DNA of 64,000 nucleotides from Methanoculleus sediminis (GTDB lineage: Archaea > Halobacteriota > Methanomicrobia > Methanomicrobiales > Methanoculleaceae): positions 452,133 through 516,132 of the forward strand of contig NZ_JXOJ01000001.1 in NCBI RefSeq assembly GCF_001017125.1. The letters run 5' to 3'. Made by a program: the position numbers and the translations under genes. The notes below the pieces were generated by a model that was given only the letters and a program-made list of their open reading frames with translations, was not told the DNA's origin and did no database searches. Below are positions 1 through 64,000 of the stretch, one piece after another (within the stretch, counting starts at the first letter, position 1; each line of letters opens with the position of its first letter).

Positions 1-1
1 C

Positions 2-208
2 CTCGGCGACGCCCTCGAACTCGCCGATCGCCTCTGCCTCCTCGAAGAAGGGAACGTGGTGGCCGAGGGTGCGCCGGAGGAGGTGCTCGGCATGCAGGAT
101 AACGGGTTCATCGCGAGTTTTGCCGGGTCGGAACCCCACAACGGCTTTATGCCCCGGGCGCCAATCACTGGTCATAGCCGGAGGCTGCCGGATTCCCGGC
201 CCCTCTGA
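2..208 (+). CDS. ABC transporter ATP-binding protein, C-terminal fragment
   Basis: This open frame runs in from before the window and ends at TGA 206-208. The visible 68 residues begin LGDALELADRLCLLEEGNVV, which matches the stretch just after the H-loop of ABC ATPases (EAL.LADR, then a G-[NT]-[IV]-V-x-x-G turn and a P-x-E-[VI] motif). It would be the nucleotide-binding subunit of an importer or exporter. The catalytic motifs lie outside the window, so the substrate cannot be judged. The next gene starts 8 bases after this stop. Confidence 0.6.
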   Translation, partial: LGDALELADRLCLLEEGNVVAEGAPEEVLGMQDNGFIASFAGSEPHNGFMPRAPITGHSRRLPDSRPL

Positions 209-216
209 TAACGACC

Positions 217-672
217 ATGAAGAAGCAAGGCCACGTGCTATTCCTGGCACTGCTCGCGGCGATCTCTCTCGTGCCGGGATCGGCCGCGGGCGGGGAGATC
301 CCCATCGATTACTCGTTCAACGAGTCGCACGCGGAGATCTACGAGCGGATGCTGGAGCGGAACGCATCCCTCGGCGAGTACTATGAGAGGATCTGCCCCG
401 AATTCCTGGAAAACATGCCCCCGGAGACGAGGGCGCATCTCTACAACACGACGATGGCGCGGCAACGGCCTCCTGGTGCCGACGGGGAATTTGTGCCGCC
501 CCTGATAATGGGAAAAGTCGCCATCGCCACCGCCTCGCCCGTGACCTCGGTGTGCGGGGTACCCATCCCGATTGTGGGTATCGCCATCCTCGGCCTCGCT
601 GGTATCATCATCCTTGCCCTGCTCGCAGCGGTCGCTCTCATCCTGGAGCGCATCCGCAACGGGAACGAGTGA
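217..672 (+). CDS. small secreted/membrane-anchored protein of unknown function
   Basis: A 151-residue protein. It has an N-terminal signal-like segment (residues about 6-24, hydrophobic, ending near GSAAG), a charged and probably extracellular middle (about 25-110), and a strongly hydrophobic C-terminal helix (about 118-145, rich in I, L, A and G) followed by the basic tail ERIRNGNE. The topology suggests a short ectodomain tethered to the membrane at its C-terminus. No family was recognised. It starts 8 bases after the ABC ATPase stop, so the two may be co-transcribed, which would make it a candidate accessory protein of that transporter (inference). Confidence 0.7.
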   Translation: MKKQGHVLFLALLAAISLVPGSAAGGEIPIDYSFNESHAEIYERMLERNASLGEYYERICPEFLENMPPETRAHLYNTTMARQRPPGADGEFVPPLIMGKVAIATASPVTSVCGVPIPIVGIAILGLAGIIILALLAAVALILERIRNGNE

Positions 673-675
673 GCA

Positions 676-1533
676 TCACTGCGGGCGGCGTGCCGGGCCC
701 CGGGCGCAGTAGAGATACTCCTGCGCGTACCCGGCATACTCCCCGAAGTAGTCCCGGCTAAATCGCCGGATCCGCTCGTACTCCGCCGGGGTGCAGTTTT
801 TGCCGCCAAGATCGGGGAGATACGTCTCCCCCACGATCCGGCGTATCCAGACATCGACCGGGAACGCCTCGAAGAATCCGAACGCAAAGAGGAGCACGCA
901 GTCCGCCGCCTTCGGCCCGACTCCCTTTAACTGCATCAGCGCCTGCCGCGCCTCCTCGAACGGAAGGGCGGCAACCCGCTCCGCCCAGTCCGGGTGCTCC
1001 GCCGCATATCCGGCAGCCTCGCGAACGTAGCCCGTCCGGTAGCCGAGTTTACAGTCCCATAACTCCCCATGCGGAACCCCGGCGAGCACCTCCGGCTCCG
1101 GGAACGCATACGCCCTGCCGGAAGGGCCATCCACCGGTTCCCCGTAGCGCTCCGCCATCAGCGCGGCCCGCCGTTTCACCGCCGGGATGTTCGTGTTCGT
1201 AGCGCAGATGTAGGAGACCAGGCACTCCCACGGCGTTTGTCTGACAAGGCGGAGCCCCCGGCACTCCCGGATGGCGGCGCCGATCGCCGGATCGCGGTCG
1301 ATCGACGAGAGGATGGCCGGGAGATCCTGGTCGAGCCGGAAGTAGTCGCGGACGAACCCCTCATCCGCCCCTTCAAACGTGAGCCGGTTTGCGTCCTGCC
1401 GTATCCGGACGGCCCGGCCTTCGGCGACGCCCCGCCACCACCCGTCCGCCTTCTCCCAGCGGAAGGCCTGCCCGCAGGCGAGCGTCAGGTCGAGGTCGAA
1501 CGGCTGGTCGGGGCGGAGTTCGATCGTCGTCAT
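676..1533 (-). CDS. ogg: 8-oxoguanine DNA glycosylase / AP lyase (OGG1 family)
   Basis: This base-excision repair enzyme removes 8-oxoguanine from DNA. The 285-residue product has the OGG1-type N-terminal domain (LACGQAFRW near residue 24) and a helix-hairpin-helix GPD fold. The hairpin reads LKGVGPKAADCVLLFAF, and its Lys (about 208) aligns with the Schiff-base lysine of human OGG1. The Asp of FPVDVWIRRI (about 227) aligns with the catalytic aspartate. ATG 1533 is preferred over GTG 1545 because MTTIEL leads straight into the conserved fold. It is convergent with the upstream membrane protein, only 3 bases apart. The family call is firm; exact substrate preference is not visible. Confidence 0.9.
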   Translation of the reverse strand: MTTIELRPDQPFDLDLTLACGQAFRWEKADGWWRGVAEGRAVRIRQDANRLTFEGADEGFVRDYFRLDQDLPAILSSIDRDPAIGAAIRECRGLRLVRQTPWECLVSYICATNTNIPAVKRRAALMAERYGEPVDGPSGRAYAFPEPEVLAGVPHGELWDCKLGYRTGYVREAAGYAAEHPDWAERVAALPFEEARQALMQLKGVGPKAADCVLLFAFGFFEAFPVDVWIRRIVGETYLPDLGGKNCTPAEYERIRRFSRDYFGEYAGYAQEYLYCARGPARRPQ

Positions 1534-1553
1534 GGCCGGCGGCACCGCCGGGT

Positions 1554-1559
1554 AAAAAA
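1554..1559 (-). terminator. poly-T terminator of nifB
   Basis: A run of six A on the + strand gives a U-run in the nifB transcript 8 bases after its stop codon. Archaeal transcription commonly ends at such runs. Confidence 0.5.
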
Positions 1560-1566
1560 GAATCGA

Positions 1567-2478
1567 TTATTCTGCCTTCTCATCTTTCATCTGCTGGTAG
1601 ACACAGGACTGAACGTCCTGGCCCAGTTTCCCGATCGCGTCCGCCCGGCAGCGTGCGCAGTGGCGCATCTGCTTGATGTACTGGGCGCACCGATCCTGCA
1701 TCTCCCGCTTCTCCTTCGGCGTCGGTGGGGTGATGGAGGCGAACTTGTACTGCGGGATGAGCGGGATGACGTTGAAGGTGAACGCTCCCATCTCCCCGAC
1801 CTTCTTCGCGATCTCGGGGATGTGCTCGTCGTTGATCCCGGGGATGTAGACGGTGTTGATCTTGACGAACATCTTCTTAGCGACCGCCATCTCGATCCCC
1901 TTCATCTGCTGGGAGAGGAGGAGTTCAGCCGCCTCACGCCCGTGATACTTCTTCCCGTCGTACTCGACCCATGAGTAGATCTTCTCGCCGATCGCCGGGT
2001 CGACGGCGTTGAGCGTGACCGTAACGTTCCCGACGTCGTACTTCGCGAGTTCCTCGATCGACTCGGGGAGCATAAGACCGTTCGTGCTGATGCACATGAT
2101 CAGGCGCGGGAACTCCTCGTGGATCAGTTTGAGCGCCTCGAACGTCTCCGGGTTTGCGAGCGGCTCCCCCGGCCCCGCGATCCCGACCACCTTCACGTAC
2201 GGGTACTCCTTGACGACGTTCCTGACGAGATCGAGCGCCTCCTCCGGGGAGAGGACCCTGCTCGTCACGCCCGGCCGGCTCTCGTTCACGCAGTCGAAGT
2301 CCCGTATGCAGTAGTTGCACTGGATGTTGCACTTCGGGGCGACGGGGACGTGGCATCGCCCGAAGGCGTGGCACGCTTTATCGGAGTAGCAGGGGTGCTC
2401 GCTGATCTTACGTAGCTGCTCCGGATCGTAAGGAACCTCCCTGCCCTGGACCGTCGCGGTCCGATACTCGTCGGCCAT
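1567..2478 (-). CDS. nifB: NifB-type radical SAM protein (nitrogenase cofactor maturase, NifX-less)
   Basis: NifB fuses two [4Fe-4S] clusters into the precursor (NifB-co) of the nitrogenase M-cluster using S-adenosylmethionine. The 303-residue product carries the radical-SAM motif CNIQCNYC (Cys 50, 54, 57), the preceding HPC...CH-x-FGRCH-x-PVAPKC stretch typical of NifB, the GPGEPL glycine motif (about 102-107) and a C-terminal Cys group (CARCRADAIGKLGQD). It ends there, without the NifX-like domain found in many bacterial NifB, as is usual in methanogens. No nif structural genes are in the window, so nitrogen fixation by this organism is not proven. The start is ATG 2478, with no Shine-Dalgarno (see the promoter at 2504-2511). 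Confidence 0.88.
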   Translation of the reverse strand: MADEYRTATVQGREVPYDPEQLRKISEHPCYSDKACHAFGRCHVPVAPKCNIQCNYCIRDFDCVNESRPGVTSRVLSPEEALDLVRNVVKEYPYVKVVGIAGPGEPLANPETFEALKLIHEEFPRLIMCISTNGLMLPESIEELAKYDVGNVTVTLNAVDPAIGEKIYSWVEYDGKKYHGREAAELLLSQQMKGIEMAVAKKMFVKINTVYIPGINDEHIPEIAKKVGEMGAFTFNVIPLIPQYKFASITPPTPKEKREMQDRCAQYIKQMRHCARCRADAIGKLGQDVQSCVYQQMKDEKAE

Positions 2479-2503
2479 ATGACTGATCTATGTGCCGGAG
2501 GAT

Positions 2504-2511
2504 ATTATATA
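2504..2511 (-). promoter_or_regulatory. TATA box of nifB; leaderless transcript predicted
   Basis: TATATAAT on the minus strand is centred about 27-30 nt before ATG 2478. Transcription would therefore start within 2-3 nt of the start codon. There is no GGAGG-like sequence before the ATG. Confidence 0.6.
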
Positions 2512-2540
2512 CTGATGGTTGCGGTCTTCCCTGGCGGCAC

Positions 2541-2546
2541 AAAAAA
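2541..2546 (-). terminator. poly-T terminator after the methyltransferase/ATP-grasp gene
   Basis: Six consecutive A on the + strand give a U-run about 12 nt after the minus-strand stop at 2558, between two co-oriented genes. Confidence 0.45.
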
Positions 2547-2557
2547 GGTGGTGCGGG

Positions 2558-4549
2558 TCAGGCCGTCTCCTGGCTGAGGTCGAACGGGAGCTGATCCTTG
2601 CCGGCCTCCCGCGTATCCCGCTCAGGCTCCATCCCGAACCGTTCCTCCGCGCCTTTCAGGATCCGGCCGAGCATCTCGGAGTAGGTCAGGCCCGCGTACT
2701 TCGCCATCTTGGCGAGGTGGCCGTCCCAGCACCAGCCGGGGTTCGGGTTGACCTCGAGGAGTTTCGGGTTGCCGTGCTCGTCGAGCCGCCAGTCGAACCG
2801 GCAGTAGTCGCGGCACTCCAGGCGTTCGAAGAGGGCGAGGCAGCACCGCACGATCGCCTTCTCGGTCTCCTCGGGGAGGTCCGCCGGCTTTGAGGTGATC
2901 TTCCAGTAGGGCGAGTCCGGGAGCCACTTCGCCTCGTAGCCGCAGATCCGGGGGAGACCCGGCGGCAGCGCGGAGTAGTCCTCCTCGATGACGGGCAGCA
3001 CCATGCTGTATCCCGACGGGTTCCCGATGATCCCGACGCTGATGTCCTTTCCCGTGAGGAACTCCTCGACGAGGAGCGAGCGGTCGTAGCCGAGCGTCAT
3101 CCGGAGCGAATTGATGATGTCGGAGAGCTCCTCGATGCTGTGGGCGATGCTCTTTTGCGTGATGCCGTAGGAGGAGTCGCCCGCGTTCGGCTTGACGATC
3201 GCCGGAAACTTCATCCCGACGTCGTAGGTGCGGTCGCCGGGGGTGATGAAACAGGCGTCCGGGACCGGGATCCCCATCTCCTTCGCAATCCCGCGCACGA
3301 GCGACTTGTCGTAGCAGAACGCGAGCGACTGGGGGCCGGATCCCGTGTAGAGAATGCCGTACATCTCGAGGAGCGCCGGCACGTGGAGTTCTTTCCTCGG
3401 GTCGTTGTTGAACCCCTCGTCGCAGAGGTTGAAGACATAGTCCACCTTCCCCTTCAGTCTCGGGAGGTCCTGGATCAGCGTCTCGTGTTTGCAGAGATAG
3501 GTGAACCGGTAGCCGGGCAGTTCCCGCAACGCCGCCTTCATCTGGTCGATGGTGTAGAAGTCGTCGTCGTCGAAGGTGCAGGAGGGTTTCAGGGCGTCGG
3601 GCTTGGCCGGGTCGCCGAGGAGCACCGCGACGTGCTTTGCCCTCTCCCGGCCTTTCGTCTTCGCCGCCGACCACTCCTTCCTGACCTGCGCGGTGACGAT
3701 GTGGCGGCGCTCCATCATGCCGAGGTCCTGGTTGCGCTGCGACTCGGTCGCGATCTCGTGGGAGGCGACGTCGGAGAACCCCGCCCGTTCCAGGAGCCGC
3801 CGGAGCGCATCGGGGGTGTAGAGATGTTCGGCGTAGAACTGGTCGGCAACGACGCCCTTCTCGACGTCGGTGATCACCTCGCGGGATATCAGGCGCTGTT
3901 CGTCGAACGAGAGCGACCTCTCACGGCAGACGAACATGCCATCGTCGATCCACTCCCACGACCTCGGCTGGAAGTGCTCGCGTAAGTACTCGCCGTCGGC
4001 GACGTCCAGGAGCAGCCGCCCCCAGGGTTTGAGGATGCGCCGGATCTCGGTGAGGATCCGGAGATCCTCCTCGACGGAGTCGAAGTAGCCGAAACTGTTC
4101 CCGAGGACGAGGACGACGTCGTAGGTGTCGGTGCGGTACGGGAGCCGCCGGGCGTCTCCCTCCCGGAACCGGATGGGGAGCCCCTCTTTCTTCGCGGTCG
4201 ACCGGGCCCGCTGGATCAGGTAGTGCGACTGGTCGAGGCCTTCGGCGTTGTAGCCCCTGCGCGCGAGTTCGAGGGTGTGCCTGCCCTGGCCGCAGCAGAG
4301 ATCGAGAACCTTTTCATGGGGCTGGAGTTGCAAAATCCGGGCGATCCGGTCGATCTCCCGCTCGGTGATCCGGGGGTCGTCGACGACGTCGCCGTCGGTC
4401 TTCAGGTAAAGGCGATTGAAGATACCCCTCCACCAGTCGGGTTTTACGTGGTCTTCAAGGTTCGGGACCGGACCGATCGTCCTCCTGTCCCGGTGTTTTG
4501 CCTTCCGTCTGCTATCGGGAGGTTCGTCGGTGTGGACCTCGTCGATCAT
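2558..4549 (-). CDS. fused SAM-dependent methyltransferase and D-Ala-D-Ala-ligase-like ATP-grasp protein
   Basis: A 663-residue two-domain protein. Residues about 30-290 form a class I methyltransferase (motif I VLDLCCGQGRH at about 81-91, then YDVVLVLGNSFGYFD and ILKPWGRLLLDV). Residues about 305-650 are an ATP-grasp ligase of the D-Ala-D-Ala ligase type (VFNLCDEGFNNDPRKE, YTGSGPQSLAFCYDKSLVR, FPAIVKPNAGDSSYGI, RFDWRLDEHGNPKLLEVNPNPGW). ATP-grasp enzymes of this type join a carboxylate and an amine through an acyl phosphate. The fusion suggests that a small amino-acid-like molecule is both methylated and ligated (inference). An upstream extension to 4798 is rejected: ATG 4549 has GGGGGAG about 9 nt upstream and the AT-rich promoter-like stretch 4620-4680 lies before it. 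Methanogens of this group have no peptidoglycan, so the substrate is open. Confidence 0.82.
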   Translation of the reverse strand: MIDEVHTDEPPDSRRKAKHRDRRTIGPVPNLEDHVKPDWWRGIFNRLYLKTDGDVVDDPRITEREIDRIARILQLQPHEKVLDLCCGQGRHTLELARRGYNAEGLDQSHYLIQRARSTAKKEGLPIRFREGDARRLPYRTDTYDVVLVLGNSFGYFDSVEEDLRILTEIRRILKPWGRLLLDVADGEYLREHFQPRSWEWIDDGMFVCRERSLSFDEQRLISREVITDVEKGVVADQFYAEHLYTPDALRRLLERAGFSDVASHEIATESQRNQDLGMMERRHIVTAQVRKEWSAAKTKGRERAKHVAVLLGDPAKPDALKPSCTFDDDDFYTIDQMKAALRELPGYRFTYLCKHETLIQDLPRLKGKVDYVFNLCDEGFNNDPRKELHVPALLEMYGILYTGSGPQSLAFCYDKSLVRGIAKEMGIPVPDACFITPGDRTYDVGMKFPAIVKPNAGDSSYGITQKSIAHSIEELSDIINSLRMTLGYDRSLLVEEFLTGKDISVGIIGNPSGYSMVLPVIEEDYSALPPGLPRICGYEAKWLPDSPYWKITSKPADLPEETEKAIVRCCLALFERLECRDYCRFDWRLDEHGNPKLLEVNPNPGWCWDGHLAKMAKYAGLTYSEMLGRILKGAEERFGMEPERDTREAGKDQLPFDLSQETA

Positions 4550-4799
4550 GCCGGCCCACTCCCCCCGGCTCCGTTTCCGGAATAGAACCGGTGTTCTGCC
4601 GGGTTGCAAAAGAGAACGGTTATGCTGTTCATAGTTGGATGATCTTTCGATAGGATAGTATCGATAAAAGCATTGCGTCACGTACCTCCCTGCAGAGGGA
4701 AACAGACACGTTGGAGAGGGATTTTCCTTCCCGGGCATCCCGGCCACGCACCGGCCTGCGCAGGACGAATCCTGCCGCCCCGGATCGCTGAGACGCATC

Positions 4800-4806
4800 T
4801 ATATAT
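4800..4806 (+). promoter_or_regulatory. TATA box of the small zinc-ribbon gene
   Basis: TATATAT lies about 52 nt before ATG 4855, predicting a start site near 4830 and a short leader. It argues against an upstream in-frame start at 4819. Confidence 0.5.
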
Positions 4807-4854
4807 GCAGGCAGGTAATTGAGTATGTGCAGATTATCTGCATGGTTGAAGTAT

Positions 4855-5031
4855 ATGGAAGAGAGATACCCCCGCAGGGGCCCCCGTTCTTATGACGACC
4901 GTCCCCGCGAGTTCCACAAGGCGGTCTGTTCCGACTGCGGCAAAGAGTGCGAAGTTCCTTTCAAGCCTACGGAGGGTCGGCCCGTCTACTGCCGCGACTG
5001 CCTCCCGAAGCACAGAAAACCCCGATTCTAA
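4855..5031 (+). CDS. small zinc-ribbon protein, CxxC-x17-CxxC family
   Basis: A 58-residue protein, rich in Arg and Pro at its N-terminus, ending in a single zinc ribbon: CSDC, 17 residues, CRDC, with the conserved GKECEVPFKPTEGRPVYC core. This is the CxxC-x17-CxxC domain found in many archaeal and some bacterial small proteins. Its function is unknown; zinc binding by the four Cys is expected. It stands alone between a promoter and a T-run, so it is probably monocistronic. Confidence 0.8.
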   Translation: MEERYPRRGPRSYDDRPREFHKAVCSDCGKECEVPFKPTEGRPVYCRDCLPKHRKPRF

Positions 5032-5034
5032 CCC

Positions 5035-5040
5035 TTTTTT
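5035..5040 (+). terminator. poly-T terminator of the zinc-ribbon gene
   Basis: TTTTTT begins 4 nt after the TAA at 5029-5031. Confidence 0.55.
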
Positions 5041-5053
5041 GAGCCGGGCGCCG

Positions 5054-5821
5054 TCACACGACGAGCCGTCTTCGCATCAGCCTGATGGCGAGAACGAAGA
5101 AGATCACGGTAGCCGCTGCTATCCAGGCGAGGTTGAGGAGGTTTACCGGCGAAAACGTCGCGAGCGTGATTGCCCGGTTGAACCCGACGACGTGCGTGAG
5201 CGGGAGGGCGGCGAGGGCGAAGTACTGGATCGGTTCGGGCAGGAGGTCCAGCGGGAAGAACGTCCCCGAGAAGAGGAACATCGGGGTGATGAAGAGGAAC
5301 GACGGGTAGTTCAGGGCGTCGATGCTCGGCGTGATCGCGGTGAAGCACATCGCGATGCCTGCAAAGAGGAGGCCGGCGAGGAACGCGAAGGGTATGAGCA
5401 GCAGGGACGACGGCATGGCGACGACGTTAAAGAGGAGGAGCACGGGGAGCATCAGCGCGGCGTAGATCATCCCCCGGGTGGCGCCCCAGAGCATCTCCCC
5501 CGCGATCACCTCGTCGATGCCGACCGGGGTCGCGATGATGGCATCGAACGTCTTCTGGTAGTACATCCTGACGAACGACGAATAGGTGCACTCGAAGAAG
5601 GCCGAGTACATCACCGATATCGAGACGAGGGCGGGTGCGATGAAGACGGGGTAGGGGATCCCGTCGACTGCTTCGATGTAGGTCCCGAGACCGAACCCCA
5701 GCGCCAGAAGGTAGAGGACCGGCTCGATGAAGGGCGGGATGAAATTGACCCGGTAGGTCCTGAGGAAGGCGTCCCAGTTCCTCCGCCAGACGCTCTGCAC
5801 TCTCGCGGTTATGTCGATCAT
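5054..5821 (-). CDS. ABC-2 type exporter permease
   Basis: A 255-residue membrane protein with six hydrophobic segments and the layout of the NodJ/ABC-2 permease family: FIEPVLYLLALGFGLG near residue 31, an FFECTYSSF-x-RMYYQKTFDAIIATPV segment at about 75-100, and the late FLFSGTFFPLDLLP loop. Such permeases pair with a DrrA/NodI ATPase to export drugs, lipids or polysaccharide. It follows its ATPase with 3 nt between them. The substrate is unknown. Confidence 0.87.
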   Translation of the reverse strand: MIDITARVQSVWRRNWDAFLRTYRVNFIPPFIEPVLYLLALGFGLGTYIEAVDGIPYPVFIAPALVSISVMYSAFFECTYSSFVRMYYQKTFDAIIATPVGIDEVIAGEMLWGATRGMIYAALMLPVLLLFNVVAMPSSLLLIPFAFLAGLLFAGIAMCFTAITPSIDALNYPSFLFITPMFLFSGTFFPLDLLPEPIQYFALAALPLTHVVGFNRAITLATFSPVNLLNLAWIAAATVIFFVLAIRLMRRRLVV

Positions 5822-5824
5822 CGC

Positions 5825-6706
5825 TCACTCCCGCAGGCTCCGGCCGGTCAGCCGCAGGAAGACGTCTTCGAGGGTTGCCGGCCGCACCGTCACCGCCGCC
5901 TCGTGCCGGCAGGCCTCGAGCAGATCGCGGGCAACGTCGTTCGGGCGATCCGTGAATACCTGGATCACGTCGCCGGCAAGGTCGTAGTTCACGCCGAGTT
6001 CTTCCAGGCGGGAAACCGCCTTCTGTGTCCGTTCGACCTCGACGACGTCGCTCCCGGCATGCTCCCGGATGAGGTCCGCCGGGGTGCCCTCGACGAGGAT
6101 CTTTCCGTGATCCATGATCACCAGCCGGTCGCAGAGGCGTTCCGCTTCATCGAGGTAGTGGGTGGTGAGGACGAGGGTGTTTCCTTCGGCCCGGAGGCTC
6201 CTGAGTTTCTCCCAGATCAGGTGCCGCGCCTGCGGGTCGAGCCCGATGGTGGGCTCGTCGAGGATGAGCAGTTCCGGTTCGTTGACGAGCGCCCGGGCAA
6301 TGATCAGCCGCCGTTTCATCCCGCCCGAGAGTTTGTCGATCAGGACGTCCCGTTTCTCGTCGAGCTGCATGAACGCGAGGAGTTCGTCTGCCCGCCGCTC
6401 CGCCTCTCTTCTCGGGATGCCGAAGTAGCGGGCGTAGACCAGCAGGTTCCGGTAGGCCGAAAAGTCCGGGTCGAGGTTGTTCTCCTGCGGCACCACCCCG
6501 AGACGGCTCTTGATCTCCCGCTGGCGGGTATCGACGTCCATCCCGAAGACCTCCAGGGTGCCGCCGGATTTCGGGGAGATGCACTGGATCATCTTCATGG
6601 TCGTCGTCTTCCCCGCTCCGTTCGGGCCGAGAAACCCGAAGACCTCTCCCTCTCTGACCCGGAAGGCGATGCGGTCGACCGCAATGAGGTCTCCGAACCG
6701 CTTCAA
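5825..6706 (-). CDS. ABC-2 exporter ATP-binding protein (DrrA/NodI type)
   Basis: The ATPase partner of the adjacent permease. It shows Walker A GPNGAGKTT, a Q-loop GVVPQENNLDPDFS, signature LSGGMKRRL, Walker B LLILDEPTIGLDP and H-loop TTHYLDEAERL, plus a C-terminal domain of about 75 residues. The only conventional in-frame start is TTG 6706, but it removes conserved N-terminal residues. In-frame codons upstream give IGDVIAAHDL directly before LKRFGDL, and a strong ribosome site (GGAGGAGA, 6748-6741) is placed correctly for a codon at 6736, which is ATC. The true N-terminus may therefore be at 6736 or nearby. Confidence 0.88.
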   Translation of the reverse strand: MKRFGDLIAVDRIAFRVREGEVFGFLGPNGAGKTTTMKMIQCISPKSGGTLEVFGMDVDTRQREIKSRLGVVPQENNLDPDFSAYRNLLVYARYFGIPRREAERRADELLAFMQLDEKRDVLIDKLSGGMKRRLIIARALVNEPELLILDEPTIGLDPQARHLIWEKLRSLRAEGNTLVLTTHYLDEAERLCDRLVIMDHGKILVEGTPADLIREHAGSDVVEVERTQKAVSRLEELGVNYDLAGDVIQVFTDRPNDVARDLLEACRHEAAVTVRPATLEDVFLRLTGRSLRE

Positions 6707-6740
6707 GAGGTCGTGCGCTGCGATGACGTCCCCGATCGTC

Positions 6741-6748
6741 TCTCCTCC
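6741..6748 (-). promoter_or_regulatory. strong Shine-Dalgarno site that decides the ABC ATPase start
   Basis: GGAGGAGA on the minus strand. It is too far (about 35 nt) from TTG 6706, but 4 nt separate its end from an in-frame ATC at 6736-6734. Confidence 0.45.
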
Positions 6749-6949
6749 CGATGGGTCAGTGGAGTCGTGCGACTACAACATTCTTTCGCTCACCCGTCTG
6801 CCGCGCCGGCGGTTCCCTGCCGGGGTGCATGCCGCAGTTCCCGCTCGGTTCGGGCCGGAACTCCTTTCTATCGGGGCGGAGCCACCGCAGCCTTTTTGCC
6901 CGGCAGAGCGAACCGCTCTTATCCGCACGTGTGGAGTCGCAGCGAAACC

Positions 6950-7366
6950 ATGATCGACAATTCCAGAGAGACGGTAGGGGTCTTTTCCCCTCCGGAGACC
7001 GTATACATCGGTTCGTCGGGATGCCGCGGGCGGGGCGTCTTCGCCCGCAGGGATCTCGTGCCCGGCGAGTTGATCGAGACCTGCCCGGTGATCGTGCTCG
7101 GAGGAGCGGACGAGCAGGAACTTCTCGGTAAGACGCACCTCTTTGACTACTACTTTGCGTGGGGGGAGCTCGCCGCCGTGGCGCTGGGTTACGGGTCGCT
7201 CTACAACCACTCCTACCACGCGAACGCGGATCACGTCTGCGATCTCCTCCGGGGCGAGATTCGCATCTCCGCTCACCGCCCCATCTCGAGGGGCGAGGAG
7301 ATCACCATCAACTACGGCGGGCTGCCGGACTGCCCCGACCCCGTCTGGTTCGATGCTGTGGAGTGA
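6950..7366 (+). CDS. SET-domain protein (putative protein lysine methyltransferase)
   Basis: A 138-residue stand-alone SET domain. It has the N-terminal GRGVFARRDLVPGELIE motif (about 28-43), the SAM/catalytic motif SLYNHSYHANA (Asn-His-Ser at 86-88) and the C-terminal GEEITINYGG (catalytic Tyr about 122). SET enzymes methylate protein lysines with SAM. No post-SET cysteine cluster is present. The length is typical of minimal prokaryotic SET proteins. It is divergent from the ABC operon. Archaeal targets are poorly known; chromatin proteins are one possibility. Confidence 0.85.
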   Translation: MIDNSRETVGVFSPPETVYIGSSGCRGRGVFARRDLVPGELIETCPVIVLGGADEQELLGKTHLFDYYFAWGELAAVALGYGSLYNHSYHANADHVCDLLRGEIRISAHRPISRGEEITINYGGLPDCPDPVWFDAVE

Positions 7367-7796
7367 GTGTTTTTAGGTCCGGGATCACGGTGATTTCCTT
7401 TTCCGGGCTCTTTTCGTTCCGATTGAATCCCGGAGGGCGACGGCGTTTACCGGTATCGCGAACCGGGTGCCGGGGGGCCGGCCCACCCTTTCCGGGCCGT
7501 TCAGACTGGTCTGCCGAAATCTCCAGTGGAAATCAAGGGGTTTGCAATATCCTCCCCGAATCATTGAGATTCTCTCGATCGCCGGTAATGCCTGCCGACC
7601 CCTGTAACCGTCCCGCCGGCCCTGCGGGCACCCCAGAATCTCCCTTCAATTCGAACGATTTTGGGTGATTCGGTGGCAATTTGGGGATATCATAGAGGGG
7701 TGTCCGTGATGCGGGGTTACAGGAATGGGGATGTGGCCCGGACGTGCCGCGATCCGCCCGTAACACCTCTGCCGGCCGATGTGTCGTGCCGGTGCT
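7367..7796. other. 430-nt gene-free region holding an origin-recognition-box-like motif
   Basis: No convincing coding frame is seen on either strand. The stretch contains the ORB-like motif at 7522-7545, followed by a moderately AT-rich segment (about 7540-7580), a GC-rich dyad around 7607-7630 and a TTGGGGATATCATAG stretch near 7680-7695. It lies between the SET gene and a convergent-oriented membrane-anchored protein gene. Confidence 0.5.
7522..7545 (+). other. candidate Orc1/Cdc6 origin recognition box (ORB)
   Basis: The sequence CTCCAGTGGAAA, then TC, then AAGGGG and TTTG closely follows the archaeal ORB / mini-ORB consensus (TCCAGTGGAAAC-x-AAGGGG). An Orc1/Cdc6 gene lies about 6 kb away. 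Only one copy was found by eye, whereas origins usually carry several in both orientations, so this is a candidate only. Confidence 0.45.
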
Positions 7797-8306
7797 CTAC
7801 CTCCTGATGACGAGCTGCACCCGTTCGGTCCTCACGGTGCCCCCTCCGGTCGCCGTGACCACGGCGTCCACGGTTGCGGTGGAGACGAAGGGCGGGAGGC
7901 CGGGGGCCGCGGCCTCGTAGGTGAGGGGCGGGTAGGGTGCGGAGATCGTGCCGAGGTCATGGTTTTCGCGGTATGCGCCGCCGAGGGCCGTGGCGGAGAC
8001 CCTGACCCGGACGGGCGCGTCGAATCCGCCTTCGGGGTGCACCGTGAGCGTGAACCTGACGGTATCGCCGGGCCGGGCGGTGGCGAATGCCGGGGTGACG
8101 TTGATCGAGAACGTGCGGGAAGTGAGCTGCACCGGGGCTCCGGTCGCGGCCGGGGTTCCCGGTGTTCCGGCCGGGACCGGGGGGAGGGCCGGCTCTTTCG
8201 GAGGGGGCGCACCCTCGTTCGCGAGGAGGGCATAGGCGACGGCGAGTACGGTCATCAGGGCGCAGATGATGATCGCGGTCAGCAGGGGGGAGCGTTCCTG
8301 GAGCAT
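7797..8306 (-). CDS. membrane-anchored extracellular protein of unknown function
   Basis: A 169-residue protein with one N-terminal membrane helix (about 9-28), a Pro/Ala/Gly-rich linker (about 30-55) and a beta-rich ectodomain (about 60-165, FSINVTPAFATARPGDTVRFTLTV...). The PGDTV-x-FTLTV pattern resembles immunoglobulin-like or CARDB-type surface domains, but no family is firmly recognised. Start ATG 8306. Confidence 0.7.
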   Translation of the reverse strand: MLQERSPLLTAIIICALMTVLAVAYALLANEGAPPPKEPALPPVPAGTPGTPAATGAPVQLTSRTFSINVTPAFATARPGDTVRFTLTVHPEGGFDAPVRVRVSATALGGAYRENHDLGTISAPYPPLTYEAAAPGLPPFVSTATVDAVVTATGGGTVRTERVQLVIRR

Positions 8307-8403
8307 GATGCCGGCACCTCGCTGTCCCCGTGAGGGGTACGGGCAGAACGGTTTCCGCCGTATTTATGCGTTGCCGCCCCTGCGTGGAAAAAGGTGAGTT
8401 TGT

Positions 8404-8613
8404 TCAGTCGACGGCGACCATGACCTCGGTCGACTTGACCACGGCGTGGACCTTCTTGCCGACGGCAAGCCCGAGATTCTCCACGGACTTCTTCGTGATG
8501 ACCGCGATGAGTTCGCCGCCGCCGTCCAGTTCGACGACGACCTCGGCGGTGACCACGCCCACGTTCAGGGCCTTTACTTTTCCGGGAAGCTGGTTTCTTG
8601 CACTTAACTTCAT
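8404..8613 (-). CDS. molbindin (Mop domain molybdate/tungstate-binding protein)
   Basis: A 69-residue single Mop/TOBE domain: MKLSARNQLPGKVKALNVGVVTAEV, then VELDGGGELIAVIT-x-KSVENLGLAVGKKVHAVVKSTEVMVA. These proteins assemble into small rings that bind molybdate or tungstate, probably as a store or buffer. Methanogens need Mo/W for formylmethanofuran dehydrogenase and formate dehydrogenase. ATG 8613 is chosen because it begins the conserved domain; an upstream extension to 8688 looks like noncoding sequence. Confidence 0.88.
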   Translation of the reverse strand: MKLSARNQLPGKVKALNVGVVTAEVVVELDGGGELIAVITKKSVENLGLAVGKKVHAVVKSTEVMVAVD

Positions 8614-8841
8614 GATGCACCGCGGCGGTAATCCTGCTCTCCGGGCAATATAGGTTTCGATGCCCGGGACAACCGGCGTCGTGCGCATTCTCTCCCTGCA
8701 GACGGGAATGCCGGCTGTCGCTGTGGGTTCCGGGGTGAGGAGGAGCGGTGCCTGCTGTGTCCGAATCCCGCACGGGTATCAAAAGGTGGATTCGCCTGCG
8801 CCGGGTCAGCGTGCCGCATCGACACTCGTACCTGACGGTGC

Positions 8842-9834
8842 TCAAGCTCCGTTCCTTCGGAACGTCGCACAGCCCATGAACTCCCGCACGGCCGCGAGGT
8901 ACGCATCGGCCTCTTCAAGGTGGTGGCTGTGCGAGGCGCCTTTAAAGACCGCGAGCTTTGACCCCGGCACCAGGCTCCGGTAGTATGCCATCGTCGCGGG
9001 CGATGCCTCGTCGTATTCTCCGCAGGTGAAGAGCACCGGGGCCGGGATTTCGGCAAGCCGGCCGGCGACGCTGAACTCCCGGAGGGTTCCCGTGCAGGTG
9101 AACTCGCTCGGCCCCCACATCCCGAGGTAGATCGGCATTGCGAGCCGTTCAAGCGACCTGTTCAGGCACTCCGGCCAGGGGTCCGTCCGGCAGACGTGCC
9201 GGGCGTAATACGCCTCCATGGCTTCCTGGTATGCCGGCGAGTCGAAGTTCCCGCTCGCCTCCCCCTCCCGGACGGCCTCCTGCATCCCGTCGGGGAACGC
9301 CGCGAGGTTCGCCCTCTGGTCCGCCACCCACCGGTCGGCGTCCAGCAGCGGTCCGGAGAGGATCAGGCTCTCGACGCCGCCGGGGTTTTTTGAGAGGACG
9401 TATTCGGCCGCGAGCCCGCCCCCCCACGACTGCCCGAGAAGGTGCACCCGTGATAGGCCGAGCGCGTCGCGGACCTCGCCGACCTCCGCGACGTAGCGCT
9501 CCACCGTCCAGAGGGCGGGGTCGTCCGGAGTGTCGGAGTTCCCGCACCCGAGCTGGTCGTAGAAGACGACCGGCCGCTCGTCCGCGAGGGCTTCGAGCGG
9601 CTCGAGGTAGTCGTGCGTCATCCCCGGACCCCCGTGGAGGACGAGGAGGGGCGTTCCCGCGCTCTCCGCGCCGACAATCCGGAACCAGACCCGGCCGCCG
9701 GCGACGTCGACGTAGCCCTCGCGGGTGTCGCCGTCGGTTCTGGTTACGGTGACGTTCGATCGGTCGGCCGTCCGGTCCGTCATGATGCAGAGCGCGAGCA
9801 GCACCGCTGCGGTTGTGAGAACAAGAAGTAGCAT
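8842..9834 (-). CDS. proline-iminopeptidase-like alpha/beta hydrolase, membrane-anchored
   Basis: A 330-residue hydrolase. An N-terminal hydrophobic segment (about 2-18) predicts export or anchoring, unlike the classical cytoplasmic enzyme. Family motifs: HGGPG oxyanion motif (67-71), GCGNSD, nucleophile elbow GQSWGG (Ser about 136), acid FTCGEYDEASP (Asp) and ASHSHHLE (His). This S33 family releases N-terminal proline or other small residues from peptides, or acts on related substrates. A good ribosome site (AGGAGAG) lies before ATG 9834. Confidence 0.86.
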   Translation of the reverse strand: MLLLVLTTAAVLLALCIMTDRTADRSNVTVTRTDGDTREGYVDVAGGRVWFRIVGAESAGTPLLVLHGGPGMTHDYLEPLEALADERPVVFYDQLGCGNSDTPDDPALWTVERYVAEVGEVRDALGLSRVHLLGQSWGGGLAAEYVLSKNPGGVESLILSGPLLDADRWVADQRANLAAFPDGMQEAVREGEASGNFDSPAYQEAMEAYYARHVCRTDPWPECLNRSLERLAMPIYLGMWGPSEFTCTGTLREFSVAGRLAEIPAPVLFTCGEYDEASPATMAYYRSLVPGSKLAVFKGASHSHHLEEADAYLAAVREFMGCATFRRNGA

Positions 9835-10032
9835 GAGATCTCTCCTGAACGTTTTTTTGGTATGGTTGACCCCTGGGGTGCACGGCCGGGGGGCTGTAGG
9901 GGACCGCCGGCGGTGTGTTCCTGATGGGGTGTTTGGTTGGGAGGGATTAGAATTTTTTGGGATGGGGTGGGGAATGCACTTATGTGCCTCCCGTTTGGCA
10001 ACTGCTATTTGCTGTAGTATTCAGCTTTCCGG

Positions 10033-11214
10033 TCAACAGAGAAGAAGTATTACTAATTCGTCTTTTGAAGGCAACGTGTTCACGATTTTAATGCCATTAT
10101 ACATATCATAGTTGCCCACGATTACATATTCCTTATCTCCGTTTAGGATAAGGTTGCATTTTCCGTTGACATCGGTTTTTCCTGTAAATACTATTGAATC
10201 TCTTGTGTACGTGATTGCATAAACCTTGATTTCAGCATATGATAATGGGGTGTCAGGTTCTGAATAGCTGATCGTGTCAAAAAGAGCCGAAATTGTTACA
10301 TTTGAAGCGTCAAACCCATGTTCTTCCAGGACAGATATCTCTTCATTAGCCACTTTCAAATTCGCAATGGAGTGATGTAAATAGTTATATCTATCTTCCA
10401 AGTGTGTAGCATAATCTCGCGCCCTGACCGGGCTGATGGAAGTAGTGTAAGTTTTATCAAAAACCCACCACTCTCCTTCATAATAGACTTCTGGAAACTC
10501 GTGATCAGCGCCTTCCATCTTAATGACTCTCGTATTCATGCTAGAAGCATCTTCTAACATTATGGCAATTGCCCTCGCAAATTCCCCGCAGTTACCTGCA
10601 TTTTGAAGGAAAATCAGTTTATTTCGAGAAGTAAAATCCGAGAAATAAATCGCAAGGCATGGATTAACTCCTAGCAGCATGATACTAATTGGGGTGCCGG
10701 ACAATGCTCTGTTTGGCAGCGTTACACCCTTCTGGCCATACGTGATATCCATTCCGTTACAATATTTTTCTGCAAGAAGCCATGAGGCACTTAATGCAGT
10801 ATAATTGCCAGTATCGATAGTATCTGCGTATTCCTGCTTGTAATCCTCTACCACATATTGATACTGATACTCGACACTTCCTATTAGCGATATTTGGAAG
10901 ACGAACCAAACTGTAATAATAAATAAAATCAACAGTTTCTCGCTGTCTCTTAAATTGCGCTTGAAATAAAAGTAAGACACCAAGAGAAGTCCAATCATAA
11001 TAGAAAAGATTAGCGATATGTGGCTGTTAAGCACTTGAAAGACAAAAAAATCGTAAATTATGGCCGCTAGAAAAAGATATAGTATCAACCATAAGAATCC
11101 ATCTCTAACATATTTCCGCCAATTTTCATGAGCCTTCTGGCTAAAGCCTGCGAAAAGTCCTAAAAATGCGTCTTCCTCTTCAGTCCCACCCTTTTTAGGA
11201 AACAAAGAAACCAC
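10033..11214 (-). CDS. transglutaminase-like membrane protein (low-GC, probably acquired)
   Basis: A 393-residue protein with three to four N-terminal membrane helices (about 38-60, 66-84, 93-112) and an extracytoplasmic transglutaminase/protease-like core whose triad is visible: Cys 209 in NAGNCGEFARA, His 238 in GADHEFPEVYY and Asp 253 in WWVFDKTY. A small beta-sandwich-like tail follows (about 300-393, FTGKTDVNGKCNLIL). It could be a peptidase or cross-linking enzyme acting on surface proteins. Base composition and codon use are far more AT-rich than the neighbours, a sign of lateral transfer. The start is GTG 11214 without a clear ribosome site; a TATA-like AT run at about 11225-11240 suggests a leaderless mRNA. 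Confidence 0.8.
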   Translation of the reverse strand: MVSLFPKKGGTEEEDAFLGLFAGFSQKAHENWRKYVRDGFLWLILYLFLAAIIYDFFVFQVLNSHISLIFSIMIGLLLVSYFYFKRNLRDSEKLLILFIITVWFVFQISLIGSVEYQYQYVVEDYKQEYADTIDTGNYTALSASWLLAEKYCNGMDITYGQKGVTLPNRALSGTPISIMLLGVNPCLAIYFSDFTSRNKLIFLQNAGNCGEFARAIAIMLEDASSMNTRVIKMEGADHEFPEVYYEGEWWVFDKTYTTSISPVRARDYATHLEDRYNYLHHSIANLKVANEEISVLEEHGFDASNVTISALFDTISYSEPDTPLSYAEIKVYAITYTRDSIVFTGKTDVNGKCNLILNGDKEYVIVGNYDMYNGIKIVNTLPSKDELVILLLC

Positions 11215-11439
11215 TCAACGGGATTTTTTTAATAATATACATTTACAAATCGGATAAATAAAATGAGCTCTTATTTTTCTTTTAACTTTTCTCCTTTACT
11301 ATGAGAATCCTCATTTACCCAATTCATTTTGTCTAATACTACTTTAGATGAACAATAATCAACCAAGTTAATTCAAAATCCTTATTTACACACTTGTTTT
11401 TACTATCTAATTGGTAAGGCTCGTGATTTTCCTATTTAC
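11215..11439. other. AT-rich noncoding flank of the acquired segment
   Basis: Strongly AT-rich with stop codons in all frames. No gene is seen. It holds the probable promoter of the transglutaminase-like gene at its left edge. Confidence 0.5.
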
Positions 11440-11689
11440 CTCATTGTGGAGCAATTGTACGGACTTAAACGAACTTCAGACGCAGAAAGGGAGAATAGAC
11501 GTCTACCGCAAAGAGGAGGGTTGGGGCGCTACGAACTGATATCCCTGATATCATCGAGCGATTCAGAGAGCGGCGAGATGCTAACCCGACCGCCCTCTGG
11601 AAGTAATCATCGGCAAGATTCAGACTCTGAAGAGGCAGGTTCAGCAGAAACTTGAAGATTTGAAGAGGATGCTTAAAAAAGCCGGATGA
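11440..11689 (+). pseudogene. frameshifted remnant of a larger gene, possibly a DNA methylase C-terminus
   Basis: Pieces of coding sequence lie in three consecutive frames of the + strand: LIVEQLYGLKRTSDAERE at the start, RTDIPDIIERFRERRDANPTALWK in the middle and KIQTLKRQVQQKLEDLKRMLKKAG, then a stop (11687-11689). Amphipathic, charged helices in each piece argue for a decayed gene rather than chance. The VEQLYGL segment resembles the ELYGL motif near the end of Eco57I/PglX-type restriction-modification methylases, but this is weak. Confidence 0.4.
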
Positions 11690-11779
11690 GGGGTGTGGGA
11701 TACAAATGCCTCTAAAACGGCAGATAATCCTATATAATATCCAATTGATGGGATTCAATTTTCTTATGCATTTATTTCG

Positions 11780-11784
11780 AAAAA
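11780..11784 (-). terminator. poly-T terminator of tRNA-Val
   Basis: Five A on the + strand give a U-run starting 5 nt after the tRNA 3' end. Confidence 0.45.
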
Positions 11785-11788
11785 GGAA

Positions 11789-11862
11789 TGGGCCTGCCCG
11801 GATTCGAACCGGGGATCTTCGCCGTGTAAGGGCGACGTCATAACCAGCTAGACCACAAGCCC
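11789..11862 (-). tRNA. tRNA-Val (anticodon TAC)
   Basis: A 74-nt cloverleaf on the minus strand. The acceptor GGGCTTG pairs with CAGGCCC (one G-T), the anticodon stem TCGCC/GGCGA encloses CTTACAC with anticodon TAC, and the T arm is CCCGG-TTCGAAT-CCGGG. The discriminator base is A and CCA is not encoded. The AT-rich acquired segment begins just beyond its 3' end. Confidence 0.95.
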
Positions 11863-12017
11863 CGTGGATGCCTTATAGTGTTTTGCACCGTGACGGATAA
11901 ACGTGTTGCCTGCTCCTGATTCCGGGGGCGTCGTGCGCGGCATCTCCTGTCCTTTGTGGCTCGTGCTCGCAGGGATGCTTTATTGGAATAGGCGGGAAGG
12001 AAGTTCGGACTCTGCAG

Positions 12018-12106
12018 ACTTCGCGTTCTTCGCGGCTTCGCGTGAGGTAGCTGGTGCAGATAGCGATACAGTCTCACGCGAAGAGCGCGAAGCCGCGAAG
12101 GAGACC
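12018..12106. repeat. dispersed CGCGAAG palindromic repeat, copy 1
   Basis: The left arm ACTTCGCGTTCTTCGCGG plus CTTCGCGTGAG is mirrored by the right arm CTCACGCGAAGAGCGCGAAG plus CCGCGAAG, with a spacer of about 23 nt. The same units recur at 29.0, 44.4 and 55.6 kb. Confidence 0.75.
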
Positions 12107-12213
12107 CCGGGCCGCCCCGGTGGATTGCCTCCTGCAACGCCGGATAGCGCCGTTGGTGATGAGTTTGGCGATCGAAAGATCTCTGCAGGATCGAACGTTG
12201 CGAAACAAATCGC

Positions 12214-12221
12214 AAAAAAAA
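12214..12221 (-). terminator. poly-T terminator of mch
   Basis: Eight A on the + strand give a U8 run 5 nt after the mch stop at 12226. Confidence 0.6.
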
Positions 12222-12225
12222 GAGT

Positions 12226-13173
12226 TCAGATAAACCCGAAGGACTTCAGCGTCACTTCGGGGTTGACGGCGCCCACGTGGTAGACCTTGCCCTCGGAGAG
12301 CTCGTTGATGACGACCTCCGCCGGGGAGAAGAGCGAGGTGTCGATCTGGTAGAAGTCGAAGTTGGCTTCCTTGAAGATATCGTAGAACGGTTTTCCGTAT
12401 CCCTTGGACTTGTTGCTCGGGATCCGGTCCAGGTAGTCCTTGATCTCCGGCGCGTTCATCGTCAGCATGATGCTGCCGTGATAGATCGTCGCGTCGTTGG
12501 TGCTGCCCATCGCCTTCGTGCCGTCCTTCTTGACGGGCGCGATCGGGGCGTGGCCGATGCCGGCGGAGATCTTCTTCGTGTCGAACCCGAGCTCGTTCAG
12601 CTTGTAGATCGCGGTCTCGACGCAGCGGCCGGCGACCTGGATCGAGCCGACGAGGGAGGCCGTGGGGGCGACGACCGCGCAGGTGTTCGCCACGTCCACG
12701 TTGCAGGCCTCGGCGATGTTCTCCATCACCGCGGCGTTCGGGAGGTGGTCGCTCTCGAGGCAGATGACCGCGTAATCGAACTCGTCCTCGTAGTCGATGA
12801 CCTCGTAGGTGTGCTTGGGCTTCAGGGAGAGCGCCCGTGCCGGGCCGCTCCCCATCGCGAAGTACTTGTTGACGTTGATCGTCCAGCCTGCCTTCTGGGC
12901 GCCGAGGCACGCAATCGACGGGAAGTCGGTGCTGACCTCGATGAACGGGATGGGGATGTCCCTGATCCGGCCCATGGTGATGTCGACCTCGCCGAGCCCG
13001 CCCATGCAGATCTCGGTGAACCGCCTTCCTGTCAGATACCCGCCAGAAGTGCTGACGCCGCAGTCAACGATGCGTGCGCCGTTGTCGAGCTCGTGCGGGA
13101 CGGCATGAAACTCCTCGGCATATTCGAAGAGTTCCTCAAAAATATCCAGTGCCAGTTCGTTCACGCTGAGCAT
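12226..13173 (-). CDS. mch: methenyltetrahydromethanopterin cyclohydrolase
   Basis: Mch reversibly hydrolyses methenyl-H4MPT to N5-formyl-H4MPT, the third step of CO2 reduction to methane. The 315-residue product matches the family along its full length: SVNELALDIFEELFEYAEEF at the start, then ARIVDCGVSTSGGYLTGRRF, EICMGGLGEVDI, GSGPARALSLKPK, GRCVETAIYKL and the C-terminal NPEVTLKSFGFI. ATG 13173, with TGATGAGG upstream, is preferred to TTG 13197. It stands alone, separated by about 50 nt from the co-oriented cdc6 gene upstream, and has its own terminator. Confidence 0.96.
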   Translation of the reverse strand: MLSVNELALDIFEELFEYAEEFHAVPHELDNGARIVDCGVSTSGGYLTGRRFTEICMGGLGEVDITMGRIRDIPIPFIEVSTDFPSIACLGAQKAGWTINVNKYFAMGSGPARALSLKPKHTYEVIDYEDEFDYAVICLESDHLPNAAVMENIAEACNVDVANTCAVVAPTASLVGSIQVAGRCVETAIYKLNELGFDTKKISAGIGHAPIAPVKKDGTKAMGSTNDATIYHGSIMLTMNAPEIKDYLDRIPSNKSKGYGKPFYDIFKEANFDFYQIDTSLFSPAEVVINELSEGKVYHVGAVNPEVTLKSFGFI

Positions 13174-13222
13174 GTGGAAAACCTCATCAGAGTACAAACG
13201 GTGGGGGAACAGATAAGGATTA

Positions 13223-14368
13223 TCAAATCGATTGCTCCTGCCCCAGGTGCTCCAGCACGCGCCCGGGATCGTAACGGAGACTGATCAGCCTCGTTCGCCC
13301 CCTTCCCTGGCGGTAGTGGAGGTTCAGGAGCCGCATCGAATCGAACTTCTGGATGATCTCGTAGAACTTGGTGTAACTGACCCCGCCCACCTGTTCTTTC
13401 ACGAAACGGTAGACGTCGCCGGCGTTCATCTCCTTATCGTCGCGGGCCGACATATCCGCGATCCTGGCCAGCACCTCCCGCTCCTCGGCCTTGAGCGCCC
13501 GCAGCGAGAACGCGAGGTGGAGATACCGGGAGACCTCGTATGCCCTGCAGACATCCTCCCGCTCGACGGACCGGCGTGCCTCCCGCTCGGCGTTCAGGGC
13601 CGCACGCTTCAGGAGATCGATCCCGACGCGAAGGTCGCCGCTCTTCATCGTCTGCTCCACCACCAGATCCAGCATCTCGGCCCGGATGACGTTCGGGTAG
13701 AGGCCCTGCAGGACGCGCTCCTCGAGGATGCCGTGGACCTCCTCCTCCGAGTAGGGAGGGAAGTAGATCTCCGTGGGGCGGAAGACCGACGCCACCCGTG
13801 CGTCGACCTCGGTCTGCAGGGTGACGGACATATCGCTGACGATGGCGACGACGCCTATCCGGACGCCCGGGTAGGCCTCGTGCGAGCGCAGCAGGGGATA
13901 GAGCACCTGGTTGATCTCGTTCTCGTAGAGGAGGTAGTTCGCGTCGTCGAGCGCCACCAGGAGAACCTGCTCCTCGCGCTGCAGCACTCTCGCTATGGCG
14001 TCGAAGACCTGCTTGAACGACGTGCCCGACGGCGGCGGCGGGTGCCCGGTGACGCGGCGGTAGATCTGGGAGAAGATGGCGAACTTGGTGTTGTCGATCT
14101 GGCAGTTGATGTAAACGGGGACGAGCTTCTTCGTGGTCTCCTCGATCTCGGCAAAGACCTTTTTGACGCTCGTCGTCTTCCCGGTTCCCGGGAGGCCGCG
14201 GCAGATGGTGTTGAGCGGCCTCGCCCCCCGCAGCCCGGGCTTGACCTGAAACGCGAGTTCCCGGATCTGGGCGTCACGGTGGTTGAACTGCTCGGGGACG
14301 TAATCGATCTCGAAGACCTCGGGGTCCCGAAAAAGCGTCTCGTCCCACATAAGCAGGTTCTTCTTCAT
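13223..14368 (-). CDS. cdc6: Orc1/Cdc6 family replication initiator, divergent type
   Basis: A 381-residue AAA+ protein with a C-terminal winged helix. It recognises origins and loads the MCM helicase. Visible motifs: Walker A RGLPGTGKTT (about 57-66), Walker B region LLVALDDANYLL (137-147), sensor-2 area SGDLRVGIDLLKRAALNAE, and a winged helix about 290-375 (EVLARIADMS..., YTKFYEIIQKFDSMRLL). Walker B reads DDAN where orthodox Cdc6-1 has DE(I/V)D, so this is likely the second, divergent Orc1/Cdc6 paralogue seen in Methanomicrobiales. ATG 14368 follows GAGG by 8 nt. Confidence 0.9.
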   Translation of the reverse strand: MKKNLLMWDETLFRDPEVFEIDYVPEQFNHRDAQIRELAFQVKPGLRGARPLNTICRGLPGTGKTTSVKKVFAEIEETTKKLVPVYINCQIDNTKFAIFSQIYRRVTGHPPPPSGTSFKQVFDAIARVLQREEQVLLVALDDANYLLYENEINQVLYPLLRSHEAYPGVRIGVVAIVSDMSVTLQTEVDARVASVFRPTEIYFPPYSEEEVHGILEERVLQGLYPNVIRAEMLDLVVEQTMKSGDLRVGIDLLKRAALNAEREARRSVEREDVCRAYEVSRYLHLAFSLRALKAEEREVLARIADMSARDDKEMNAGDVYRFVKEQVGGVSYTKFYEIIQKFDSMRLLNLHYRQGRGRTRLISLRYDPGRVLEHLGQEQSI

Positions 14369-14391
14369 TATACAATCCTCGGGTACGGTAG

Positions 14392-14400
14392 TATATATAT
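14392..14400 (-). promoter_or_regulatory. TATA box of cdc6
   Basis: TATATATAT is centred 28 nt before ATG 14368, so the transcript should begin at or within a few nt of the start codon. Confidence 0.6.
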
Positions 14401-14442
14401 CCTCCAGGTTGGGATCTCCTCATCGCGCGGATCCTGCAGGAA

Positions 14443-15036
14443 TTACGGCTGTTCCATGCACTTTTTGCAGAGCGTCTTGCTCATGAAGAGCTGAGAGAGT
14501 TTCGCCTGTGATTTCGTCACTTCCGCCCCGCAGACCTCGCAGACGTCCTCCGCCGGAGCCCCGGACGGCTTCGCCGGAGCCGGTTCCTGCTGCGGCGGTG
14601 CCTCCGCCGGGGCTGCCTCCGGCTGTGCGGCGGGCTTCTCCTCCGGCTTTTCGGGCGGTCTGGGTATCCGGGGCGGCTCCGGGTGCTCCGGGGCCGGTGG
14701 GATCGCCGCTGCGATGACCTCGGGCGAGGGGCAGGCTTTCTCCTCCGGGGGGGCCGGTTCCGTCACCGGCGCCGCCGGCTCGGCAGCCTTCTTCTCCGGG
14801 GCAGGGGCCGCCGGGACCGCGGGCCTCGCCGCGAGAACCCGCCGCCGGTATGCGTCCACGCGCTCGGCGGTCGCCTGATCGCCGCGCCCGAGCCGGGCAA
14901 GAATCCCGTCGAGGAATGTGATAAGGTCGTCCGCATCCTCCTGGGTCTCTACATCCCCCTCGACCTCGAGACGGAGATTTTCGTAGTTCTCGAGGTTGAT
15001 GGTGATCCCGATGGTGACTTCCTTCTTGCTGGACAT
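14443..15036 (-). CDS. Pro/Ala-rich protein with C-terminal zinc-ribbon
   Basis: A 197-residue cytoplasmic protein in three parts. There is an N-terminal domain of about 55 residues (KKEVTIGITINLENYENLRL..., ending in FLDGILARLGR). Then comes a long low-complexity linker of Pro, Ala and Glu (about 70-160), then a four-cysteine zinc site CEVCG...C-x-x-C at the end (LCKKCMEQP). The N-terminus is beta then helix and could be a small binding domain. No known family was recognised. It lies upstream of cdc6 on the same strand, about 75 nt away. Start ATG 15036; leaderless from the TATA at 15061-15068. Confidence 0.75.
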   Translation of the reverse strand: MSSKKEVTIGITINLENYENLRLEVEGDVETQEDADDLITFLDGILARLGRGDQATAERVDAYRRRVLAARPAVPAAPAPEKKAAEPAAPVTEPAPPEEKACPSPEVIAAAIPPAPEHPEPPRIPRPPEKPEEKPAAQPEAAPAEAPPQQEPAPAKPSGAPAEDVCEVCGAEVTKSQAKLSQLFMSKTLCKKCMEQP

Positions 15037-15060
15037 ATATTCACGTAAATATTGTATTCC

Positions 15061-15068
15061 ATTATATA
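15061..15068 (-). promoter_or_regulatory. TATA box of the Pro/Ala-rich zinc-ribbon gene (leaderless)
   Basis: Minus-strand TATATAAT is centred 28 nt before ATG 15036. The ATG has no Shine-Dalgarno. Confidence 0.6.
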
Positions 15069-15278
15069 CAATTCCACCGGCGACCCGCATCGCCCCGCCG
15101 TTCGGCCCGTCCGGCCGTGTTTTTCCGCCCCCGGTGCCGGGGGCGGTCCGGGTCGGCAGCCGGCTGCACGATGGGGATTGGGGTTTTTTCCGGGTATCCG
15201 GGCCGGTTCCGGCCACGGCCGGCAGGGGTGCCCGAAACCCCGCACATTGGGTTTATGGCTATTCCCACTCGCATGGAT

Positions 15279-15287
15279 TTTTATATC
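15279..15287 (+). promoter_or_regulatory. TATA box of beta-helix gene 1
   Basis: TTTTATATC, about 75 nt before ATG 15360, predicting a leader of about 50 nt that contains AGGAG just before the start. Confidence 0.45.
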
Positions 15288-15359
15288 CCTGCCCCTATAC
15301 AGGGGTGAAGTTTCCGGCACCTCTACCCGGTAGCCCGTATGATATGCCAAAGGAGCGTG

Positions 15360-16910
15360 ATGACTACCCGCCTGCTTCAGAAAGCGCCAGACTCATCCCG
15401 GCCACGCCCACCCGCCGCGGACCTGCCGGTCGTCCTCCTGGTCGGCGTAGTTGCCGGCCTTCTGCTTGTCCAGGGTGCTGTTGCATCCGCGGCGCCGATC
15501 GTTGTGGCGGCGAGCGACAGCAGTGCTATGGCGGACGCGCACTACGTCTGCGACGGCATCGACGACCAGGTGGAGATCCAGGCGGCGCTCGCGAACCTCC
15601 CCGACGGCGGCACGGTCGTCCTCTCGGACGGCACGTTCAACTGTTCGGGAAGCCTCGCCCCCGCCGCCGGAGCGACGCTTCTCGGTCAGGGGCCCGGGGA
15701 AACATCCATCGAGTTCAGCCGGAACGGGATGCTCAACGTCTCGGAAGAGCGCGTCACCCTGGACGGATTCCACATCCGGGGTTCCGGCTACGTGAATGCG
15801 AGCACGGACACGACCCTCGATCTCGACCAGTGGCTCGGGGTGCTCACCGTCTACGCAAGCCATGCCCGGGTCTGCAACGTCACGGGCACCGCCGACGCGA
15901 GCATCCAGGCGGTCTTCCTCCTGCTGCACAACCCGAACATCTACGGCCCCGTCCTCGAAGACGTCGAGTTCGTCGACTGCCGGGCCGTGGATACCGGGAC
16001 CTACGGGTTCCTCCACAACGCCTGGGGTTCGGAGAACACGACGATCAAAAACATCCGCTACGAGAACTGCACCGCCGTCAACTGCGGGAGCGACGGTGCG
16101 TTCAACCAGTGGGTCACCGGGTTCAATTTTGCCGAGTTAAACGACATCGAGGGCCTCCGGGTGACGAACTGCCTTGCGGAAGGCAACCTGGAGTCCGGGT
16201 TCCACTTCGAGTGGGATCCAACGAAGCGCGATTGCGTCTTCATCGACTGCGTGAGCCGCAACAACGGCCGAAAACCCTACCCCGACGACTACCTGGTGGG
16301 CGACCCGGACTTCTTCGGGGCCGGCTTCTACCTCCCGGGAGGCGAGGTGACGCTGGTGAACTGCCGGGCGGAGGGGAACGGTGCGTTCGGGTACTTCGTC
16401 ATCAACCCGGAAGGCATGCTCCTCTACAACTGCACCGAGAGCGAGACCGGCCGCGACTCGACCGCCGGCGACCCGAGAAAACCCATATCCTACTGCATCC
16501 TCCAGTCCCTGCCCGTCTCGCAGAGCCCGTCCGTCGTGATGGACCACTGCCGGAGCCTCGACTCGTACGGCTGGGGCCTCTTTGTCTGCGGCACGGAGAA
16601 CGCGCTCATCCGGAACTTCACCATGACCGATCCGGCAGGGATCGACGGTATCGGGGCGATGCTCGGGTGCCCGTCCGGCGAACTCCCGGTAAACTCGACG
16701 ATCGATGCGGGTATCTCCGACTCGGTCATCGATCTCGCCGCATCGGGAGACCGGCCGCAGACGCTGGTGCAGATCGTGAACAACAGGAACGTCGTCTACT
16801 CCGGGAGGATCGTCTCGGATGCCGCCCGTCCGGTGGTGGTCGAGTGGACCCTGGCGGGGGGTGCGGACCTGACCGATCTCGAGGTGCTGCCGGCCGGCGG
16901 TACGGCATAG
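15360..16910 (+). CDS. secreted right-handed beta-helix protein, paralogue 1
   Basis: A 516-residue extracellular protein. An N-terminal hydrophobic segment (about 23-44) serves as signal or anchor. The mature part starts PIVVAASDSSAMADAHYVCDG, then DDQVEIQAALANLPDGGTVVLSDGTFNC, the pectate-lyase-3/NosD-type entry to a parallel beta-helix. Coils rich in Asn and Cys follow (GTYGFLHNAWGSENTTIKN, GLRVTNCLAEGNLESGFHFEWDP). No polysaccharide-lyase catalytic triad could be identified. It shares these blocks with the genes at 17.1, 19.2 and 27.4 kb. ATG 15360 is chosen over 15339 because AGGAG lies 4 nt before it. Likely a surface glycan-binding or structural protein. Confidence 0.85.
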   Translation: MTTRLLQKAPDSSRPRPPAADLPVVLLVGVVAGLLLVQGAVASAAPIVVAASDSSAMADAHYVCDGIDDQVEIQAALANLPDGGTVVLSDGTFNCSGSLAPAAGATLLGQGPGETSIEFSRNGMLNVSEERVTLDGFHIRGSGYVNASTDTTLDLDQWLGVLTVYASHARVCNVTGTADASIQAVFLLLHNPNIYGPVLEDVEFVDCRAVDTGTYGFLHNAWGSENTTIKNIRYENCTAVNCGSDGAFNQWVTGFNFAELNDIEGLRVTNCLAEGNLESGFHFEWDPTKRDCVFIDCVSRNNGRKPYPDDYLVGDPDFFGAGFYLPGGEVTLVNCRAEGNGAFGYFVINPEGMLLYNCTESETGRDSTAGDPRKPISYCILQSLPVSQSPSVVMDHCRSLDSYGWGLFVCGTENALIRNFTMTDPAGIDGIGAMLGCPSGELPVNSTIDAGISDSVIDLAASGDRPQTLVQIVNNRNVVYSGRIVSDAARPVVVEWTLAGGADLTDLEVLPAGGTA

Positions 16911-17148
16911 GTCTCCGGGGCGCCTGTGGTGCGAAAGGCATCGTGCGTGGATATCACGGGGCTGCGGAGCCGGCCGTTCCTCTCCCGGCCCCCCGTGCGG
17001 AACCCTTCGATGGTGGCGGGTCGGCTAAAGCCTTAAATGGTACTTCCGTGTCATAGAGGTGTGAGCCGGGGTGGACGGCGTCACCGGGCTCCCGCAGCCC
17101 GTACGATCCCCCGGCAATGTCGAAGAATAAGAGGCGAGTCGTAGTCCA

Positions 17149-18801
17149 ATGTCGGCAAAACTGCAGTTGGGGGAGAGAGAACGGCGCATCCTCATCGCCG
17201 TCGCGATCATACTCCTGGTGATCGTCGCCGTCGTGCTGATCCTGCATTTTTACCCCCCGGTTCCGGTGCCCCCGCCCCCTCCTCCCCCGCCGATCACCCC
17301 GATCCCCACGACTCCGGCAGTGCCCCCGGAGATTGCCGGACCGACGATCGTCGTTGCGGCGAGCGACAGCAGCCCGACGGCCAAAGCCCGGGCAGACATC
17401 CTGTGCGACGGCACCGACGATCAGGCGGAGATCCAGGAGGCGTTCGATGCGCTATCGTCGGGCGGCACGGTCGCTCTCCTCGAAGGCACGTTCAATTGCG
17501 CCGGGAACATCTATCCGGGCGCGAAGACCATGCTCCGCGGAGAGGGGCCGGATGCGACGTTCATCGAGTTCACCGATAACGGGCGGCTCCTTGTCTCGCA
17601 GGAGTCCGTCACGCTCTACAACTTCCACGTCAGGGGCACCGGATACCCGAAGGCCGAAAAAGACCTCTGGCTCGGCGTGGTCACCATCTACGCGAGCCAC
17701 GCGAAGGTCCTCGCCGTCGAAGGGACCGCCGATGCCAGCACCCAGGCGGTCTTCCTCCTGCTGCACGACCCCGACGTCTACACCCCCACCCTCGAGGACG
17801 TCGAGTTCGTCAACTGCAAAGCCGCGGACACCGGGACCTACGGGTTCCTTCACAACGCATGGGGGACGACGAACCGGGTTATCCGGGACGTCCGCTACGA
17901 GAACTGCGTCGCGATCAACTGCGGGAGGCACGGTGCGTTCAATCCCTGGGTGACCGGGTTCGACTTCGCGGAACTAAACGACATCGAGGGCCTCCGGGTG
18001 ACGAACTGCCTTGCGGAGGGCAACCTGGAGTCCGGGTTCCACTTCGAGTGGGACCCCGAGAAGCGGGACTGCATCCTCACAAACTGCATCAGCAGAAACA
18101 ACGGACAGAAAGCCTACCCGGCAAAAGCCTACCGCGAGGACGACCGTTCCACGCACTACTTCGGGTGCGGCTACTACGCCCCGCGGGGAGACATCACCTT
18201 CGTCAACTGCTACTCCGAGGGGAACAGCCGGCACGGGTTCTACGCGACGAACGGCGGCAAACTCTACAACTGTGTCGACCGAAACGTCGGGGCCGGGAAG
18301 AGCGATTACCGGATTGTCCAGCCCGCCTCATTCTACGCCGCCCCGACGCGATCGATAACCCCGTCCCTGGTGCTCGAGAACTGCTCGAGCATCGACTCAT
18401 ACGGCTACGGTCTCCATATCGACCTCGCAAGCGACGTTCTGATCAAGAACTTCCACCTGGAGAATCCGGCCGGGATCGACGGCAAGGCGACGAACCTCGG
18501 AGGGTCGCAGGGCGGGCCGCTGGCCAACTCCGTGGTCAACATCTATGCATCGGGCGAAAGGGCCGAGACGCTGATCTGGGCAAGAAATAACGAGAATGTC
18601 GAGTACTCGGGCAGGATCGTCTCGGACTCGGCAAAGCCGTTCGTGATCGAGGGCGACCGCACGCAGAACGTCAGGGTCAGGAACATGGAGATCGTCTCCG
18701 CAAGCCTCTCGCCGTTCACCAACGGCGTCATCCTCACGAATACGGTCCCTGCCGGTGCGGTGACGTTTGAGAACGTGGCGGTCACCTCGGGCGCGTTGTG
18801 A
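17149..18801 (+). CDS. membrane-anchored beta-helix protein, paralogue 2
   Basis: A 550-residue protein anchored by one N-terminal helix (about 13-36, ILIAVAIILLVIVAVVLIL). It is followed by a striking Pro linker (PVPPPPPPPPITPIPTTP, about 41-58) that would hold the beta-helix away from the membrane. The domain begins TIVVAASDSSPTAKARADILC and carries the family blocks GTYGFLHNAWGTTN, NDIEGLRVTNCLAEGNLESG and HYFGCGYYAPRGDITF. Unlike paralogues 1, 3 and 4, it lacks a cleavable-looking signal. It follows paralogue 1 by about 240 nt, a tandem duplication. Confidence 0.85.
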   Translation: MSAKLQLGERERRILIAVAIILLVIVAVVLILHFYPPVPVPPPPPPPPITPIPTTPAVPPEIAGPTIVVAASDSSPTAKARADILCDGTDDQAEIQEAFDALSSGGTVALLEGTFNCAGNIYPGAKTMLRGEGPDATFIEFTDNGRLLVSQESVTLYNFHVRGTGYPKAEKDLWLGVVTIYASHAKVLAVEGTADASTQAVFLLLHDPDVYTPTLEDVEFVNCKAADTGTYGFLHNAWGTTNRVIRDVRYENCVAINCGRHGAFNPWVTGFDFAELNDIEGLRVTNCLAEGNLESGFHFEWDPEKRDCILTNCISRNNGQKAYPAKAYREDDRSTHYFGCGYYAPRGDITFVNCYSEGNSRHGFYATNGGKLYNCVDRNVGAGKSDYRIVQPASFYAAPTRSITPSLVLENCSSIDSYGYGLHIDLASDVLIKNFHLENPAGIDGKATNLGGSQGGPLANSVVNIYASGERAETLIWARNNENVEYSGRIVSDSAKPFVIEGDRTQNVRVRNMEIVSASLSPFTNGVILTNTVPAGAVTFENVAVTSGAL

Positions 18802-19221
18802 TCGCCCCCCCGTCCCTGGATCGCCGATCCCGTTTCTCCGGCCGATCCCGGCTGCGGCCGGGGGTGCGGCAGGGGGGTGGTTGCCGTCGCGGCCGACCGG
18901 GCACGGGTCGGTTCACGATTTCGCGAGTTTTATAATATCTATCGTATTATAATGGGTATTCCGCTCCCGTTCATCCGTCCGGAACGACCCCGGGGATCCC
19001 CGGTCAAGATGCGTATTCTTCGGGGTGCACGCGTTAAAGTTATAATTAATATATATGCTTTGTTGTCGAGTTGCAAATTTCAGAAATGCTGCAAATAGAC
19101 GATTATCTCAAAAATGCGTGATTTTTTTAAAAATCGAATCAATCAAAATTGTCCTTTTTATTTAAAAAACCTTTTAAAATACGGCTATCAGATAATGCAG
19201 TATCTCCCAAGAGGTGAGATA
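18802..19221. other. AT-rich leader/promoter region of the dockerin-bearing gene
   Basis: No gene. The right half (18930-19200) is very AT-rich with several possible TATA boxes (for example near 19035-19050 and 19155-19165). GAGGTGAG at 19211-19218 is a near-perfect ribosome site for ATG 19222. Confidence 0.5.
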
Positions 19222-21795
19222 ATGCGAGATAGACGGACAACGAAGCTTCTTATTGCAGCGTTCCTGATCGTCGGGCTCATCCCGATTGTCGGGGCGCTCG
19301 AAGCGACCCCCACTACGATTGTCGCGGCAAGCGACAGCAGTGCGGCCGATAAAGCGGCGGCTGCTTACGTCTGTGACGGGGTCAACGATCACGTGGAGAT
19401 CCAGGCAGCACTGAATGCCCTGCCGTCATCCGGCGGTGTTGTCCTCCTCTCCGGTGGTACATACAACTGTGCAGGGATCATCGCTCCCAAAGCAAGCTCC
19501 ACCCTCAAGGGGGCAGGTGAATCGGAGACGAACCTTGTCTTCACCCGCGACGGGCGGATCAACGTCGACCGCGAGTACGTCACGCTGGACGGGTTCCACA
19601 TCAAAGGAACCGGCTACAGCAGCGGCGTCAAGTGGCTCGGCGTGATGAACGTCCGGGCAAGCCACGCGAAGATCCACAACATCACGGGTACCGCTGATGC
19701 AAGCATCCAGGCGGTTTACCTCCTGATTCACGATCCGACCGTATATGCCCCGACCCTCGAAGACGTCGAGTTTGTCAACTGCAAGGCCGTTGACACCGGG
19801 ACGTATGGGTTCCTGCACAATGCATGGGGCTCGACGAACATGGTGATCAAGAACGTCCGCTACGACAACTGTGCTGCGATCAACTGCGGCAAGTTCGGCG
19901 TGTTCAACCCCTGGATCACCGGGTTCGACTTTGCGGAGTTAAACGACATGGACGGCCTTCGCGTGACGAACTGTCTTGCGGAAGGCAACCTGGAGTCCGG
20001 GTTCCACTTCGAGTTCGATCCCAAGGTGACGAACGCCGTTCTCGAGAACTGCGTGAGCAGGAACAACGGGCAGAAAGCCTTCCCGACGAAGGCCTACAAC
20101 CCGAACGACATGTCGACCCACTACTTCGGGTGCGGCTACTACGCCCCGAACTGTGACGTGACGTTCATCAACTGCGTCGCAGAGGGCAACTCCATGAACG
20201 GGTTCTACACGACGAACGGCGGCAAACTCTACAACTGTGTCGAGAAGGACACCGGCATCGGGAGAACCGACTTCTCCTACCGGGTGCCCGCCGGCTACTA
20301 CAGTATCCCGAGCCGCTCGGTCAACCCCTCTACGGTGATGGAGAACTGCACGAGCATCAACTCGCGTGCGTTCGGTCTCCAGGTCGATCTCGCGAACAAC
20401 GTGAAGATCCGGAACTTCCACCTGATCGACCCGGTCGGGTACAACGGCAAGGGTTCCAGCCTCGGCGGCACGAACGGCCAGTTCGACAACTCCGAGGTGA
20501 GCATCTATGCATCCGGCAACCGCGTGGAGACGCTGGTCTGGGCGAAGGAGAACGTTAACACCGTCTTCTCCGGTCAGATTGTCTCCGATTCGGCAAAACC
20601 GTTCGTGATCGAGGGTTACAGGACCCAGAACGTCCTCGTGAAGGATATGGAGATCGTCTCAAAGACCCTCCCCGCCGGTTCCCCCGGCGTGACCATCGTC
20701 GGCACGGTTCCGGCAGGTCAGGCAACCCTCCAGAACGTGAAGGTGACGTCCACCGGCTCGTCGGTGCCGGCACCGACCCCGACTGCGACCCCGACCGTCC
20801 CCACCACCCCGGCTCCCTCCGGGAAGCCGGACCTCGTGGTGACCGACATCTCCTGGACACCGGCGAACCCCGCCACCGGGAATGCGGTGACGATGAAGGC
20901 CACGATCAAGAACCAGGGCGACGCCCCGACGCCTGCGGGCACGAAACACGGCGTCCTCTTCACCTTCGATGACGGTGCCGCCGGATCCGGTGTCTGGTCC
21001 GATGCCCACACGGCATCGATTGCCCCCGGGTCCTGGGTCACCGTGACCGCGAACGGCGGCTCAAGCGGTGCAACCTGGAAGGCCGTCGAAGGCACGCACA
21101 CCGTGAAGGCGCACGTGGACGATGTCAACAGGATTGCGGAGTCGAACGATGCTAACAACGTTCGTTCCGAACAGATCACGGTCTCGAAGACCGCGTCGGG
21201 GTCTACCCCGACCCCCACCCCGACACCCGCCGGGAAGCCCGATCTCGTGGTGACCGGCATCTCCTGGACACCGGCGAACCCCGCCTCCGGGGATGCGGTG
21301 ACGATGAAGGCCACGATCAAGAACCAGGGTACCGCCCCGACGCCTGCGGGCACGAAACACGGCGTCCTCTTCACGTTCGATGACGGCGCCGCCGGGCCCG
21401 GCGTCTGGTCCGACACTCACACCACGGCCCTCGCCCCGGGCGCATCGGTCACCGTGACCGCGAGCGGCGGCTCAAGCGGTGCAACCTGGAAGGCCGCCGG
21501 CGGCACGCACACCGTGAAGGCGCACGTGGACGATGTCAACAGGATTGCTGAGTCGAACGAAAACAACAACGTCATGAGCAAAGAGATCGTCGTCGGAAGC
21601 CTGCCGGTTCCCGTCAGGGGCGACCTTAACGGAGACGGCAGCGTCGACTGGGCCGACGTGACGATCGCCGCCGGCATGGCGCAGAAAACCGCTCCGTCCG
21701 ACCCTGCTGCCGACTTTAATGGAGACGGCACTGTGGACTGGAAGGACGTTGCCCTGCTCGCCGATCTCTTCTTCGGCAGGACCTCTTCTCTCTAA
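19222..21795 (+). CDS. secreted beta-helix protein with two CARDB domains and a C-terminal dockerin, paralogue 3
   Basis: An 857-residue extracellular protein. Order: signal peptide (about 1-28, ending PIVGALEA); beta-helix of the local family (about 30-505); Thr/Pro linker (TPTATPTVPTTPAPS); CARDB domain 1 (about 534-655); Thr/Pro linker; CARDB domain 2 (about 671-792); and a type-I dockerin (798-851). The dockerin has two EF-hand-like calcium loops, DLNGDGSVDWAD and DFNGDGTVDWKD, 30 residues apart. Dockerins plug into cohesin modules of scaffold proteins; no cohesin was seen in the window. ATG 19222 with GAGGTGAG upstream is clearly better than an upstream AT-rich extension. Paralogue 4 (27.4 kb) is its closest relative here. 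Confidence 0.9.
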   Translation: MRDRRTTKLLIAAFLIVGLIPIVGALEATPTTIVAASDSSAADKAAAAYVCDGVNDHVEIQAALNALPSSGGVVLLSGGTYNCAGIIAPKASSTLKGAGESETNLVFTRDGRINVDREYVTLDGFHIKGTGYSSGVKWLGVMNVRASHAKIHNITGTADASIQAVYLLIHDPTVYAPTLEDVEFVNCKAVDTGTYGFLHNAWGSTNMVIKNVRYDNCAAINCGKFGVFNPWITGFDFAELNDMDGLRVTNCLAEGNLESGFHFEFDPKVTNAVLENCVSRNNGQKAFPTKAYNPNDMSTHYFGCGYYAPNCDVTFINCVAEGNSMNGFYTTNGGKLYNCVEKDTGIGRTDFSYRVPAGYYSIPSRSVNPSTVMENCTSINSRAFGLQVDLANNVKIRNFHLIDPVGYNGKGSSLGGTNGQFDNSEVSIYASGNRVETLVWAKENVNTVFSGQIVSDSAKPFVIEGYRTQNVLVKDMEIVSKTLPAGSPGVTIVGTVPAGQATLQNVKVTSTGSSVPAPTPTATPTVPTTPAPSGKPDLVVTDISWTPANPATGNAVTMKATIKNQGDAPTPAGTKHGVLFTFDDGAAGSGVWSDAHTASIAPGSWVTVTANGGSSGATWKAVEGTHTVKAHVDDVNRIAESNDANNVRSEQITVSKTASGSTPTPTPTPAGKPDLVVTGISWTPANPASGDAVTMKATIKNQGTAPTPAGTKHGVLFTFDDGAAGPGVWSDTHTTALAPGASVTVTASGGSSGATWKAAGGTHTVKAHVDDVNRIAESNENNNVMSKEIVVGSLPVPVRGDLNGDGSVDWADVTIAAGMAQKTAPSDPAADFNGDGTVDWKDVALLADLFFGRTSSL
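20821..21189 (+). repeat. CARDB-encoding direct repeat, unit 1
   Basis: Starts GGGAAGCCGGACCTCGTGG. It is repeated with few changes 411 nt (137 codons) downstream, so the two CARDB domains arose by recent internal duplication. Confidence 0.75.
21232..21600 (+). repeat. CARDB-encoding direct repeat, unit 2
   Basis: The second copy of the unit at 20821. Most differences are single-base changes, for example GACATC to GGCATC in the first strand. Confidence 0.75.
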
Positions 21796-22012
21796 AGCGT
21801 CTACCAGGAGCAGTGGTTGATCCCTCCTCTCCTCCTGGTTTTGCCACAGGTGCCGCCCCCTAACACCTGTACGGTACGTGAACATATTGGTTATGGACGG
21901 GTCTTTTCACCCCCTCCGGTGAGCGTTGTCCGCTGCCGCATCGCGCAACACGGCCCTGAGCGTTCGTTCCTGGAGAATCTCCGGCTCTCCCGGGGCCGGA
22001 GCGGTGGATACA

Positions 22013-22020
22013 TCTATATA
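22013..22020 (+). promoter_or_regulatory. TATA box of flippase gene 1 (leaderless)
   Basis: TCTATATA is centred 29 nt before ATG 22046. No Shine-Dalgarno precedes the ATG. Confidence 0.6.
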
Positions 22021-22045
22021 GGTGCCGACCGATACTGGCGACCGA

Positions 22046-23287
22046 ATGGCAGTAGCATTCCCGAAAAACTTCAGCGAGGTCAGACAGCACTTAGAGCAGC
22101 CGCTTATCCGGAATTCGTTCTTCATCATGGCTTCATCGTTCGCTGCAGCCGGGTTCGGGTTCTTCTTCTGGATGATCGCGGCCCGGTTCTACTCGCAGGC
22201 GGACGTGGGCATTGCAACCGCCCTGATGTCGTCGATGGGCCTCCTCATCCTCATCTCCCGCCTGGGTCTCGACCAGTCGGTGATCCGGTTCTTCCCGACC
22301 CGCGACAAGAACCGGGTGCTCGGAACCGCCGTCCTCGTCCCGACGGCGGTTGCGCTCGGTGCGGGCCTCTTCTTCATCGCCGCGGTCGACGTCCTGGCTC
22401 CCGAGCTCGCGATCGTCAGATCGATCGCGCCGCTCTACCTCGTCATTCTCGGTGCTTACTCCATTACCTGGGTCTTTGAGGGTGCGTTCAACGCCCTGCG
22501 GAAGTCCGAACACTACTTCGCCCTGAACCTGCTCTACGGGACGAGGATCTTCTTCCTCGTCCCCCTGGTCTTCCTCGGCGCGATGGGCATCTTCGGTGCC
22601 TTCGGCCTCTCGTTCATCCTCGGTCTCGTCCTGGCTCTCGTCCTCCTTGCCCGGTGCTCCGTGAGGCCGGCGCCGTGCGTCGACCGGGTCTTCCTGCGGG
22701 AGGCATGGCAGTTCTCCGCCGGCGCGTACGTCGCCGGGATCCTGATGTCCGCCCCCAACATGGTCATCCCGATCATGGTGCTCAACGTGCTCGGGGCGGA
22801 GAGCACCGCCAACTACTACATCACCTACGCGATCGTCTCGATCCTCTTCATGATCCCCTACGCGTTCACGACCTCGCTCTTCGTCGAGGGAAGCCACGGA
22901 GGAGAGATGAAAAGAAGCGTTCTCCGGACGCTCGCGAGCATGTTCGCCCTCCTGATACCCGCGATCATCGGCCTCTCCCTCTTCGGGGAGCAGATCCTCA
23001 ACCTGATCGGCAAGGACTACGTCGAAGGGATGGCCCTGCTCCGCGTGCTTGCCGCATCCGCCCTCTTCGTCTCCATCTGCCAGACGTTCATATCCATCGC
23101 AAAGGTCCGAAACGATATCCAGAGCCTCGTCGTCCTCAGCGGCTTCATCAGCGTCGCCCTGCTCGGTCTCGGCTACGCCATGATGAACCGGTTCGGCCTC
23201 ATCGGCATGGGATACGCGTGGCTCGCCACCTACGTGGCGGGAACGCTCCTCGTCGGCCTGATCCTGAAGAAGAAGGGATGGCTATAA
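22046..23287 (+). CDS. polysaccharide flippase (Wzx/MurJ-MATE superfamily)
   Basis: A 413-residue membrane protein with about 12 hydrophobic segments and family features: NSFFIMASSFAAAGFGFFFWMIAARFYSQADVGIAT at the start (the typical A-R-x-[FY]-S-x-x-[DE]-x-G motif), then RLGLDQSVIRFFPTRDK and a late GKDYVEGMALLRVLA loop. Such proteins flip lipid-linked oligosaccharides or polymers across the membrane. It heads a run of glycan genes and its best partners are the GT-C-like protein and GT4 that follow on the opposite strand. ATG 22046 is placed by the promoter. Confidence 0.88.
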   Translation: MAVAFPKNFSEVRQHLEQPLIRNSFFIMASSFAAAGFGFFFWMIAARFYSQADVGIATALMSSMGLLILISRLGLDQSVIRFFPTRDKNRVLGTAVLVPTAVALGAGLFFIAAVDVLAPELAIVRSIAPLYLVILGAYSITWVFEGAFNALRKSEHYFALNLLYGTRIFFLVPLVFLGAMGIFGAFGLSFILGLVLALVLLARCSVRPAPCVDRVFLREAWQFSAGAYVAGILMSAPNMVIPIMVLNVLGAESTANYYITYAIVSILFMIPYAFTTSLFVEGSHGGEMKRSVLRTLASMFALLIPAIIGLSLFGEQILNLIGKDYVEGMALLRVLAASALFVSICQTFISIAKVRNDIQSLVVLSGFISVALLGLGYAMMNRFGLIGMGYAWLATYVAGTLLVGLILKKKGWL

Positions 23288-23317
23288 TTTTTCGCGCGGG
23301 CTGCGGGAGCCGGCTCT

Positions 23318-25525
23318 TCACCGGTAGTAGACGGCGGAGCCGGCGTTGTCGTAGATCCGGTGGTGGTCCCGGATGAACCTCTCCGCATCCGTATACGTTG
23401 CCGTGGTGACTGCGTGCGCCTGCGTCTCTATACGGATGCTCTCCCGCATGAGGTTGTACGTGCCGAAGTAGAGATAGGAGTTGGGCTCCAGCAGCGATGC
23501 ATTTGCCGGAACGTACCGCTGGCTGCCCGGGTTGAATCCCAGCAGAAGCCACCAGCGTGTGCCGTCGACGTAGATCGGGCGCTCGTTTCCCTCGGAAAAG
23601 AGCCATACCGCTCCCTGTACTTCCCTGCCGTTGAAGACCGGTTTATCGCCGGCGGTGTCGAGCGCCATCGACGTCGGGTTGTCGTCCATCACCTGGTAGA
23701 GGAGCCCGCTGTTGAAGAGGAAGAAGACGACGAAGAATGCCGCCAGCGCCTGATACGCCGTCCCCATGAACGGGGCGGCCCTGATCGCGTGTATCCACCC
23801 GGTCAACCTCTCGTACAGCGCTATGCCGCCGATGATCGCGAACGGGGCGAGGAAGATCAGGGTGATGTGGTAGAGCCTGCTGGTATTGAGCGAGCTTGCG
23901 AAGAACGGGACGACGATACCGGCTACGTTGATGAGGAGGAAGACGAGCGAGACGGCGAGATACTCGGGTTCGATCCGCCACCGCTCGCGTCTTGCAAGGG
24001 TTGCAAGCAGCCCCACGGCGATGAGGCCCTGGGTGGCGATATGGACGACCTTCGCCAGGCCGTGCAGGAGCGTCGTCGACTGGCTGGTGAGGATATGCAT
24101 CCCCTGGGCGGTTGTCGGGTTAAACGAGTCCGTAAAGAGGGTGTTCCATATCTTGTCCCCGATGCCCGTGACGGTAGCGAGCGCCGTGCCTTCGGCGACC
24201 GTTGAGTACCAGAGGTAGGTAAGGGCGGCAAAGATGAGGATGTAGGGGAGGACGAGGGTCCTCACCGGTGCCCTCCCGCCGGTTCTCGCCGGAACGAGGG
24301 GATCGGGCCTCATGAGGGAGATGCCCCGGGCGAGCCTCTCCGGCAGCCAGGAGTACAGCCGTTCGGGGACGGCAAGAAGCAGCCATGCCGGAACGAGCGA
24401 GAAGAGGTAGATGTACGAGAGCCCGTAGTGCGAGACGATCATGGCGAATGCGAAGGCGATCATGAGAAACGCCCGCTTCCCCCGGTCCATGGTCTTGTCG
24501 ATCATCGCAAGAACGGTCAGCGCGAGGAAGAGTTCCGCGATCTGCTGGCGGGCGAGGGAGATCATCTCCGTATAAAACGTGAAGAACGAGAAGAAGAAGA
24601 AGATTGAGAGAAACCCGATCCTCGCGTCCGTCTGTTTCTCAACCGCCCGGTAGAGGCCGAGCGGCACGAGCGCGAAGAGAAGGGGGTAGACGATCTTGAA
24701 GATCCAGACGGGGTCCAGGTCGCATATGAGCGAGTAGATGGGGACGAGCGCAACGACGGAGAGCATCCCGTTCGTGTTATACGGGATGGTCATATCCCAG
24801 AGCCCCGGTATCAGCACGCCGTTGGCGAGGTGGAGTTCGTGGTGGATATCGTAGCCCCAGACATACTCCGATATCAGCGAGGTATGGTAGAGGAGCGATA
24901 GCGCGATGGTGTAGATCCCGAGCCCGTAACAGGATTTCGGAATGAGGCGATCGAATCCGACGGCGAGGCCGATGACGGCGATCAGGACGAGGAGCAGGAA
25001 GAGGAGCGTGACCATGTGGTAGTTGTCGCGCAGGTACGTCCCGATGATCGCGAGGAACGGGAGCAGCATCAGGAACGGCACCGCAGGAGAGGAGGGGACG
25101 GCCAGCCCCGGGCTCTCACCGGTACGCCCCTTATCCCTGGTGAGCGCGAGGTAGAGCAGAACCTGCACGACGGCGACGAGCGTGAGGAGGAGGATCGCGA
25201 ACGAGAACGGCCGCGTATACCCGAGCAGCGGGTACACGAAGTTTGCCGTAAGGCCGGTGAGCATGACGACCACGAGGCTCAGCCCGGCGGAGTAGAGCAC
25301 CGTCTCGATCGTGCCGAGATCGTGGAGCCTGAGCGCCTTCAGCACGAGGACTCCGGGGATGAAGGTGAGATAAAGAAATGCCAGGGCTTCCCTTGCAATC
25401 GGTATGTAATACCCGACGAGATCGAGGCAGACTACCCCGAGGAAGACGATCTGGATCGCCTGGAATACCCAGAAAAACGTTTTGTTATTCCAGTCATTCA
25501 TCCGGAACGGGTTTGGAAGGCGCAT
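23318..25525 (-). CDS. large polytopic membrane protein, DUF2206/GT-C-like
   Basis: A 735-residue protein with about 16 membrane segments followed by a short extracytoplasmic tail (about 650-735). The first large loop has EYVWGYDIHHELHLANGV. Acidic residues in this position are the catalytic carboxylates of GT-C glycosyltransferases such as oligosaccharyl- and mannosyltransferases. The overall look matches the archaeal DUF2206 family. It probably uses polyprenyl-phosphate sugars to modify surface glycans (inference). A second start, ATG 25501 (MNDWNNKTFF), is equally possible. It converges on the flippase with 30 nt between stops. Confidence 0.75.
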   Translation of the reverse strand: MRLPNPFRMNDWNNKTFFWVFQAIQIVFLGVVCLDLVGYYIPIAREALAFLYLTFIPGVLVLKALRLHDLGTIETVLYSAGLSLVVVMLTGLTANFVYPLLGYTRPFSFAILLLTLVAVVQVLLYLALTRDKGRTGESPGLAVPSSPAVPFLMLLPFLAIIGTYLRDNYHMVTLLFLLLVLIAVIGLAVGFDRLIPKSCYGLGIYTIALSLLYHTSLISEYVWGYDIHHELHLANGVLIPGLWDMTIPYNTNGMLSVVALVPIYSLICDLDPVWIFKIVYPLLFALVPLGLYRAVEKQTDARIGFLSIFFFFSFFTFYTEMISLARQQIAELFLALTVLAMIDKTMDRGKRAFLMIAFAFAMIVSHYGLSYIYLFSLVPAWLLLAVPERLYSWLPERLARGISLMRPDPLVPARTGGRAPVRTLVLPYILIFAALTYLWYSTVAEGTALATVTGIGDKIWNTLFTDSFNPTTAQGMHILTSQSTTLLHGLAKVVHIATQGLIAVGLLATLARRERWRIEPEYLAVSLVFLLINVAGIVVPFFASSLNTSRLYHITLIFLAPFAIIGGIALYERLTGWIHAIRAAPFMGTAYQALAAFFVVFFLFNSGLLYQVMDDNPTSMALDTAGDKPVFNGREVQGAVWLFSEGNERPIYVDGTRWWLLLGFNPGSQRYVPANASLLEPNSYLYFGTYNLMRESIRIETQAHAVTTATYTDAERFIRDHHRIYDNAGSAVYYR

Positions 25526-25686
25526 GGTATCCCTTGTTCTGTCTCTGGTCGGCTACGTGCATGGACAACGAGTCTTTTCCTTCGGTGACACCTGACAGGC
25601 TGTGCGCTGCATCGGTGCACCTACTCTCCGGTCAACCTATTAATGTGTTGCGCCTGTCCGGGCCCCGTTGCGGAAGGAGGTTCAGG

Positions 25687-26862
25687 TCATCGCTCTTTCC
25701 CGGCGGCAGGGGCGGTATCGGCGAATGCCTCATCCGCGGGAACGGTTCCCCTTCCCGGAGCGGACCCGAGTTCGCTGTAAACCGCGAGGAGAGATCGTGC
25801 TATCGTCGACCAGGCCATGTCCGTCTTCAGTTTCGCGTAACCCTGCTCCCCCATGCGGCGGCACGCCCCGGGGTCCTTCAGCAGGCGGACGATCGCGGCT
25901 GCCAGCGCTTGTGGGTCCCGCGGCGGCACGACGTAGCCGGTCACCCCGTCATCGACGACTTCGGGCAGGCTCCCCACGTCCGTCACCACCACCGGCCGCC
26001 GGAACCCGTATGCGGTCGGGATGACGCCGCTCTGGGACGCTTCGAGATACGGGAGCGCCACGACGCTCGCCTGCTGGAAGAGCCGGGCGCCCTCTTCGTA
26101 GGGTATCCGGTAGTTGTAGACCTCGAACGCATCCCGGCCGGCCATCGCTTCCTCGTACCTGCTGAAATCCTCGCCCGTTCCGGCGATGACTATCCGGGCG
26201 TCCGGGATCTCCCGGGTGATGAGCGGTTCCGCCCGGATCAGGCAGTCGAGCCCTTTGTAGCGGTGGATTCTTCCGAAGAAGAGGATCCGGCGGCCGTCGG
26301 GCTCCCGGTCGGCCTGTTCGAACTTCACAAACGGCGCCACTTCGTGCTCGCCGATGGGGATGACGTGCACTTTCCGTTCCGGGACCCGGTAGTCTTTCAC
26401 CAGGGTCTCGCGGAGGGCTTTCCCGTGAACGAAGATCCGGTCGGGCATGACCCTTGATACGAAGAGGGTGAGCCGGTAGAGCAGCGAACCTGCATCGAGG
26501 AGACGGTCTTCGCCAGGGTGGGGTTCGATGTCGTGAAACGTCGCCACAAGCGGGTATTTCCGGAGCATCGGGAGGAGCGGGCAGAGCATGGGATTGTTCA
26601 CCTGGAAGTGGACGACGTCGGGCCTGAAGTCGTTGATTGCGGCCACGATATCTTTGAGCATCGGGTAGCACGACGGCCCCGGCCTCCCGGCATACCGGGA
26701 GTAGCCGAAGATGTGGACGTTCACCTCCGGGTCGATGCTCTCCACGTACTCCTCCGACCTGTAGTCGGGGAGGAGGAGGAGCACCTCGGCATGCCGGGCA
26801 AGTTCGTTCGCCATCTGGATGGTGTAGTCGTAGAACCAGAAGGTCAGGCACGCCACTCGCAT
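25687..26862 (-). CDS. glycosyltransferase, GT4 family
   Basis: A 391-residue GT-B fold enzyme that transfers a sugar from an activated donor, retaining its configuration. The N-terminal acceptor half has DVVHFQVNNPMLCPL (about 82-96). The C-terminal donor half has ILFFGRIHRYKGLDCLIRA, the E-x7-E site ALPYLEASQSGVIPTAYGFRRPVVVTDVG, and a closing DPQALAAAIVRLLKDP. It lies upstream of the GT-C-like gene on the same strand. Specific sugar unknown. Confidence 0.88.
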   Translation of the reverse strand: MRVACLTFWFYDYTIQMANELARHAEVLLLLPDYRSEEYVESIDPEVNVHIFGYSRYAGRPGPSCYPMLKDIVAAINDFRPDVVHFQVNNPMLCPLLPMLRKYPLVATFHDIEPHPGEDRLLDAGSLLYRLTLFVSRVMPDRIFVHGKALRETLVKDYRVPERKVHVIPIGEHEVAPFVKFEQADREPDGRRILFFGRIHRYKGLDCLIRAEPLITREIPDARIVIAGTGEDFSRYEEAMAGRDAFEVYNYRIPYEEGARLFQQASVVALPYLEASQSGVIPTAYGFRRPVVVTDVGSLPEVVDDGVTGYVVPPRDPQALAAAIVRLLKDPGACRRMGEQGYAKLKTDMAWSTIARSLLAVYSELGSAPGRGTVPADEAFADTAPAAGKER

Positions 26863-27406
26863 AGGGGCTCTCTCTGGGAGGATGCCCTATATAGAGATTG
26901 TGTCGCGGGGCGTTGCCGGGCGGATCCGCCCCCGGCAGGTGTGCGTGGGTTCTGCGGCAGCCGCCCCGCTGTCCGTTCTCTTCCGGGCGCATTCGCATGG
27001 TCGGCCTGCCGTATCCGGTATCCGTGCTTCCCGATTCGTCGGGGTCGGATGGAATCCGTGCCGTTTCACGCCGTCGCCCCGTAGCGAGGGCCGGAGGGCC
27101 CGTGCCATGCAGGCGCATCAAACCGAATTCCCATCAGTTCCGGATGAAAGCGTTTCGGGGAGGGTCACTCCCGGCGAACGATAGCAGAAAGCGCGAGTAT
27201 TTGTATTCTTCGATTTTAATTCCATCAATTATATAATATCTTTTTGCAGGAATCGATCTCCGTTTTGATGCGGTATCGTCTTAACGGATTGCATTTTTAC
27301 GGCTTATATTGCCGATTAATCCCTTAAATCAATTTTATTTCCGCAATAAAATATTTATATGCCAATTGAAAGACGGTAGTGATACCTCACAGAGAGGCTG
27401 AATGGC
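26863..27406. other. divergent intergenic region, AT-rich on the right
   Basis: No gene is seen. The left part (26880-27180) is GC-rich; the right part (27190-27360) is AT-rich and carries the promoter of beta-helix gene 4. Several short open frames read as noise. Confidence 0.5.
27351..27360 (+). promoter_or_regulatory. TATA box of beta-helix gene 4
   Basis: ATATTTATAT, about 50 nt before ATG 27407. AGAGAGG (27391-27397) then serves as ribosome site. Confidence 0.55.
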
Positions 27407-28867
27407 ATGATAGACAGGCAGAATATACTGAGACTGGCTGCAGCACTTCTGGCGTGCTGCCTGATTATTCCGGCACTCTCCCCGGTAAGTGCAGCCGAGT
27501 CCGCAAGTCCGGCCACGCTCACCGTGGCTGCAAGCGATAGCACCGAACTGTCGAAGAACCAGGCAGACTATGTCTGTGACGGAGTCGACGATCAGGCCGA
27601 GATCCAGGCGGCGCTTGCCGCGCTGCCCGACGGCGGAAAAGTAGTCCTTTCGGACGGTACGTTCAACTGCGCCGGCGTCATCGCGCCGCCGGCAGGCACG
27701 ACGCTCTCCGGGCAGGGTCCGGATGCGACGAACCTCGTGTTCACAAACGACGGGCGTATCAGCGTCGACCAGGAGAACGTGACCCTGGACGGGTTCCACA
27801 TCGAGGGCGGCGGCTACAGCAGCGGCGTCAAGTGGCTCGGCGTGATGACCATCCGGGCAAGCCACGCGAAGATCCACAACATCACGGGAACCGCCGACGC
27901 AAGCATCCAGGCGGTCTTCCTCCTGATCCACGATCCGGCGGTCTATGCCCCGACCCTCGAAGATGTCGAGTTCGTCGACTGCAAGGCCGTGGACACCGGC
28001 ACCTACGGGTTCATCCACAACGCATGGGGTTCGTCCAACAAGGTGATCAAGAACGTCCGCTACGACAACTGTGCTGCGATCAACTGCGGGAGCACAGGTG
28101 TGTTCAACCCCTGGATCACCGGGTTCGACTTTGCGGAGTTAAACGACATGGACGGCCTTCGCGTGACGAACTGCCATGCAGAAGGTAACCTGGAGTCCGG
28201 GTTCCACTTCGAGTTCGACCCCACCGTGACGAACGCGGTCCTCGAGAACTGCACGAGCGTAAACAACGGGCAGAAGCCCTACCCGACGGTGCCCTACAAA
28301 CAGAGCGACATGTCGACCCACTACTTCGGGTGCGGCTACTACGCCCCGAACTGCGACGTGACGTTCAAGAACTGCGTTGCGGAGAGCAACTCGCTGTATG
28401 GGTTCTACGCGACCAACGGCGGCAAACTCTACGACTGTGTCGAGAAGGACACCGGCGCCGGGAAGACCGACTACACCTACCGTAAGCCGGCCGGCTACTA
28501 CAGCATCCCGTGCCGCTCGACCGATCCCGCCCTGGTGCTCGAGAACTGTTCGAGCACCGACTCGCACGGCTACGGCCTCCAGGTCGACCTCGCGAGCAAC
28601 ATCCGGATCGAGAACTTCGAGCTCGTGAACCCGGCAGGAATCGACGGCAAGGGTGCAAGCCTCGGCGGCACGAACGGCCAGTTCAGCAATGCCGAAGTGG
28701 ACATCCACGCCTCCGGTGACCGGGCCGAGACGCTCGTCTGGGCGAAGAACAACCAGAACGTCCAGTACACCGGAGATATAACCTCCGGCTCCGAGAAAGC
28801 GTTCCTGGTCGAAGGCGGCCAGAACGTCCGGACGGACGGCATGACGGTTGCGTCTGCCGGCGCGTAA
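27407..28867 (+). CDS. secreted beta-helix protein, paralogue 4
   Basis: A 486-residue protein with a signal peptide (about 1-29, ending SPVSAAE) and one beta-helix domain to the end. Blocks are shared almost base for base with the dockerin-bearing paralogue: YSSGVKWLGVM, ASHAKIHNITGTADASIQAV, GVFNPWITGFDFAELNDMDG and HYFGCGYYAPNCDVTF. It stops after the helix, so it lacks CARDB and dockerin. It could act as a free counterpart of the anchored or scaffold-bound forms. ATG 27407 is preferred to the out-of-frame ATG 27402. Confidence 0.87.
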   Translation: MIDRQNILRLAAALLACCLIIPALSPVSAAESASPATLTVAASDSTELSKNQADYVCDGVDDQAEIQAALAALPDGGKVVLSDGTFNCAGVIAPPAGTTLSGQGPDATNLVFTNDGRISVDQENVTLDGFHIEGGGYSSGVKWLGVMTIRASHAKIHNITGTADASIQAVFLLIHDPAVYAPTLEDVEFVDCKAVDTGTYGFIHNAWGSSNKVIKNVRYDNCAAINCGSTGVFNPWITGFDFAELNDMDGLRVTNCHAEGNLESGFHFEFDPTVTNAVLENCTSVNNGQKPYPTVPYKQSDMSTHYFGCGYYAPNCDVTFKNCVAESNSLYGFYATNGGKLYDCVEKDTGAGKTDYTYRKPAGYYSIPCRSTDPALVLENCSSTDSHGYGLQVDLASNIRIENFELVNPAGIDGKGASLGGTNGQFSNAEVDIHASGDRAETLVWAKNNQNVQYTGDITSGSEKAFLVEGGQNVRTDGMTVASAGA

Positions 28868-28908
28868 ACCGGTCGATACTATCGGGCCTGACGGGCCCGG
28901 TCCCAATC

Positions 28909-28915
28909 TTTTTTT
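28909..28915 (+). terminator. poly-T terminator of beta-helix gene 4
   Basis: T7 about 40 nt after the stop, preceded by a GGGCCTGACGGGCCC hairpin. Confidence 0.6.
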
Positions 28916-28920
28916 AAGTT

Positions 28921-29310
28921 TTGTTAAAACCCTCCTGAGGATGAATCCCCTCCGGATTATTCATACCTCTGATTCACGCGAAGAACGCGAAGTGCGATGA
29001 GCCAAAGGGCCGGAGCGTGAGCACCCCCGGATGAGAGCGGGAGTTCGAGCACCTTCCGGCGAGAACGCGAAAGGAACCGCTAACACCTTCACCAATTTCG
29101 CGCCTTCGCGGCTTCGCGCGAGACTGCATCGCTGTTCTCGCACAATTGCCTCACGCGAAGACGCGAAGAACGCGAAGAACGATCGGTCAACGGACAGGAG
29201 CATGAGCACGAGAAACCCGAAGGGTTTCGAGAGGCTGTCAATACCTATCCGGACTTCGCGCCCTCGAAGAACTTCGTTCTTCTCATGCTCCGGCCTCTAT
29301 TGGTAGTATG
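28921..29310. repeat. dispersed CGCGAAG repeat, copy 2 (long form)
   Basis: The gene-free stretch between two genes is filled by a composite repeat. The left end (TTGTTAAAACCCTCCTGAGG, then ATGAATCCCCTCCGGAT) matches 44324-44372. It is followed by CACGCGAAGAACGCGAAG units, a middle with GAGCACC repeats, the inverted CTTCGCGGCTTCGCGCGAG and again CACGCGAAGACGCGAAG. The right edge (GCCTCTATTGG) also resembles the 44.4 kb copy (GCCTCTATCGG). Confidence 0.7.
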
Positions 29311-29353
29311 CCGGATATTCCCGGGAGCGGCTCTTGCCGGGCTGGAAGAAAGA

Positions 29354-30589
29354 TCAAAAGGTATCCGGAGCCTTCGGGGTTACCCCTTTCGAGACCCCCG
29401 CTGGCATACTCCCTTCCGCCTTCCCGGCAACCTTCGCGTAGAACGTCTCGATATCGCTGACGATCGCCTCCCAGTTGTACCTGGTCCGGACGAGTTCTTT
29501 CGCCCGTTCCCCGAACCCTGCCCGCAGTGTTTCGTCGGCAAGCAGGCGTCCGATGGCGGCGGCGAGCGCCTCCGGCGTGTACCCGGCATTGAACCCGACG
29601 GAGTTGTCGATCCACCCGAGCAGGTCCCCCTTGCCCGTCGTCACGATGGGTGTCCCGCAGAGGCACGCTTCGAGGAACGTGACCGGAAAGCCGGTGAAAC
29701 TCGGCGTCACGAAGACGTCGGCGTCGGTGTATGCGGCCATCTTGTCCTCCTTGCTCACGAACCCCGTGAAGACCACCCGGTCGTCGAGACCGAGCGACCC
29801 GACCCGCTGCCTGAACTCGTCGTTGTGGCCCATGTCCCCCCCAACCAGCATGAGAACGGCGTCGTCGAACTCCCGCGCGACCACGGCAAACGAGCGGATC
29901 AGAAGATCGATCCCCTTCGTCGGGTCGAGTCTCCCGAGGTAGAGCACGACCTTCGCGGCGTCGTCGATCCCCCATGCCGCACGGAACCTGCCGCGGGCGG
30001 GAAGGTCGGGGTACTCGGCGAGGTCGATGCCGTTCGGGACGATCGCGACCTTCTCATCGGTGACACCCAGCTCGCGATACCGCTCCGCTTCCGTCTCGTT
30101 GAGCGCGATAACCCCCGCGGCGCCGAGGATCACCTTCTCCGACCAGAACCGGTCGAAGAGCCGCTTCATCCGCGCAGAGCCCGTATCCTGCGGGAGCGCC
30201 CCGTGCGCCTGGAGCACGTAGGGCACGCCGTACTTCCTCGCGTAGTGGGAGGCGATGACGGTGAGCATGGTGCGGTGGTCGTGGATGTGGACCAGGTCGA
30301 ACCCGGCAATCTCCCTTCTTGCGACCGCCGGCATCCGGTAGGGCATCACCGGCAGGGCCGCCCCACGGGCGTATCTCCGTAAGTTCTCAAAATAATAGAC
30401 GTTCATCCCGTCGACGGTGGTGGCGCGGTTCGTTGGAAGGTCGTTTGGGTAGATGCTGCGGTTCGTCGTGTAGACGGTGATGTCGTGCCCGTTCTCGTGC
30501 AGGGTCCGGGAGATGTCGTATGCAACCCGTGCCACTCCGCCCGACTCCCAGAGCGGTTTGAAAAACGGGCTCACCTGCAGGATCTTCAT
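29354..30589 (-). CDS. glycosyltransferase, GT4 family
   Basis: A 411-residue GT-B enzyme. The start MKILQVSPFFKPLWESGGVARVAYDISR, the loop DLVHIHDHRTMLTV, the donor-site VLYLGRLDPTKGIDLLIRSF and the E-x7-E-like PSFTGFPVTFLEACLCGTPIVTTGKG are typical of GT4. ATG 30589 overlaps the stop of the upstream CapA-like gene (ATGA, 30589-30586), so the two are translationally coupled. A longer frame upstream of this start is only the antisense-phase of the CapA gene. Confidence 0.9.
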   Translation of the reverse strand: MKILQVSPFFKPLWESGGVARVAYDISRTLHENGHDITVYTTNRSIYPNDLPTNRATTVDGMNVYYFENLRRYARGAALPVMPYRMPAVARREIAGFDLVHIHDHRTMLTVIASHYARKYGVPYVLQAHGALPQDTGSARMKRLFDRFWSEKVILGAAGVIALNETEAERYRELGVTDEKVAIVPNGIDLAEYPDLPARGRFRAAWGIDDAAKVVLYLGRLDPTKGIDLLIRSFAVVAREFDDAVLMLVGGDMGHNDEFRQRVGSLGLDDRVVFTGFVSKEDKMAAYTDADVFVTPSFTGFPVTFLEACLCGTPIVTTGKGDLLGWIDNSVGFNAGYTPEALAAAIGRLLADETLRAGFGERAKELVRTRYNWEAIVSDIETFYAKVAGKAEGSMPAGVSKGVTPKAPDTF

Positions 30590-31668
30590 GCCCGCCCCCC
30601 GATGCTGCGTTCTCTGAGCCGCTTCCTGATCAGGCCCGCGTAGCAGTTCAGGCAGAACGGCGTAAAAAGCCAGACCCCGCACTCGACCAGGGGTGCAAGC
30701 CCGTGCTGCCGGATCCGGTAACGGTAACTCTCCAGGTTGTACTCCAGGTAGTCCGCGCCGATCTGCTCGAACCACCACTGGCGGGTGACGTTCCCGTTGC
30801 GCACCCTCTCGGAACACTTCGCTATCCAGCGCTCCACCAGTTCCCTGGTTCGCCCCTCCGCCACCTCGGGCTGGAAGTCGCTGTTGATGACGCAGGGAAT
30901 GGTCGTGTAGTCCCGGATGCCGTCCCGGTCGAAATCCACCGAGAGGATCATGGAACTGTTGATCTGCTCCTTGAAGATCTCGGTATCGAACTGGAAATTT
31001 CCGAGAGAATAGGCGATCAGGCCGTCTTTGTACCGTTCCAGCCCCTGGATGGTATGCGAGTGGTGTCCGAGGATCAGGGTCGCCCCGTTGTCGATGAAGG
31101 CGTGAGCGAGTCTGACCTGGTCGGGCGAGGGGTAGTAGGTGTTCTCGATCCCCCAGTGCAGGGAGACGACGACATGGTCGCACCGGTCCTTCAGTGCCCT
31201 GATCTCTTCGATGACGGCCTTTTTCTTCAGTTTGGCTACGGTGACGCCCGGTGGCGACCGGAACCTTCCGCTCGTGTATGCGAGAAAACCGAACCTGATA
31301 CCGTTCTGCTCGACGACCAGCCCTTCTGTCGGATCGTCGCCCCGCCCCCCTCCGACGTAGGCGATACCGCGGGCCTCGAGACCCTCGAGGGTGTTCTCAA
31401 AACCTTCCCTGCCCATATCCAGCGTGTGGTTGTTCGCCACGCTGAGGATATCGAACCCGGCTTCTTTGAGGAACTCACCCGCCTCCGGAGGGGTTGTGTT
31501 GACCCAGCGTTTCCTGCTCTCGGTTCCGCTCTTGGAGAGAACCGTCTCCAGGTTCCCGAAGAGCAGGTCTTTCCGCCGGAGTTCATGTTGGACCCGGGCA
31601 AAAGGTCTCTTGCCGTTCCTGATCCAGAGCAGCACGTCTCCGACCGCTCGCAGTCGCACCGATGTCAT
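30586..31668 (-). CDS. CapA-like metallophosphoesterase-fold protein
   Basis: A 360-residue member of the CapA/PgsA family (bacterial capsule and poly-gamma-glutamate synthesis). Visible motifs: AVGDVLL (8-14), GNLET (38-42), ILSVANNHTLDMG (74-86), VVSLHWGIENTYYPSPDQV and the metal-site ILGHHSHTIQG, then IAYSLGNFQFD. The domain is followed by a C-terminal extension of about 100 residues. No signal peptide is seen. Coupled to the GT4 gene by a 4-nt overlap, it likely acts in surface polymer synthesis. ATG 31668, with AGGAGAAGAGG directly upstream, replaces a longer frame. Confidence 0.85.
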   Translation of the reverse strand: MTSVRLRAVGDVLLWIRNGKRPFARVQHELRRKDLLFGNLETVLSKSGTESRKRWVNTTPPEAGEFLKEAGFDILSVANNHTLDMGREGFENTLEGLEARGIAYVGGGRGDDPTEGLVVEQNGIRFGFLAYTSGRFRSPPGVTVAKLKKKAVIEEIRALKDRCDHVVVSLHWGIENTYYPSPDQVRLAHAFIDNGATLILGHHSHTIQGLERYKDGLIAYSLGNFQFDTEIFKEQINSSMILSVDFDRDGIRDYTTIPCVINSDFQPEVAEGRTRELVERWIAKCSERVRNGNVTRQWWFEQIGADYLEYNLESYRYRIRQHGLAPLVECGVWLFTPFCLNCYAGLIRKRLRERSIGGRA

Positions 31669-32758
31669 ACCTCTTCTCCTGCAGAATCTCTGCTCGGGAC
31701 GGGAGATCCGGGCCTGCGGCCTGCCTTCATCGTCGATCTGAAGATCCCCACCCCCTTGAACCGTAGCGGTGGAACCCCGTTGACGTCTGCGAGAGAAGCT
31801 TCCATGTACGGGTAATCGTGAATACTGCCTTCCCTCCCCGATGCGTTGAGTTCCAGACAGGCGATGCGACAATATATATTTTGCCCTGATTATGCCCCCG
31901 GCATGCGTATCTCGACGCATACGGCTTCCCGAGAACCCCGGAACCCCGGCGGGGCGGGGGGCGGTTCCGGTAGCGGTGGAACTCGTGATGCCGAACCATT
32001 AACTGCTCATGCACCGAGTATGTACCTGGATCGCCAGGCGGCAGATGATGAGAGTTACCCCCACTGATCCGGTGATGAAGCAGGGGGCTGATGCCGCCAT
32101 CCTGTGGGGGAGGTCCATGCGCCGGGCACCGATTTTTTGCACCTTTGCTCCCGGTCGTGCTGTGCGTCTCCTCGATCGGCCGTAACCGTTTCCTTCACGA
32201 AGATGTCGTGCGGGTGCGATCGTCATTAACAGCAAACAGGCGGTTATGGGTTTCGGCGCTACTCGGTCCCTCCGGATTTTGCAGCAAAGCAGCCGTTTCG
32301 AGACGGGCTCTCCTCTCGATTCGTCATATTTTCTGGTCAATTCGTCAACCTCGATGCTGGCGAACCGGGTGCCGGCACCCGTACGGGTCTTCGCCGCGGG
32401 AATGTATATATATCAGCAGCCGCATGGCAGACCCAGCGTGGTGTGATGGGACCGAGCAACTCCTCGGATCCGCTCCCGATCCTTCCTTCCGGCGTCCCGC
32501 CCGTTCGGAGGGGTTCCCGGGAGGTACTGCGATGGAGGGTTTCACGTGCACTGGCCAGAATCTATTCTTCCCGTTGCGGCCGGGGTTTCCGCCGGTGCGG
32601 AGATGACGGCTCTCGGGTTCTTTCTCCCCGCCGGCGGCAACTCCCCGCCGGCGCACGGTATCGGCAGGAGCAGGGATGATACGGCCGGTCGTGCTACGGA
32701 TGCACGCGGGACGCAGCCTGAAGGGTACGCGCGGCCCCCCTCTTCCGGCGGAGCGCTC
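31669..32758. other. long gene-free divergent region with three TATA-like boxes
   Basis: About 1.1 kb without a convincing gene. ACAATATATATTTTG at 31868-31882 suits the minus-strand CapA promoter (leader about 180 nt). TATATATA at 32405-32412 would start + transcription near 32435, leaving a leader of about 320 nt before the GT2 start. Open frames in this stretch have no recognisable protein character. Confidence 0.5.
32405..32412 (+). promoter_or_regulatory. TATA box, probable promoter of the GT2 gene
   Basis: TATATATA in an otherwise GC-rich stretch. It implies an unusually long leader of about 320 nt. Confidence 0.4.
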
Positions 32759-33712
32759 ATGGGAGGATCGAGCGGCGGGACGGGTGATCCGGCAATCCCC
32801 GGGAGAGAACTCCCCCCGTTCGCGGTTGTCGCGCCTGCATACAACGAAGGCCTCGTTATCGGCTCCATCGTTCTTCAGGCGAAGAGGCACGCCGAGCGGG
32901 TGATCGTCGTCGACGACGGTTCGATCGACCGGACCGCCGAGACCGCCCGGCTTGCCGGTGCCGACGTCATCAGGCTGCCCGAGAACGCCGGCAAGGCGAA
33001 AGCGATGATGGTCGGGTTTGCCCGGGCCCGCGAGCTCGGCTACGACGCCGTCGTGATGCTCGACGGCGACGGCCAGCACGACCCGGGCGAGATCCCGGTC
33101 GTAGCGGCGCCGGTGCTTGCCGGCGAGGCCGATCTGGTCATCGGCTCCCGGTTCCTGAACACCCGGGCCGAGATCCCCGCCTACCGGCGGGCCGGGCAGG
33201 TGGTGCTCACCGGGTTCACGAACATCTCGGTGGACGGCGGCGGCTTCGCGACGACGGATTCGCAGTCGGGCTTCCGGGCTCTCTCCCGGCGGGCCCTCGA
33301 GAACCTCACCTTCGCGTCGGAGGGGTACAACATCGAATCCGACATGATCGCTCACTTCGCCTCTCTCAACCTCCGGGTGACCGAGGTCCCGATCTCCGTC
33401 ACCTACGACGTCCCCCACAAGCACAAGAAGAACCCGCTCTCCCACGGCTTCGGCGTGCTCGCCCGGATAGTGGGGCTGATCGGGTATAAGCGGCCGCTCC
33501 TCTTCTTCGGAATACCCGGAGGATCTATCGCGCTCTTCGGGATCGCTCTTGAGATCTACACCTTCTCCGAGCTCTACCGGATCGGCCAGTTTCATTACGT
33601 CATATTTACGTTAGGGATAACCGCACTCATTCTCGGGCTGCTGCTGGTCTCGTCCGGACTGGTCCTCAACTTCCTGGTATCGATGCTAGAGCGGCGGGCG
33701 GGTGAAACGTAG
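32759..33712 (+). CDS. glycosyltransferase GT2, dolichol-phosphate-sugar-synthase-like, with two membrane helices
   Basis: A 317-residue inverting GT-A enzyme: FAVVAPAYNEGLVIGSIVLQA (about 20-40), IVVDDGSIDRTAETA, the DxD site VMLDGDGQHDP and a QSGFRALSRRAL acceptor motif. Two C-terminal helices follow (about 240-262 and 278-302, IFTLGITALILGLLLVSSGLVL), which anchor it. The form suggests transfer of a sugar to a polyprenyl phosphate or membrane lipid, which could feed the GT-C-like enzymes here (inference). ATG 32759 (with GGAG upstream) is preferred; a GTG at 32546 would add a low-quality Gly/Pro-rich extension. Confidence 0.86.
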   Translation: MGGSSGGTGDPAIPGRELPPFAVVAPAYNEGLVIGSIVLQAKRHAERVIVVDDGSIDRTAETARLAGADVIRLPENAGKAKAMMVGFARARELGYDAVVMLDGDGQHDPGEIPVVAAPVLAGEADLVIGSRFLNTRAEIPAYRRAGQVVLTGFTNISVDGGGFATTDSQSGFRALSRRALENLTFASEGYNIESDMIAHFASLNLRVTEVPISVTYDVPHKHKKNPLSHGFGVLARIVGLIGYKRPLLFFGIPGGSIALFGIALEIYTFSELYRIGQFHYVIFTLGITALILGLLLVSSGLVLNFLVSMLERRAGET

Positions 33713-33764
33713 GAACTTTTGCGAGACGACGGTGATCTTGCCGGAGTTCGTCCCTGCCCGCTGC

Positions 33765-33989
33765 TCAACCCCAGTATTCGGTCAATTCCAGTATCCTCAG
33801 GTAAACTATCAGGCCCAGGAGTGCCGCGCAGGCTATCGTCGTGTAATCCATGGTGCGGATAAAGGCCGGTTTTTCGAGCATCGGGCGGATCGTGTAGGCG
33901 GCGATGATGAACAAAGCGAGCATCGCGGCTATGACAGCCTTTGAATCCCAACCGTAGAGTGTCTCCATAAGGCCGGTCACGGTGAACAC
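33765..33989 (-). CDS. small two-helix membrane protein
   Basis: A 74-residue protein (from GTG 33989; from ATG 33968 it would be 67). It has two hydrophobic segments, AVIAAMLALFIIAAYTI (about 18-34) and YTTIACAALLGLIVYLRIL (about 49-67), joined by a short basic loop. It lies between a GT2 and a flippase, on the opposite strand. No family was recognised; a role in the glycan pathway is only suggested by position. Confidence 0.5.
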   Translation of the reverse strand: MFTVTGLMETLYGWDSKAVIAAMLALFIIAAYTIRPMLEKPAFIRTMDYTTIACAALLGLIVYLRILELTEYWG

Positions 33990-34202
33990 CCGGACCCTGA
34001 GAACGGCCGGCGCAATCTCTTCTCACGCATCGCTGTAACCGGACCGGACTCGTGCGTATCGTATATAACACCTGCGGCTGCCCGGGCGGATCAGGGAGGG
34101 CCTGCAATCGTTCCCTGCCCCTTTCGCGTGCGCTCTGCAGGTTGACCGGGTCTGATTGGGCCGGCAGCGCCCGGTGGCGATCCGACGGTTGGCCGGGCAA
34201 AG

Positions 34203-34208
34203 TATATC
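34203..34208 (+). promoter_or_regulatory. TATA box of flippase gene 2 (leaderless)
   Basis: AGTATATCAT is centred about 29 nt before ATG 34235. No Shine-Dalgarno precedes the ATG. Confidence 0.5.
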
Positions 34209-34234
34209 ATGGGTGTAGGCGACGCGAAGGTTCC

Positions 34235-35725
34235 ATGGCGAGTTTTCTCGGCAACATCTTCAAACTGACGACGGGCACCATGATCGCCCAGGTGACCGGC
34301 ATCATCCTCATCCCCGTGATTACACGGCTCTACTCGCCGGAATTCTTCGGAGTCAACCAGCTCTTCCTCTCCATCGCAACGGTGGCCGTGGTCGTCTCTT
34401 CTCTCTCGTACGATTATACCATCATGCTGCCGAAGACGGACGAAGACTCGATAAACGCGTTTGCCCTCTGCACCGTCTGCATACTGGGGGTGTCCGCCGC
34501 AATCGGGGCCGTCTTCATCGGGTTCGGGGACTGGTTCGGTGCTTTCTTCGAAACCCCGATGATAGCCGAATACTTCGTATGGCTGCCGGTATTCGTCGTC
34601 TTCAGCAGCCTCTTTGCAATCCTGAACGAATGGCTCTCGCGGAAGGTGCAGTACGGCGTTCTCTCCAGAGGCATCGTCGTGAATTCGATCTCCACCCGGA
34701 TGGTCCAGATCGGGGGCGGGCTGGTCGCTCCCTCGCCCCTGGGACTCATCCTCGGTTCGGTGGCAGGCATGACCTTCGCCGTTCTCTACATGCTCCGGGG
34801 GCTGACGCAGGATATCGAACTCTTGAAGGCCGTCAGGGTAAAGCGGATGAAGGAGATTGCCGTCCGGTACAGGGATTTCGCGCTCTACGGTTCCGCCGGA
34901 GGCCTTGCAAACAGCCTGTCCTGGGAACTGCCGGCGTTCATGCTTGCCTACTTCTTCAACCCCGCGATTCTCGGATACTACGCCCTTGCCATGATGGCGG
35001 TGAGGCTGCCCATGGGGATGGTAGGAACGGCGATCTCGCAGGTGTTTTACCAGAAGGCGAGTGAGGAGAAGAACCGCACAGGGAGCGTCAAAAGCGTTGT
35101 CCGGGAGATCCACACGAGACTCATCTCCATCGGCATTTTTCCCTTCGTTATATTCACCATCCTCGCCGAGGATCTCTTCTCCTTCGTCTTCGGTGCGGAC
35201 TGGCTCACGGCGGGCACGTATGCGATGCTCCTTGCTCCCTGGATCTTCACGGTCTTCATATTCTCACCTATCTCATCCCTGTTCGGAGTTCTCGAACGGC
35301 AGAGGAGTTTTCTCTCGTTTGAGATCCTGACCCTCCTTACATGGGCGACCATCTTCTACATCGGCGGCATCACCGGAAATCCCGTCTCCACGCTTGTCCT
35401 CTTTTCAATCGGCGGCACGCTCATATGGGGGTCGAAGGCTGCATACCTCGTACGGGTATCCGGGGCCGGATACCGGGACAGCACGATCAGCCTGATCCGG
35501 CACCTGACGGTCAGCATCGTCATCTCCGTGCCCCTGATCATCGGCAAGTTCCTGGACCTCCCGCTCATCATCCTGCTCGGGATTGCGGGGATGACCGCGA
35601 TCGCCTACTATCTCCTGCTCTTCTTCACCGATACCCTGGTCCGCAGGGAGCTCATGGGGATGGTTCAGGGACTGATCCCTGCAAAACACCTCGATTGGAT
35701 GGAGCGGCTGGGCCTGTTCCGGTGA
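34235..35725 (+). CDS. polysaccharide flippase, second copy (Wzx-like)
   Basis: A 496-residue protein with about 14 membrane segments. The N-terminus GNIFKLTTGTMIAQVTGIILIPVITRLYSPEFFGVNQLF is typical of O-antigen flippases (R-L-Y-S-P-E-x-F-G). It differs clearly in sequence and length from the 413-residue flippase at 22.0 kb, so the two probably export different glycans. Neighbouring genes on the opposite strand encode a deacetylase, FemAB-like enzymes and GT4 enzymes that could build its cargo. The start is fixed by the TATA box. Confidence 0.88.
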   Translation: MASFLGNIFKLTTGTMIAQVTGIILIPVITRLYSPEFFGVNQLFLSIATVAVVVSSLSYDYTIMLPKTDEDSINAFALCTVCILGVSAAIGAVFIGFGDWFGAFFETPMIAEYFVWLPVFVVFSSLFAILNEWLSRKVQYGVLSRGIVVNSISTRMVQIGGGLVAPSPLGLILGSVAGMTFAVLYMLRGLTQDIELLKAVRVKRMKEIAVRYRDFALYGSAGGLANSLSWELPAFMLAYFFNPAILGYYALAMMAVRLPMGMVGTAISQVFYQKASEEKNRTGSVKSVVREIHTRLISIGIFPFVIFTILAEDLFSFVFGADWLTAGTYAMLLAPWIFTVFIFSPISSLFGVLERQRSFLSFEILTLLTWATIFYIGGITGNPVSTLVLFSIGGTLIWGSKAAYLVRVSGAGYRDSTISLIRHLTVSIVISVPLIIGKFLDLPLIILLGIAGMTAIAYYLLLFFTDTLVRRELMGMVQGLIPAKHLDWMERLGLFR

Positions 35726-35751
35726 CCGGCACCGTATCGCGTCCGGAATCT

Positions 35752-36840
35752 TCACGGCCCGGGGGGCGGGCGCATCCGCCCTTTCCCCCACCATGCCGCG
35801 ATCTCATGGCCGCCGGTCATCCAGGCGCCCTTCTCATGACCATACTCAAGGATTTTCCGGTAAAACCTGAGCGGATCGCCGGTCATGAACTCGTTGTGCC
35901 AGAGGACGGTGATCACGCCGTGATACCGCTCGACCGCCTCAAGGAGGCGCTTCATCCGGTTCCAGGCCCGCTCCGGGTTCAGGCGCATGTGCAGAAGCAG
36001 CGTCCGGTCCATCACCACGAGCGGGATCTCCAGGATCGCCATCTCTCTCCCGCGATCAAGGTCGAACGGCCGGAACGGGTGGCACATGCCGTTCCTGAAC
36101 CCGATGCAGTCAGGATACCCGAGGGTGGTGTCGTAGAGGAAACCCGCTCTCTCCAGCAGTTCCCAGGTCTCCGGGACGCGGAACCTGAGGTAATGACTTC
36201 TATACCCGGTTACTTTCCGGTCAAGAATGCTCTCCAGATACCGTTTCTCTTTCACCAGGCCGTCGAAGTCGCGGTAGGCTTCGCATCCGCCGTGCAGGCC
36301 GACTTCCCATCCCCTATCCCGGAGTGCGGAGATCTCCTGCTCCAGGTCTTCAACCGGGTAGGCGTGCTCCCGTGCCCCCTTTTCCAGTGCCAGAACGTAG
36401 AAGGCGGATCGCGCGCCGTATGACTCCTCGAGTCCGGTGATCTCCTCGAAAGTCTGTTTCCGGCACTTTCCGGGACTCAGCTCTCTGATGATGCTTCCTG
36501 CATGGAGGAGCCTCTTTGCTCTGAGCGCTTTTACGATCTCAAGCCCACTGACGTGGAGGGGCCGATAGACGGTGTCGACGTCGTGAGAGAGGCAGATTGC
36601 AAACGGCTGGGATTCGGGGTATTCGCAGGAAAAACCGTTCTCCACCAGGATCTGCGATGCCCGGGGCACGAATACGTCACGATGGCGGCTCTGGTAGTAC
36701 GGAAACCGGTCGAATCGGTCGCGGTCGGACTCCTCGTACTCCTCCTTTCGGGTGAACAGGTCCCATACCTCTCTATCCTGCCTGAGCAGATCCATCATGT
36801 CCGGAACGGCCTCTTCCCCTGCATACCGGGGTAAGAGCAT
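35752..36840 (-). CDS. polysaccharide-deacetylase-like protein (CE4/NodB fold)
   Basis: A 362-residue protein. The metal-binding motif 1 appears as AICLSHDVDTVY (about 81-92; SHDVD in place of TFDD) and motif 2 as GLHGGCEAYRD (about 179-189), followed by GYRSHYLRFR (motif 3, about 210) and VLWHNEFM near the end. Such enzymes remove N-acetyl groups from amino sugars or related groups. No signal peptide, so it would act inside the cell on a precursor. It is the last gene of a run of seven co-oriented genes. ATGs at 36798 and 36795 are alternative starts. Confidence 0.82.
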   Translation of the reverse strand: MLLPRYAGEEAVPDMMDLLRQDREVWDLFTRKEEYEESDRDRFDRFPYYQSRHRDVFVPRASQILVENGFSCEYPESQPFAICLSHDVDTVYRPLHVSGLEIVKALRAKRLLHAGSIIRELSPGKCRKQTFEEITGLEESYGARSAFYVLALEKGAREHAYPVEDLEQEISALRDRGWEVGLHGGCEAYRDFDGLVKEKRYLESILDRKVTGYRSHYLRFRVPETWELLERAGFLYDTTLGYPDCIGFRNGMCHPFRPFDLDRGREMAILEIPLVVMDRTLLLHMRLNPERAWNRMKRLLEAVERYHGVITVLWHNEFMTGDPLRFYRKILEYGHEKGAWMTGGHEIAAWWGKGRMRPPPGP

Positions 36841-36886
36841 GTATACTTTTCCGGGGAGTACGGGCCGGGGTACGTTGAGAGTTCTC

Positions 36887-37900
36887 CTACCGGGCGCGGT
36901 TGTCCGGATACACGCCGTCCTTCAGCCGCTTGAGGATGCGATACCTGAACCGGGGATACTCGGCGCCATAGTAGGGGATAAGCCGGGGATTGAACCCGGA
37001 GATGAACGCACTGAGATGAGGGATGTTTCCTGCCATCAGGTTCAGCATCCTGTGATTCCGCTCTTTGAGCGAATTCACATTGTCGTAACAGAGGAGCGTC
37101 GCCGCCCCGGTGGAGAGGTGCTCCGGAGAGGCGGCGGCAAACAGGCTGTGAGCCATCTTCGCGTCCCACAGGGTGACTTCGGCAGCGGCAATCTCTCCAG
37201 AAGGCATGCTCGCAACCCGCATCTCACCGATCCCTTTCTCCCTGATGAGCTTCAGCATGCCTGTAAGATGCCTCTCGGTGACGGGTGGCTCTTTACCCTG
37301 CTTTGAGAACGTACGGATAAGAAGGTTCCAGAAAATGTCCGGGTCGAAGATCCTGGCCGAAGAAATGTCCAGTCTCCGGGCCTTGCGGATGTTCTGCCGC
37401 ACATCTTTTGATGCGGTCTTGAAGAGATCGTTATGCGTGGGCAGCACGTAGGTATAGTAGACCGCCGGGCTCCACCCCTGCTGCGTGAATGCCCGGATGT
37501 CCTCCAGGCCCGGAGCGTTCACCAGATCTACGTAGTCAAACCCCTGCCGGGTGATGTGCTCGAGTATCGCGGCGATGATCCGGTTGGTGTGCACCTCCTT
37601 TGTCCTCTGTTTTGCATCTCCTGTATCGGAGATCACCATCCCCCCGTATGGGGTCGATACCGCTTTCGAGGAAGCCACGTGGAGAAGGCGATAGGGGCGC
37701 GAGAGGTAGAGGGGGCAGCCACCGATCAACTCTTCGCCGTCGTAGCACCCGATAAGGATCAGGGTCTGATCCAGAAGGAGAGCGTTCTCCACCAGCCAGT
37801 CGCTCGTATGAAAGACAGTTCCCTGTGCCGACCCGGCGACCAGCGCATCCCACGCCTTGAATTCAGCACTCCCGAGTTCCCTCACTTCCGGCTGTCTCAT
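36887..37900 (-). CDS. FemAB/GNAT-fold acyltransferase, paralogue A
   Basis: A 337-residue protein of the FemAB / GNAT_acetyltransf_6 type. N-terminal half: GTVFHTSDWLVENALL and LIGCYDGEELIGGCPLYLS. Linker: KDVRQNIRKARRLDI, the site where FemAB proteins contact the donor. C-terminal half: GEIAAAEVTLWDAKMAHSLFAAASPEHLSTGA and LNLMAGNIPHLSAFISGFNP. In bacteria, such enzymes add amino acids to cell-wall precursors from aminoacyl-tRNA, or acylate sugars. A relative lies at 39.1 kb. ATG 37900, with GGAGG 9 nt upstream, gives the start aligned with that relative. Confidence 0.8.
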   Translation of the reverse strand: MRQPEVRELGSAEFKAWDALVAGSAQGTVFHTSDWLVENALLLDQTLILIGCYDGEELIGGCPLYLSRPYRLLHVASSKAVSTPYGGMVISDTGDAKQRTKEVHTNRIIAAILEHITRQGFDYVDLVNAPGLEDIRAFTQQGWSPAVYYTYVLPTHNDLFKTASKDVRQNIRKARRLDISSARIFDPDIFWNLLIRTFSKQGKEPPVTERHLTGMLKLIREKGIGEMRVASMPSGEIAAAEVTLWDAKMAHSLFAAASPEHLSTGAATLLCYDNVNSLKERNHRMLNLMAGNIPHLSAFISGFNPRLIPYYGAEYPRFRYRILKRLKDGVYPDNRAR

Positions 37901-37941
37901 ACCGGTAGACCCTCCGGCGTGCATACGGACACCTTATTCAC

Positions 37942-38937
37942 TTAAGCGTTTCGACTCGCCGGGATTAGTTTTTTTATCCTGTAGAGTATCTGCGTCGGTT
38001 TTGAGAACAGGACCAGCCTCGAATGGATCGGGACATGTTCCGCCCCGAGTTTTGCCTTGTCCCGGAAGCGGGGGTTGTCCGGGTCCGCTTTCTGCCGTCC
38101 CAGGGAGACCTTCTCGTAACCGTTCTCCCATGCCCAGTTGATCAGTTCCCAGTCCATGTAGTAAGTGGGGGTGTAATGCGGAAGGTCGCGGTTGAGAGCC
38201 AGGTATCCGAAATAAACCGTCTTTTTGACCGGATCCATGAATGCCGCCGACCCCCCGGCAACGGTGTCTCCTTTTGCCAGAACCGCAATTCTCAGGTAGT
38301 CCGGAGAGAAGTGATCCCAGAGTGTCTCAAAGAACGAGAGCGGCAGGGTCTCTCCGTTTATGTGCAACATGTTCTTCTCGTAATACCGGTAGAATAACCC
38401 GATATCGGACTTCCGATCGATCTCCTGCAACTCGAACCCCTCCCTCGGGAACCTGAGGATGCTCTTTGTCGTCTTTTTCGAAAGGGCACTCCATATGATC
38501 TCCGGGGGTTTTTTCTTCAGGTGCACTACCATATCCCCGGTCTCTCCACCGGAATAGGCGGCGTAGGTTATCCCGGAGAGAAGATTCGAACGGTAGGTAT
38601 TGAAGTGCAGGAACGAGTGATCTCTCGTGAACAGCGAGAGGAGATCGTTGAAACGGGCGGCATCGAATCCACCGTCCAGCACGATGTTGTTCGCGTCGGA
38701 TTGGGGGATGCTGATCAGTCCCCTGAAGTTCAACGCCGATTCTTCGGCCCAGGGACTTATCCCAACAACGTCCTCGCCGTCCAGGATGAGGTAATACTTC
38801 AGTTTCGGGTGGAGCGCATCCTCAAGAACCTGCTTCCACTTCAGGCTGTGGAAGAGTGTTCCTTCCGGGGAGCGGTTGTTGAATGCGTCCCATAAGTCGG
38901 CGTTATCCCTGGATAGCGGTTCGATTGCGTATGCCAT
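37942..38937 (-). CDS. FemAB/GNAT-fold acyltransferase, divergent paralogue B
   Basis: A 331-residue FemAB-like protein distinct from the pair flanking it: SPEGTLFHSLKWKQVLEDAL, YLILDGEDVVGISPW, LSKKTTKSILRFPREGFELQE, then DTVAGGSAAFMDPVKKTVYFGYLALNRDLPHYTPTYYMDWELINWA and YEKVSLGRQKADPDNPRFRDKAKLG. The last block is characteristic of FemAB-related proteins in exopolysaccharide loci. Likely substrate: an amino sugar or lipid-linked glycan. A strong TATA region (38957-38970) precedes it, so it may begin its own transcript. Confidence 0.8.
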   Translation of the reverse strand: MAYAIEPLSRDNADLWDAFNNRSPEGTLFHSLKWKQVLEDALHPKLKYYLILDGEDVVGISPWAEESALNFRGLISIPQSDANNIVLDGGFDAARFNDLLSLFTRDHSFLHFNTYRSNLLSGITYAAYSGGETGDMVVHLKKKPPEIIWSALSKKTTKSILRFPREGFELQEIDRKSDIGLFYRYYEKNMLHINGETLPLSFFETLWDHFSPDYLRIAVLAKGDTVAGGSAAFMDPVKKTVYFGYLALNRDLPHYTPTYYMDWELINWAWENGYEKVSLGRQKADPDNPRFRDKAKLGAEHVPIHSRLVLFSKPTQILYRIKKLIPASRNA

Positions 38938-38956
38938 GGAGACACACCTTTCGGAT

Positions 38957-38970
38957 ATAATATAATATAC
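38957..38970 (-). promoter_or_regulatory. TATA-rich promoter of FemAB paralogue B
   Basis: An AT-only stretch (TATATTATATTATA on the minus strand) is centred about 27 nt before ATG 38937. AAAGGTG lies between it and the ATG. Confidence 0.55.
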
Positions 38971-39107
38971 CTTCCACCGGCGAGGCCATCCGGATCGTCT
39001 TCACCCCCGGGTTCGTACGGGGTGGCCGGTGCGGGTGGACGCCGGAGCCCCGGCCGGAATCGGGGCTTGTGCACCGCACGCTCTTCGGCAATCGGCGAGG
39101 CCGGACC

Positions 39108-40166
39108 TCACCCCTCGAAAGACCGGTCGTTCCGGCATTGGGGTGCGGGGCGGGCGATCCGCGAGGCCATGCCCCGCATGCACCGGTTCACGCTTCTTAA
39201 GATGCCGTACCTGATGCCGGACGATTCGACGCCGTAGTACGGAACGAGATCCGGGTTGAAGGTTGCTATGAACGCGCTCAGGTTTGCCATATTCCCCGCC
39301 ATCAGGTTGATCGACGGATAGTTCCGCTCCGCGGCGTGCGCGATAACCTCGCCGAGAAGAAGCGAGGGCGCTCCGGTAGAGAGGTGCTCTTCCGCGGAGG
39401 CGGCGGACCAGCGATGAACTGTTTTCGCGTCGTAAACGACGACTTCGGCCGCAGCTATCTCCCCGGAAGGTGTCCTGGCGACCCACATCTCGCCGAGGTT
39501 CTTCTCCCGGATTACATCCAGCATACTGAAAAGGTGCTTTTTGGTGAAAGGGGGGCGGGCGTTCTGCTTCTCGAAGGTGTTCACGATGAGCATCCAGTAA
39601 GCCCCGGCATCGAAGTATTTCGCCGCCGTAATGCCCTGTTTTTCTGCCCTGTTGATGCTTCTCCGTGCGTTCTTTGAGATGCGGCTGAAGACATCGCCGT
39701 CGGTCGGCAGCACATACGTGTAGTAGACCTTTGCGTCCCATCCGTTCCGGGTGAACCATCGGATATCCTCAAACCACGGAGAATGAACCAGTTCTACGTG
39801 AGCGAACCTCATCCGGGCGATATGGCTGCAGACGGATGCGACGATTTTGTTGGCATGCAGCTCCCGCTCTCTTCGTTTCGTGCTCTCTATGCCGGACGTC
39901 ACGATCCCGCCGTAAGGGGCCAGCAGCGCTGCGGAAGAAGCCGTCCTGAGCAGTCCGTACGGGTTCGACAGGAGGAGCGGGCAACCCCCGATCAGATCCC
40001 CGTCTTCGTAGCACCCGAGTATCATCGGTGTCCGGTTCAGGGACGAGGCGGTCCTGACCAGCCAGTCGCTCGAATGAAAGATCGTTCCCTGGGGGGAGGC
40101 GGCGACCAGTTCGTCCCACGCAGGAAGTTCGTCGGCATGTAATCTCCTGACCTCTATTCGAACCAT
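39108..40166 (-). CDS. FemAB/GNAT-fold acyltransferase, paralogue C
   Basis: A 352-residue close relative of paralogue A. It shares GT(I/V)FH(S/T)SDWLV, GCYEDGDLIGGCPLLLSNPYGLLRTASS, APYGGIV(T/I)S, YYTYVLPT, PSGEIAAAEV and NLMAGN(M/I). Its linker, SKNARRSINRAEKQGITA, is the counterpart of the KDVRQNIRKARR segment. The duplication flanks paralogue B, making an A-B-C trio. ATG 40166 is preferred over GTG 40175. The C-terminal 30 residues are basic and poorly conserved. Confidence 0.8.
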   Translation of the reverse strand: MVRIEVRRLHADELPAWDELVAASPQGTIFHSSDWLVRTASSLNRTPMILGCYEDGDLIGGCPLLLSNPYGLLRTASSAALLAPYGGIVTSGIESTKRRERELHANKIVASVCSHIARMRFAHVELVHSPWFEDIRWFTRNGWDAKVYYTYVLPTDGDVFSRISKNARRSINRAEKQGITAAKYFDAGAYWMLIVNTFEKQNARPPFTKKHLFSMLDVIREKNLGEMWVARTPSGEIAAAEVVVYDAKTVHRWSAASAEEHLSTGAPSLLLGEVIAHAAERNYPSINLMAGNMANLSAFIATFNPDLVPYYGVESSGIRYGILRSVNRCMRGMASRIARPAPQCRNDRSFEG

Positions 40167-40209
40167 TTGCAACACCCGGATTGGAGAGGCACCTTAATCG
40201 ACACCGGCA

Positions 40210-41403
40210 TTAACACTTTCCGTCCAGCACCGCAGTATACAATTCAATATACCGGCACGCTACGGACTCCCAGGTATAGGCGGCGCTCAGTTCCCTTGCG
40301 GCCCTCATATGCCGTGCCAGGTCTTCGGGATTGCCGAGCAGATCGAGAACCGCCTTTATGATGACCTCGTTCTCATCCGATCGGTCGAAGAGCAGCGAAC
40401 AATCCTTCAGTTGTTCGGCATGATCGACGTCCGCCCTGACGATGGGGACCGTGCCGCACGCCAGGTACTCGAAGATCTTGTTGGGCGAGGTCTTCACCCA
40501 GTATTTCGCGTCCGGCCTCACGAGGAGGAAGCCGACATGTGCCTTCTCGGTGAGTTCGACGGTCTTCTCCCAGGGAACGTAGCCGAGGAACCGGAACCTG
40601 CCGTTATGTTTTCCGGCAAGATCGTCGAGCTTCACTCTCGAATCGTTGTCGAGCGAGGTTCCGCCGACGAAGAAGGTCACGTTCTCAAACGACCGGATGG
40701 CCGCATCCGCAATCTCGAGGAGGAGGTCGACGTCCCGATCGGCCAGGTTATTGAGGCTCCCGATATAGACTGCGTGCATCTGCGCCCCCGGCTCGACCCG
40801 GCGAATCTTTGCATCTATCGCATCCGGATCGTAAGCCGCGGATGCCGCATAGTTTGGAACCGCTATAACGCGGGCTCCCGGAAACAACTTCCCGACCGCG
40901 TCAAGATGGCGCTCCGAGACGACGACCGTTCCGGATATCCATCTCTTTGCACGGTCTTCGTAAAAGACCGGTATGGAGATCCGCCCGAAATGGAGCCATT
41001 CCTCGTAGACCTCGTGCCTGTCGTAGACCACCCTGGAGTTTCTCATGCCGTTTCTCACCAGCATCGCGGCCAGCGGCAGCAGCAGGGGGTCGTGCACATG
41101 GAGAACCGACGGCCGTCCCGGATCGATATCGAGAGCTTCGAGCGCTCTGCGGCACCCGGCCAGTATCTTCGGCCTTAAACAGTACCCCATGAACGACAGT
41201 GTCCTGGCTTTTCCCCGCAGAGGCAGATGGTTGATCCTGAATCCCCTCACGTTGTTCCGGGAGAAGATCCCCGGCTTTGCGGACTCGTCCGTGTAGTTGT
41301 AGTGTATCCGGCAGACGTTCACCCCCCTGTCCGAGAGATAGGTGATGTGCCTTGCGATTCGCACATCTTCCACCGGGTGTGCGTCAAGAACGATGACATC
41401 CAT
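40210..41403 (-). CDS. glycosyltransferase, GT4 family
   Basis: A 397-residue GT-B enzyme beginning MDVIVLDAHPVEDVRIARHI, with LHVHDPLLLPLAAML, VYDRHEVYEEWLHFG, AVYIGSLNNLADRD and a donor-site SPNKIFEYLACGTVPIVRADVDHAEQL. The EYLACG element replaces the classical E-x7-E glycine loop, as in several polysaccharide GT4 enzymes. ATG 41427 is a possible alternative start. It sits 43 nt from the FemAB paralogue C gene. Confidence 0.86.
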   Translation of the reverse strand: MDVIVLDAHPVEDVRIARHITYLSDRGVNVCRIHYNYTDESAKPGIFSRNNVRGFRINHLPLRGKARTLSFMGYCLRPKILAGCRRALEALDIDPGRPSVLHVHDPLLLPLAAMLVRNGMRNSRVVYDRHEVYEEWLHFGRISIPVFYEDRAKRWISGTVVVSERHLDAVGKLFPGARVIAVPNYAASAAYDPDAIDAKIRRVEPGAQMHAVYIGSLNNLADRDVDLLLEIADAAIRSFENVTFFVGGTSLDNDSRVKLDDLAGKHNGRFRFLGYVPWEKTVELTEKAHVGFLLVRPDAKYWVKTSPNKIFEYLACGTVPIVRADVDHAEQLKDCSLLFDRSDENEVIIKAVLDLLGNPEDLARHMRAARELSAAYTWESVACRYIELYTAVLDGKC

Positions 41404-41444
41404 ACGGGCACCTGCCGGTAGTGACATCCCGATCCGGTTTATAA

Positions 41445-42659
41445 CTAACGACCTCCGCGTGGATTGCGATATTCCAGGTATCCGGCGCCTGTTCTTGCAC
41501 CGGCGGGAAGAGTCCGGGCAGGGGACACACCGTCATCCGGATCGCCGGCGATCAGTTGTTCGAAGATGCGCACGTATCTCCCCGAAAGAACCTCCCAGTC
41601 CAGTGTCTCCACGGCGTACCTTCTTGCATTCGCCGCATGATCCGGATGCTCCTCGCCGAGGTAGCGGAGAATCTCATCGCCGGCGCGTTCGGCATCCTCG
41701 AAATCGATTGTTATCCCGGCATCCGCGTCTTTCACCATCGCGAGGTTGGGGATGCCGGAGACGATGCACGGCAGTCCCGAGGCCATCGCTTCCGCAAGAG
41801 TGAGGGGGGGCATTCCCCCCTCGTACTTCGAGGCCATGATGTAGTAATCGGCGCAGGCATAGAGATCGGGGAGGTCCCGTGAGTGGTTCACGTTCCCGAG
41901 GAAGAGGACGTTCTGCAGTCCCTGTCTCCGTGCCAGAGCCTTTGCGGATTCCAGGAGTTCGCCCCCGCCGGCGATGCAGAGGGTCACGTCCCGGCATTTC
42001 CTCTCGAGGTATGAGAAGGCTTCGAGCATGGCAAACGGTCGTTTTGCGGGAGTCAGCCGTCCGACGCTCAGGAGGAGAACGCCCTCGTCCGGGATGCCGA
42101 ACCTCTCCCGGATACCTGCTTTATCACAAGATGGACGGAACCGCCGGACGTCGACCCCGTTCGGGATGTAGGATATCCTCTCCCGTGCGACCCCGAGCCG
42201 GGCCAGTTCCTCGCGAACCGGTTGCCCTACCCCGGTGAAGAGGGTGGCGGGGGGCATACGGGTCAGGCAGGTGCGCTCGATACGGGCAACGACCGACTCG
42301 TACAGGTGAATGGGGAGGTCCCCTACTTTCCGGGCGCTCGATCCGGAGTAGGTCGAGTGCATCGTCACCAGGCAGCGTTCGAACGGATTTCCGGTGACGA
42401 TAAAGGGGTTCTGGAGCCATGCCGCATCGTAGTCGTTGTCTTTGAAATGCCGCGAGACCCGGTACCAGTAGTTGAGCAGCCCGACAACGCCCGCCCTCTC
42501 GATCAGCGGCCAGTTGCCAAGCCTGATATCCGGGCCTTTCGGAGAACAGACCGTACACTCGACGCCTTTCTCTTTGAGTCGCTCTACGATGTTGTACACC
42601 ACGTTGGCGATGCCCGCGCCGTGGGGGAAATACTCCGTTGTGCAGACGAGCAGCCTCAT
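41445..42659 (-). CDS. glycosyltransferase, GT4 family
   Basis: A 404-residue GT-B enzyme. It shows LLVCTTEYFPHGAGIANVVYNIVERLKEKG, the acceptor-half TMHSTYSGSSARK, then ISYIPNGVDVRRFRPS, LLLSVGRLTPAKRPFAMLEAF and the donor E-x7-E region YYIMASKYEGGMPPLTLAEAMASGLPCIVSG. The PEGMPLT-type loop (here EGGMPPLT) is standard. It stands in the same run as the two neighbouring GT4 genes, suggesting sequential sugar additions. Confidence 0.9.
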   Translation of the reverse strand: MRLLVCTTEYFPHGAGIANVVYNIVERLKEKGVECTVCSPKGPDIRLGNWPLIERAGVVGLLNYWYRVSRHFKDNDYDAAWLQNPFIVTGNPFERCLVTMHSTYSGSSARKVGDLPIHLYESVVARIERTCLTRMPPATLFTGVGQPVREELARLGVARERISYIPNGVDVRRFRPSCDKAGIRERFGIPDEGVLLLSVGRLTPAKRPFAMLEAFSYLERKCRDVTLCIAGGGELLESAKALARRQGLQNVLFLGNVNHSRDLPDLYACADYYIMASKYEGGMPPLTLAEAMASGLPCIVSGIPNLAMVKDADAGITIDFEDAERAGDEILRYLGEEHPDHAANARRYAVETLDWEVLSGRYVRIFEQLIAGDPDDGVSPARTLPAGARTGAGYLEYRNPRGGR

Positions 42660-42771
42660 GCGGGCACCCCGGTTCTGCTGATTTGGAGGGTGTGTTGCGG
42701 TCGCGGTCCGAACCTCCCGCCCCTGCCGCCATCGTCTGCGAGCGCGGCGGCACCCGGGGTGTTTGCCGCCG

Positions 42772-43923
42772 TCATAACCTCACCTGGCCGTATACATCCA
42801 CGATCTCCCTGCTGATGTTCTCCCATGTGTATCGTTCCGAAAATGCGCGAATCGTCTGCCCGTCCCAATCTCTGTCCAGCGCCTCCAGGATCGCCCCGGC
42901 CAGGCCGCCGGGATCGGCGGGATCGACCAGCAGACCGTACTCGTCGGAAGTGATGACCTCGGGCACCCCGCCGACGCTCGTCCCCACGAAAGGCTTCCCG
43001 CACCCGAAGGCTTCGAACATGACCGTCGGGTTGCCTTCGCTGAGACTCGGCAGAACGAAGAGGTCGCAGGCGTTCAACCAGACGGGGATATCGTCGTGCG
43101 GCTTCCCGCCGACGAGCACGACGTAATCCTCGAGACCGAGCGAGCGAATCCGGTTCTCAAGCGTTCCATGAAGCCTTCCCGAGCCGACTATCACGCACAG
43201 GATGTCTCTTCGCTCATTCACGACCTCCGACATCGCTTCGATGAGATAGTCGTGCCCCTTGACCGCGCCGTACAATCTCCCGACGTTCAGGATCACCTTT
43301 TTGTCGGAGGGCAGACCCAGCCTCTTCCGGCACTCCCCGGTATCCATGGGGCGGAACTTTTTGCCATCGTAACCGTTTGGAATCGTGACGACGCTTCGAG
43401 GCGCGGTCGACGCGTAACGGCGTACCGGCGCGTTGTTGCGAAGCGCGATATGCCGGGCATCCGCTTCAGAGAGAGCCACGGTCTTATCGACGGAGTCCAG
43501 GATGACTCCCTTTGCGCTCTTCTCATAGAGCCGCACGCATACGTCCTTCATGGGCTCGCCGAACATCAACTGGCCGTGATGCGTGAGAACCAGGGGGATC
43601 TTACAGAACTTCTTCAACAGGGGAAAGGTGAGAGCGGTGAAGCTGTAGAGATTATGGATGTGGATGACGTCGAATTTTTTGAGTTCGTTTAAGAGAAAGA
43701 ATATGGACGGAACAAGAGGGTTTCGCAACGGTTCTCCGATGCATCTCAGTCTTCTGACGAGAATTCCGTCCATGACTTCGAGCGGCCGGCCCTCGGGGAC
43801 GTTTGCAGTTATCACCTCTACCATATGACCGTCGTCGATCAGGCTTTTGCTCAGGTTGTAGACGTACATCTCCATCCCGCCGTTATGCGGTAGAAAATAG
43901 GGCGTTATCTGGGCAACCTTCAT
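42772..43923 (-). CDS. glycosyltransferase, GT4 family
   Basis: A 383-residue GT-B enzyme and the first gene of the 43.9 to 35.8 kb run. Motifs: AQITPYFLPHNGGMEMYVYNLSKSL, DVIHIHNLYSFTAL, LVLTHHGQLMFGEPMKDV, VTIPNGYDGKKF, VILNVGRLYGAVKGHDYLIEAM and LFVLPSLSEGNPTVMFEAFGCGKPFVGTSVGG. The HHGQ element is common in enzymes that glycosylate lipid-linked oligosaccharides. About 110 nt separate it from the next GT4 gene. Confidence 0.9.
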   Translation of the reverse strand: MKVAQITPYFLPHNGGMEMYVYNLSKSLIDDGHMVEVITANVPEGRPLEVMDGILVRRLRCIGEPLRNPLVPSIFFLLNELKKFDVIHIHNLYSFTALTFPLLKKFCKIPLVLTHHGQLMFGEPMKDVCVRLYEKSAKGVILDSVDKTVALSEADARHIALRNNAPVRRYASTAPRSVVTIPNGYDGKKFRPMDTGECRKRLGLPSDKKVILNVGRLYGAVKGHDYLIEAMSEVVNERRDILCVIVGSGRLHGTLENRIRSLGLEDYVVLVGGKPHDDIPVWLNACDLFVLPSLSEGNPTVMFEAFGCGKPFVGTSVGGVPEVITSDEYGLLVDPADPGGLAGAILEALDRDWDGQTIRAFSERYTWENISREIVDVYGQVRL

Positions 43924-44653
43924 AGCTCACCCCGGAGATTATCCGGCGTCTGTTCGGCCGGCGGGAGGTCGCCTCCCCGGATGCGGGGGTGAAAGCGGGT
44001 TCCTGCCGCCGGCCTGCCTTCCACGCCTGCAGCGCCCTCATCCTGCCCGGCTGTAAGAACGGCATCATATCGATGCCCTGCCGGTGCACGGGCGCACTCC
44101 GATGACGGCTTCCTTGAGTGCGAGCATGGCACCGCTTCTCGTTCCGCATGTGCGGTACGTGAGCCTGAAGCGCGTAAATGACCTCCGAATGCCCAAAATG
44201 CACCAAATCCAAAGGAATTCCCGTCGGTCATAACGGGGCGCATCGGGGGGGCATCGTATATATCGTTTGCGGGGATGCCGTCCTATAGCCGGGTTCCGCC
44301 CACAAAAGGCTCAAAAAAGGGCTTTGTTGAAACCCTCTCCCGGAGGATGAATTATCTCCGGATAATCCATGTCTCACCGACGCACGCGAAGGCGCGAAGA
44401 ACGCGAAGTCTGGATGGGTATTGACTGTCTCCCTTCGCGACTTCGCGGCTTCGCGTGAGACCCACATCACCCGCCTCTATCGGCAACCGGGTGTTATCCA
44501 GGGGTTGTGGAAAGCATTTCAACAGGGCTCAAAAAAGGACATTCACGGCAGCACCCCCTCTCTCCCCGCACCGTCCGCCCTCATGCGGGTTCGATCCGCC
44601 TTGATACGATCCTTTTGTGCGGCGCCGTTCGATCTAACCCGGCCCTCATTTCG
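43924..44653. other. 730-nt gene-free region containing the MITE-like repeat
   Basis: Besides the repeat at 44308-44538, the left part (43924-44300) holds a GC-rich stretch and a TATATATCG at about 44256-44264, which may be part of the GT4 run promoter. No gene is supported. Confidence 0.5.
44308..44538. repeat. dispersed CGCGAAG repeat, copy 3, MITE-like with direct repeats
   Basis: The segment is bounded by two exact 13-bp direct repeats GGCTCAAAAAAGG (44308-44320 and 44526-44538). Just inside them are TGTTGAAA (left) and TTTCAACA (right), a short terminal inverted repeat. Between lie CACGCGAAGGCGCGAAG plus AACGCGAAG and the inverted CTTCGCGGCTTCGCGTGAG. The left end matches the 28.92 kb copy. 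Confidence 0.65.
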
Positions 44654-46588
44654 TCATTGGGGGAGACGATACACTTCGACGCCGTTGTTTGAGTAAACCC
44701 TGTCCGTTGCGGATAGCCTGCCGGTGACGTTTCGAATATTCCGCTCCGTGGGCAGGTAGGCCTGAAGGGTGTCTTCCGGATCGAACTCGGTCTCGTCTAT
44801 CGCAGCCTCCTGCCCGAAGAGCAACCCGCCGTGCCGGAGCTGGTTGCTCGGGAGAACGATATAGCCCCCTTCTCCCTCCGGCAGATCCAGATCGGTCCTT
44901 AGCAGGTAAATGGTGTAGTACGGCAGTCCCAGACGTTCGGAATCGGGTATCTCTTTTCGCTCGAAGAACCGCAGCGTATAGTAGTCCGAGTGCAACGGCG
45001 ACCCGCTCGGCACCGTCTCCAGCACATGTTCGAACCCGGTCATCTCGTTCTGGTTGAACGAGTAGCGGATGTAGCCCGCCTCTTCCCCGAGAAACCCGAG
45101 GGTTGCGATGCCGTAGAGAACAATCAGCACGACGAGAACAGCCCCGACCCGTCCCGGCGACATGTTCATGGCGATGAGGTATCGGGCGAGGATGTATATG
45201 CCGACACCCGTTGCCACGGCAAGAATCGGCAGAAACAGGATCGCAAACCGGTCGATCCGGAGTATCGAAACCGCCTGGAAGATCACCGTAAGGACGCCCG
45301 GCACATTCAGGATGATCGCCATCAACCCCGTTATGCCGAAGACGATCGAGTACTTCGGCTGCTGCTTCCATATGAGATAGACCGCCCCGATCAACGAGAA
45401 AAACACGACAAAGAGAGTATCGACCTGGTTGAGCAGAAACGTCCAGCCCTCATGCACCGCCTCGGTGAGGACGATGTTCTGATACAGGGACAGATCTGCG
45501 CGTGGGAAGAGATCGTCTATGAACGGGTAGGCTATGAAGAGCCAGTACCAGGCGAGCAGGGAGACGGCAACCATCAGGAAGGCCGGACTGATGTACCTTC
45601 GCTCACCGGCAACCCGTTCGAGGAGAAATAAGATCCCGAGCAGGATGATGATCATGGGCATGGAGACCTGATGCGTCAGGAGGATAAAGACGACCGCAAC
45701 CACGGCAAGGCCCCTCCTCGCGACCGGCCTCGTGACCGCACTCCCTGCTCCGGCTTTCGCACCGCCCATCGAATAGAGCAGGTAGAGGAGGATGAGAAAC
45801 CCGACATATGCCATGGTTCTCGTCACCATATAGGTGCCGTAGTATATGACGTCGGCATTCACCACATAGAAAAGAGCGACCAGAAGGGCGATCTGCTCGT
45901 TTTTGAATACGTAGTTGACCAGCAGGTACAGGAACAGAACCGTCGAGGAGAATACGAGACCGGTGACGACGAAGAGGGAGGTCTGGAGATCCAGGCCGAG
46001 CATGTGCGAAGATACGGCTACAAACACGTGGTACAGGGGAAAGTAGGTGTATGTCCCGAGTTCGCCCGGGATAACATGTCCCGACAGATAGGTGATGGTG
46101 GCCATATACCCGTGCGGCATGATATCGGTCGTCCCGAAGTACAGGGCCGGCCGCAGGGTGTAACTGTAGATCGTGGCCACCAGGGTGAGCATGATTTCAA
46201 AGAGCACCACTGCCGGCCCTGGCCGTGAAGACAGTATCTGGATGAGGATTACGGCGTACAGGAAGGGCACCGTGAGCAGGCCCCACCCGGAATCGGCCGG
46301 TGTCAGAAGAAGGGCCGGGATGGTGAGCGTGTACAGTATCAGGAAGAGTTTCAGGGATGCCGAAGGGTTGTACGAAAAGAACACCGGCCGGGCCGCGAGA
46401 TCGATATCCTCTCGTTTAATTGCCAGGAATGCAAACGATCCGATGATCGCCGGGATCGCCAGGATCGAACCGTCGATAAGGTAACTTACCCTGTCGATCA
46501 GGATGCAGAGGATACAGCCTGCGATATAGGTGGACAACACCAGGTACGGGAACACATCTGCGAGTTTCTCGAGCAATCGATTTTTCAT
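44654..46588 (-). CDS. large polytopic membrane protein, putative GT-C glycosyltransferase
   Basis: A 644-residue protein with about 14 membrane segments and a C-terminal extracytoplasmic tail (about 535-644). The first large loop contains YFGTTDIMPHGYMATITYLSGHV; an Asp in this position is the expected metal-binding residue of GT-C enzymes and recalls the corresponding loop of the protein at 23.3 kb. Later comes the repeated sequence of hydrophobic helices with few charges. Not closely similar overall to the 23.3 kb protein. Likely role: transfer of sugar from a polyprenyl carrier. ATG 46588 is preferred over TTG 46633. Confidence 0.68.
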   Translation of the reverse strand: MKNRLLEKLADVFPYLVLSTYIAGCILCILIDRVSYLIDGSILAIPAIIGSFAFLAIKREDIDLAARPVFFSYNPSASLKLFLILYTLTIPALLLTPADSGWGLLTVPFLYAVILIQILSSRPGPAVVLFEIMLTLVATIYSYTLRPALYFGTTDIMPHGYMATITYLSGHVIPGELGTYTYFPLYHVFVAVSSHMLGLDLQTSLFVVTGLVFSSTVLFLYLLVNYVFKNEQIALLVALFYVVNADVIYYGTYMVTRTMAYVGFLILLYLLYSMGGAKAGAGSAVTRPVARRGLAVVAVVFILLTHQVSMPMIIILLGILFLLERVAGERRYISPAFLMVAVSLLAWYWLFIAYPFIDDLFPRADLSLYQNIVLTEAVHEGWTFLLNQVDTLFVVFFSLIGAVYLIWKQQPKYSIVFGITGLMAIILNVPGVLTVIFQAVSILRIDRFAILFLPILAVATGVGIYILARYLIAMNMSPGRVGAVLVVLIVLYGIATLGFLGEEAGYIRYSFNQNEMTGFEHVLETVPSGSPLHSDYYTLRFFERKEIPDSERLGLPYYTIYLLRTDLDLPEGEGGYIVLPSNQLRHGGLLFGQEAAIDETEFDPEDTLQAYLPTERNIRNVTGRLSATDRVYSNNGVEVYRLPQ

Positions 46589-46762
46589 TCCGGACCCTGC
46601 CCCCACCCATGACGCCCCTCGTTCGCTGCTCAACCCTAATAAAGGTGAGCTTGCTGTCTCCGGTGAATCGGGAATGCCGGTGTTCCGCCCCCTTCTCCGC
46701 GGAGTGCGGCGATATCGGCATGCCCCCGGTTCAGGGACAGAGCGGGGTGCTCTCGCGGCGGT

Positions 46763-48379
46763 TCAGTAATACTCGATCGGGCCCGATGCCGAGAGGTCTC
46801 CGTTCGGCCCGATCAGGTTGTCCGTTACGAAGACATTTCCCTCCCCTCCCGTCTGCCAGACCGGTGGCGCCAGGTCGTAGTTGAACCGGTTGTGGTCGAT
46901 GTACGCCCCGTCGCGGGGGACGCCCCGGATAGCAACCGGGAATGCGTTCAGGGGGCCGGTGGCCATGAACGTGTTGTGGTGGATCCGGATAGTATCTCCT
47001 GCGATTGTGCCGGACCCGGACACGGTTCCATGCATGTCGAAGTTGTGAGGCGACGTCGAGACCCAGTTCGGGCCGCAGATGTTGTAGCGTGCCTCGTAGC
47101 CGTCCCCGGCGACCCCGCTTCCGGCGATCGCATGCCGGCAGTAGTCGAAGTAGTTCGCCTCGATCAGGCTCACCGCCCCGCCGGAGACCACGACACCGTA
47201 TCCAAGACCTTTCATCTGGCAGTGGTGGATGTAATTGTGGTGGATGTACCCGCCGATCTTCATATCCGATCCGCCGGTGCCGGCGATACCGATTGCAGCG
47301 CCGCTCCAGCCCAGGATCTCACAGTTGTCGACCTCGAGGTTCCGGTAGGCCGAATAGATCCCGAGACCCGGATGACGAAGCCTTCTGGTCGTCATATCCG
47401 GCCCTTCCAGGCGGACCCCGGTGATCCTCACGTGCTCTCCTCCGGCGATGAGTGCGACCGGGCTGCCGGAGTCTGTCGCTCCCTGGAAAATCGTCCCGCC
47501 CGGGGAGAGGGGGTATTCCTCTCCATCGGGATCGTCCGCGATCGAGAGGTACATCCCTCCCGATGCCGTGTCGTCCGGGTTCGCCTCCATCAGGGCGGAG
47601 AGTTCCCCGGATTCCGCCTCCATCCTGGCCTGCACCTCTCCCGTCTGCCCGGCAGCATCGGGGAGGTAGTCCGCATCGGCGGTAACGAGGATCTCATCGA
47701 CGTTCAAATCGTCCTCGCGCCAGTGGATGGTCAGGTTGTGCCGGCCGCCGGAGAGGTAGTGGCCCCCTCCACTGTTCCAGTGCCAGTCGGAACCGTGTTC
47801 GATATCCCACCGCCAGGTTCCTTCCCCGTCTATCGAGACCCAGATGGGGCTGCTCTTCTCGCCGGGCGCCGACGCACGGACCCAGAAGAAATACTCGTCC
47901 GGCTCCTCGATCTCGAACGGATATACCGCCGATCCGGCCGTACTCCTCTCTCCCCGGTTGCCGGCGAGCGTCACGCCTCCCGGGATGGTTACCCCGCCCG
48001 GGATGTCTGTAAGGTCGATCAGGGCCATCTCGTCGATATGGACGACGTCTCCGTCTTTCGCGCTCGAAAGAGCCGAAAGCAGTTCGTCCGTGGTTGCAAC
48101 GATGGTGTCCTCCTCCGGGTCGGGCGTCGCGACTCCTTCGCCGTAGCCTTCGCCTCCTCCGACGGGACTGCCCGTGGGATTCGATTCGGCGCCGAATGCC
48201 TGATCGCCATCGGCATGGGCGGTCGCCATATCCCGAAGATCCGCAAAAGGACTGGAAAAAGCCGAATCAGGCGAACCTACCCCGCCCTGTCCTCCGGAAA
48301 GGGTTTCGATGGCCGCCGGGATGACCAGGGCTGCATAGAGCACAAGCAGAGCAACGAGAACCACTTCTTTGGAACGCAC
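46763..48379 (-). CDS. secreted pectate-lyase-like beta-helix protein, family 2
   Basis: A 538-residue protein with an N-terminal hydrophobic segment (about 6-25). The order is: GAESNPTGSPVGGGEGY, a short beta-helix entry (TTDELLSALSSAKDGDVVHID), an inserted jelly-roll-like carbohydrate-binding region (about 150-270, YFFWVRASAPGEKSSPIWVSIDG, HNLTIHWREDDLNVDEILVT), and the helix coils (DNCEILGWSGAAIGIAG, IHHNYIHHCQ, ANYFDYCRHAIAGSGVAGDGYEARYNICGPN). The C-terminal half is very close to the protein at 48.6 kb; the inserted region is absent there. Start GTG 48379, with GGAG 5 nt upstream. Confidence 0.83.
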   Translation of the reverse strand: MRSKEVVLVALLVLYAALVIPAAIETLSGGQGGVGSPDSAFSSPFADLRDMATAHADGDQAFGAESNPTGSPVGGGEGYGEGVATPDPEEDTIVATTDELLSALSSAKDGDVVHIDEMALIDLTDIPGGVTIPGGVTLAGNRGERSTAGSAVYPFEIEEPDEYFFWVRASAPGEKSSPIWVSIDGEGTWRWDIEHGSDWHWNSGGGHYLSGGRHNLTIHWREDDLNVDEILVTADADYLPDAAGQTGEVQARMEAESGELSALMEANPDDTASGGMYLSIADDPDGEEYPLSPGGTIFQGATDSGSPVALIAGGEHVRITGVRLEGPDMTTRRLRHPGLGIYSAYRNLEVDNCEILGWSGAAIGIAGTGGSDMKIGGYIHHNYIHHCQMKGLGYGVVVSGGAVSLIEANYFDYCRHAIAGSGVAGDGYEARYNICGPNWVSTSPHNFDMHGTVSGSGTIAGDTIRIHHNTFMATGPLNAFPVAIRGVPRDGAYIDHNRFNYDLAPPVWQTGGEGNVFVTDNLIGPNGDLSASGPIEYY

Positions 48380-48623
48380 GCGATCTCCGTTCTGGTTCCC
48401 GTAAGTCTAATAAACTTTGTCTTACGGGGGTGAGGGGGACGGAGTGGAATGCCTTGCCCTTCAGCGGGGGTAGTTCACCGCAGGCAAATCTCGTTCGCCA
48501 GCCGGATTACATAAGCGGTTTCAACGTGTCAAGAACAGAGATGGGTTGAAGAAACTTCCCCGGCTGTGGGAAAGGAGGGGTGCCGGAGAGTTGCTTCCGG
48601 CCCAATCCTCCGACTCTTCCCGT

Positions 48624-50801
48624 TCAGTAGTACTTGATCGGACCCGATGTGGAGAGAACCCCGTTCGCGCCGATCAGGTTGTTCGTCATGCTGATGCCGC
48701 TTGTTCCGCCGGTCTGCCAGACGGGGGCATCCCTGGTGAAGTAGAACCAGTTGTGGTCGATGTACGCACCGTCACGGGGAACGCCCCGGATGGCAATGCA
48801 CGTCGGCATCTGCGAGGTTGTACCCAGGAACGTGTTGTGGTGAATCTTGATCGTGTCCCCTGCGATCGTGGTGGAACCGGATGTGGTTCCATGCATGTCG
48901 AAGTTGTGGGGCGACGTCGAGATCCAGTTCGGGCCGCAGATGTTGTAGCGTGCCTCGTAGCCGTCTCCGGCCATCCCGGCACCGGTGATGGCGTGCCGGC
49001 AGTAGTCGAAGTAGTTCGCCTCGATGAGAGCTACACCGCCGCTGGATAAGCAGATGCCGTACCCGAGACCTGCTACCTGGTTGTGGTGGATGTAGTTGTG
49101 GTGGATGTACGCGCCGGTCTTCATGTCGGATCCGCCGGTCCCGGCGATGCCGATTGCAGCATTGCCCCAGCCGAAGATCTCGCAGTTGTCCACCTCGAGA
49201 TTCCGGTAGGAGGTGTAAATGCCGACATTCGTCGAACCTGATGAACTGGTGTCCTTCTGCGGCCCTTCGAGACGAAGGCCGCTGATCCTCACGTTCTGGC
49301 CGCCGATCGTAAACAGCCTGGATCCGGCAGACGTCTGATAGATCCGGCCGCCGTCCGATCCGTCCTCGCCACGGTTGCTCGCGAGGGTGACCCCGGCCCG
49401 TATCGTGGAGGTCCGGCCGCTCATGTCGATGTTGGCGTTCTCCTCGACCCAGATGATGTCGCCGGACTGCGCCGAGTTGAGGGCGTTCACGAGTTCGCTC
49501 GTCGTGTCGACGATGAAGTCTGCGCTGCTCCGGCTGACGATGTTCTTATAGCCGTCGCCTCCCCCGATCGGGTTTCCGGTCGGGTTGGCATCCGCTCCGT
49601 AGGCGCTCTGACCCGGCGTCGGTGTTGGCGTCGGCGTCTTCGTGGGCGTCGGTGTCGGGGTTACGGTGGGCGTTGGCGTCGGGGCCGCCGCGGTCACCGT
49701 CATCGTCTTCGTGAGCACGTTGTTGTCCTCGTTGCTCTCCGTCATGCGGTCAACGTCGTCGACCGTTGCGGTGACGGTGTGCGTGCCTGCGACCGCGGTC
49801 CAGGTTGCACCGGCGACGCCGCCGTTCGCGGTCAGGGTGACCGATGCCCCGGGAGCGACGGATGCCGTGTGGCTGTCCGACCAGACCGCGGAACCGAGGT
49901 TCCCGTCCGCCGTGAAGGCCACGCCGTGGATCACGCCTGCGGGTGTTGCACCGGTGCCCTGATTCCGGATCGTCGCCTTCATCGTGATTGCATCACCCGG
50001 TGCCGGGCTTGCCGGTGTCCAGGAGACGTCGGTCACGACGAGATCGGGTGTTCCCGGTGTTGGCGTCGCGGTAGGTGTCGGGGCCGCCGCAGTCACCGTC
50101 ATCGTCTTCGTGAGCACGTTGTTGTCCTCGTTGCTCTCCGTCATGCGGTCGACGTCGTCGACCGTTGCGGTGACGGTGTGCGTGCCTGCGACCGCGGTCC
50201 AGGTTGCACCGGCAACGCCGCCGTTCGCGGTCACCGTAACCCATTCGCCCGGGGCGATGGATGCCGCGTGGCTGTCCGACCAGACCGCGGAACCGAGGTT
50301 CCCGTCCGCCGTGAAGGCCACGCCGTGGATCACGCCTGCGGGTGTTGCACCGGTGCCCTGATTCCGGATCGTCGCCTTCATCGTGATTGCATCACCCGGT
50401 GCCGGGCTTGCCGGTGTCCAGGAGACGTCGGTCACGACGAGATCGGGTGTTCCCGGCGTGGGCGTCGCGGTAGGCGTCGGTGTGGGTGTCGGTGTCGGGG
50501 TTGGATTGGATACCCCGATCTCGATAGGGCTCTGCAGGGCGTAGGTTCCTGCCTGAAGGACCACGGTACCGTCACCGACGGCCTGTACGGCAGTCTGGAC
50601 GACCTTGCTGTCATCCGTTCCCGCTGTTCCGCTGCTGATCACCTGGCCGTTGCTGTCTTCTGCGATGATTGTCGTGCCGTCGGTGTACACAACGATGTCG
50701 TAGGTACCCTCCGAGAGCACTTCACTTTGCGCGGCCTGTGCCGGTGCAGCGAGTGCGAGCACCATGCACAGGGCTATCGCAAGAAATAGGGGTTTCTTCA
50801 T
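48624..50801 (-). CDS. secreted pectate-lyase-like beta-helix protein with two CARDB domains, family 2
   Basis: A 725-residue extracellular protein. Signal peptide about 1-24 (ending APAQAAQ); a small beta-rich domain (about 25-98); Thr/Pro linker; CARDB domains 1 and 2, nearly identical; Thr/Pro linker; then the family 2 beta-helix (YGADANPTGNPIGGGDGYKN to SGPIKYY). The helix half matches the 46.8 kb gene: YIHHNYIHHNQ, ANYFDYCRHAI, GDGYEARYNICGPNWISTSPHNFDMHGT. The His and Asn-rich coils recall PL1/PL9 lyases, but a catalytic site is not identified. It lacks a dockerin, unlike the protein at 19.2 kb. ATG 50801 has AGGAGA upstream. Confidence 0.87.
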   Translation of the reverse strand: MKKPLFLAIALCMVLALAAPAQAAQSEVLSEGTYDIVVYTDGTTIIAEDSNGQVISSGTAGTDDSKVVQTAVQAVGDGTVVLQAGTYALQSPIEIGVSNPTPTPTPTPTPTATPTPGTPDLVVTDVSWTPASPAPGDAITMKATIRNQGTGATPAGVIHGVAFTADGNLGSAVWSDSHAASIAPGEWVTVTANGGVAGATWTAVAGTHTVTATVDDVDRMTESNEDNNVLTKTMTVTAAAPTPTATPTPGTPDLVVTDVSWTPASPAPGDAITMKATIRNQGTGATPAGVIHGVAFTADGNLGSAVWSDSHTASVAPGASVTLTANGGVAGATWTAVAGTHTVTATVDDVDRMTESNEDNNVLTKTMTVTAAAPTPTPTVTPTPTPTKTPTPTPTPGQSAYGADANPTGNPIGGGDGYKNIVSRSSADFIVDTTSELVNALNSAQSGDIIWVEENANIDMSGRTSTIRAGVTLASNRGEDGSDGGRIYQTSAGSRLFTIGGQNVRISGLRLEGPQKDTSSSGSTNVGIYTSYRNLEVDNCEIFGWGNAAIGIAGTGGSDMKTGAYIHHNYIHHNQVAGLGYGICLSSGGVALIEANYFDYCRHAITGAGMAGDGYEARYNICGPNWISTSPHNFDMHGTTSGSTTIAGDTIKIHHNTFLGTTSQMPTCIAIRGVPRDGAYIDHNWFYFTRDAPVWQTGGTSGISMTNNLIGANGVLSTSGPIKYY
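49682..50080 (-). repeat. CARDB-encoding tandem repeat, unit 2
   Basis: A 399-nt (133-codon) unit including its Thr/Pro linker. It is nearly identical to the adjacent unit at 50081-50479, with changes such as CGGTCACC versus CAGTCACC and GGTCAACG versus GGTCGACG. Confidence 0.8.
50081..50479 (-). repeat. CARDB-encoding tandem repeat, unit 1
   Basis: The partner of the unit above, at the same period of 399 nt. The high identity points to recent duplication or gene conversion. Confidence 0.8.
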
Positions 50802-51445
50802 GCGTAATCTCCTAGAGCCGCCTCGGGAGGACCCCTTCTGGCCTCCCGGCAAGCAGGTGAGGGTGGATCCCTCAAAATTAATTTATTACTCTGATATATA
50901 TACTAATTGGTCTTTAAAACACTCAAAATATGCCTTAATAAAGCCATTGTTGATTATAATCTCACAAATTCCAATTAACTCTAATTAAAAATATTGTTGC
51001 TTCGATAGATAAAATTATATATGAAATTCTTATTTTAGTGTCCCCCCTCCTCTGCGGGTTGATGGCGCGATGCGCTCTCCCGCGAGAATGCGAGCGCGGA
51101 TGTTGAGGTTAAACCGGTCCTTTGCGCGATCCATACTCTCTGTGCACACTACGAACTTCGGTTGCAGCCGGCGGGCAGGTGCTCAATTCGATGCCCCCGG
51201 CGCCGCCGGCGTCGGGACAACGTGATCCGGCGCGCAGGGGGAGGCACCGCACCAGATCCGTGATTACGCTCGCGGTGAGATGAAAAATAGCCGTAAAGCC
51301 GGGAGATGCGTCCTCTTACTGGGCGCAGACGTCTGCATACGATAGAGTTTCCGTAACCCGGTGCCCCCGGATCGATGATCACTGGACTGCCGCACCGGTT
51401 CGCAAAAATCCCGGCAACCCGTAACGATGCCGTGCAACGCCCCGG
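50802..51445. other. gene-free region, AT-rich promoter half and GC-rich half
   Basis: 50860-51040 is very AT-rich and contains the promoter at 50895-50903. From 51045 the sequence is GC-rich; open frames there show no protein character. No repeat unit of the CGCGAAG type is present. Confidence 0.5.
50895..50903 (-). promoter_or_regulatory. TATA box of the family 2 CARDB gene
   Basis: GTATATATAT on the minus strand, about 98 nt before ATG 50801. It predicts a leader of about 70 nt that ends in AGGAGA. Confidence 0.5.
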
Positions 51446-52564
51446 TCACCTCCGGCCACGTTCGTGGGGTTTAACCCCCGGTGCCCCTGTCGAAGCACTC
51501 CCCGGCCGCGTTCTCCGGTTCCGCAACGCAAGATATGCCCCGGAGGGGATATGCGCGAGAATCAGTGCCCGCCATTTGGATCTCCAGAGAAGCCGCGTTC
51601 TGCAACCCTTTAAGTTGCTTCTCGCGAGGTCGGGCCTGCCTGCTTCGAGGTTGCGGCATGCTATCTGGATCTGCCTGGATGCGACGAACTCGAGAACGCT
51701 CTCTCTCAACTCCGGCGGCACCTCCCCCGCCTGCAGCGCGTTCTGTGCGGAGGCTACGAAGGCATGCTCCCGGATCGGCTCTTTCCTGTTGCAGGCTCTA
51801 TTCGATGCTTCCGTATGGTAGATCCCCTTTCCGTCCCAGGTGAACGCGATGGGATATTTCAGGGCAATCCGTCCCCACAGGTCCACGTCTTCGCCATACC
51901 ATGCGCCGGTATAAAACCCCTCCATCTCGTTCAGGACGCGCCTCGGGACGGCGACGATCGACGACGAGATCGGCGGGCTGCCGAGGATGGCGTCCCTGAA
52001 GTAGCTCGAGAGCAGCCCCTCCCATGGCTCCGGGGGAATGGCGGCACTGTATGACGGCGTCCGGATCGTCGACGCATTCTCCTGCAAGAGGTATGCCGTC
52101 CCGTACGCTCCCGCCTGCGGACACTTATCCCGCAGTTGTAGCAGGGCTTCAAGATGCCGCGGCGTCCATTCGTCGTCCGCATCCAGAAACGCAACCAGTT
52201 CACCCCGGGCTGCGTCGATCCCCCGGTTTCTCGCCGCTGACACCCCCCGGTTCTCCTGCCGGATCAGCCGGATCCGCGGGTCGCCGAACCCCCCGACCAT
52301 CTCCGCCCCGCCGTCGGTGGAACCGTCGTCCACCACGATCACCTCGAAGTCCCGGACGGTCTGTGCGAGGACCGAGTTCAGGGCCCGGACGATGTAGGGA
52401 CCTTTGTTGTAGAGGGGGATGACGACCGAAACACCCGGCACCACCGTCCCGCCCTCTCGATCCCCTTCCGTGGAGCACTCGCGGGCATACTCCGAACCGG
52501 TGCTATTGCTTTGGGGTGTTTCAGACGCCGGCCGGTCTCCGGCATCCCGGGCGCGTGCGGGCAT
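51446..52564 (-). CDS. glycosyltransferase, GT2 family
   Basis: A 372-residue GT-A enzyme with a nonconserved N-terminal stretch (about 1-43) and then VSVVIPLYNKGPYIVRALNSVLAQTVRDFEVIVVDDGSTDGG, NRGVSAARNRGIDAARGELVAFLDADDEW (the catalytic DxD as DADD) and WYGEDVDLWGRIAL (ED motif before the catalytic base). This pattern is typical of inverting transfer of hexoses or hexosamines. It lies at the far end of the glycan island with no close co-oriented partner. The N-terminal stretch may be an artefact of a start further downstream near GTG 52441. Confidence 0.85.
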   Translation of the reverse strand: MPARARDAGDRPASETPQSNSTGSEYARECSTEGDREGGTVVPGVSVVIPLYNKGPYIVRALNSVLAQTVRDFEVIVVDDGSTDGGAEMVGGFGDPRIRLIRQENRGVSAARNRGIDAARGELVAFLDADDEWTPRHLEALLQLRDKCPQAGAYGTAYLLQENASTIRTPSYSAAIPPEPWEGLLSSYFRDAILGSPPISSSIVAVPRRVLNEMEGFYTGAWYGEDVDLWGRIALKYPIAFTWDGKGIYHTEASNRACNRKEPIREHAFVASAQNALQAGEVPPELRESVLEFVASRQIQIACRNLEAGRPDLARSNLKGCRTRLLWRSKWRALILAHIPSGAYLALRNRRTRPGSASTGAPGVKPHERGRR

Positions 52565-52734
52565 TCATGCCCGGGGTAATATGTTACTATTAAAATATTC
52601 CGGGAACCGGGTGGAGCAGGGCTCATAGTGTCAGAATATGGCTCGTTTCTCGTCCTGATCCCGGCGGGCACCTCGCCGCATCATGTGGATCCGGGTGCAG
52701 CTCGCCGCCTCACGCGAAGGAGCACTCGAGTTTG

Positions 52735-54282
52735 TCACTCCGCCCGCACATTCGCCCCGGAGTTCCTTGCCCGCGTCAGGAGCACCGACCCTCCCCGGTC
52801 ACCGAGCACCTCCTTCGCCGCCCGGGCCACGTCCTGCATGCTGGAATCCCCGACTGCGTAGACCGTCGGCCCGAACGAACTCAGACCCGCTCCGGCGGCC
52901 CCGGCCTGCACCGTCGCCTCGAGGAGCGAGGAGACGACCGGGTGCTGCAGGCCCACCTCGACCTTCTTGAACCCGAGCGACTGCGTCCGGTTGATCGCCG
53001 AACCGAAGAGGTCGAGGTCGTGCTCGACGAGGCCCGGGATCATCCGCATGAGCACCTCATGACAGACCTCCCGGACTTCGTCGAGCGGCACCGGGCAGTG
53101 GGTGCGGAAGATATCGACCTCCCTTCCCCCGTGCGCCCCTGCGCTTACCTCCGGCGTGACGAGCAGGATGCGCCAGTCCTCCGGGAACCGGTGCCGGGCG
53201 AGAACCGGCGGGGGCGCGACGCCCCGCGACGCCGCCGACGGGCGGAAATCGTCCTTGCCCCCCGGAGAGCAGAACCGGTGCCCGCCGTCCAGAATGAACC
53301 CGCCCTGCTCGAACGCCGCCGTACCGATGCCGGACGTCCCGCCGCGCCCGACAGCCTTCGCGAGATCGCATACGGAGACGTCCCGCTCGTAAAGCCGGCA
53401 GAGGGCGGCGGCCGTGGCGAGAGCGACCTGCGTCCCGCTCCCGAGCCCGGCGTGCTGCCGTGCAGCGGCGTGGAGGGCAATCTCCGCACCCCCGGGAAGT
53501 CCGAGCGTCTCCTTCGCCGTCCGGGCCGCATCGGCAACCCTCTTGCGCGACTCCTCGTCGCCGCCGCGAACCTCGATCCCGGAGGCTTTCCGTGCATCGA
53601 GCACGCACCCCGGCTCGTCGAGGGTGACCCCGACCCCGCCGTCCACCCTGCCCGAGGCGCCGTTCATGTCGAGCAGGGTGATGTGGATCCTGGACGGAGC
53701 ATCGACGAGCACCCTGATCTCGTCGGTGAACGCCGTGCAGGGGAAGATCTCCTCGATGGCGATCAGCGGCTCTTCGTGGTGGATGATCCGGTACTTCCGC
53801 GAGAGCATCGGTTCGCACCGGTGGACGTTGAACGTCCGGGCAAGGTTCGCACCGGCACGGACGACGCGGGCGTCGGTGATCTCCCGGCGTGACTCTATCC
53901 TGTGGCGGCGGAGAATCCTCCCTATCGGGATATCGGCCTGCATGAGGTCCTGCCTGAACTCAGGTGCAAGCCGCCGGAGCGGGGTGCAGGAGACCGCATA
54001 GATGAGCACTTCTCCCGTTACGCCGTCTTTCAGTTCAACGACGCGGTAGTTGACCTCGTCGCCCTGCTCGATATCGAGTGCCGCCGCCGCCTCGGTATCG
54101 GCGCCGACGACGTCCTGCACCAGGGTGGTGATGGTGACGGGATGGCCGGTCGCCATCTCGAGCAGGCCGGTCACCGACCCGTCGGTCCCGATGAGAACCT
54201 TCTGCAGCGGGGAGAGCCTTCCCACGCCCTGCTCGATCTCCCGTATCTTCTCGACGATGCTGTCTGCCGTCAGGGGTTCCAT
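52735..54282 (-). CDS. mptG: fused chorismate-lyase-like domain and beta-RFAP synthase (methanopterin biosynthesis)
   Basis: A 515-residue fusion. Residues about 1-183 are a DUF98 / chorismate lyase-like domain (SPLQKVLIGTDGSVTGLLEMATGHPV, YRIIHHEEPLIAIEEIFP), which makes 4-hydroxybenzoate from chorismate. Residues about 184-515 are beta-ribofuranosylaminobenzene 5'-phosphate synthase (GHMP-kinase fold; HITLLDMNGASGRVDGGVGVTL, HAGLGSGTQVALATAAAL, RGGTSGIGTAAFEQGG), which condenses 4-hydroxybenzoate or p-aminobenzoate with PRPP, releasing CO2, at the branch point of methanopterin synthesis. The product of the first domain is thus the substrate of the second. Domains known separately in other methanogens. 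Confidence 0.9.
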   Translation of the reverse strand: MEPLTADSIVEKIREIEQGVGRLSPLQKVLIGTDGSVTGLLEMATGHPVTITTLVQDVVGADTEAAAALDIEQGDEVNYRVVELKDGVTGEVLIYAVSCTPLRRLAPEFRQDLMQADIPIGRILRRHRIESRREITDARVVRAGANLARTFNVHRCEPMLSRKYRIIHHEEPLIAIEEIFPCTAFTDEIRVLVDAPSRIHITLLDMNGASGRVDGGVGVTLDEPGCVLDARKASGIEVRGGDEESRKRVADAARTAKETLGLPGGAEIALHAAARQHAGLGSGTQVALATAAALCRLYERDVSVCDLAKAVGRGGTSGIGTAAFEQGGFILDGGHRFCSPGGKDDFRPSAASRGVAPPPVLARHRFPEDWRILLVTPEVSAGAHGGREVDIFRTHCPVPLDEVREVCHEVLMRMIPGLVEHDLDLFGSAINRTQSLGFKKVEVGLQHPVVSSLLEATVQAGAAGAGLSSFGPTVYAVGDSSMQDVARAAKEVLGDRGGSVLLTRARNSGANVRAE

Positions 54283-54354
54283 GTCCTTGGGTAGCGTTGT
54301 ACATGGAGACTACAAAAAGGTGGTGCCGGAAAATCCGGTCATCTCAGGGGCGGT

Positions 54355-55509
54355 TCACGGCGAAAAGAACCGGGAAAGGAAGTCGGGAGCCTCTATGAGC
54401 CCGAACGAGCCCCCTTTCGCCTCGCGCTCGGAGAACGCGGAGACATCGTCCCTTCCTTTCCCGAGCACCGCGAACGGCACCGGGTCTGCCGTGTGGGTCT
54501 TACACCGGATCGGCGTCGGGTGGTCGGGGAGAACCGCGACGGCCGTATCCGGGCGGTCGAGGACGATCCCGATCGCCTCGTCGAGCCGCTCGATCGCCCG
54601 CACCTTCTCCTCCACGCTCCCCATGTGCCCGGCCTCGTCGGGGGCCTCGACGTGCATGTAGACGAAGTCGAGGCGGTCGAGGGCGTCGACCGCGTACCGG
54701 GCCTTCGCCTCGTAGTCGGTGTCGATGAACCCGGTGGCGCCGGGGACGTGGATCACCTCCATCCCGGCAAGGCGGGCGATGCCGGCGAGGAGGTCGACCG
54801 CGGAGATCACTCCCCCGGCAAGACCGTACTTCTCGCGGAAGGGTGCGATGGACGGCCTCTTCCCGCCGCTCCACGGCCAGATATCGGTTGCAGCGGTCTT
54901 TCCCTCCTCGAGGCGGCGCCGGTTGACCGGGTGGTCGGCAAAGACCTCCCGTGACCGTTCCATGCAGTCGAGGAGGCGTTCGGCGTCGTCTCCGCGCGGG
55001 AGGAACTCCGTGACCGGCTGGCCGACGATGTCGTGGGGCGGGGTGGTGACGGCGCCGCGCGCGCGGGGAACGGTCATCAGGTTCCGGTAACTGATCCCCG
55101 GGTGGACCCGGACGCCGTCGAGCGCGGCAGAGAGGTCGCGGAGGAGCTCGGCGCCTTCGGCGCTCGAGATGTGCCCGGCGTTGAAGTCCTCCATCACGCC
55201 ACTGTGGATCGCGACCAGGTTGCACCGGTAGGCCATCTCGCCGTCCCGGAGGGAGATGCCCATGCTGGCCGCCTCGAGCGGCCCCCTCCCGGTATAGGAG
55301 GTGCGGGGGTCGTAGCCCAGGATCGAGAGGTTCGCGACGTCGCTCCCCGGCTCGAATCCGTCCGGCACCGTCCGGAGCATCCCGCACCGCCCCTCGCGGG
55401 CGATCCTGTCCATATTCGGTATCTCTGCGTATTCGAGGGGTGTCCTGCCCCCCAGTTCGGCAAGCGGCTCGTCCGCCATGCCGTCCCCGAGAATGATGAT
55501 GTATTTCAT
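54355..55509 (-). CDS. apgM: 2,3-bisphosphoglycerate-independent phosphoglycerate mutase, archaeal type
   Basis: It interconverts 3- and 2-phosphoglycerate in gluconeogenesis or glycolysis. The 384-residue product has the alkaline-phosphatase-superfamily layout: MKYIIILGDGMADEP (metal Asp), TPLEYAEIPNMDRIAREG, GSDVANLSILGYDP (catalytic Ser), LVAIHSGVMEDFNAGHISS and the late AVLPDHPTPI and HTADPVPFAVLGKG. It lies downstream of the galE-like gene, separated by a repeat, and upstream of the RFAP synthase on the same strand. Confidence 0.94.
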   Translation of the reverse strand: MKYIIILGDGMADEPLAELGGRTPLEYAEIPNMDRIAREGRCGMLRTVPDGFEPGSDVANLSILGYDPRTSYTGRGPLEAASMGISLRDGEMAYRCNLVAIHSGVMEDFNAGHISSAEGAELLRDLSAALDGVRVHPGISYRNLMTVPRARGAVTTPPHDIVGQPVTEFLPRGDDAERLLDCMERSREVFADHPVNRRRLEEGKTAATDIWPWSGGKRPSIAPFREKYGLAGGVISAVDLLAGIARLAGMEVIHVPGATGFIDTDYEAKARYAVDALDRLDFVYMHVEAPDEAGHMGSVEEKVRAIERLDEAIGIVLDRPDTAVAVLPDHPTPIRCKTHTADPVPFAVLGKGRDDVSAFSEREAKGGSFGLIEAPDFLSRFFSP

Positions 55510-55582
55510 GTGAATCCTTGTGAGTCCCGATAGTGAACTGTTTCACCTATTTTGTTGTCCTGGTACGTGGAGAACTGCCATC

Positions 55583-55716
55583 TCACGCGAAGCCGCGAAG
55601 TGCGACGTTCCGTTGGAACGGAGCAAGAGCACCGTTAGGTGCGAAGGACGCGAAAGGAGGGCGTAACAATCCCACGGACTTCGCGGCTTCGCGTTCTTCG
55701 CGTGAGGCGACGTTGC
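55583..55716. repeat. dispersed CGCGAAG repeat, copy 4
   Basis: It starts TCTCACGCGAAGCCGCGAAG and ends CTTCGCGGCTTCGCGTTCTT plus CGCGTGAG, making a large inverted repeat. The middle (GTGCGACGTTCCGTTGGAAC, then GGAGCAAGAGCACC and GACGCGAAAGG) resembles the middle of the 29 kb copy. Confidence 0.75.
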
Positions 55717-55788
55717 GTGAAATTTTAAGTGCAGTGGTCCAACAGCGCCCGAAACACCGACCCGGATGCAATTCCCTGGATGTGCCCC

Positions 55789-56721
55789 CTACCCGAGCAT
55801 GGCGCGGACCGCTGTCCGGACGCTCTCTTCCGAGGTTGTCCCGCACCGCCACCCGAGACCCTTGAGTTTATCGACCGAGAGCTGCATCTTCGGGACGTCG
55901 CCGACCCAGCCGCGCGCTCCGCCGGTGAACCGGTAGCGGACGCCGGAGAGACCCATCTCCTCCGTGACGATATCGGCGATCCTGACGACGTCGATCCAGT
56001 CCTCGGAGCCGATGTTGAAGGTGTTCACCGGGTCGCGCGAGTGCTCGATCCCGAACTGCACGGCCCGGACGCACTCCCCGACCTCCAGGTAGGACTTCGT
56101 CTGCCTGCCGTCGCCGAGGATCTCGAGTTCCTGCGGGTTCTCGCGGAGTTTGCGGATGAAGTCGGAGATGACGCCGTGCCCGCTCCGCTCGCCGATGATG
56201 TTTGCGAACCGGTAGACCCAGGACGTCATCTCAAACGAGTGGCAGTACGACGATATGAGGGCCTCGCAGGCAAGTTTCGTCGCGCCGTAGACGGATATCG
56301 GTTCGAGCGGGGTGTAGGTCTCCGGCGTGGGGATGACGGCGGCATCGCCGTAGACGGTCGAGGTCGAGGTGAAGACGAGTTCCGGCACGCCGTGCGCCCG
56401 CATCGCCTCGAGCACCCGGTGCGTCGCAACGATATTATTCCTGATCTGGGAGTCCGGGGTCACGGCGCTCTGCCGGACGTCGGGGTCTGCGGCGATATGG
56501 TAGACCCGGTCTGCGCCGGAAAACCGTTCCTGCCACCCGTCGTCGAGCAGGTTCTGCCTGACGAAGGCGACCCGCCCGCCCGCTGTGTGGTGTGCGAGGT
56601 TCGTCTCGGTGCCCGCACTGCAGTCGTCGATGACCAGCACGTCGTCTCCCGCCGCGACCAGCGCGTCGACGACGTGCGAACCGATGAAACCGGCACCGCC
56701 CGTTACGATACAGAACATCAT
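55789..56721 (-). CDS. NAD-dependent nucleotide-sugar epimerase (GalE-like)
   Basis: A 310-residue extended short-chain dehydrogenase. It has the NAD motif TGGAGFIGS (7-15), the substrate stretch YHIAADPDVRQS, a catalytic STSTVYG and Y-x-x-x-K (SVYGATKL, Tyr 145, Lys 149), then YRFANIIGERSGHGVISDFIRKL and IGSEDWIDVVRIADIV. UDP-glucose/GlcNAc 4-epimerization is likely, supplying sugars for the glycan island. The enzyme class is clear but the exact sugar is not. It is divergent from the DUF368 gene. Confidence 0.87.
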   Translation of the reverse strand: MMFCIVTGGAGFIGSHVVDALVAAGDDVLVIDDCSAGTETNLAHHTAGGRVAFVRQNLLDDGWQERFSGADRVYHIAADPDVRQSAVTPDSQIRNNIVATHRVLEAMRAHGVPELVFTSTSTVYGDAAVIPTPETYTPLEPISVYGATKLACEALISSYCHSFEMTSWVYRFANIIGERSGHGVISDFIRKLRENPQELEILGDGRQTKSYLEVGECVRAVQFGIEHSRDPVNTFNIGSEDWIDVVRIADIVTEEMGLSGVRYRFTGGARGWVGDVPKMQLSVDKLKGLGWRCGTTSEESVRTAVRAMLG

Positions 56722-56997
56722 AGAGTAATCTTCCTCTCACGCTATAGGATTTACTTATGGGTGGAGCGGGGGAGTCCGACCCGGAGAAAAGTTAATGCCC
56801 GCATGCGGCCCACTCCACGATACGGTACCTTCGTTCGGGGCAGATTTTTCATGATTGCCCCCGACATATGATGAATCACAAGGAGTTGTCCGATTGAGAG
56901 AGGCATGCACCTGTTGCGGGTTCGACCGGCTTTTAGTCGCCGTCAGCCTGCGGAGCCGAATTTCTGTGTTCGTCGATACCCGGAACGGAGCCGGAAG

Positions 56998-57873
56998 ATG
57001 AGCCTGCGCCCGGACAGTATACGGGAGCACGCGGGGATCTATCTCCGCGGTCTCGCGATGGGGGCCTGCGATATCATCCCCGGCGTCTCGGGAGGGACGA
57101 TCGCCCTCATCACCGGGATCTACGAGCGGCTGGTCGGGGCCATCGGCAGTGTCGACCCTGCCTCGGTAAAACACCTTGCGAGAGGGGATTTTTCCTCTCT
57201 CCGGGCGGATCTCGAGAAGATCGACATCCCGTTCCTCGTCGTCCTCCTTGCCGGTATCGGCACCGCCTTCCTCCTGATGTCCCGCGTGATCCTCTCCCTC
57301 CTCGCCGACCACGCGGTGGAGACCTACGCCTTCTTCCTCGGCCTCATCATCGCCTCTGCGGTAGCCATATTCCTTGAGATCCGCTCCCCGAACGCCGGTA
57401 CCCTCGCCTTCCTCGCCGTCGGGACCGGCGCCGGCTACCTCCTCGGGGGCCTCGGGAACATCGATCTCGGCCACTCCCTGCCGGTTCTCTTCCTCACCGG
57501 GATGGCGGCGCTCTGCGCCATGATCCTCCCCGGGATATCGGGAGCCTACATCACCCTCGTCCTCAATCAGTACGAGTTCATGCTTGCGGCGCTCCGGGGG
57601 TTCCTGCTTCCCGAGATCCTGGCCTACGTCGCCGGCGGTGTTACGGGCCTCCTCCTCTTCACGAAAGCCCTCAAGTACCTCCTTGCGACCTACCACGGGC
57701 CGATGCTCGCTCTGCTCACCGGCCTGATGCTCGGTTCGGCGAGGATGCTCTGGGAAAAGGGTGCTGCGGCCGGGGATATGCTCTCCGGCGGCTGGATATT
57801 CTTCCTTGTCGGTCTTGCCGTCGTCGGCGCGGTCGAGTACTTAAAGAGGCGTTACCAGGCCGGCACGGCCTGA
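56998..57873 (+). CDS. DUF368 polyprenyl-phosphate transporter (PopT-like)
   Basis: A 291-residue membrane protein with about 9 helices. It has the DUF368 signature GLAMGACDIIPGVSGGTIALITGIYERLV (about 18-46) and the pseudo-repeated LPGISGAYITLVLNQYE (about 180-196); the paired PG-x-SG motifs are family hallmarks. Bacterial DUF368 proteins recycle undecaprenyl phosphate across the membrane. In an archaeon, the analogous carrier is dolichyl-type phosphate, the lipid needed by the GT-C and GT2 enzymes here (inference). ATG 56998 is preferred because the upstream frame has no protein character. Confidence 0.87.
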   Translation: MSLRPDSIREHAGIYLRGLAMGACDIIPGVSGGTIALITGIYERLVGAIGSVDPASVKHLARGDFSSLRADLEKIDIPFLVVLLAGIGTAFLLMSRVILSLLADHAVETYAFFLGLIIASAVAIFLEIRSPNAGTLAFLAVGTGAGYLLGGLGNIDLGHSLPVLFLTGMAALCAMILPGISGAYITLVLNQYEFMLAALRGFLLPEILAYVAGGVTGLLLFTKALKYLLATYHGPMLALLTGLMLGSARMLWEKGAAAGDMLSGGWIFFLVGLAVVGAVEYLKRRYQAGTA

Positions 57874-57939
57874 TCTACGCCTTTCCGCATGGAGCGATCC
57901 GAAAACTTACTTCCTCCTCCGGGTGCAACGGGATATATC

Positions 57940-58812
57940 ATGTTCATCGGCATCGATCACGGCACCACCGCGATGCGCTTCTCAAGCGGGGATGCGGAGT
58001 TCAAGATCTCCCGGGAAGAGGCGAGAGACTTCTCGGCCGGCGATCTTGCCCGCCTCGCTCCGCTCGACGAGATCGAGGGCATTGCCGTCTGCTACTCGAT
58101 GGGCGACGGCATCTCGGCCGTAACCGATATCAGAAACGTCGAGAACCGCGGCGTCATCTCACGGGAGGGCGCCGGCAAACACATCGGCGGCGGCACCCGG
58201 GTCTTCGATGCGATCAGGGAGAGCGGTCTTCCCGCCGTCGTCATCCCCGGGCTGCACCGCGGATCCCCGACCGACCCGCGGTTCAAGGCCTACTCCCACC
58301 AGACGAGTCCCGAGAAGATCGGGATCCTGTACGAGGTCGTGCACGACCTCGGGGGCGATGTCGTGGTCTGCGACGCGAGTTCGAACACCGTCACCCTCCT
58401 CGTGACCGGGGGGCGTATCACCGGCGCGTTCGATGCCTGCGTCTTCGCGCCCGGCACCCGGCACGGCGCTCTCGACGTGGATGCCATCCGCCGGATCGAC
58501 CGGGGCGAGTCGACGGCGAACGACGCTTTTCTCCATGCGGGCGTGAACTACACGGTTCCCCCCGATCTGCGGACGGAGACGATGGCCATGTTTGCCGCGA
58601 TGGAGTGCGCCTCGATGCTCCTCCTCAATCCCGGTGCGAAGGTCGCCCTCGCCGGCACCATGGCTCCCGCCATCGCGCCGCGGGTAAAGGAATTCCTCTC
58701 CCGCAACGTCACCGTCTACGATGAGTGGTGCGCCTCCCGGGGGCTCGCCCGGATCGCCCGCGACGTATTCTCGGGAGCAACCGATATCCTCGGACTCGCG
58801 GTTGAGCGGTAG
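57940..58812 (+). CDS. methanogenesis marker protein 12 (ASKHA fold)
   Basis: A 290-residue protein beginning MFIGIDHGTTAMRFSSG, a phosphate-1 loop of the acetate-kinase/sugar-kinase superfamily, with VVCDASSNTVTLLVTGGRITGAFDACVFAPGTRHG and NPGAKVALAGTMAPAI as the other nucleotide-site elements. The sequence fits the methanogenesis marker 12 family, restricted to methanogens and of unknown activity. It is 66 nt downstream of the DUF368 gene. The start at 57940 is chosen because it begins the conserved GIDHGTT block. Confidence 0.8.
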   Translation: MFIGIDHGTTAMRFSSGDAEFKISREEARDFSAGDLARLAPLDEIEGIAVCYSMGDGISAVTDIRNVENRGVISREGAGKHIGGGTRVFDAIRESGLPAVVIPGLHRGSPTDPRFKAYSHQTSPEKIGILYEVVHDLGGDVVVCDASSNTVTLLVTGGRITGAFDACVFAPGTRHGALDVDAIRRIDRGESTANDAFLHAGVNYTVPPDLRTETMAMFAAMECASMLLLNPGAKVALAGTMAPAIAPRVKEFLSRNVTVYDEWCASRGLARIARDVFSGATDILGLAVER

Positions 58813-58912
58813 CCCCGCCCGGGCAAACCGGCGGGCAGCGCCCCTCCGGTTTCGTACTCTTTTAAGTGGTGCCGGGTAGTATAGTGGAGTAAATTAAGGA
58901 GAGGCCGGAACC

Positions 58913-59530
58913 ATGCAGCCGGATTGCCCCAGTATCGCCGATCTCATGCTCCTGATGACGTCACGTCTTGAAGAGACGGCGCGCACGATAGACCAGGAGA
59001 ATGCCGGCCGGTTTCTCGAAGAGATCCTCAACGCAAAACGGATATACCTTGCCGGGGCCGGACGCTCCGGCCTTGTCGCGCGGGCGTTTGCCCAGCGGTT
59101 GATGCATCTCGGGTTCGAGAGTTACGTCATCGGCGAGACGATCACGCCCGCGTTCGGCCCGGAAGACGTGCTCGTTGCGTTCTCGGGCTCGGGCGAGACC
59201 CAGTCGGTCGTGGACGCGTGCGAGACCGCCCGGGAGATCGGGGGAACGATCTGTCTCGTCACCTCGACGGCCGACTCGCATATCGGCCGCATGGCCGACT
59301 GCATCGTCGAGATCGGGAACAACCGGCTCAAAGATGCGGATATCCCGCGAGACTTCGAGATCCGCCAGCTCACCGGACAGTATCGGTCGGTCTCCGGTTC
59401 GTTCGCCCCTCTCGGAACGCTCTTCGAGACCGCTGCGCTGGTCTTTTCGGACGCGATCGTCTCGGCCCTGATGGAAGTGCGGCACTGCACCGCCGAGGAA
59501 CTCAAAAGCCGCCTTGCAAACGTCCAGTGA
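58913..59530 (+). CDS. hxlB: 6-phospho-3-hexuloisomerase
   Basis: PHI interconverts D-arabino-3-hexulose 6-phosphate and fructose 6-phosphate. In methanogens, which lack the oxidative pentose phosphate route, the reverse direction makes ribulose 5-phosphate for nucleotides. The 205-residue SIS-domain protein has IYLAGAGRSGLVARAFAQRLMHLGFESYVIGETITPAF, DVLVAFSGSGETQSVVDACE and FETAALVFSDAIVSALM. The partner, hexulose-phosphate synthase, is not in the window. GGAGAGG precedes ATG 58913. Confidence 0.93.
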   Translation: MQPDCPSIADLMLLMTSRLEETARTIDQENAGRFLEEILNAKRIYLAGAGRSGLVARAFAQRLMHLGFESYVIGETITPAFGPEDVLVAFSGSGETQSVVDACETAREIGGTICLVTSTADSHIGRMADCIVEIGNNRLKDADIPRDFEIRQLTGQYRSVSGSFAPLGTLFETAALVFSDAIVSALMEVRHCTAEELKSRLANVQ

Positions 59531-59650
59531 ACGGCGGGAGTCTTCGGGCCTCCGCTCCCCCTCTCCCGGCACCGGCAATAATTATGTCCTCTGGGGGGCA
59601 ACAGATGTTTTGGCACGTTCACGGCTCCGGCGCGCCCTGTTGGTGCCGGG

Positions 59651-59660
59651 TATTTATATT
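59651..59660 (+). promoter_or_regulatory. TATA box of the por operon
   Basis: TATTTATATT, about 37 nt before the TTG start of porG. The predicted start site is near 59682; GGGGG at 59681-59685 is the only ribosome-site-like sequence. Confidence 0.55.
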
Positions 59661-59692
59661 ATTAATCATTAAGATTTAAAGGGGGTTTTTGT

Positions 59693-60238
59693 TTGAGAGA
59701 GTTACGCATTCACGGCAGGGGTGGTCAGGGTTCCGTGACCGCCGCCGAACTCATTGCTTACGCGGCATTTGAGGGCGGTGTCTTTTCCCAGGCATTCCCG
59801 GCCTTCGGTGTGGAACGCCGGGGCGCCCCGGTTCAGGCGTTCGTCCGGTTCAGCGACGAGAAGATACGGCTGCGCAGCCAGATCTATGAACCCGATTACA
59901 TCATCGTGCAGGATCCTACCCTGATCGGAGATGTCGACGTCTTCAACGGTATGAAAGCGGGTGGGATTGCCATCGTCAACACCGAGAAATCCGACTTCGA
60001 TTCCGGTGTTCCGGAGGGCGTGAAGGTCTACACCATCGATGCGACCACCATCGCGCTCGAAGAACTCGGTGTGCCCATCACCAATACAACCCTGATGGGC
60101 GCGTTCGCCGCAGCCACCGGAGAGATCGGACTTGAGCCGCTCGAGCACGCGCTACGGAGCCGGTTCTCCGGGAGCATGGCCGACAAAAACGTCAGGGCGG
60201 CAGAGCGCGCGTACAACCAGATCGGGGGTGCCGCATAA
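59693..60238 (+). CDS. porG: pyruvate:ferredoxin oxidoreductase, gamma subunit
   Basis: Part of the enzyme that reversibly joins acetyl-CoA and CO2 to form pyruvate with reduced ferredoxin, the entry to carbon assimilation in methanogens. A 181-residue product with MRELRIHGRGGQGSVTAAELIA, SQAFPAFGVERRGAPVQAF and MADKNVRAAERAYNQ, all typical of the gamma domain. The start is TTG 59693, as nothing better lies nearby. It overlaps porD by one base. Confidence 0.95.
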   Translation: MRELRIHGRGGQGSVTAAELIAYAAFEGGVFSQAFPAFGVERRGAPVQAFVRFSDEKIRLRSQIYEPDYIIVQDPTLIGDVDVFNGMKAGGIAIVNTEKSDFDSGVPEGVKVYTIDATTIALEELGVPITNTTLMGAFAAATGEIGLEPLEHALRSRFSGSMADKNVRAAERAYNQIGGAA

Positions 60239-60498
60239 TGGCGCTGCGGGTCGGCTGCGCCGCAGCTCCCGGGAGGGCGCTCGAGAACAAGACCGGCGCC
60301 TGGCGGGTCTTCAAACCGGTCTTTGATCCCGAGAACTGCACGAAGTGCGGCATGTGCGCCATGGTCTGCCCGGAAGGGTGCGTCCGCGAGACGGAGGAAG
60401 GCACGTTCGAGCCTGATCTCGACTACTGCAAGGGCTGCGGCATTTGCGTGGAGATCTGCCCGAAGAAAGGCATCAGGATGGAGAAGGAGGAGAAATAA
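60238..60498 (+). CDS. porD: pyruvate:ferredoxin oxidoreductase, delta subunit (2[4Fe-4S] ferredoxin)
   Basis: An 86-residue ferredoxin-like subunit with two CxxCxxCxxxC clusters: CTKCGMCAMVC (Cys 34, 37, 40, 44, plus the P-x-x-C at 48) and CKGCGICVEIC (Cys 64, 67, 70, 74). It carries electrons from the TPP site to free ferredoxin. It shares one base with porG and one with porA. Confidence 0.95.
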   Translation: MALRVGCAAAPGRALENKTGAWRVFKPVFDPENCTKCGMCAMVCPEGCVRETEEGTFEPDLDYCKGCGICVEICPKKGIRMEKEEK

Positions 60499-61652
60499 TG
60501 CTGGAATTTATGGAAGGATCGCATGCGGTGGCCGAGATCGTGAAGCGCTGCCGCCCGCAGGTGATCGCAGCCTATCCCATCACGCCGCAGACGCACATCG
60601 TCGAAGACCTTGCCCAGATGGTGGCGAACTGCGAGATCGATGCCGAGTACATCACGGTCGAGAGCGAGTTTTCGGCCCTTTCCGCCTGCCTCGGTGCGAG
60701 TGCGGCGGGCTCCCGGGTCTATTCGGCGACGACGTCCCAGGGACTTGCCCTGATGTTCGAGGTCTGCTTCAACGCGGCGGGGATGCGCCAGCCGATCGTG
60801 ATGACGATCGCGAACCGCTCTCTCGGTGCGCCGCTCTCGATCTGGAACGACCAGCAGGACTCGATATCCCTGCGCGACTCCGGGTGGCTGCAGTTCTACG
60901 CGGAGGACAACCAGGAGACCGCCGATCTCCACATGATCGCTTACAAAGTCTGTGAAGACCACGACATCCTCCTCCCGGCATTCGTCTGCTTCGACGGGTT
61001 CATCCTCACGCACACCTTCGAGCCTGTCGCCCTCCCAACCCAGGAGGAGGTGGACGCCTACCTGCCGGCCTTTAACCCGTACCAGCGGCTGGACGCTGCA
61101 AATCCCCTGAGTCTCGGGATGTATGCGACGCCCGAGTACTACATGGAGTTCCGCTACGAAGTCGACCGGGCGATGCAGCGTGCCAAACAGGCGTTCGTCA
61201 AAGCCGGGCGTGAGTTCGGCGAACAGTTCGACAGGGACTACTCCGCGCTCGTAGAGGGCTACCGGCTCGAAGACGCCGATACCGCGCTCGTCGCCATGGG
61301 CTCCATCTGCGGCACCGCAAAGGACGCCATCGACGAGATGCGCGAGCACGGCCGAAAGGTCGGGCTCCTGAAGATCCGGACGTACCGGCCGTTCCCGGCC
61401 CCGGAGATCGCGGATGCCTTGAAGGGCGTCTCGACGGTGGCGGTGCTCGACAAGAACATCTCACTCGGCAACGGCGGAGCGGTCGGCACCGAGGTGAAAG
61501 CGGCGCTCTACGGCTCCGGCATATCCGTATACGACTACATCATCGCTCTCGGCGGGCGCGACGTGCGGAAGAGGGATATCGCCGCAGTCGTCGATCTCGC
61601 CGAGAAGGGGAAAGGAGATATCTTCTATGGACTACGGACGGAGGTGCTCTGA
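60498..61652 (+). CDS. porA: pyruvate:ferredoxin oxidoreductase, alpha subunit
   Basis: A 384-residue subunit. MLEFMEGSHAVAEIVKRCRPQVIAAYPITPQTHIVEDLAQ and EYITVESEFSALSACLGASAAGSRVYSATTSQGLALMFE are the pyrimidine-binding half of the TPP site. The C-terminal domain has LGNGGAVGTEVKAALYG. ATG 60498 overlaps the porD TAA by one base. The pyruvate call rests on the G-D-A-B order and the ESE-x-SA motif; 2-oxoacid relatives differ. Confidence 0.95.
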   Translation: MLEFMEGSHAVAEIVKRCRPQVIAAYPITPQTHIVEDLAQMVANCEIDAEYITVESEFSALSACLGASAAGSRVYSATTSQGLALMFEVCFNAAGMRQPIVMTIANRSLGAPLSIWNDQQDSISLRDSGWLQFYAEDNQETADLHMIAYKVCEDHDILLPAFVCFDGFILTHTFEPVALPTQEEVDAYLPAFNPYQRLDAANPLSLGMYATPEYYMEFRYEVDRAMQRAKQAFVKAGREFGEQFDRDYSALVEGYRLEDADTALVAMGSICGTAKDAIDEMREHGRKVGLLKIRTYRPFPAPEIADALKGVSTVAVLDKNISLGNGGAVGTEVKAALYGSGISVYDYIIALGGRDVRKRDIAAVVDLAEKGKGDIFYGLRTEVL

Positions 61653-62561
61653 ATGGCCGAAGTAGAAGAAGGATGCGAACTCTTCTCGGCCGGGCACCGG
61701 GCGTGCGGAGGCTGCGGCCCGGCGCTTGCGGCCCGGCTTCTCCTCAAGGCGACCGGGAAGAACGCCATCCTGGTAGCATCGACCGGCTGCATGGAGGTCT
61801 TCTCCACGCCTTACCCGGAGACCGCCTGGGGAGTCCCCTGGATCCACTCGCTCTTCGAGAACGCCGCGGCGGTTGCCTCCGGCATCGAGGCTTCGCTGAA
61901 GAGGCAGGGGCGCAGCGAGAAGGTTCTCTGCGTCTGCGGCGACGGAGCCACGTTCGATATCGGGGTGCTCTGCATCAGCGGCGCCTTCGAGCGTGGCCAC
62001 GACATCACCTACATCTGCTACGACAACGAGGCCTACATGAACACGGGCATCCAGCGGTCGGGCGCGACGCCCTACGGTGCAAGCACCACGACGAGCCCGG
62101 CAGGTAAGTGCTCCCTTGGAAACCTGCACAAAAAGAAGGATATGCCCGCGATCCTCGCGGCTCACGGTGCACCCTACGTCGCGACCGCCTCGATCGCCTA
62201 TCCAAACGACTTCGTCAAGAAGGTCGAGCGGGCGATCAACACCCCCGGGCCCTGCTACATCCAGGTGCACACTCCCTGCTGCACAGGATGGGGCTTTGAG
62301 GCCGGCGAGACGCTCAACATGGCCAAACTCGCCATCGAAACCGGTCTCTGGGTGAACTACGAGCTGGTCGACGGCGTGGTAGAGAAGGCAAAGAAGGTAC
62401 GGCGCAAACCCGTCGAGGAGTATCTTGAAAAGCAGAAGCGCTTCCGTCACCTCTTCAAGCCTGCCCGGCAGGACGACATGATCGCGAGCATCCAGGCGGT
62501 CGCCGACGCGAATGCCGAGCGGTTCGGGATCGACATCAAACGAAAAGAATCGTCAGAATAA
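61653..62561 (+). CDS. porB: pyruvate:ferredoxin oxidoreductase, beta subunit
   Basis: A 302-residue subunit with the internal iron-sulfur cysteines ([17 protein letters not shown]) and the pyrophosphate/Mg motif of [25 protein letters not shown], then [22 protein letters not shown]. It begins directly after the porA stop, closing the operon. Its last 26 nt overlap the converging LysE-family gene. Confidence 0.95.
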
Positions 62562-63111
62562 AGTACATCCCGAAGAGAACCATGGCGAGTCCGCTCGCCT
62601 GCACCACTTTTTTGTAATGGGGGCCGAGAACGTTCGCTCCCCGCGAGACTGCAAAGGCAAGGAGCCCGAGCCAGACGATGTCCGCGCCGATATGCCCGAC
62701 GTAGAACTCGACGAACGACGGGTGGAGCGCGAGGAACCCGACGCCGAACGTGAGCCACCAGACCCACCAGTAGGGGTTGCCGAGCGTGCAGGCCAGCCCG
62801 AAGGCAACGGGCGTCTTCGTCTCCCCGGTCGCGGCGACGGTCTCTCCCGCACGGAGGAACTGCATCGTGCCGAGTGCGACGAGCACGCCCGAGCCGAGAA
62901 GGGCAATGAGGTTGATGTACGGAACGTCGCGCACGCCGAAGGCTATGGCCGCGACCATGACCGCCTCGGGTATCCCGTGCCCCGCGACGAGCCCCGCGAC
63001 GAACCGGCCGGGCGGCCGAGACCCGAGGCCGAGAACCGAGGCGGTCATGGGACCGGGCGAGGCGGCCCCGGAGAACCCGATCAGGAACGATGCGGCGACG
63101 ATCTCGATCAT
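62536..63111 (-). CDS. LysE-family transporter
   Basis: A 191-residue membrane protein with about six helices: [27 protein letters not shown], the ASPGP-like motif typical of the family, then [21 protein letters not shown]. Members export amino acids and related small molecules. The substrate is unknown here. It begins by a 4-nt ATGA overlap with the upstream gene (63111-63108) and so is probably co-expressed with it. Confidence 0.85.
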
Positions 63112-63722
63112 TCGCCGTCCCTCTTGCGTGAGACAAGGTAGGGGAGGATCAGGACGAGCGCGACCGCGAGCCATATGGTGCCGAAAGTGGTGAGCAGGAT
63201 CTCGCGCTCCGGGGTGTAGAAACGGACCTCCACGAAACTTATCCGGTCCCAGGCGACCTCCGTGGTTCCGTTCGGCCCGGCTGAGATCGTCCCGCCGGGG
63301 CTGACCATGCCGATGAGCGGGTTTCTGACGTCGAATCCCTCGGGAAGGGCGACGGTTACGGCATACGGCGTATCGAAGGCCGCCACAAGGTGGTTGTCTC
63401 TCACGGGGGCCCGGTAGGTGATCGTGTAGTTACCCTCCGGGAAGGTGATGACCCCTCTCCCCGTCTCCTGGTAGTCGACCGGGCCAGAAGGATCGAGCAC
63501 CTCGAGATCCTCGACCTGGAGCGGAACCCGCTCCCCGAGCATCCCCGGTGTCCAGAAGACGTGCTCGCTCCCCGAGACCTCGATCGAGGCCTCGAAGGCG
63601 GTGCCGTCGGGGAGCACCCGGACGACGGCCTCCTGTGCCGTCGCCGGAGCGGAGATCAGGATCAGTGCAAGGCAGAGAGCAGCGAGGGCAGGTCCGCGTC
63701 GATCTCGATGGGGGGCTCGCAT
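63108..63722 (-). CDS. secreted membrane-anchored protein of unknown function
   Basis: A 204-residue protein with a signal peptide (about 9-29, LAALCLALILISAPATAQ), a beta-rich ectodomain (about 30-165, VVRVLPDGTAFEASIEV, GVITFPEGNYTITYRAP, DTPYAVTVALPEGFDVRNPL), and one C-terminal helix (about 178-198) before the basic tail SRKRDGE. No family was firmly recognised. Its start overlaps the end of the threonine synthase gene by 61 nt; no other in-frame start before the signal peptide is possible. Confidence 0.72.
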   Translation of the reverse strand: MRAPHRDRRGPALAALCLALILISAPATAQEAVVRVLPDGTAFEASIEVSGSEHVFWTPGMLGERVPLQVEDLEVLDPSGPVDYQETGRGVITFPEGNYTITYRAPVRDNHLVAAFDTPYAVTVALPEGFDVRNPLIGMVSPGGTISAGPNGTTEVAWDRISFVEVRFYTPEREILLTTFGTIWLAVALVLILPYLVSRKRDGE

Positions 63723-64000
63723 TGTCGTACCACTGTTTCGGGATCTTTTAAGAGATGACCGGTCACCACGCAGACGATCCGTTCATCCTTATCGATCAGG
63801 CCGAGTTCGGCAAGTTTCCGTATTCCGGCGACCGAGGCTGCCGAGGCGGGTTCGACCCCGATCCCTTCCTTCCTCGCGAGATCCCGCTGCATGGCAAGGA
63901 TCTCCTCGTCGGTCACGGATGCCGCCGTCCCGCCGGTCGCCCGGATGGCGACGAGCGCCTTCTCCGCGTTCACCGGGGCGCCGATCCGTATCGCGGTCGC
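63662..64000 (-). CDS. thrC: threonine synthase, C-terminal fragment
   Basis: The 3' end of a gene whose 5' part lies beyond the window. The visible 112 residues begin ATAIRIGAPVNAEKALVAIR and continue SVTDEEILAMQRDLARKEGIGVEPASAASVAGIRKLAELG and VCVVTGHLLKDPETV. This is the typical C-terminal half of PLP-dependent threonine synthase, which forms threonine from O-phosphohomoserine. Catalytic Lys and the PLP site are outside the window. Confidence 0.9.
   Translation of the reverse strand, partial: ATAIRIGAPVNAEKALVAIRATGGTAASVTDEEILAMQRDLARKEGIGVEPASAASVAGIRKLAELGLIDKDERIVCVVTGHLLKDPETVVRQCEPPIEIDADLPSLLSALH

Follow-up and report, generated by a model that had tools for sequence, protein, structure and literature searches.

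On balance, a glycan gene cluster of the methanogen Methanoculleus sediminis, contained in a 64,000-nt stretch of DNA (the window), is interpreted as the archaeal equivalent, in its logic, of the VimE–VimA step of bacteria, in which a surface glycan sugar would be deacetylated and then N-(amino)acylated. In this scheme, a cytoplasmic VimE-like deacetylase would take the N-acetyl group off an amino sugar, probably a Wbp-type 2,3-diacetamido uronic acid on a nucleotide or lipid carrier, and three FemX-fold proteins (A, B and C) would then place an acyl group, most likely an amino acid, on the amine so exposed. GT4 enzymes would build a surface glycan with N-acyl (aminoacyl) groups, and the neighbouring flippase would export it after acylation. 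The computed basis comprises the resemblance of the deacetylase to VimE, the FemX fold found for A and B, the conserved pairing of the genes, the Wbp-type genes beside some of the pairs and a lysine present, within the trio, in B only. A first-pass annotation had suggested deacetylation and re-acylation with amino acids or other acyl groups. Re-acylation of the amine has gained ground and is fairly well supported, since the deacetylase has VimE as its best match, the overlapping gene pair recurs and Wbp-type runs occur, given the chemistry proposed for the bacterial Wbp/Vim pathway; an amino-acid acyl group and its transfer from aminoacyl-tRNA are inferred. The substrate, the order of the steps and the surface nature of the glycan are likewise presumptive. 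In bacteria, FemAB-type enzymes add amino acids to the precursors of the cell wall. If the interpretation is true, the aminoacylation of sugar amines that bacteria use in peptidoglycan cross-links and in the Wbp/Vim linking sugar extends widely among archaea without peptidoglycan and offers a handle on the chemistry of methanogen surface glycans. No report of an archaeal FemAB role in glycan aminoacylation was found among the open-access papers searched.

The trio is encoded on the minus strand by the genes of A (355 aa, 39108..40175), B (331 aa, 37942..38937) and C (345 aa, 36887..37924). All three proteins pass the Pfam family PF13480 (E-values of 3.1e-12, 9.2e-9 and 7.7e-10 for A, B and C, respectively) and none reaches the gathering score of the FemAB family PF02388 (A, 23.4 bits vs a cut-off of 24; B, 17.3 bits; C, no match). 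A and C are paralogues with 52% identity over 327 aa; B is divergent and has only short stretches in common with either. The ORF positions, PF13480 matches and A/C identity thus bear out the trio as first described, with A and C closely related and B divergent. The start of A had been placed at the ATG at 40166; this codon is internal to an ORF that also extends to a GTG start at 40175. The host genome encodes a second FemAB trio, adjoined by two PaaK-like AMP-forming ligases; a sequence search of the PDB with one of its proteins (L014:12257-13285) gave no match.

The deacetylase gene (35752..36840) and three Pfam-assigned GT4 glycosyltransferase genes (40210..41427, 41445..42659 and 42772..43923) lie on the same strand as the trio, as the first-pass annotation had described. 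A Polysacc_synt-type flippase identified by Pfam is encoded on the opposite, plus strand (34052..35725), and its homologue is present in 15 of the 16 sister loci examined (L105–L120). Upstream of the GT4 genes is a gene for a 659-aa polytopic membrane protein without a Pfam match (44654..46633, minus strand), which is found again in sister loci. The same syntenic block includes a CapA/PGA_cap family protein (30586..31920, minus strand) and a predicted GT2-type glycosyltransferase, named by sequence inspection (32546..33712, plus strand). Five loci contain a gene of about 600 codons between the deacetylase and the FemABs, with a C45_proenzyme hit below the cut-off and no Pfam match; its identification as a WbpS-kind amidotransferase was rejected, the C45_proenzyme model being matched instead.

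The deacetylase is a 362-aa protein whose best NCBIfam match is the VimE model NF053580 (E-value 2.5e-29, residues 28–330). Its score is well under the equivalog cut-off of this model (102.1 vs 440 bits), so by sequence the protein is classed as VimE-like and not as a VimE equivalog. The XrtA polysaccharide deacetylase model gives just 19.6 bits, and a Pfam scan matched no deacetylase family. Residues H86, D87, D89, H183, H216 and H315 are invariant in 17 of 17 aligned rows and may, by analogy, have CE4-like roles; a search of solved structures returned no relative close enough. A simple hydropathy scan revealed neither a signal peptide nor a membrane segment. On these grounds and that of the VimE best match, the idea of a generic polysaccharide deacetylase working on a polymer after its export was rejected.

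The association of the trio with the deacetylase is not attributable to chance, since the genes co-occur at one locus in members of the host's GTDB family, of which 40 genomes, the host's among them, were examined. FemB-like genes (E < 1e-60) are present in 17 of these 40 genomes; all 17 also have FemA-like genes and 16 have a close deacetylase, with the FemA-like, FemB-like and deacetylase genes sharing one locus of up to 20 kb. The pairing was also counted in 45 archaeal neighbourhoods of VimE-like genes outside the main cluster. A FemAB gene directly adjoins the deacetylase in 15 of them, belonging to seven families, and in 12 of these 15 adjacent pairs the two ORFs share a strand and overlap. 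When genes were placed at random within the same clusters, adjacent pairs averaged 5.5 and numbered at most 12, with 15 reached in none of 5000 permutations, which makes chance neighbours unlikely. Nineteen of the 20 FemAB proteins from these neighbourhoods have a PF13480 match of their own.

These counts also bear on the view that the FemABs and the deacetylase are mere neighbours working on different sugars, the free amine being the end product of the deacetylase. Comparison of sister loci shows glycan clusters to be shuffled and rich in genes, 26 of the 45 neighbourhoods had no FemAB that could be found close to the deacetylase, and one genome of the host's family (G031) has the deacetylase with neither FemA nor FemB detected. 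Nevertheless, the overlapping ORFs recur in several families above the level of random placement, and an ATP-grasp gene lies directly beside the deacetylase in some neighbourhoods without FemAB (L188, L214 and L223), which fits a repeated need for re-acylation. Such independence of the two activities is regarded as very improbable.

Modelled with AlphaFold2, A and B each match FemX across both GNAT domains. The tandem GNAT arrangement is retained in both, and the loss of the two domains, named in the first-pass annotation as one outcome that would refute its inference, is not seen. The model of A has VIA-align Z-scores of 26.3 to Sbb17 and 26.0 to Weissella viridescens FemX (1ne9, 295 residues), and of at most 19.1 to MprF and acyl-CoA tandem GNATs. 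For the model of B, the Z-score is 22.1 to FemX (21.9 to 1ne9, over 291 residues) and does not exceed 15.4 outside the FemX/FemA/Sbb17/Sba18 group. The models were built on shallow alignments (20–21 sequences), with a pLDDT of 75.7 for B, and cover A and B; C is represented by its 52% identity to A. A profile of B relatives matches FemX at 3.4e-12 (profile positions 16–280). The sequence and profile of A found no meaningful match among solved structures, so the evidence for its fold comes from the model. A tRNA-binding coiled coil of the FemA type, which the earlier annotation had proposed to look for by structure prediction, is seen in neither model. Its absence does not count against a FemX-like function, because the tRNA-dependent FemX of W. 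viridescens is itself a plain double-GNAT protein of 335 aa. The PF13480 family is diverse, and the FemX fold alone is no proof of an aminoacyl donor.

The catalytic role of FemX Lys305 has been described (PMC12945691). In alignments, its equivalent in B is K294, which does not vary in any of the 27 rows of the B family, whereas A has I303 in this column and C also has Ile. The lysine is missing from the entire A/C clade, where the column is occupied by I, V, L, A, T or Y; the host's second FemAB trio retains it. Judged from its sequence and model, B would be the strongest candidate for an aminoacyl-tRNA transferase resembling FemX. A and C would have to rely on lysine-independent chemistry or another donor, or assist non-catalytically. 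The last of these options, with B as the sole catalyst and A and C as lysine-less companions (a scaffold, or a tRNA- or sugar-binding partner), is unlikely. It would agree with the contrast between the A/C column and the lysine of all B relatives, and with A-type genes accompanying FemB in 17 of 17 FemB genomes. However, the sequence surrounding the lost lysine remains strongly conserved in the A/C clade, with the motif NLM.GN...LS.F...FNP.LVPYYG, and a lysine-less FemAB is the sole one detected beside the deacetylase in six neighbourhoods (L187, L189, L190, L191, L197 and L210), in which no lysine-bearing partner was found near the deacetylase. If the aminoacylation reading is right, this clade is a natural test of the need for the catalytic lysine in FemX-fold transferases.

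Re-acylation of the amine with a group other than an amino acid (formyl, hydroxyacyl, acetyl and others), taken from an acyl-CoA or acyl adenylate, is a less probable reading but one to be taken seriously. The missing lysine of A and C, the PaaK-like ligase pair beside the host's second trio and two strings of the acetyl-CoA motif [QR]xxGx[GA] in C, of doubtful meaning, are in its favour. On the other hand, the same motif scan found no such string in A or B, the fold of both is clearly nearer to the aminoacyl-tRNA-dependent FemX, Sbb17 and Sba18 than to acyl-CoA tandem GNATs, and no acyl-ligase gene was noted in the run within the window. Within the preferred aminoacyl reading, it is conceivable but rather improbable that the trio members act in turn, like FemX, FemA and FemB, and build a short peptide branch on the surface sugar, with A and C using a variant aminoacyl chemistry; the second trio of the host and three FemABs near a deacetylase in another family (L206) are hints of this.

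The closest known system is the Wbp/Vim pathway of Porphyromonas gingivalis and Tannerella forsythia, in which VimE and the FemAB-like VimA are proposed, from mass-spectrometric and complementation evidence, to exchange an N-acetyl group of a di-amino uronic acid for serine or glycine (PMC7468200). The archaeal locus shares with it a VimE-like deacetylase, a FemAB-like transferase (VimA being likened by description), glycosyltransferases and the same proposed chemistry (PMC7468200). It differs in having three FemABs instead of one, with A and C devoid of the FemX lysine, and in a deacetylase far under the VimE equivalog cut-off. The window revealed no genes of the Wbp type, which serve in making UDP-2,3-diacetamido uronic acid, but candidates occur elsewhere in the host genome, and genes of this type adjoin some related pairs. 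In L188, a WbpD/E/B/A/I-type set is annotated beside a deacetylase, and genes from those sequence clusters also flank a deacetylase and FemAB in L189 and L206. In the host, every Wbp step has a candidate gene, and these candidates are divided between two loci outside the window: one with UDP-GlcNAc 3-dehydrogenase, NDP-sugar dehydrogenase and WecB genes in a row, the other with a NeuD-type acetyltransferase and a PseC-type aminotransferase beside GlmS and AglB. These matches, the NeuD- and PseC-type ones included, do not fix the identity of the sugar.

All three proteins also match TIGR03019, the XrtA/PEP-CTERM FemAB model (B, 67.8; A, 41.1; C, 22.3 bits), but far under its cut-off of 260.35 bits; B is the nearest of the trio to both this model and FemX. 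VimA matches TIGR03019 as well, and TIGR03019 systems hold a deacetylase and glycosyltransferases (PMC7468200). W. viridescens FemX resembles the archaeal proteins in its tandem GNAT architecture over the whole protein, without a coiled coil, and in the correspondence of Lys305 to K294 of B. Its acceptor, UDP-MurNAc-pentapeptide, is however not expected in an archaeon, identity is about 15%, Lys305 is absent from A and C, and B has Leu opposite Lys36, the residue changed in the K36M mutant. The FemAB-like HfsK of the Caulobacter holdfast, suggested to act on deacetylase-exposed amines (PMC5362036), differs as a bacterial c-di-GMP effector. In the N-glycan of Methanococcus voltae, threonine is attached, by an enzyme not known in the review cited, at position 6 of ManNAcA next to GlcNAc3NAcA (PMC2952790). 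There the amino acid is on another sugar, whereas here the link would be to a ring amine; what the two would share is an archaeal surface glycan in which a diacetamido uronic acid occurs together with an amino acid.

The three FemAB-fold genes of the window lie on the minus strand: A (39108-40175), B (37942-38937) and C (36887-37924). Their products all match PF13480 above threshold; PF02388 is matched under its gathering score by A and B and has no match in C. Three GT4-type genes upstream and a deacetylase gene downstream (35752-36840) share this strand; a flippase gene (34052-35725) is encoded on the opposite one, and a CapA-type gene lies at 30586-31920. In pairwise comparisons, A and C are 52% identical across 327 residues, and the similarity of B to either is confined to short stretches. 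We lean slightly towards a function in surface-glycan synthesis, where the FemAB proteins would N-acylate, and probably aminoacylate, amines freed by the deacetylase; the amino acid and the involvement of tRNA are the least certain parts of this proposal.

AlphaFold2 models of A and B were built from 20 and 21 input sequences, with a mean pLDDT of 86.8 and 75.7, respectively. Both show a tandem GNAT architecture, and neither contains an inserted coiled coil. The best structural matches of A according to VIA-align are Sbb17 (Z 26.3) and the aminoacyl-tRNA-dependent transferase FemX of Weissella viridescens (1ne9, Z 26.0), compared with Z up to 19.1 for the next class, MprF. For B, Z is 22.1 with FemX and at most 15.4 beyond the FemX, FemA, Sbb17 and Sba18 entries. 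A profile built from B relatives matches FemX at 3.4e-12.

The catalytic lysine of FemX is Lys305, and its counterpart in DhpH-C, Lys329, is essential (PMC12945691). Located from a sequence alignment and mapped via its F-K-x-x-F surroundings, Lys305 corresponds to K294 of B and I303 of A; these two residues share one column in an alignment of all gathered FemAB proteins that does not include FemX. Lysine occupies this position in every B relative; in the A/C clade it is replaced by I, V, L, A, T or Y. As a less likely alternative to acyl transfer by all three proteins, A and C might be catalytically silent; the motif around the lost lysine is still strongly conserved in their clade. In the tree, the lysine-less rows group with two phenylalanine-bearing rows in a supported set of 37 (98/92), which suggests an old loss. 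The A/C duplication also seems to predate the genus, since A and C belong to two sister groups, each of which includes proteins from further genera of this family. B lies across the midpoint root from both.

The best NCBIfam match of the deacetylase is VimE (residues 28-330, 2.5e-29, 102 bits against a cut-off of 440); in Pfam, it matches DUF7033 alone, under the cut-off. Six His/Asp residues, invariant in 17 aligned rows, could form a CE4-like site. The protein is probably cytoplasmic, since a simple hydropathy scan found no hydrophobic segment that met the usual threshold. The proposed role of VimE in P. gingivalis and T. forsythia is to remove an acetyl group, and that of VimA is to transfer serine or glycine; exchange of vimA exchanged the amino acid, and VimA also matches the pep-cterm FemAB model (PMC7468200).

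Among named genomes, a profile of B relatives detected 13 loci, 12 of them methanogen or euryarchaeal (six Methanoculleus) and one flavobacterial. FemB is present in 17 of 40 family genomes, host included (E < 1e-60); all 17 carry FemA and 16 a close deacetylase, and in the family genomes these genes form one locus of at most 20 kb. Across 246 genomes of the phylum, the VimE model detected the deacetylase in 65. Among 45 deacetylase neighbourhoods fetched outside the main clusters, 19 contain a FemAB-like gene, and in 15, from seven families, it is directly next to the deacetylase; PF13480 was independently matched by 19 of 20 FemAB proteins picked from the FemAB-bearing neighbourhoods. The two ORFs overlap on the same strand in 12 of the 15 adjacent cases, with start codons picked mechanically. 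A less likely alternative is that the deacetylase and the FemABs are unlinked neighbours. When FemABs were placed randomly within the gene order of the 19 FemAB-bearing regions, adjacency occurred in 5.5 regions on average and in 12 at most over 5000 trials. The claim of pairing rests on the seven families and not on this figure, because neighbourhoods of the same family are non-independent.

Two family loci (L118 and L119, from genomes G004 and G005) have deacetylase fragments next to a FemA-like gene, and each contains a longer copy at another position, as if reshuffling of the cluster were under way; G005 and G006 belong to the host's genus. In five sister loci (L107, at 11690-13561, L108, L109, L110 and L116), the deacetylase and the FemABs are separated by a gene for a protein of about 590-670 aa. 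No Pfam family matches this protein, and its match to C45_proenzyme (autoproteolytic acyltransferase/hydrolase), at 5e-17, falls short of the cut-off.

For the proposed re-acylation, a di-amino uronic acid is a reasonable candidate substrate, since Wbp-type genes occur near deacetylases and in the host genome. Locus L188 (family f6) has, beside the deacetylase, NeuD-type acetyltransferase, PseC-type aminotransferase, UDP-GlcNAc 3-dehydrogenase, NDP-sugar dehydrogenase and WecB matches, the set expected of the Wbp pathway. In L189, a deacetylase and one FemAB are flanked by genes from these sequence clusters, as are a deacetylase and three FemABs in L206. No FemAB was found in the L188 neighbourhood or near the deacetylase in L214 and L223; in all three, an ATP-grasp gene directly adjoins the deacetylase (6339-7457, 8463-9638 and 3484-4620, respectively) and possibly encodes an alternative re-acylating enzyme. 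Host contig C10 carries UDP-GlcNAc 3-dehydrogenase, NDP-sugar dehydrogenase and WecB genes in a row and, farther along, a long deacetylase-like gene followed by an ATP-grasp gene (L015, 8649-9800). On host contig C8, NeuD-type and PseC-type genes adjoin GlmS and AglB.

Of the host's six PF13480 proteins, three are encoded in the window and the other three on C8 (634803-638284; L014, 9804-13285). The C8 trio retains the FemX lysine, and relatives of its genes occur in many family genomes. It adjoins two PaaK-like AMP-forming ligases, a CapA-type gene and a TPP enzyme; as an alternative to aminoacyl-tRNA, acyl-CoA or acyl-adenylates might serve as donors for the FemABs.

Elsewhere in the window, inspection of the sequence revealed a protein with two near-identical repeat units and Thr/Pro-rich linkers between them (48624-50852). 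A gene at 52735-54282 encodes a Beta-RFAP synthase fused at its N-terminus to a stretch that matches chorismate lyase. The G+C content of positions 10001-12000 is 0.41, compared with about 0.62 in the surroundings, and a tRNA-Val gene (11789-11862) adjoins this stretch.
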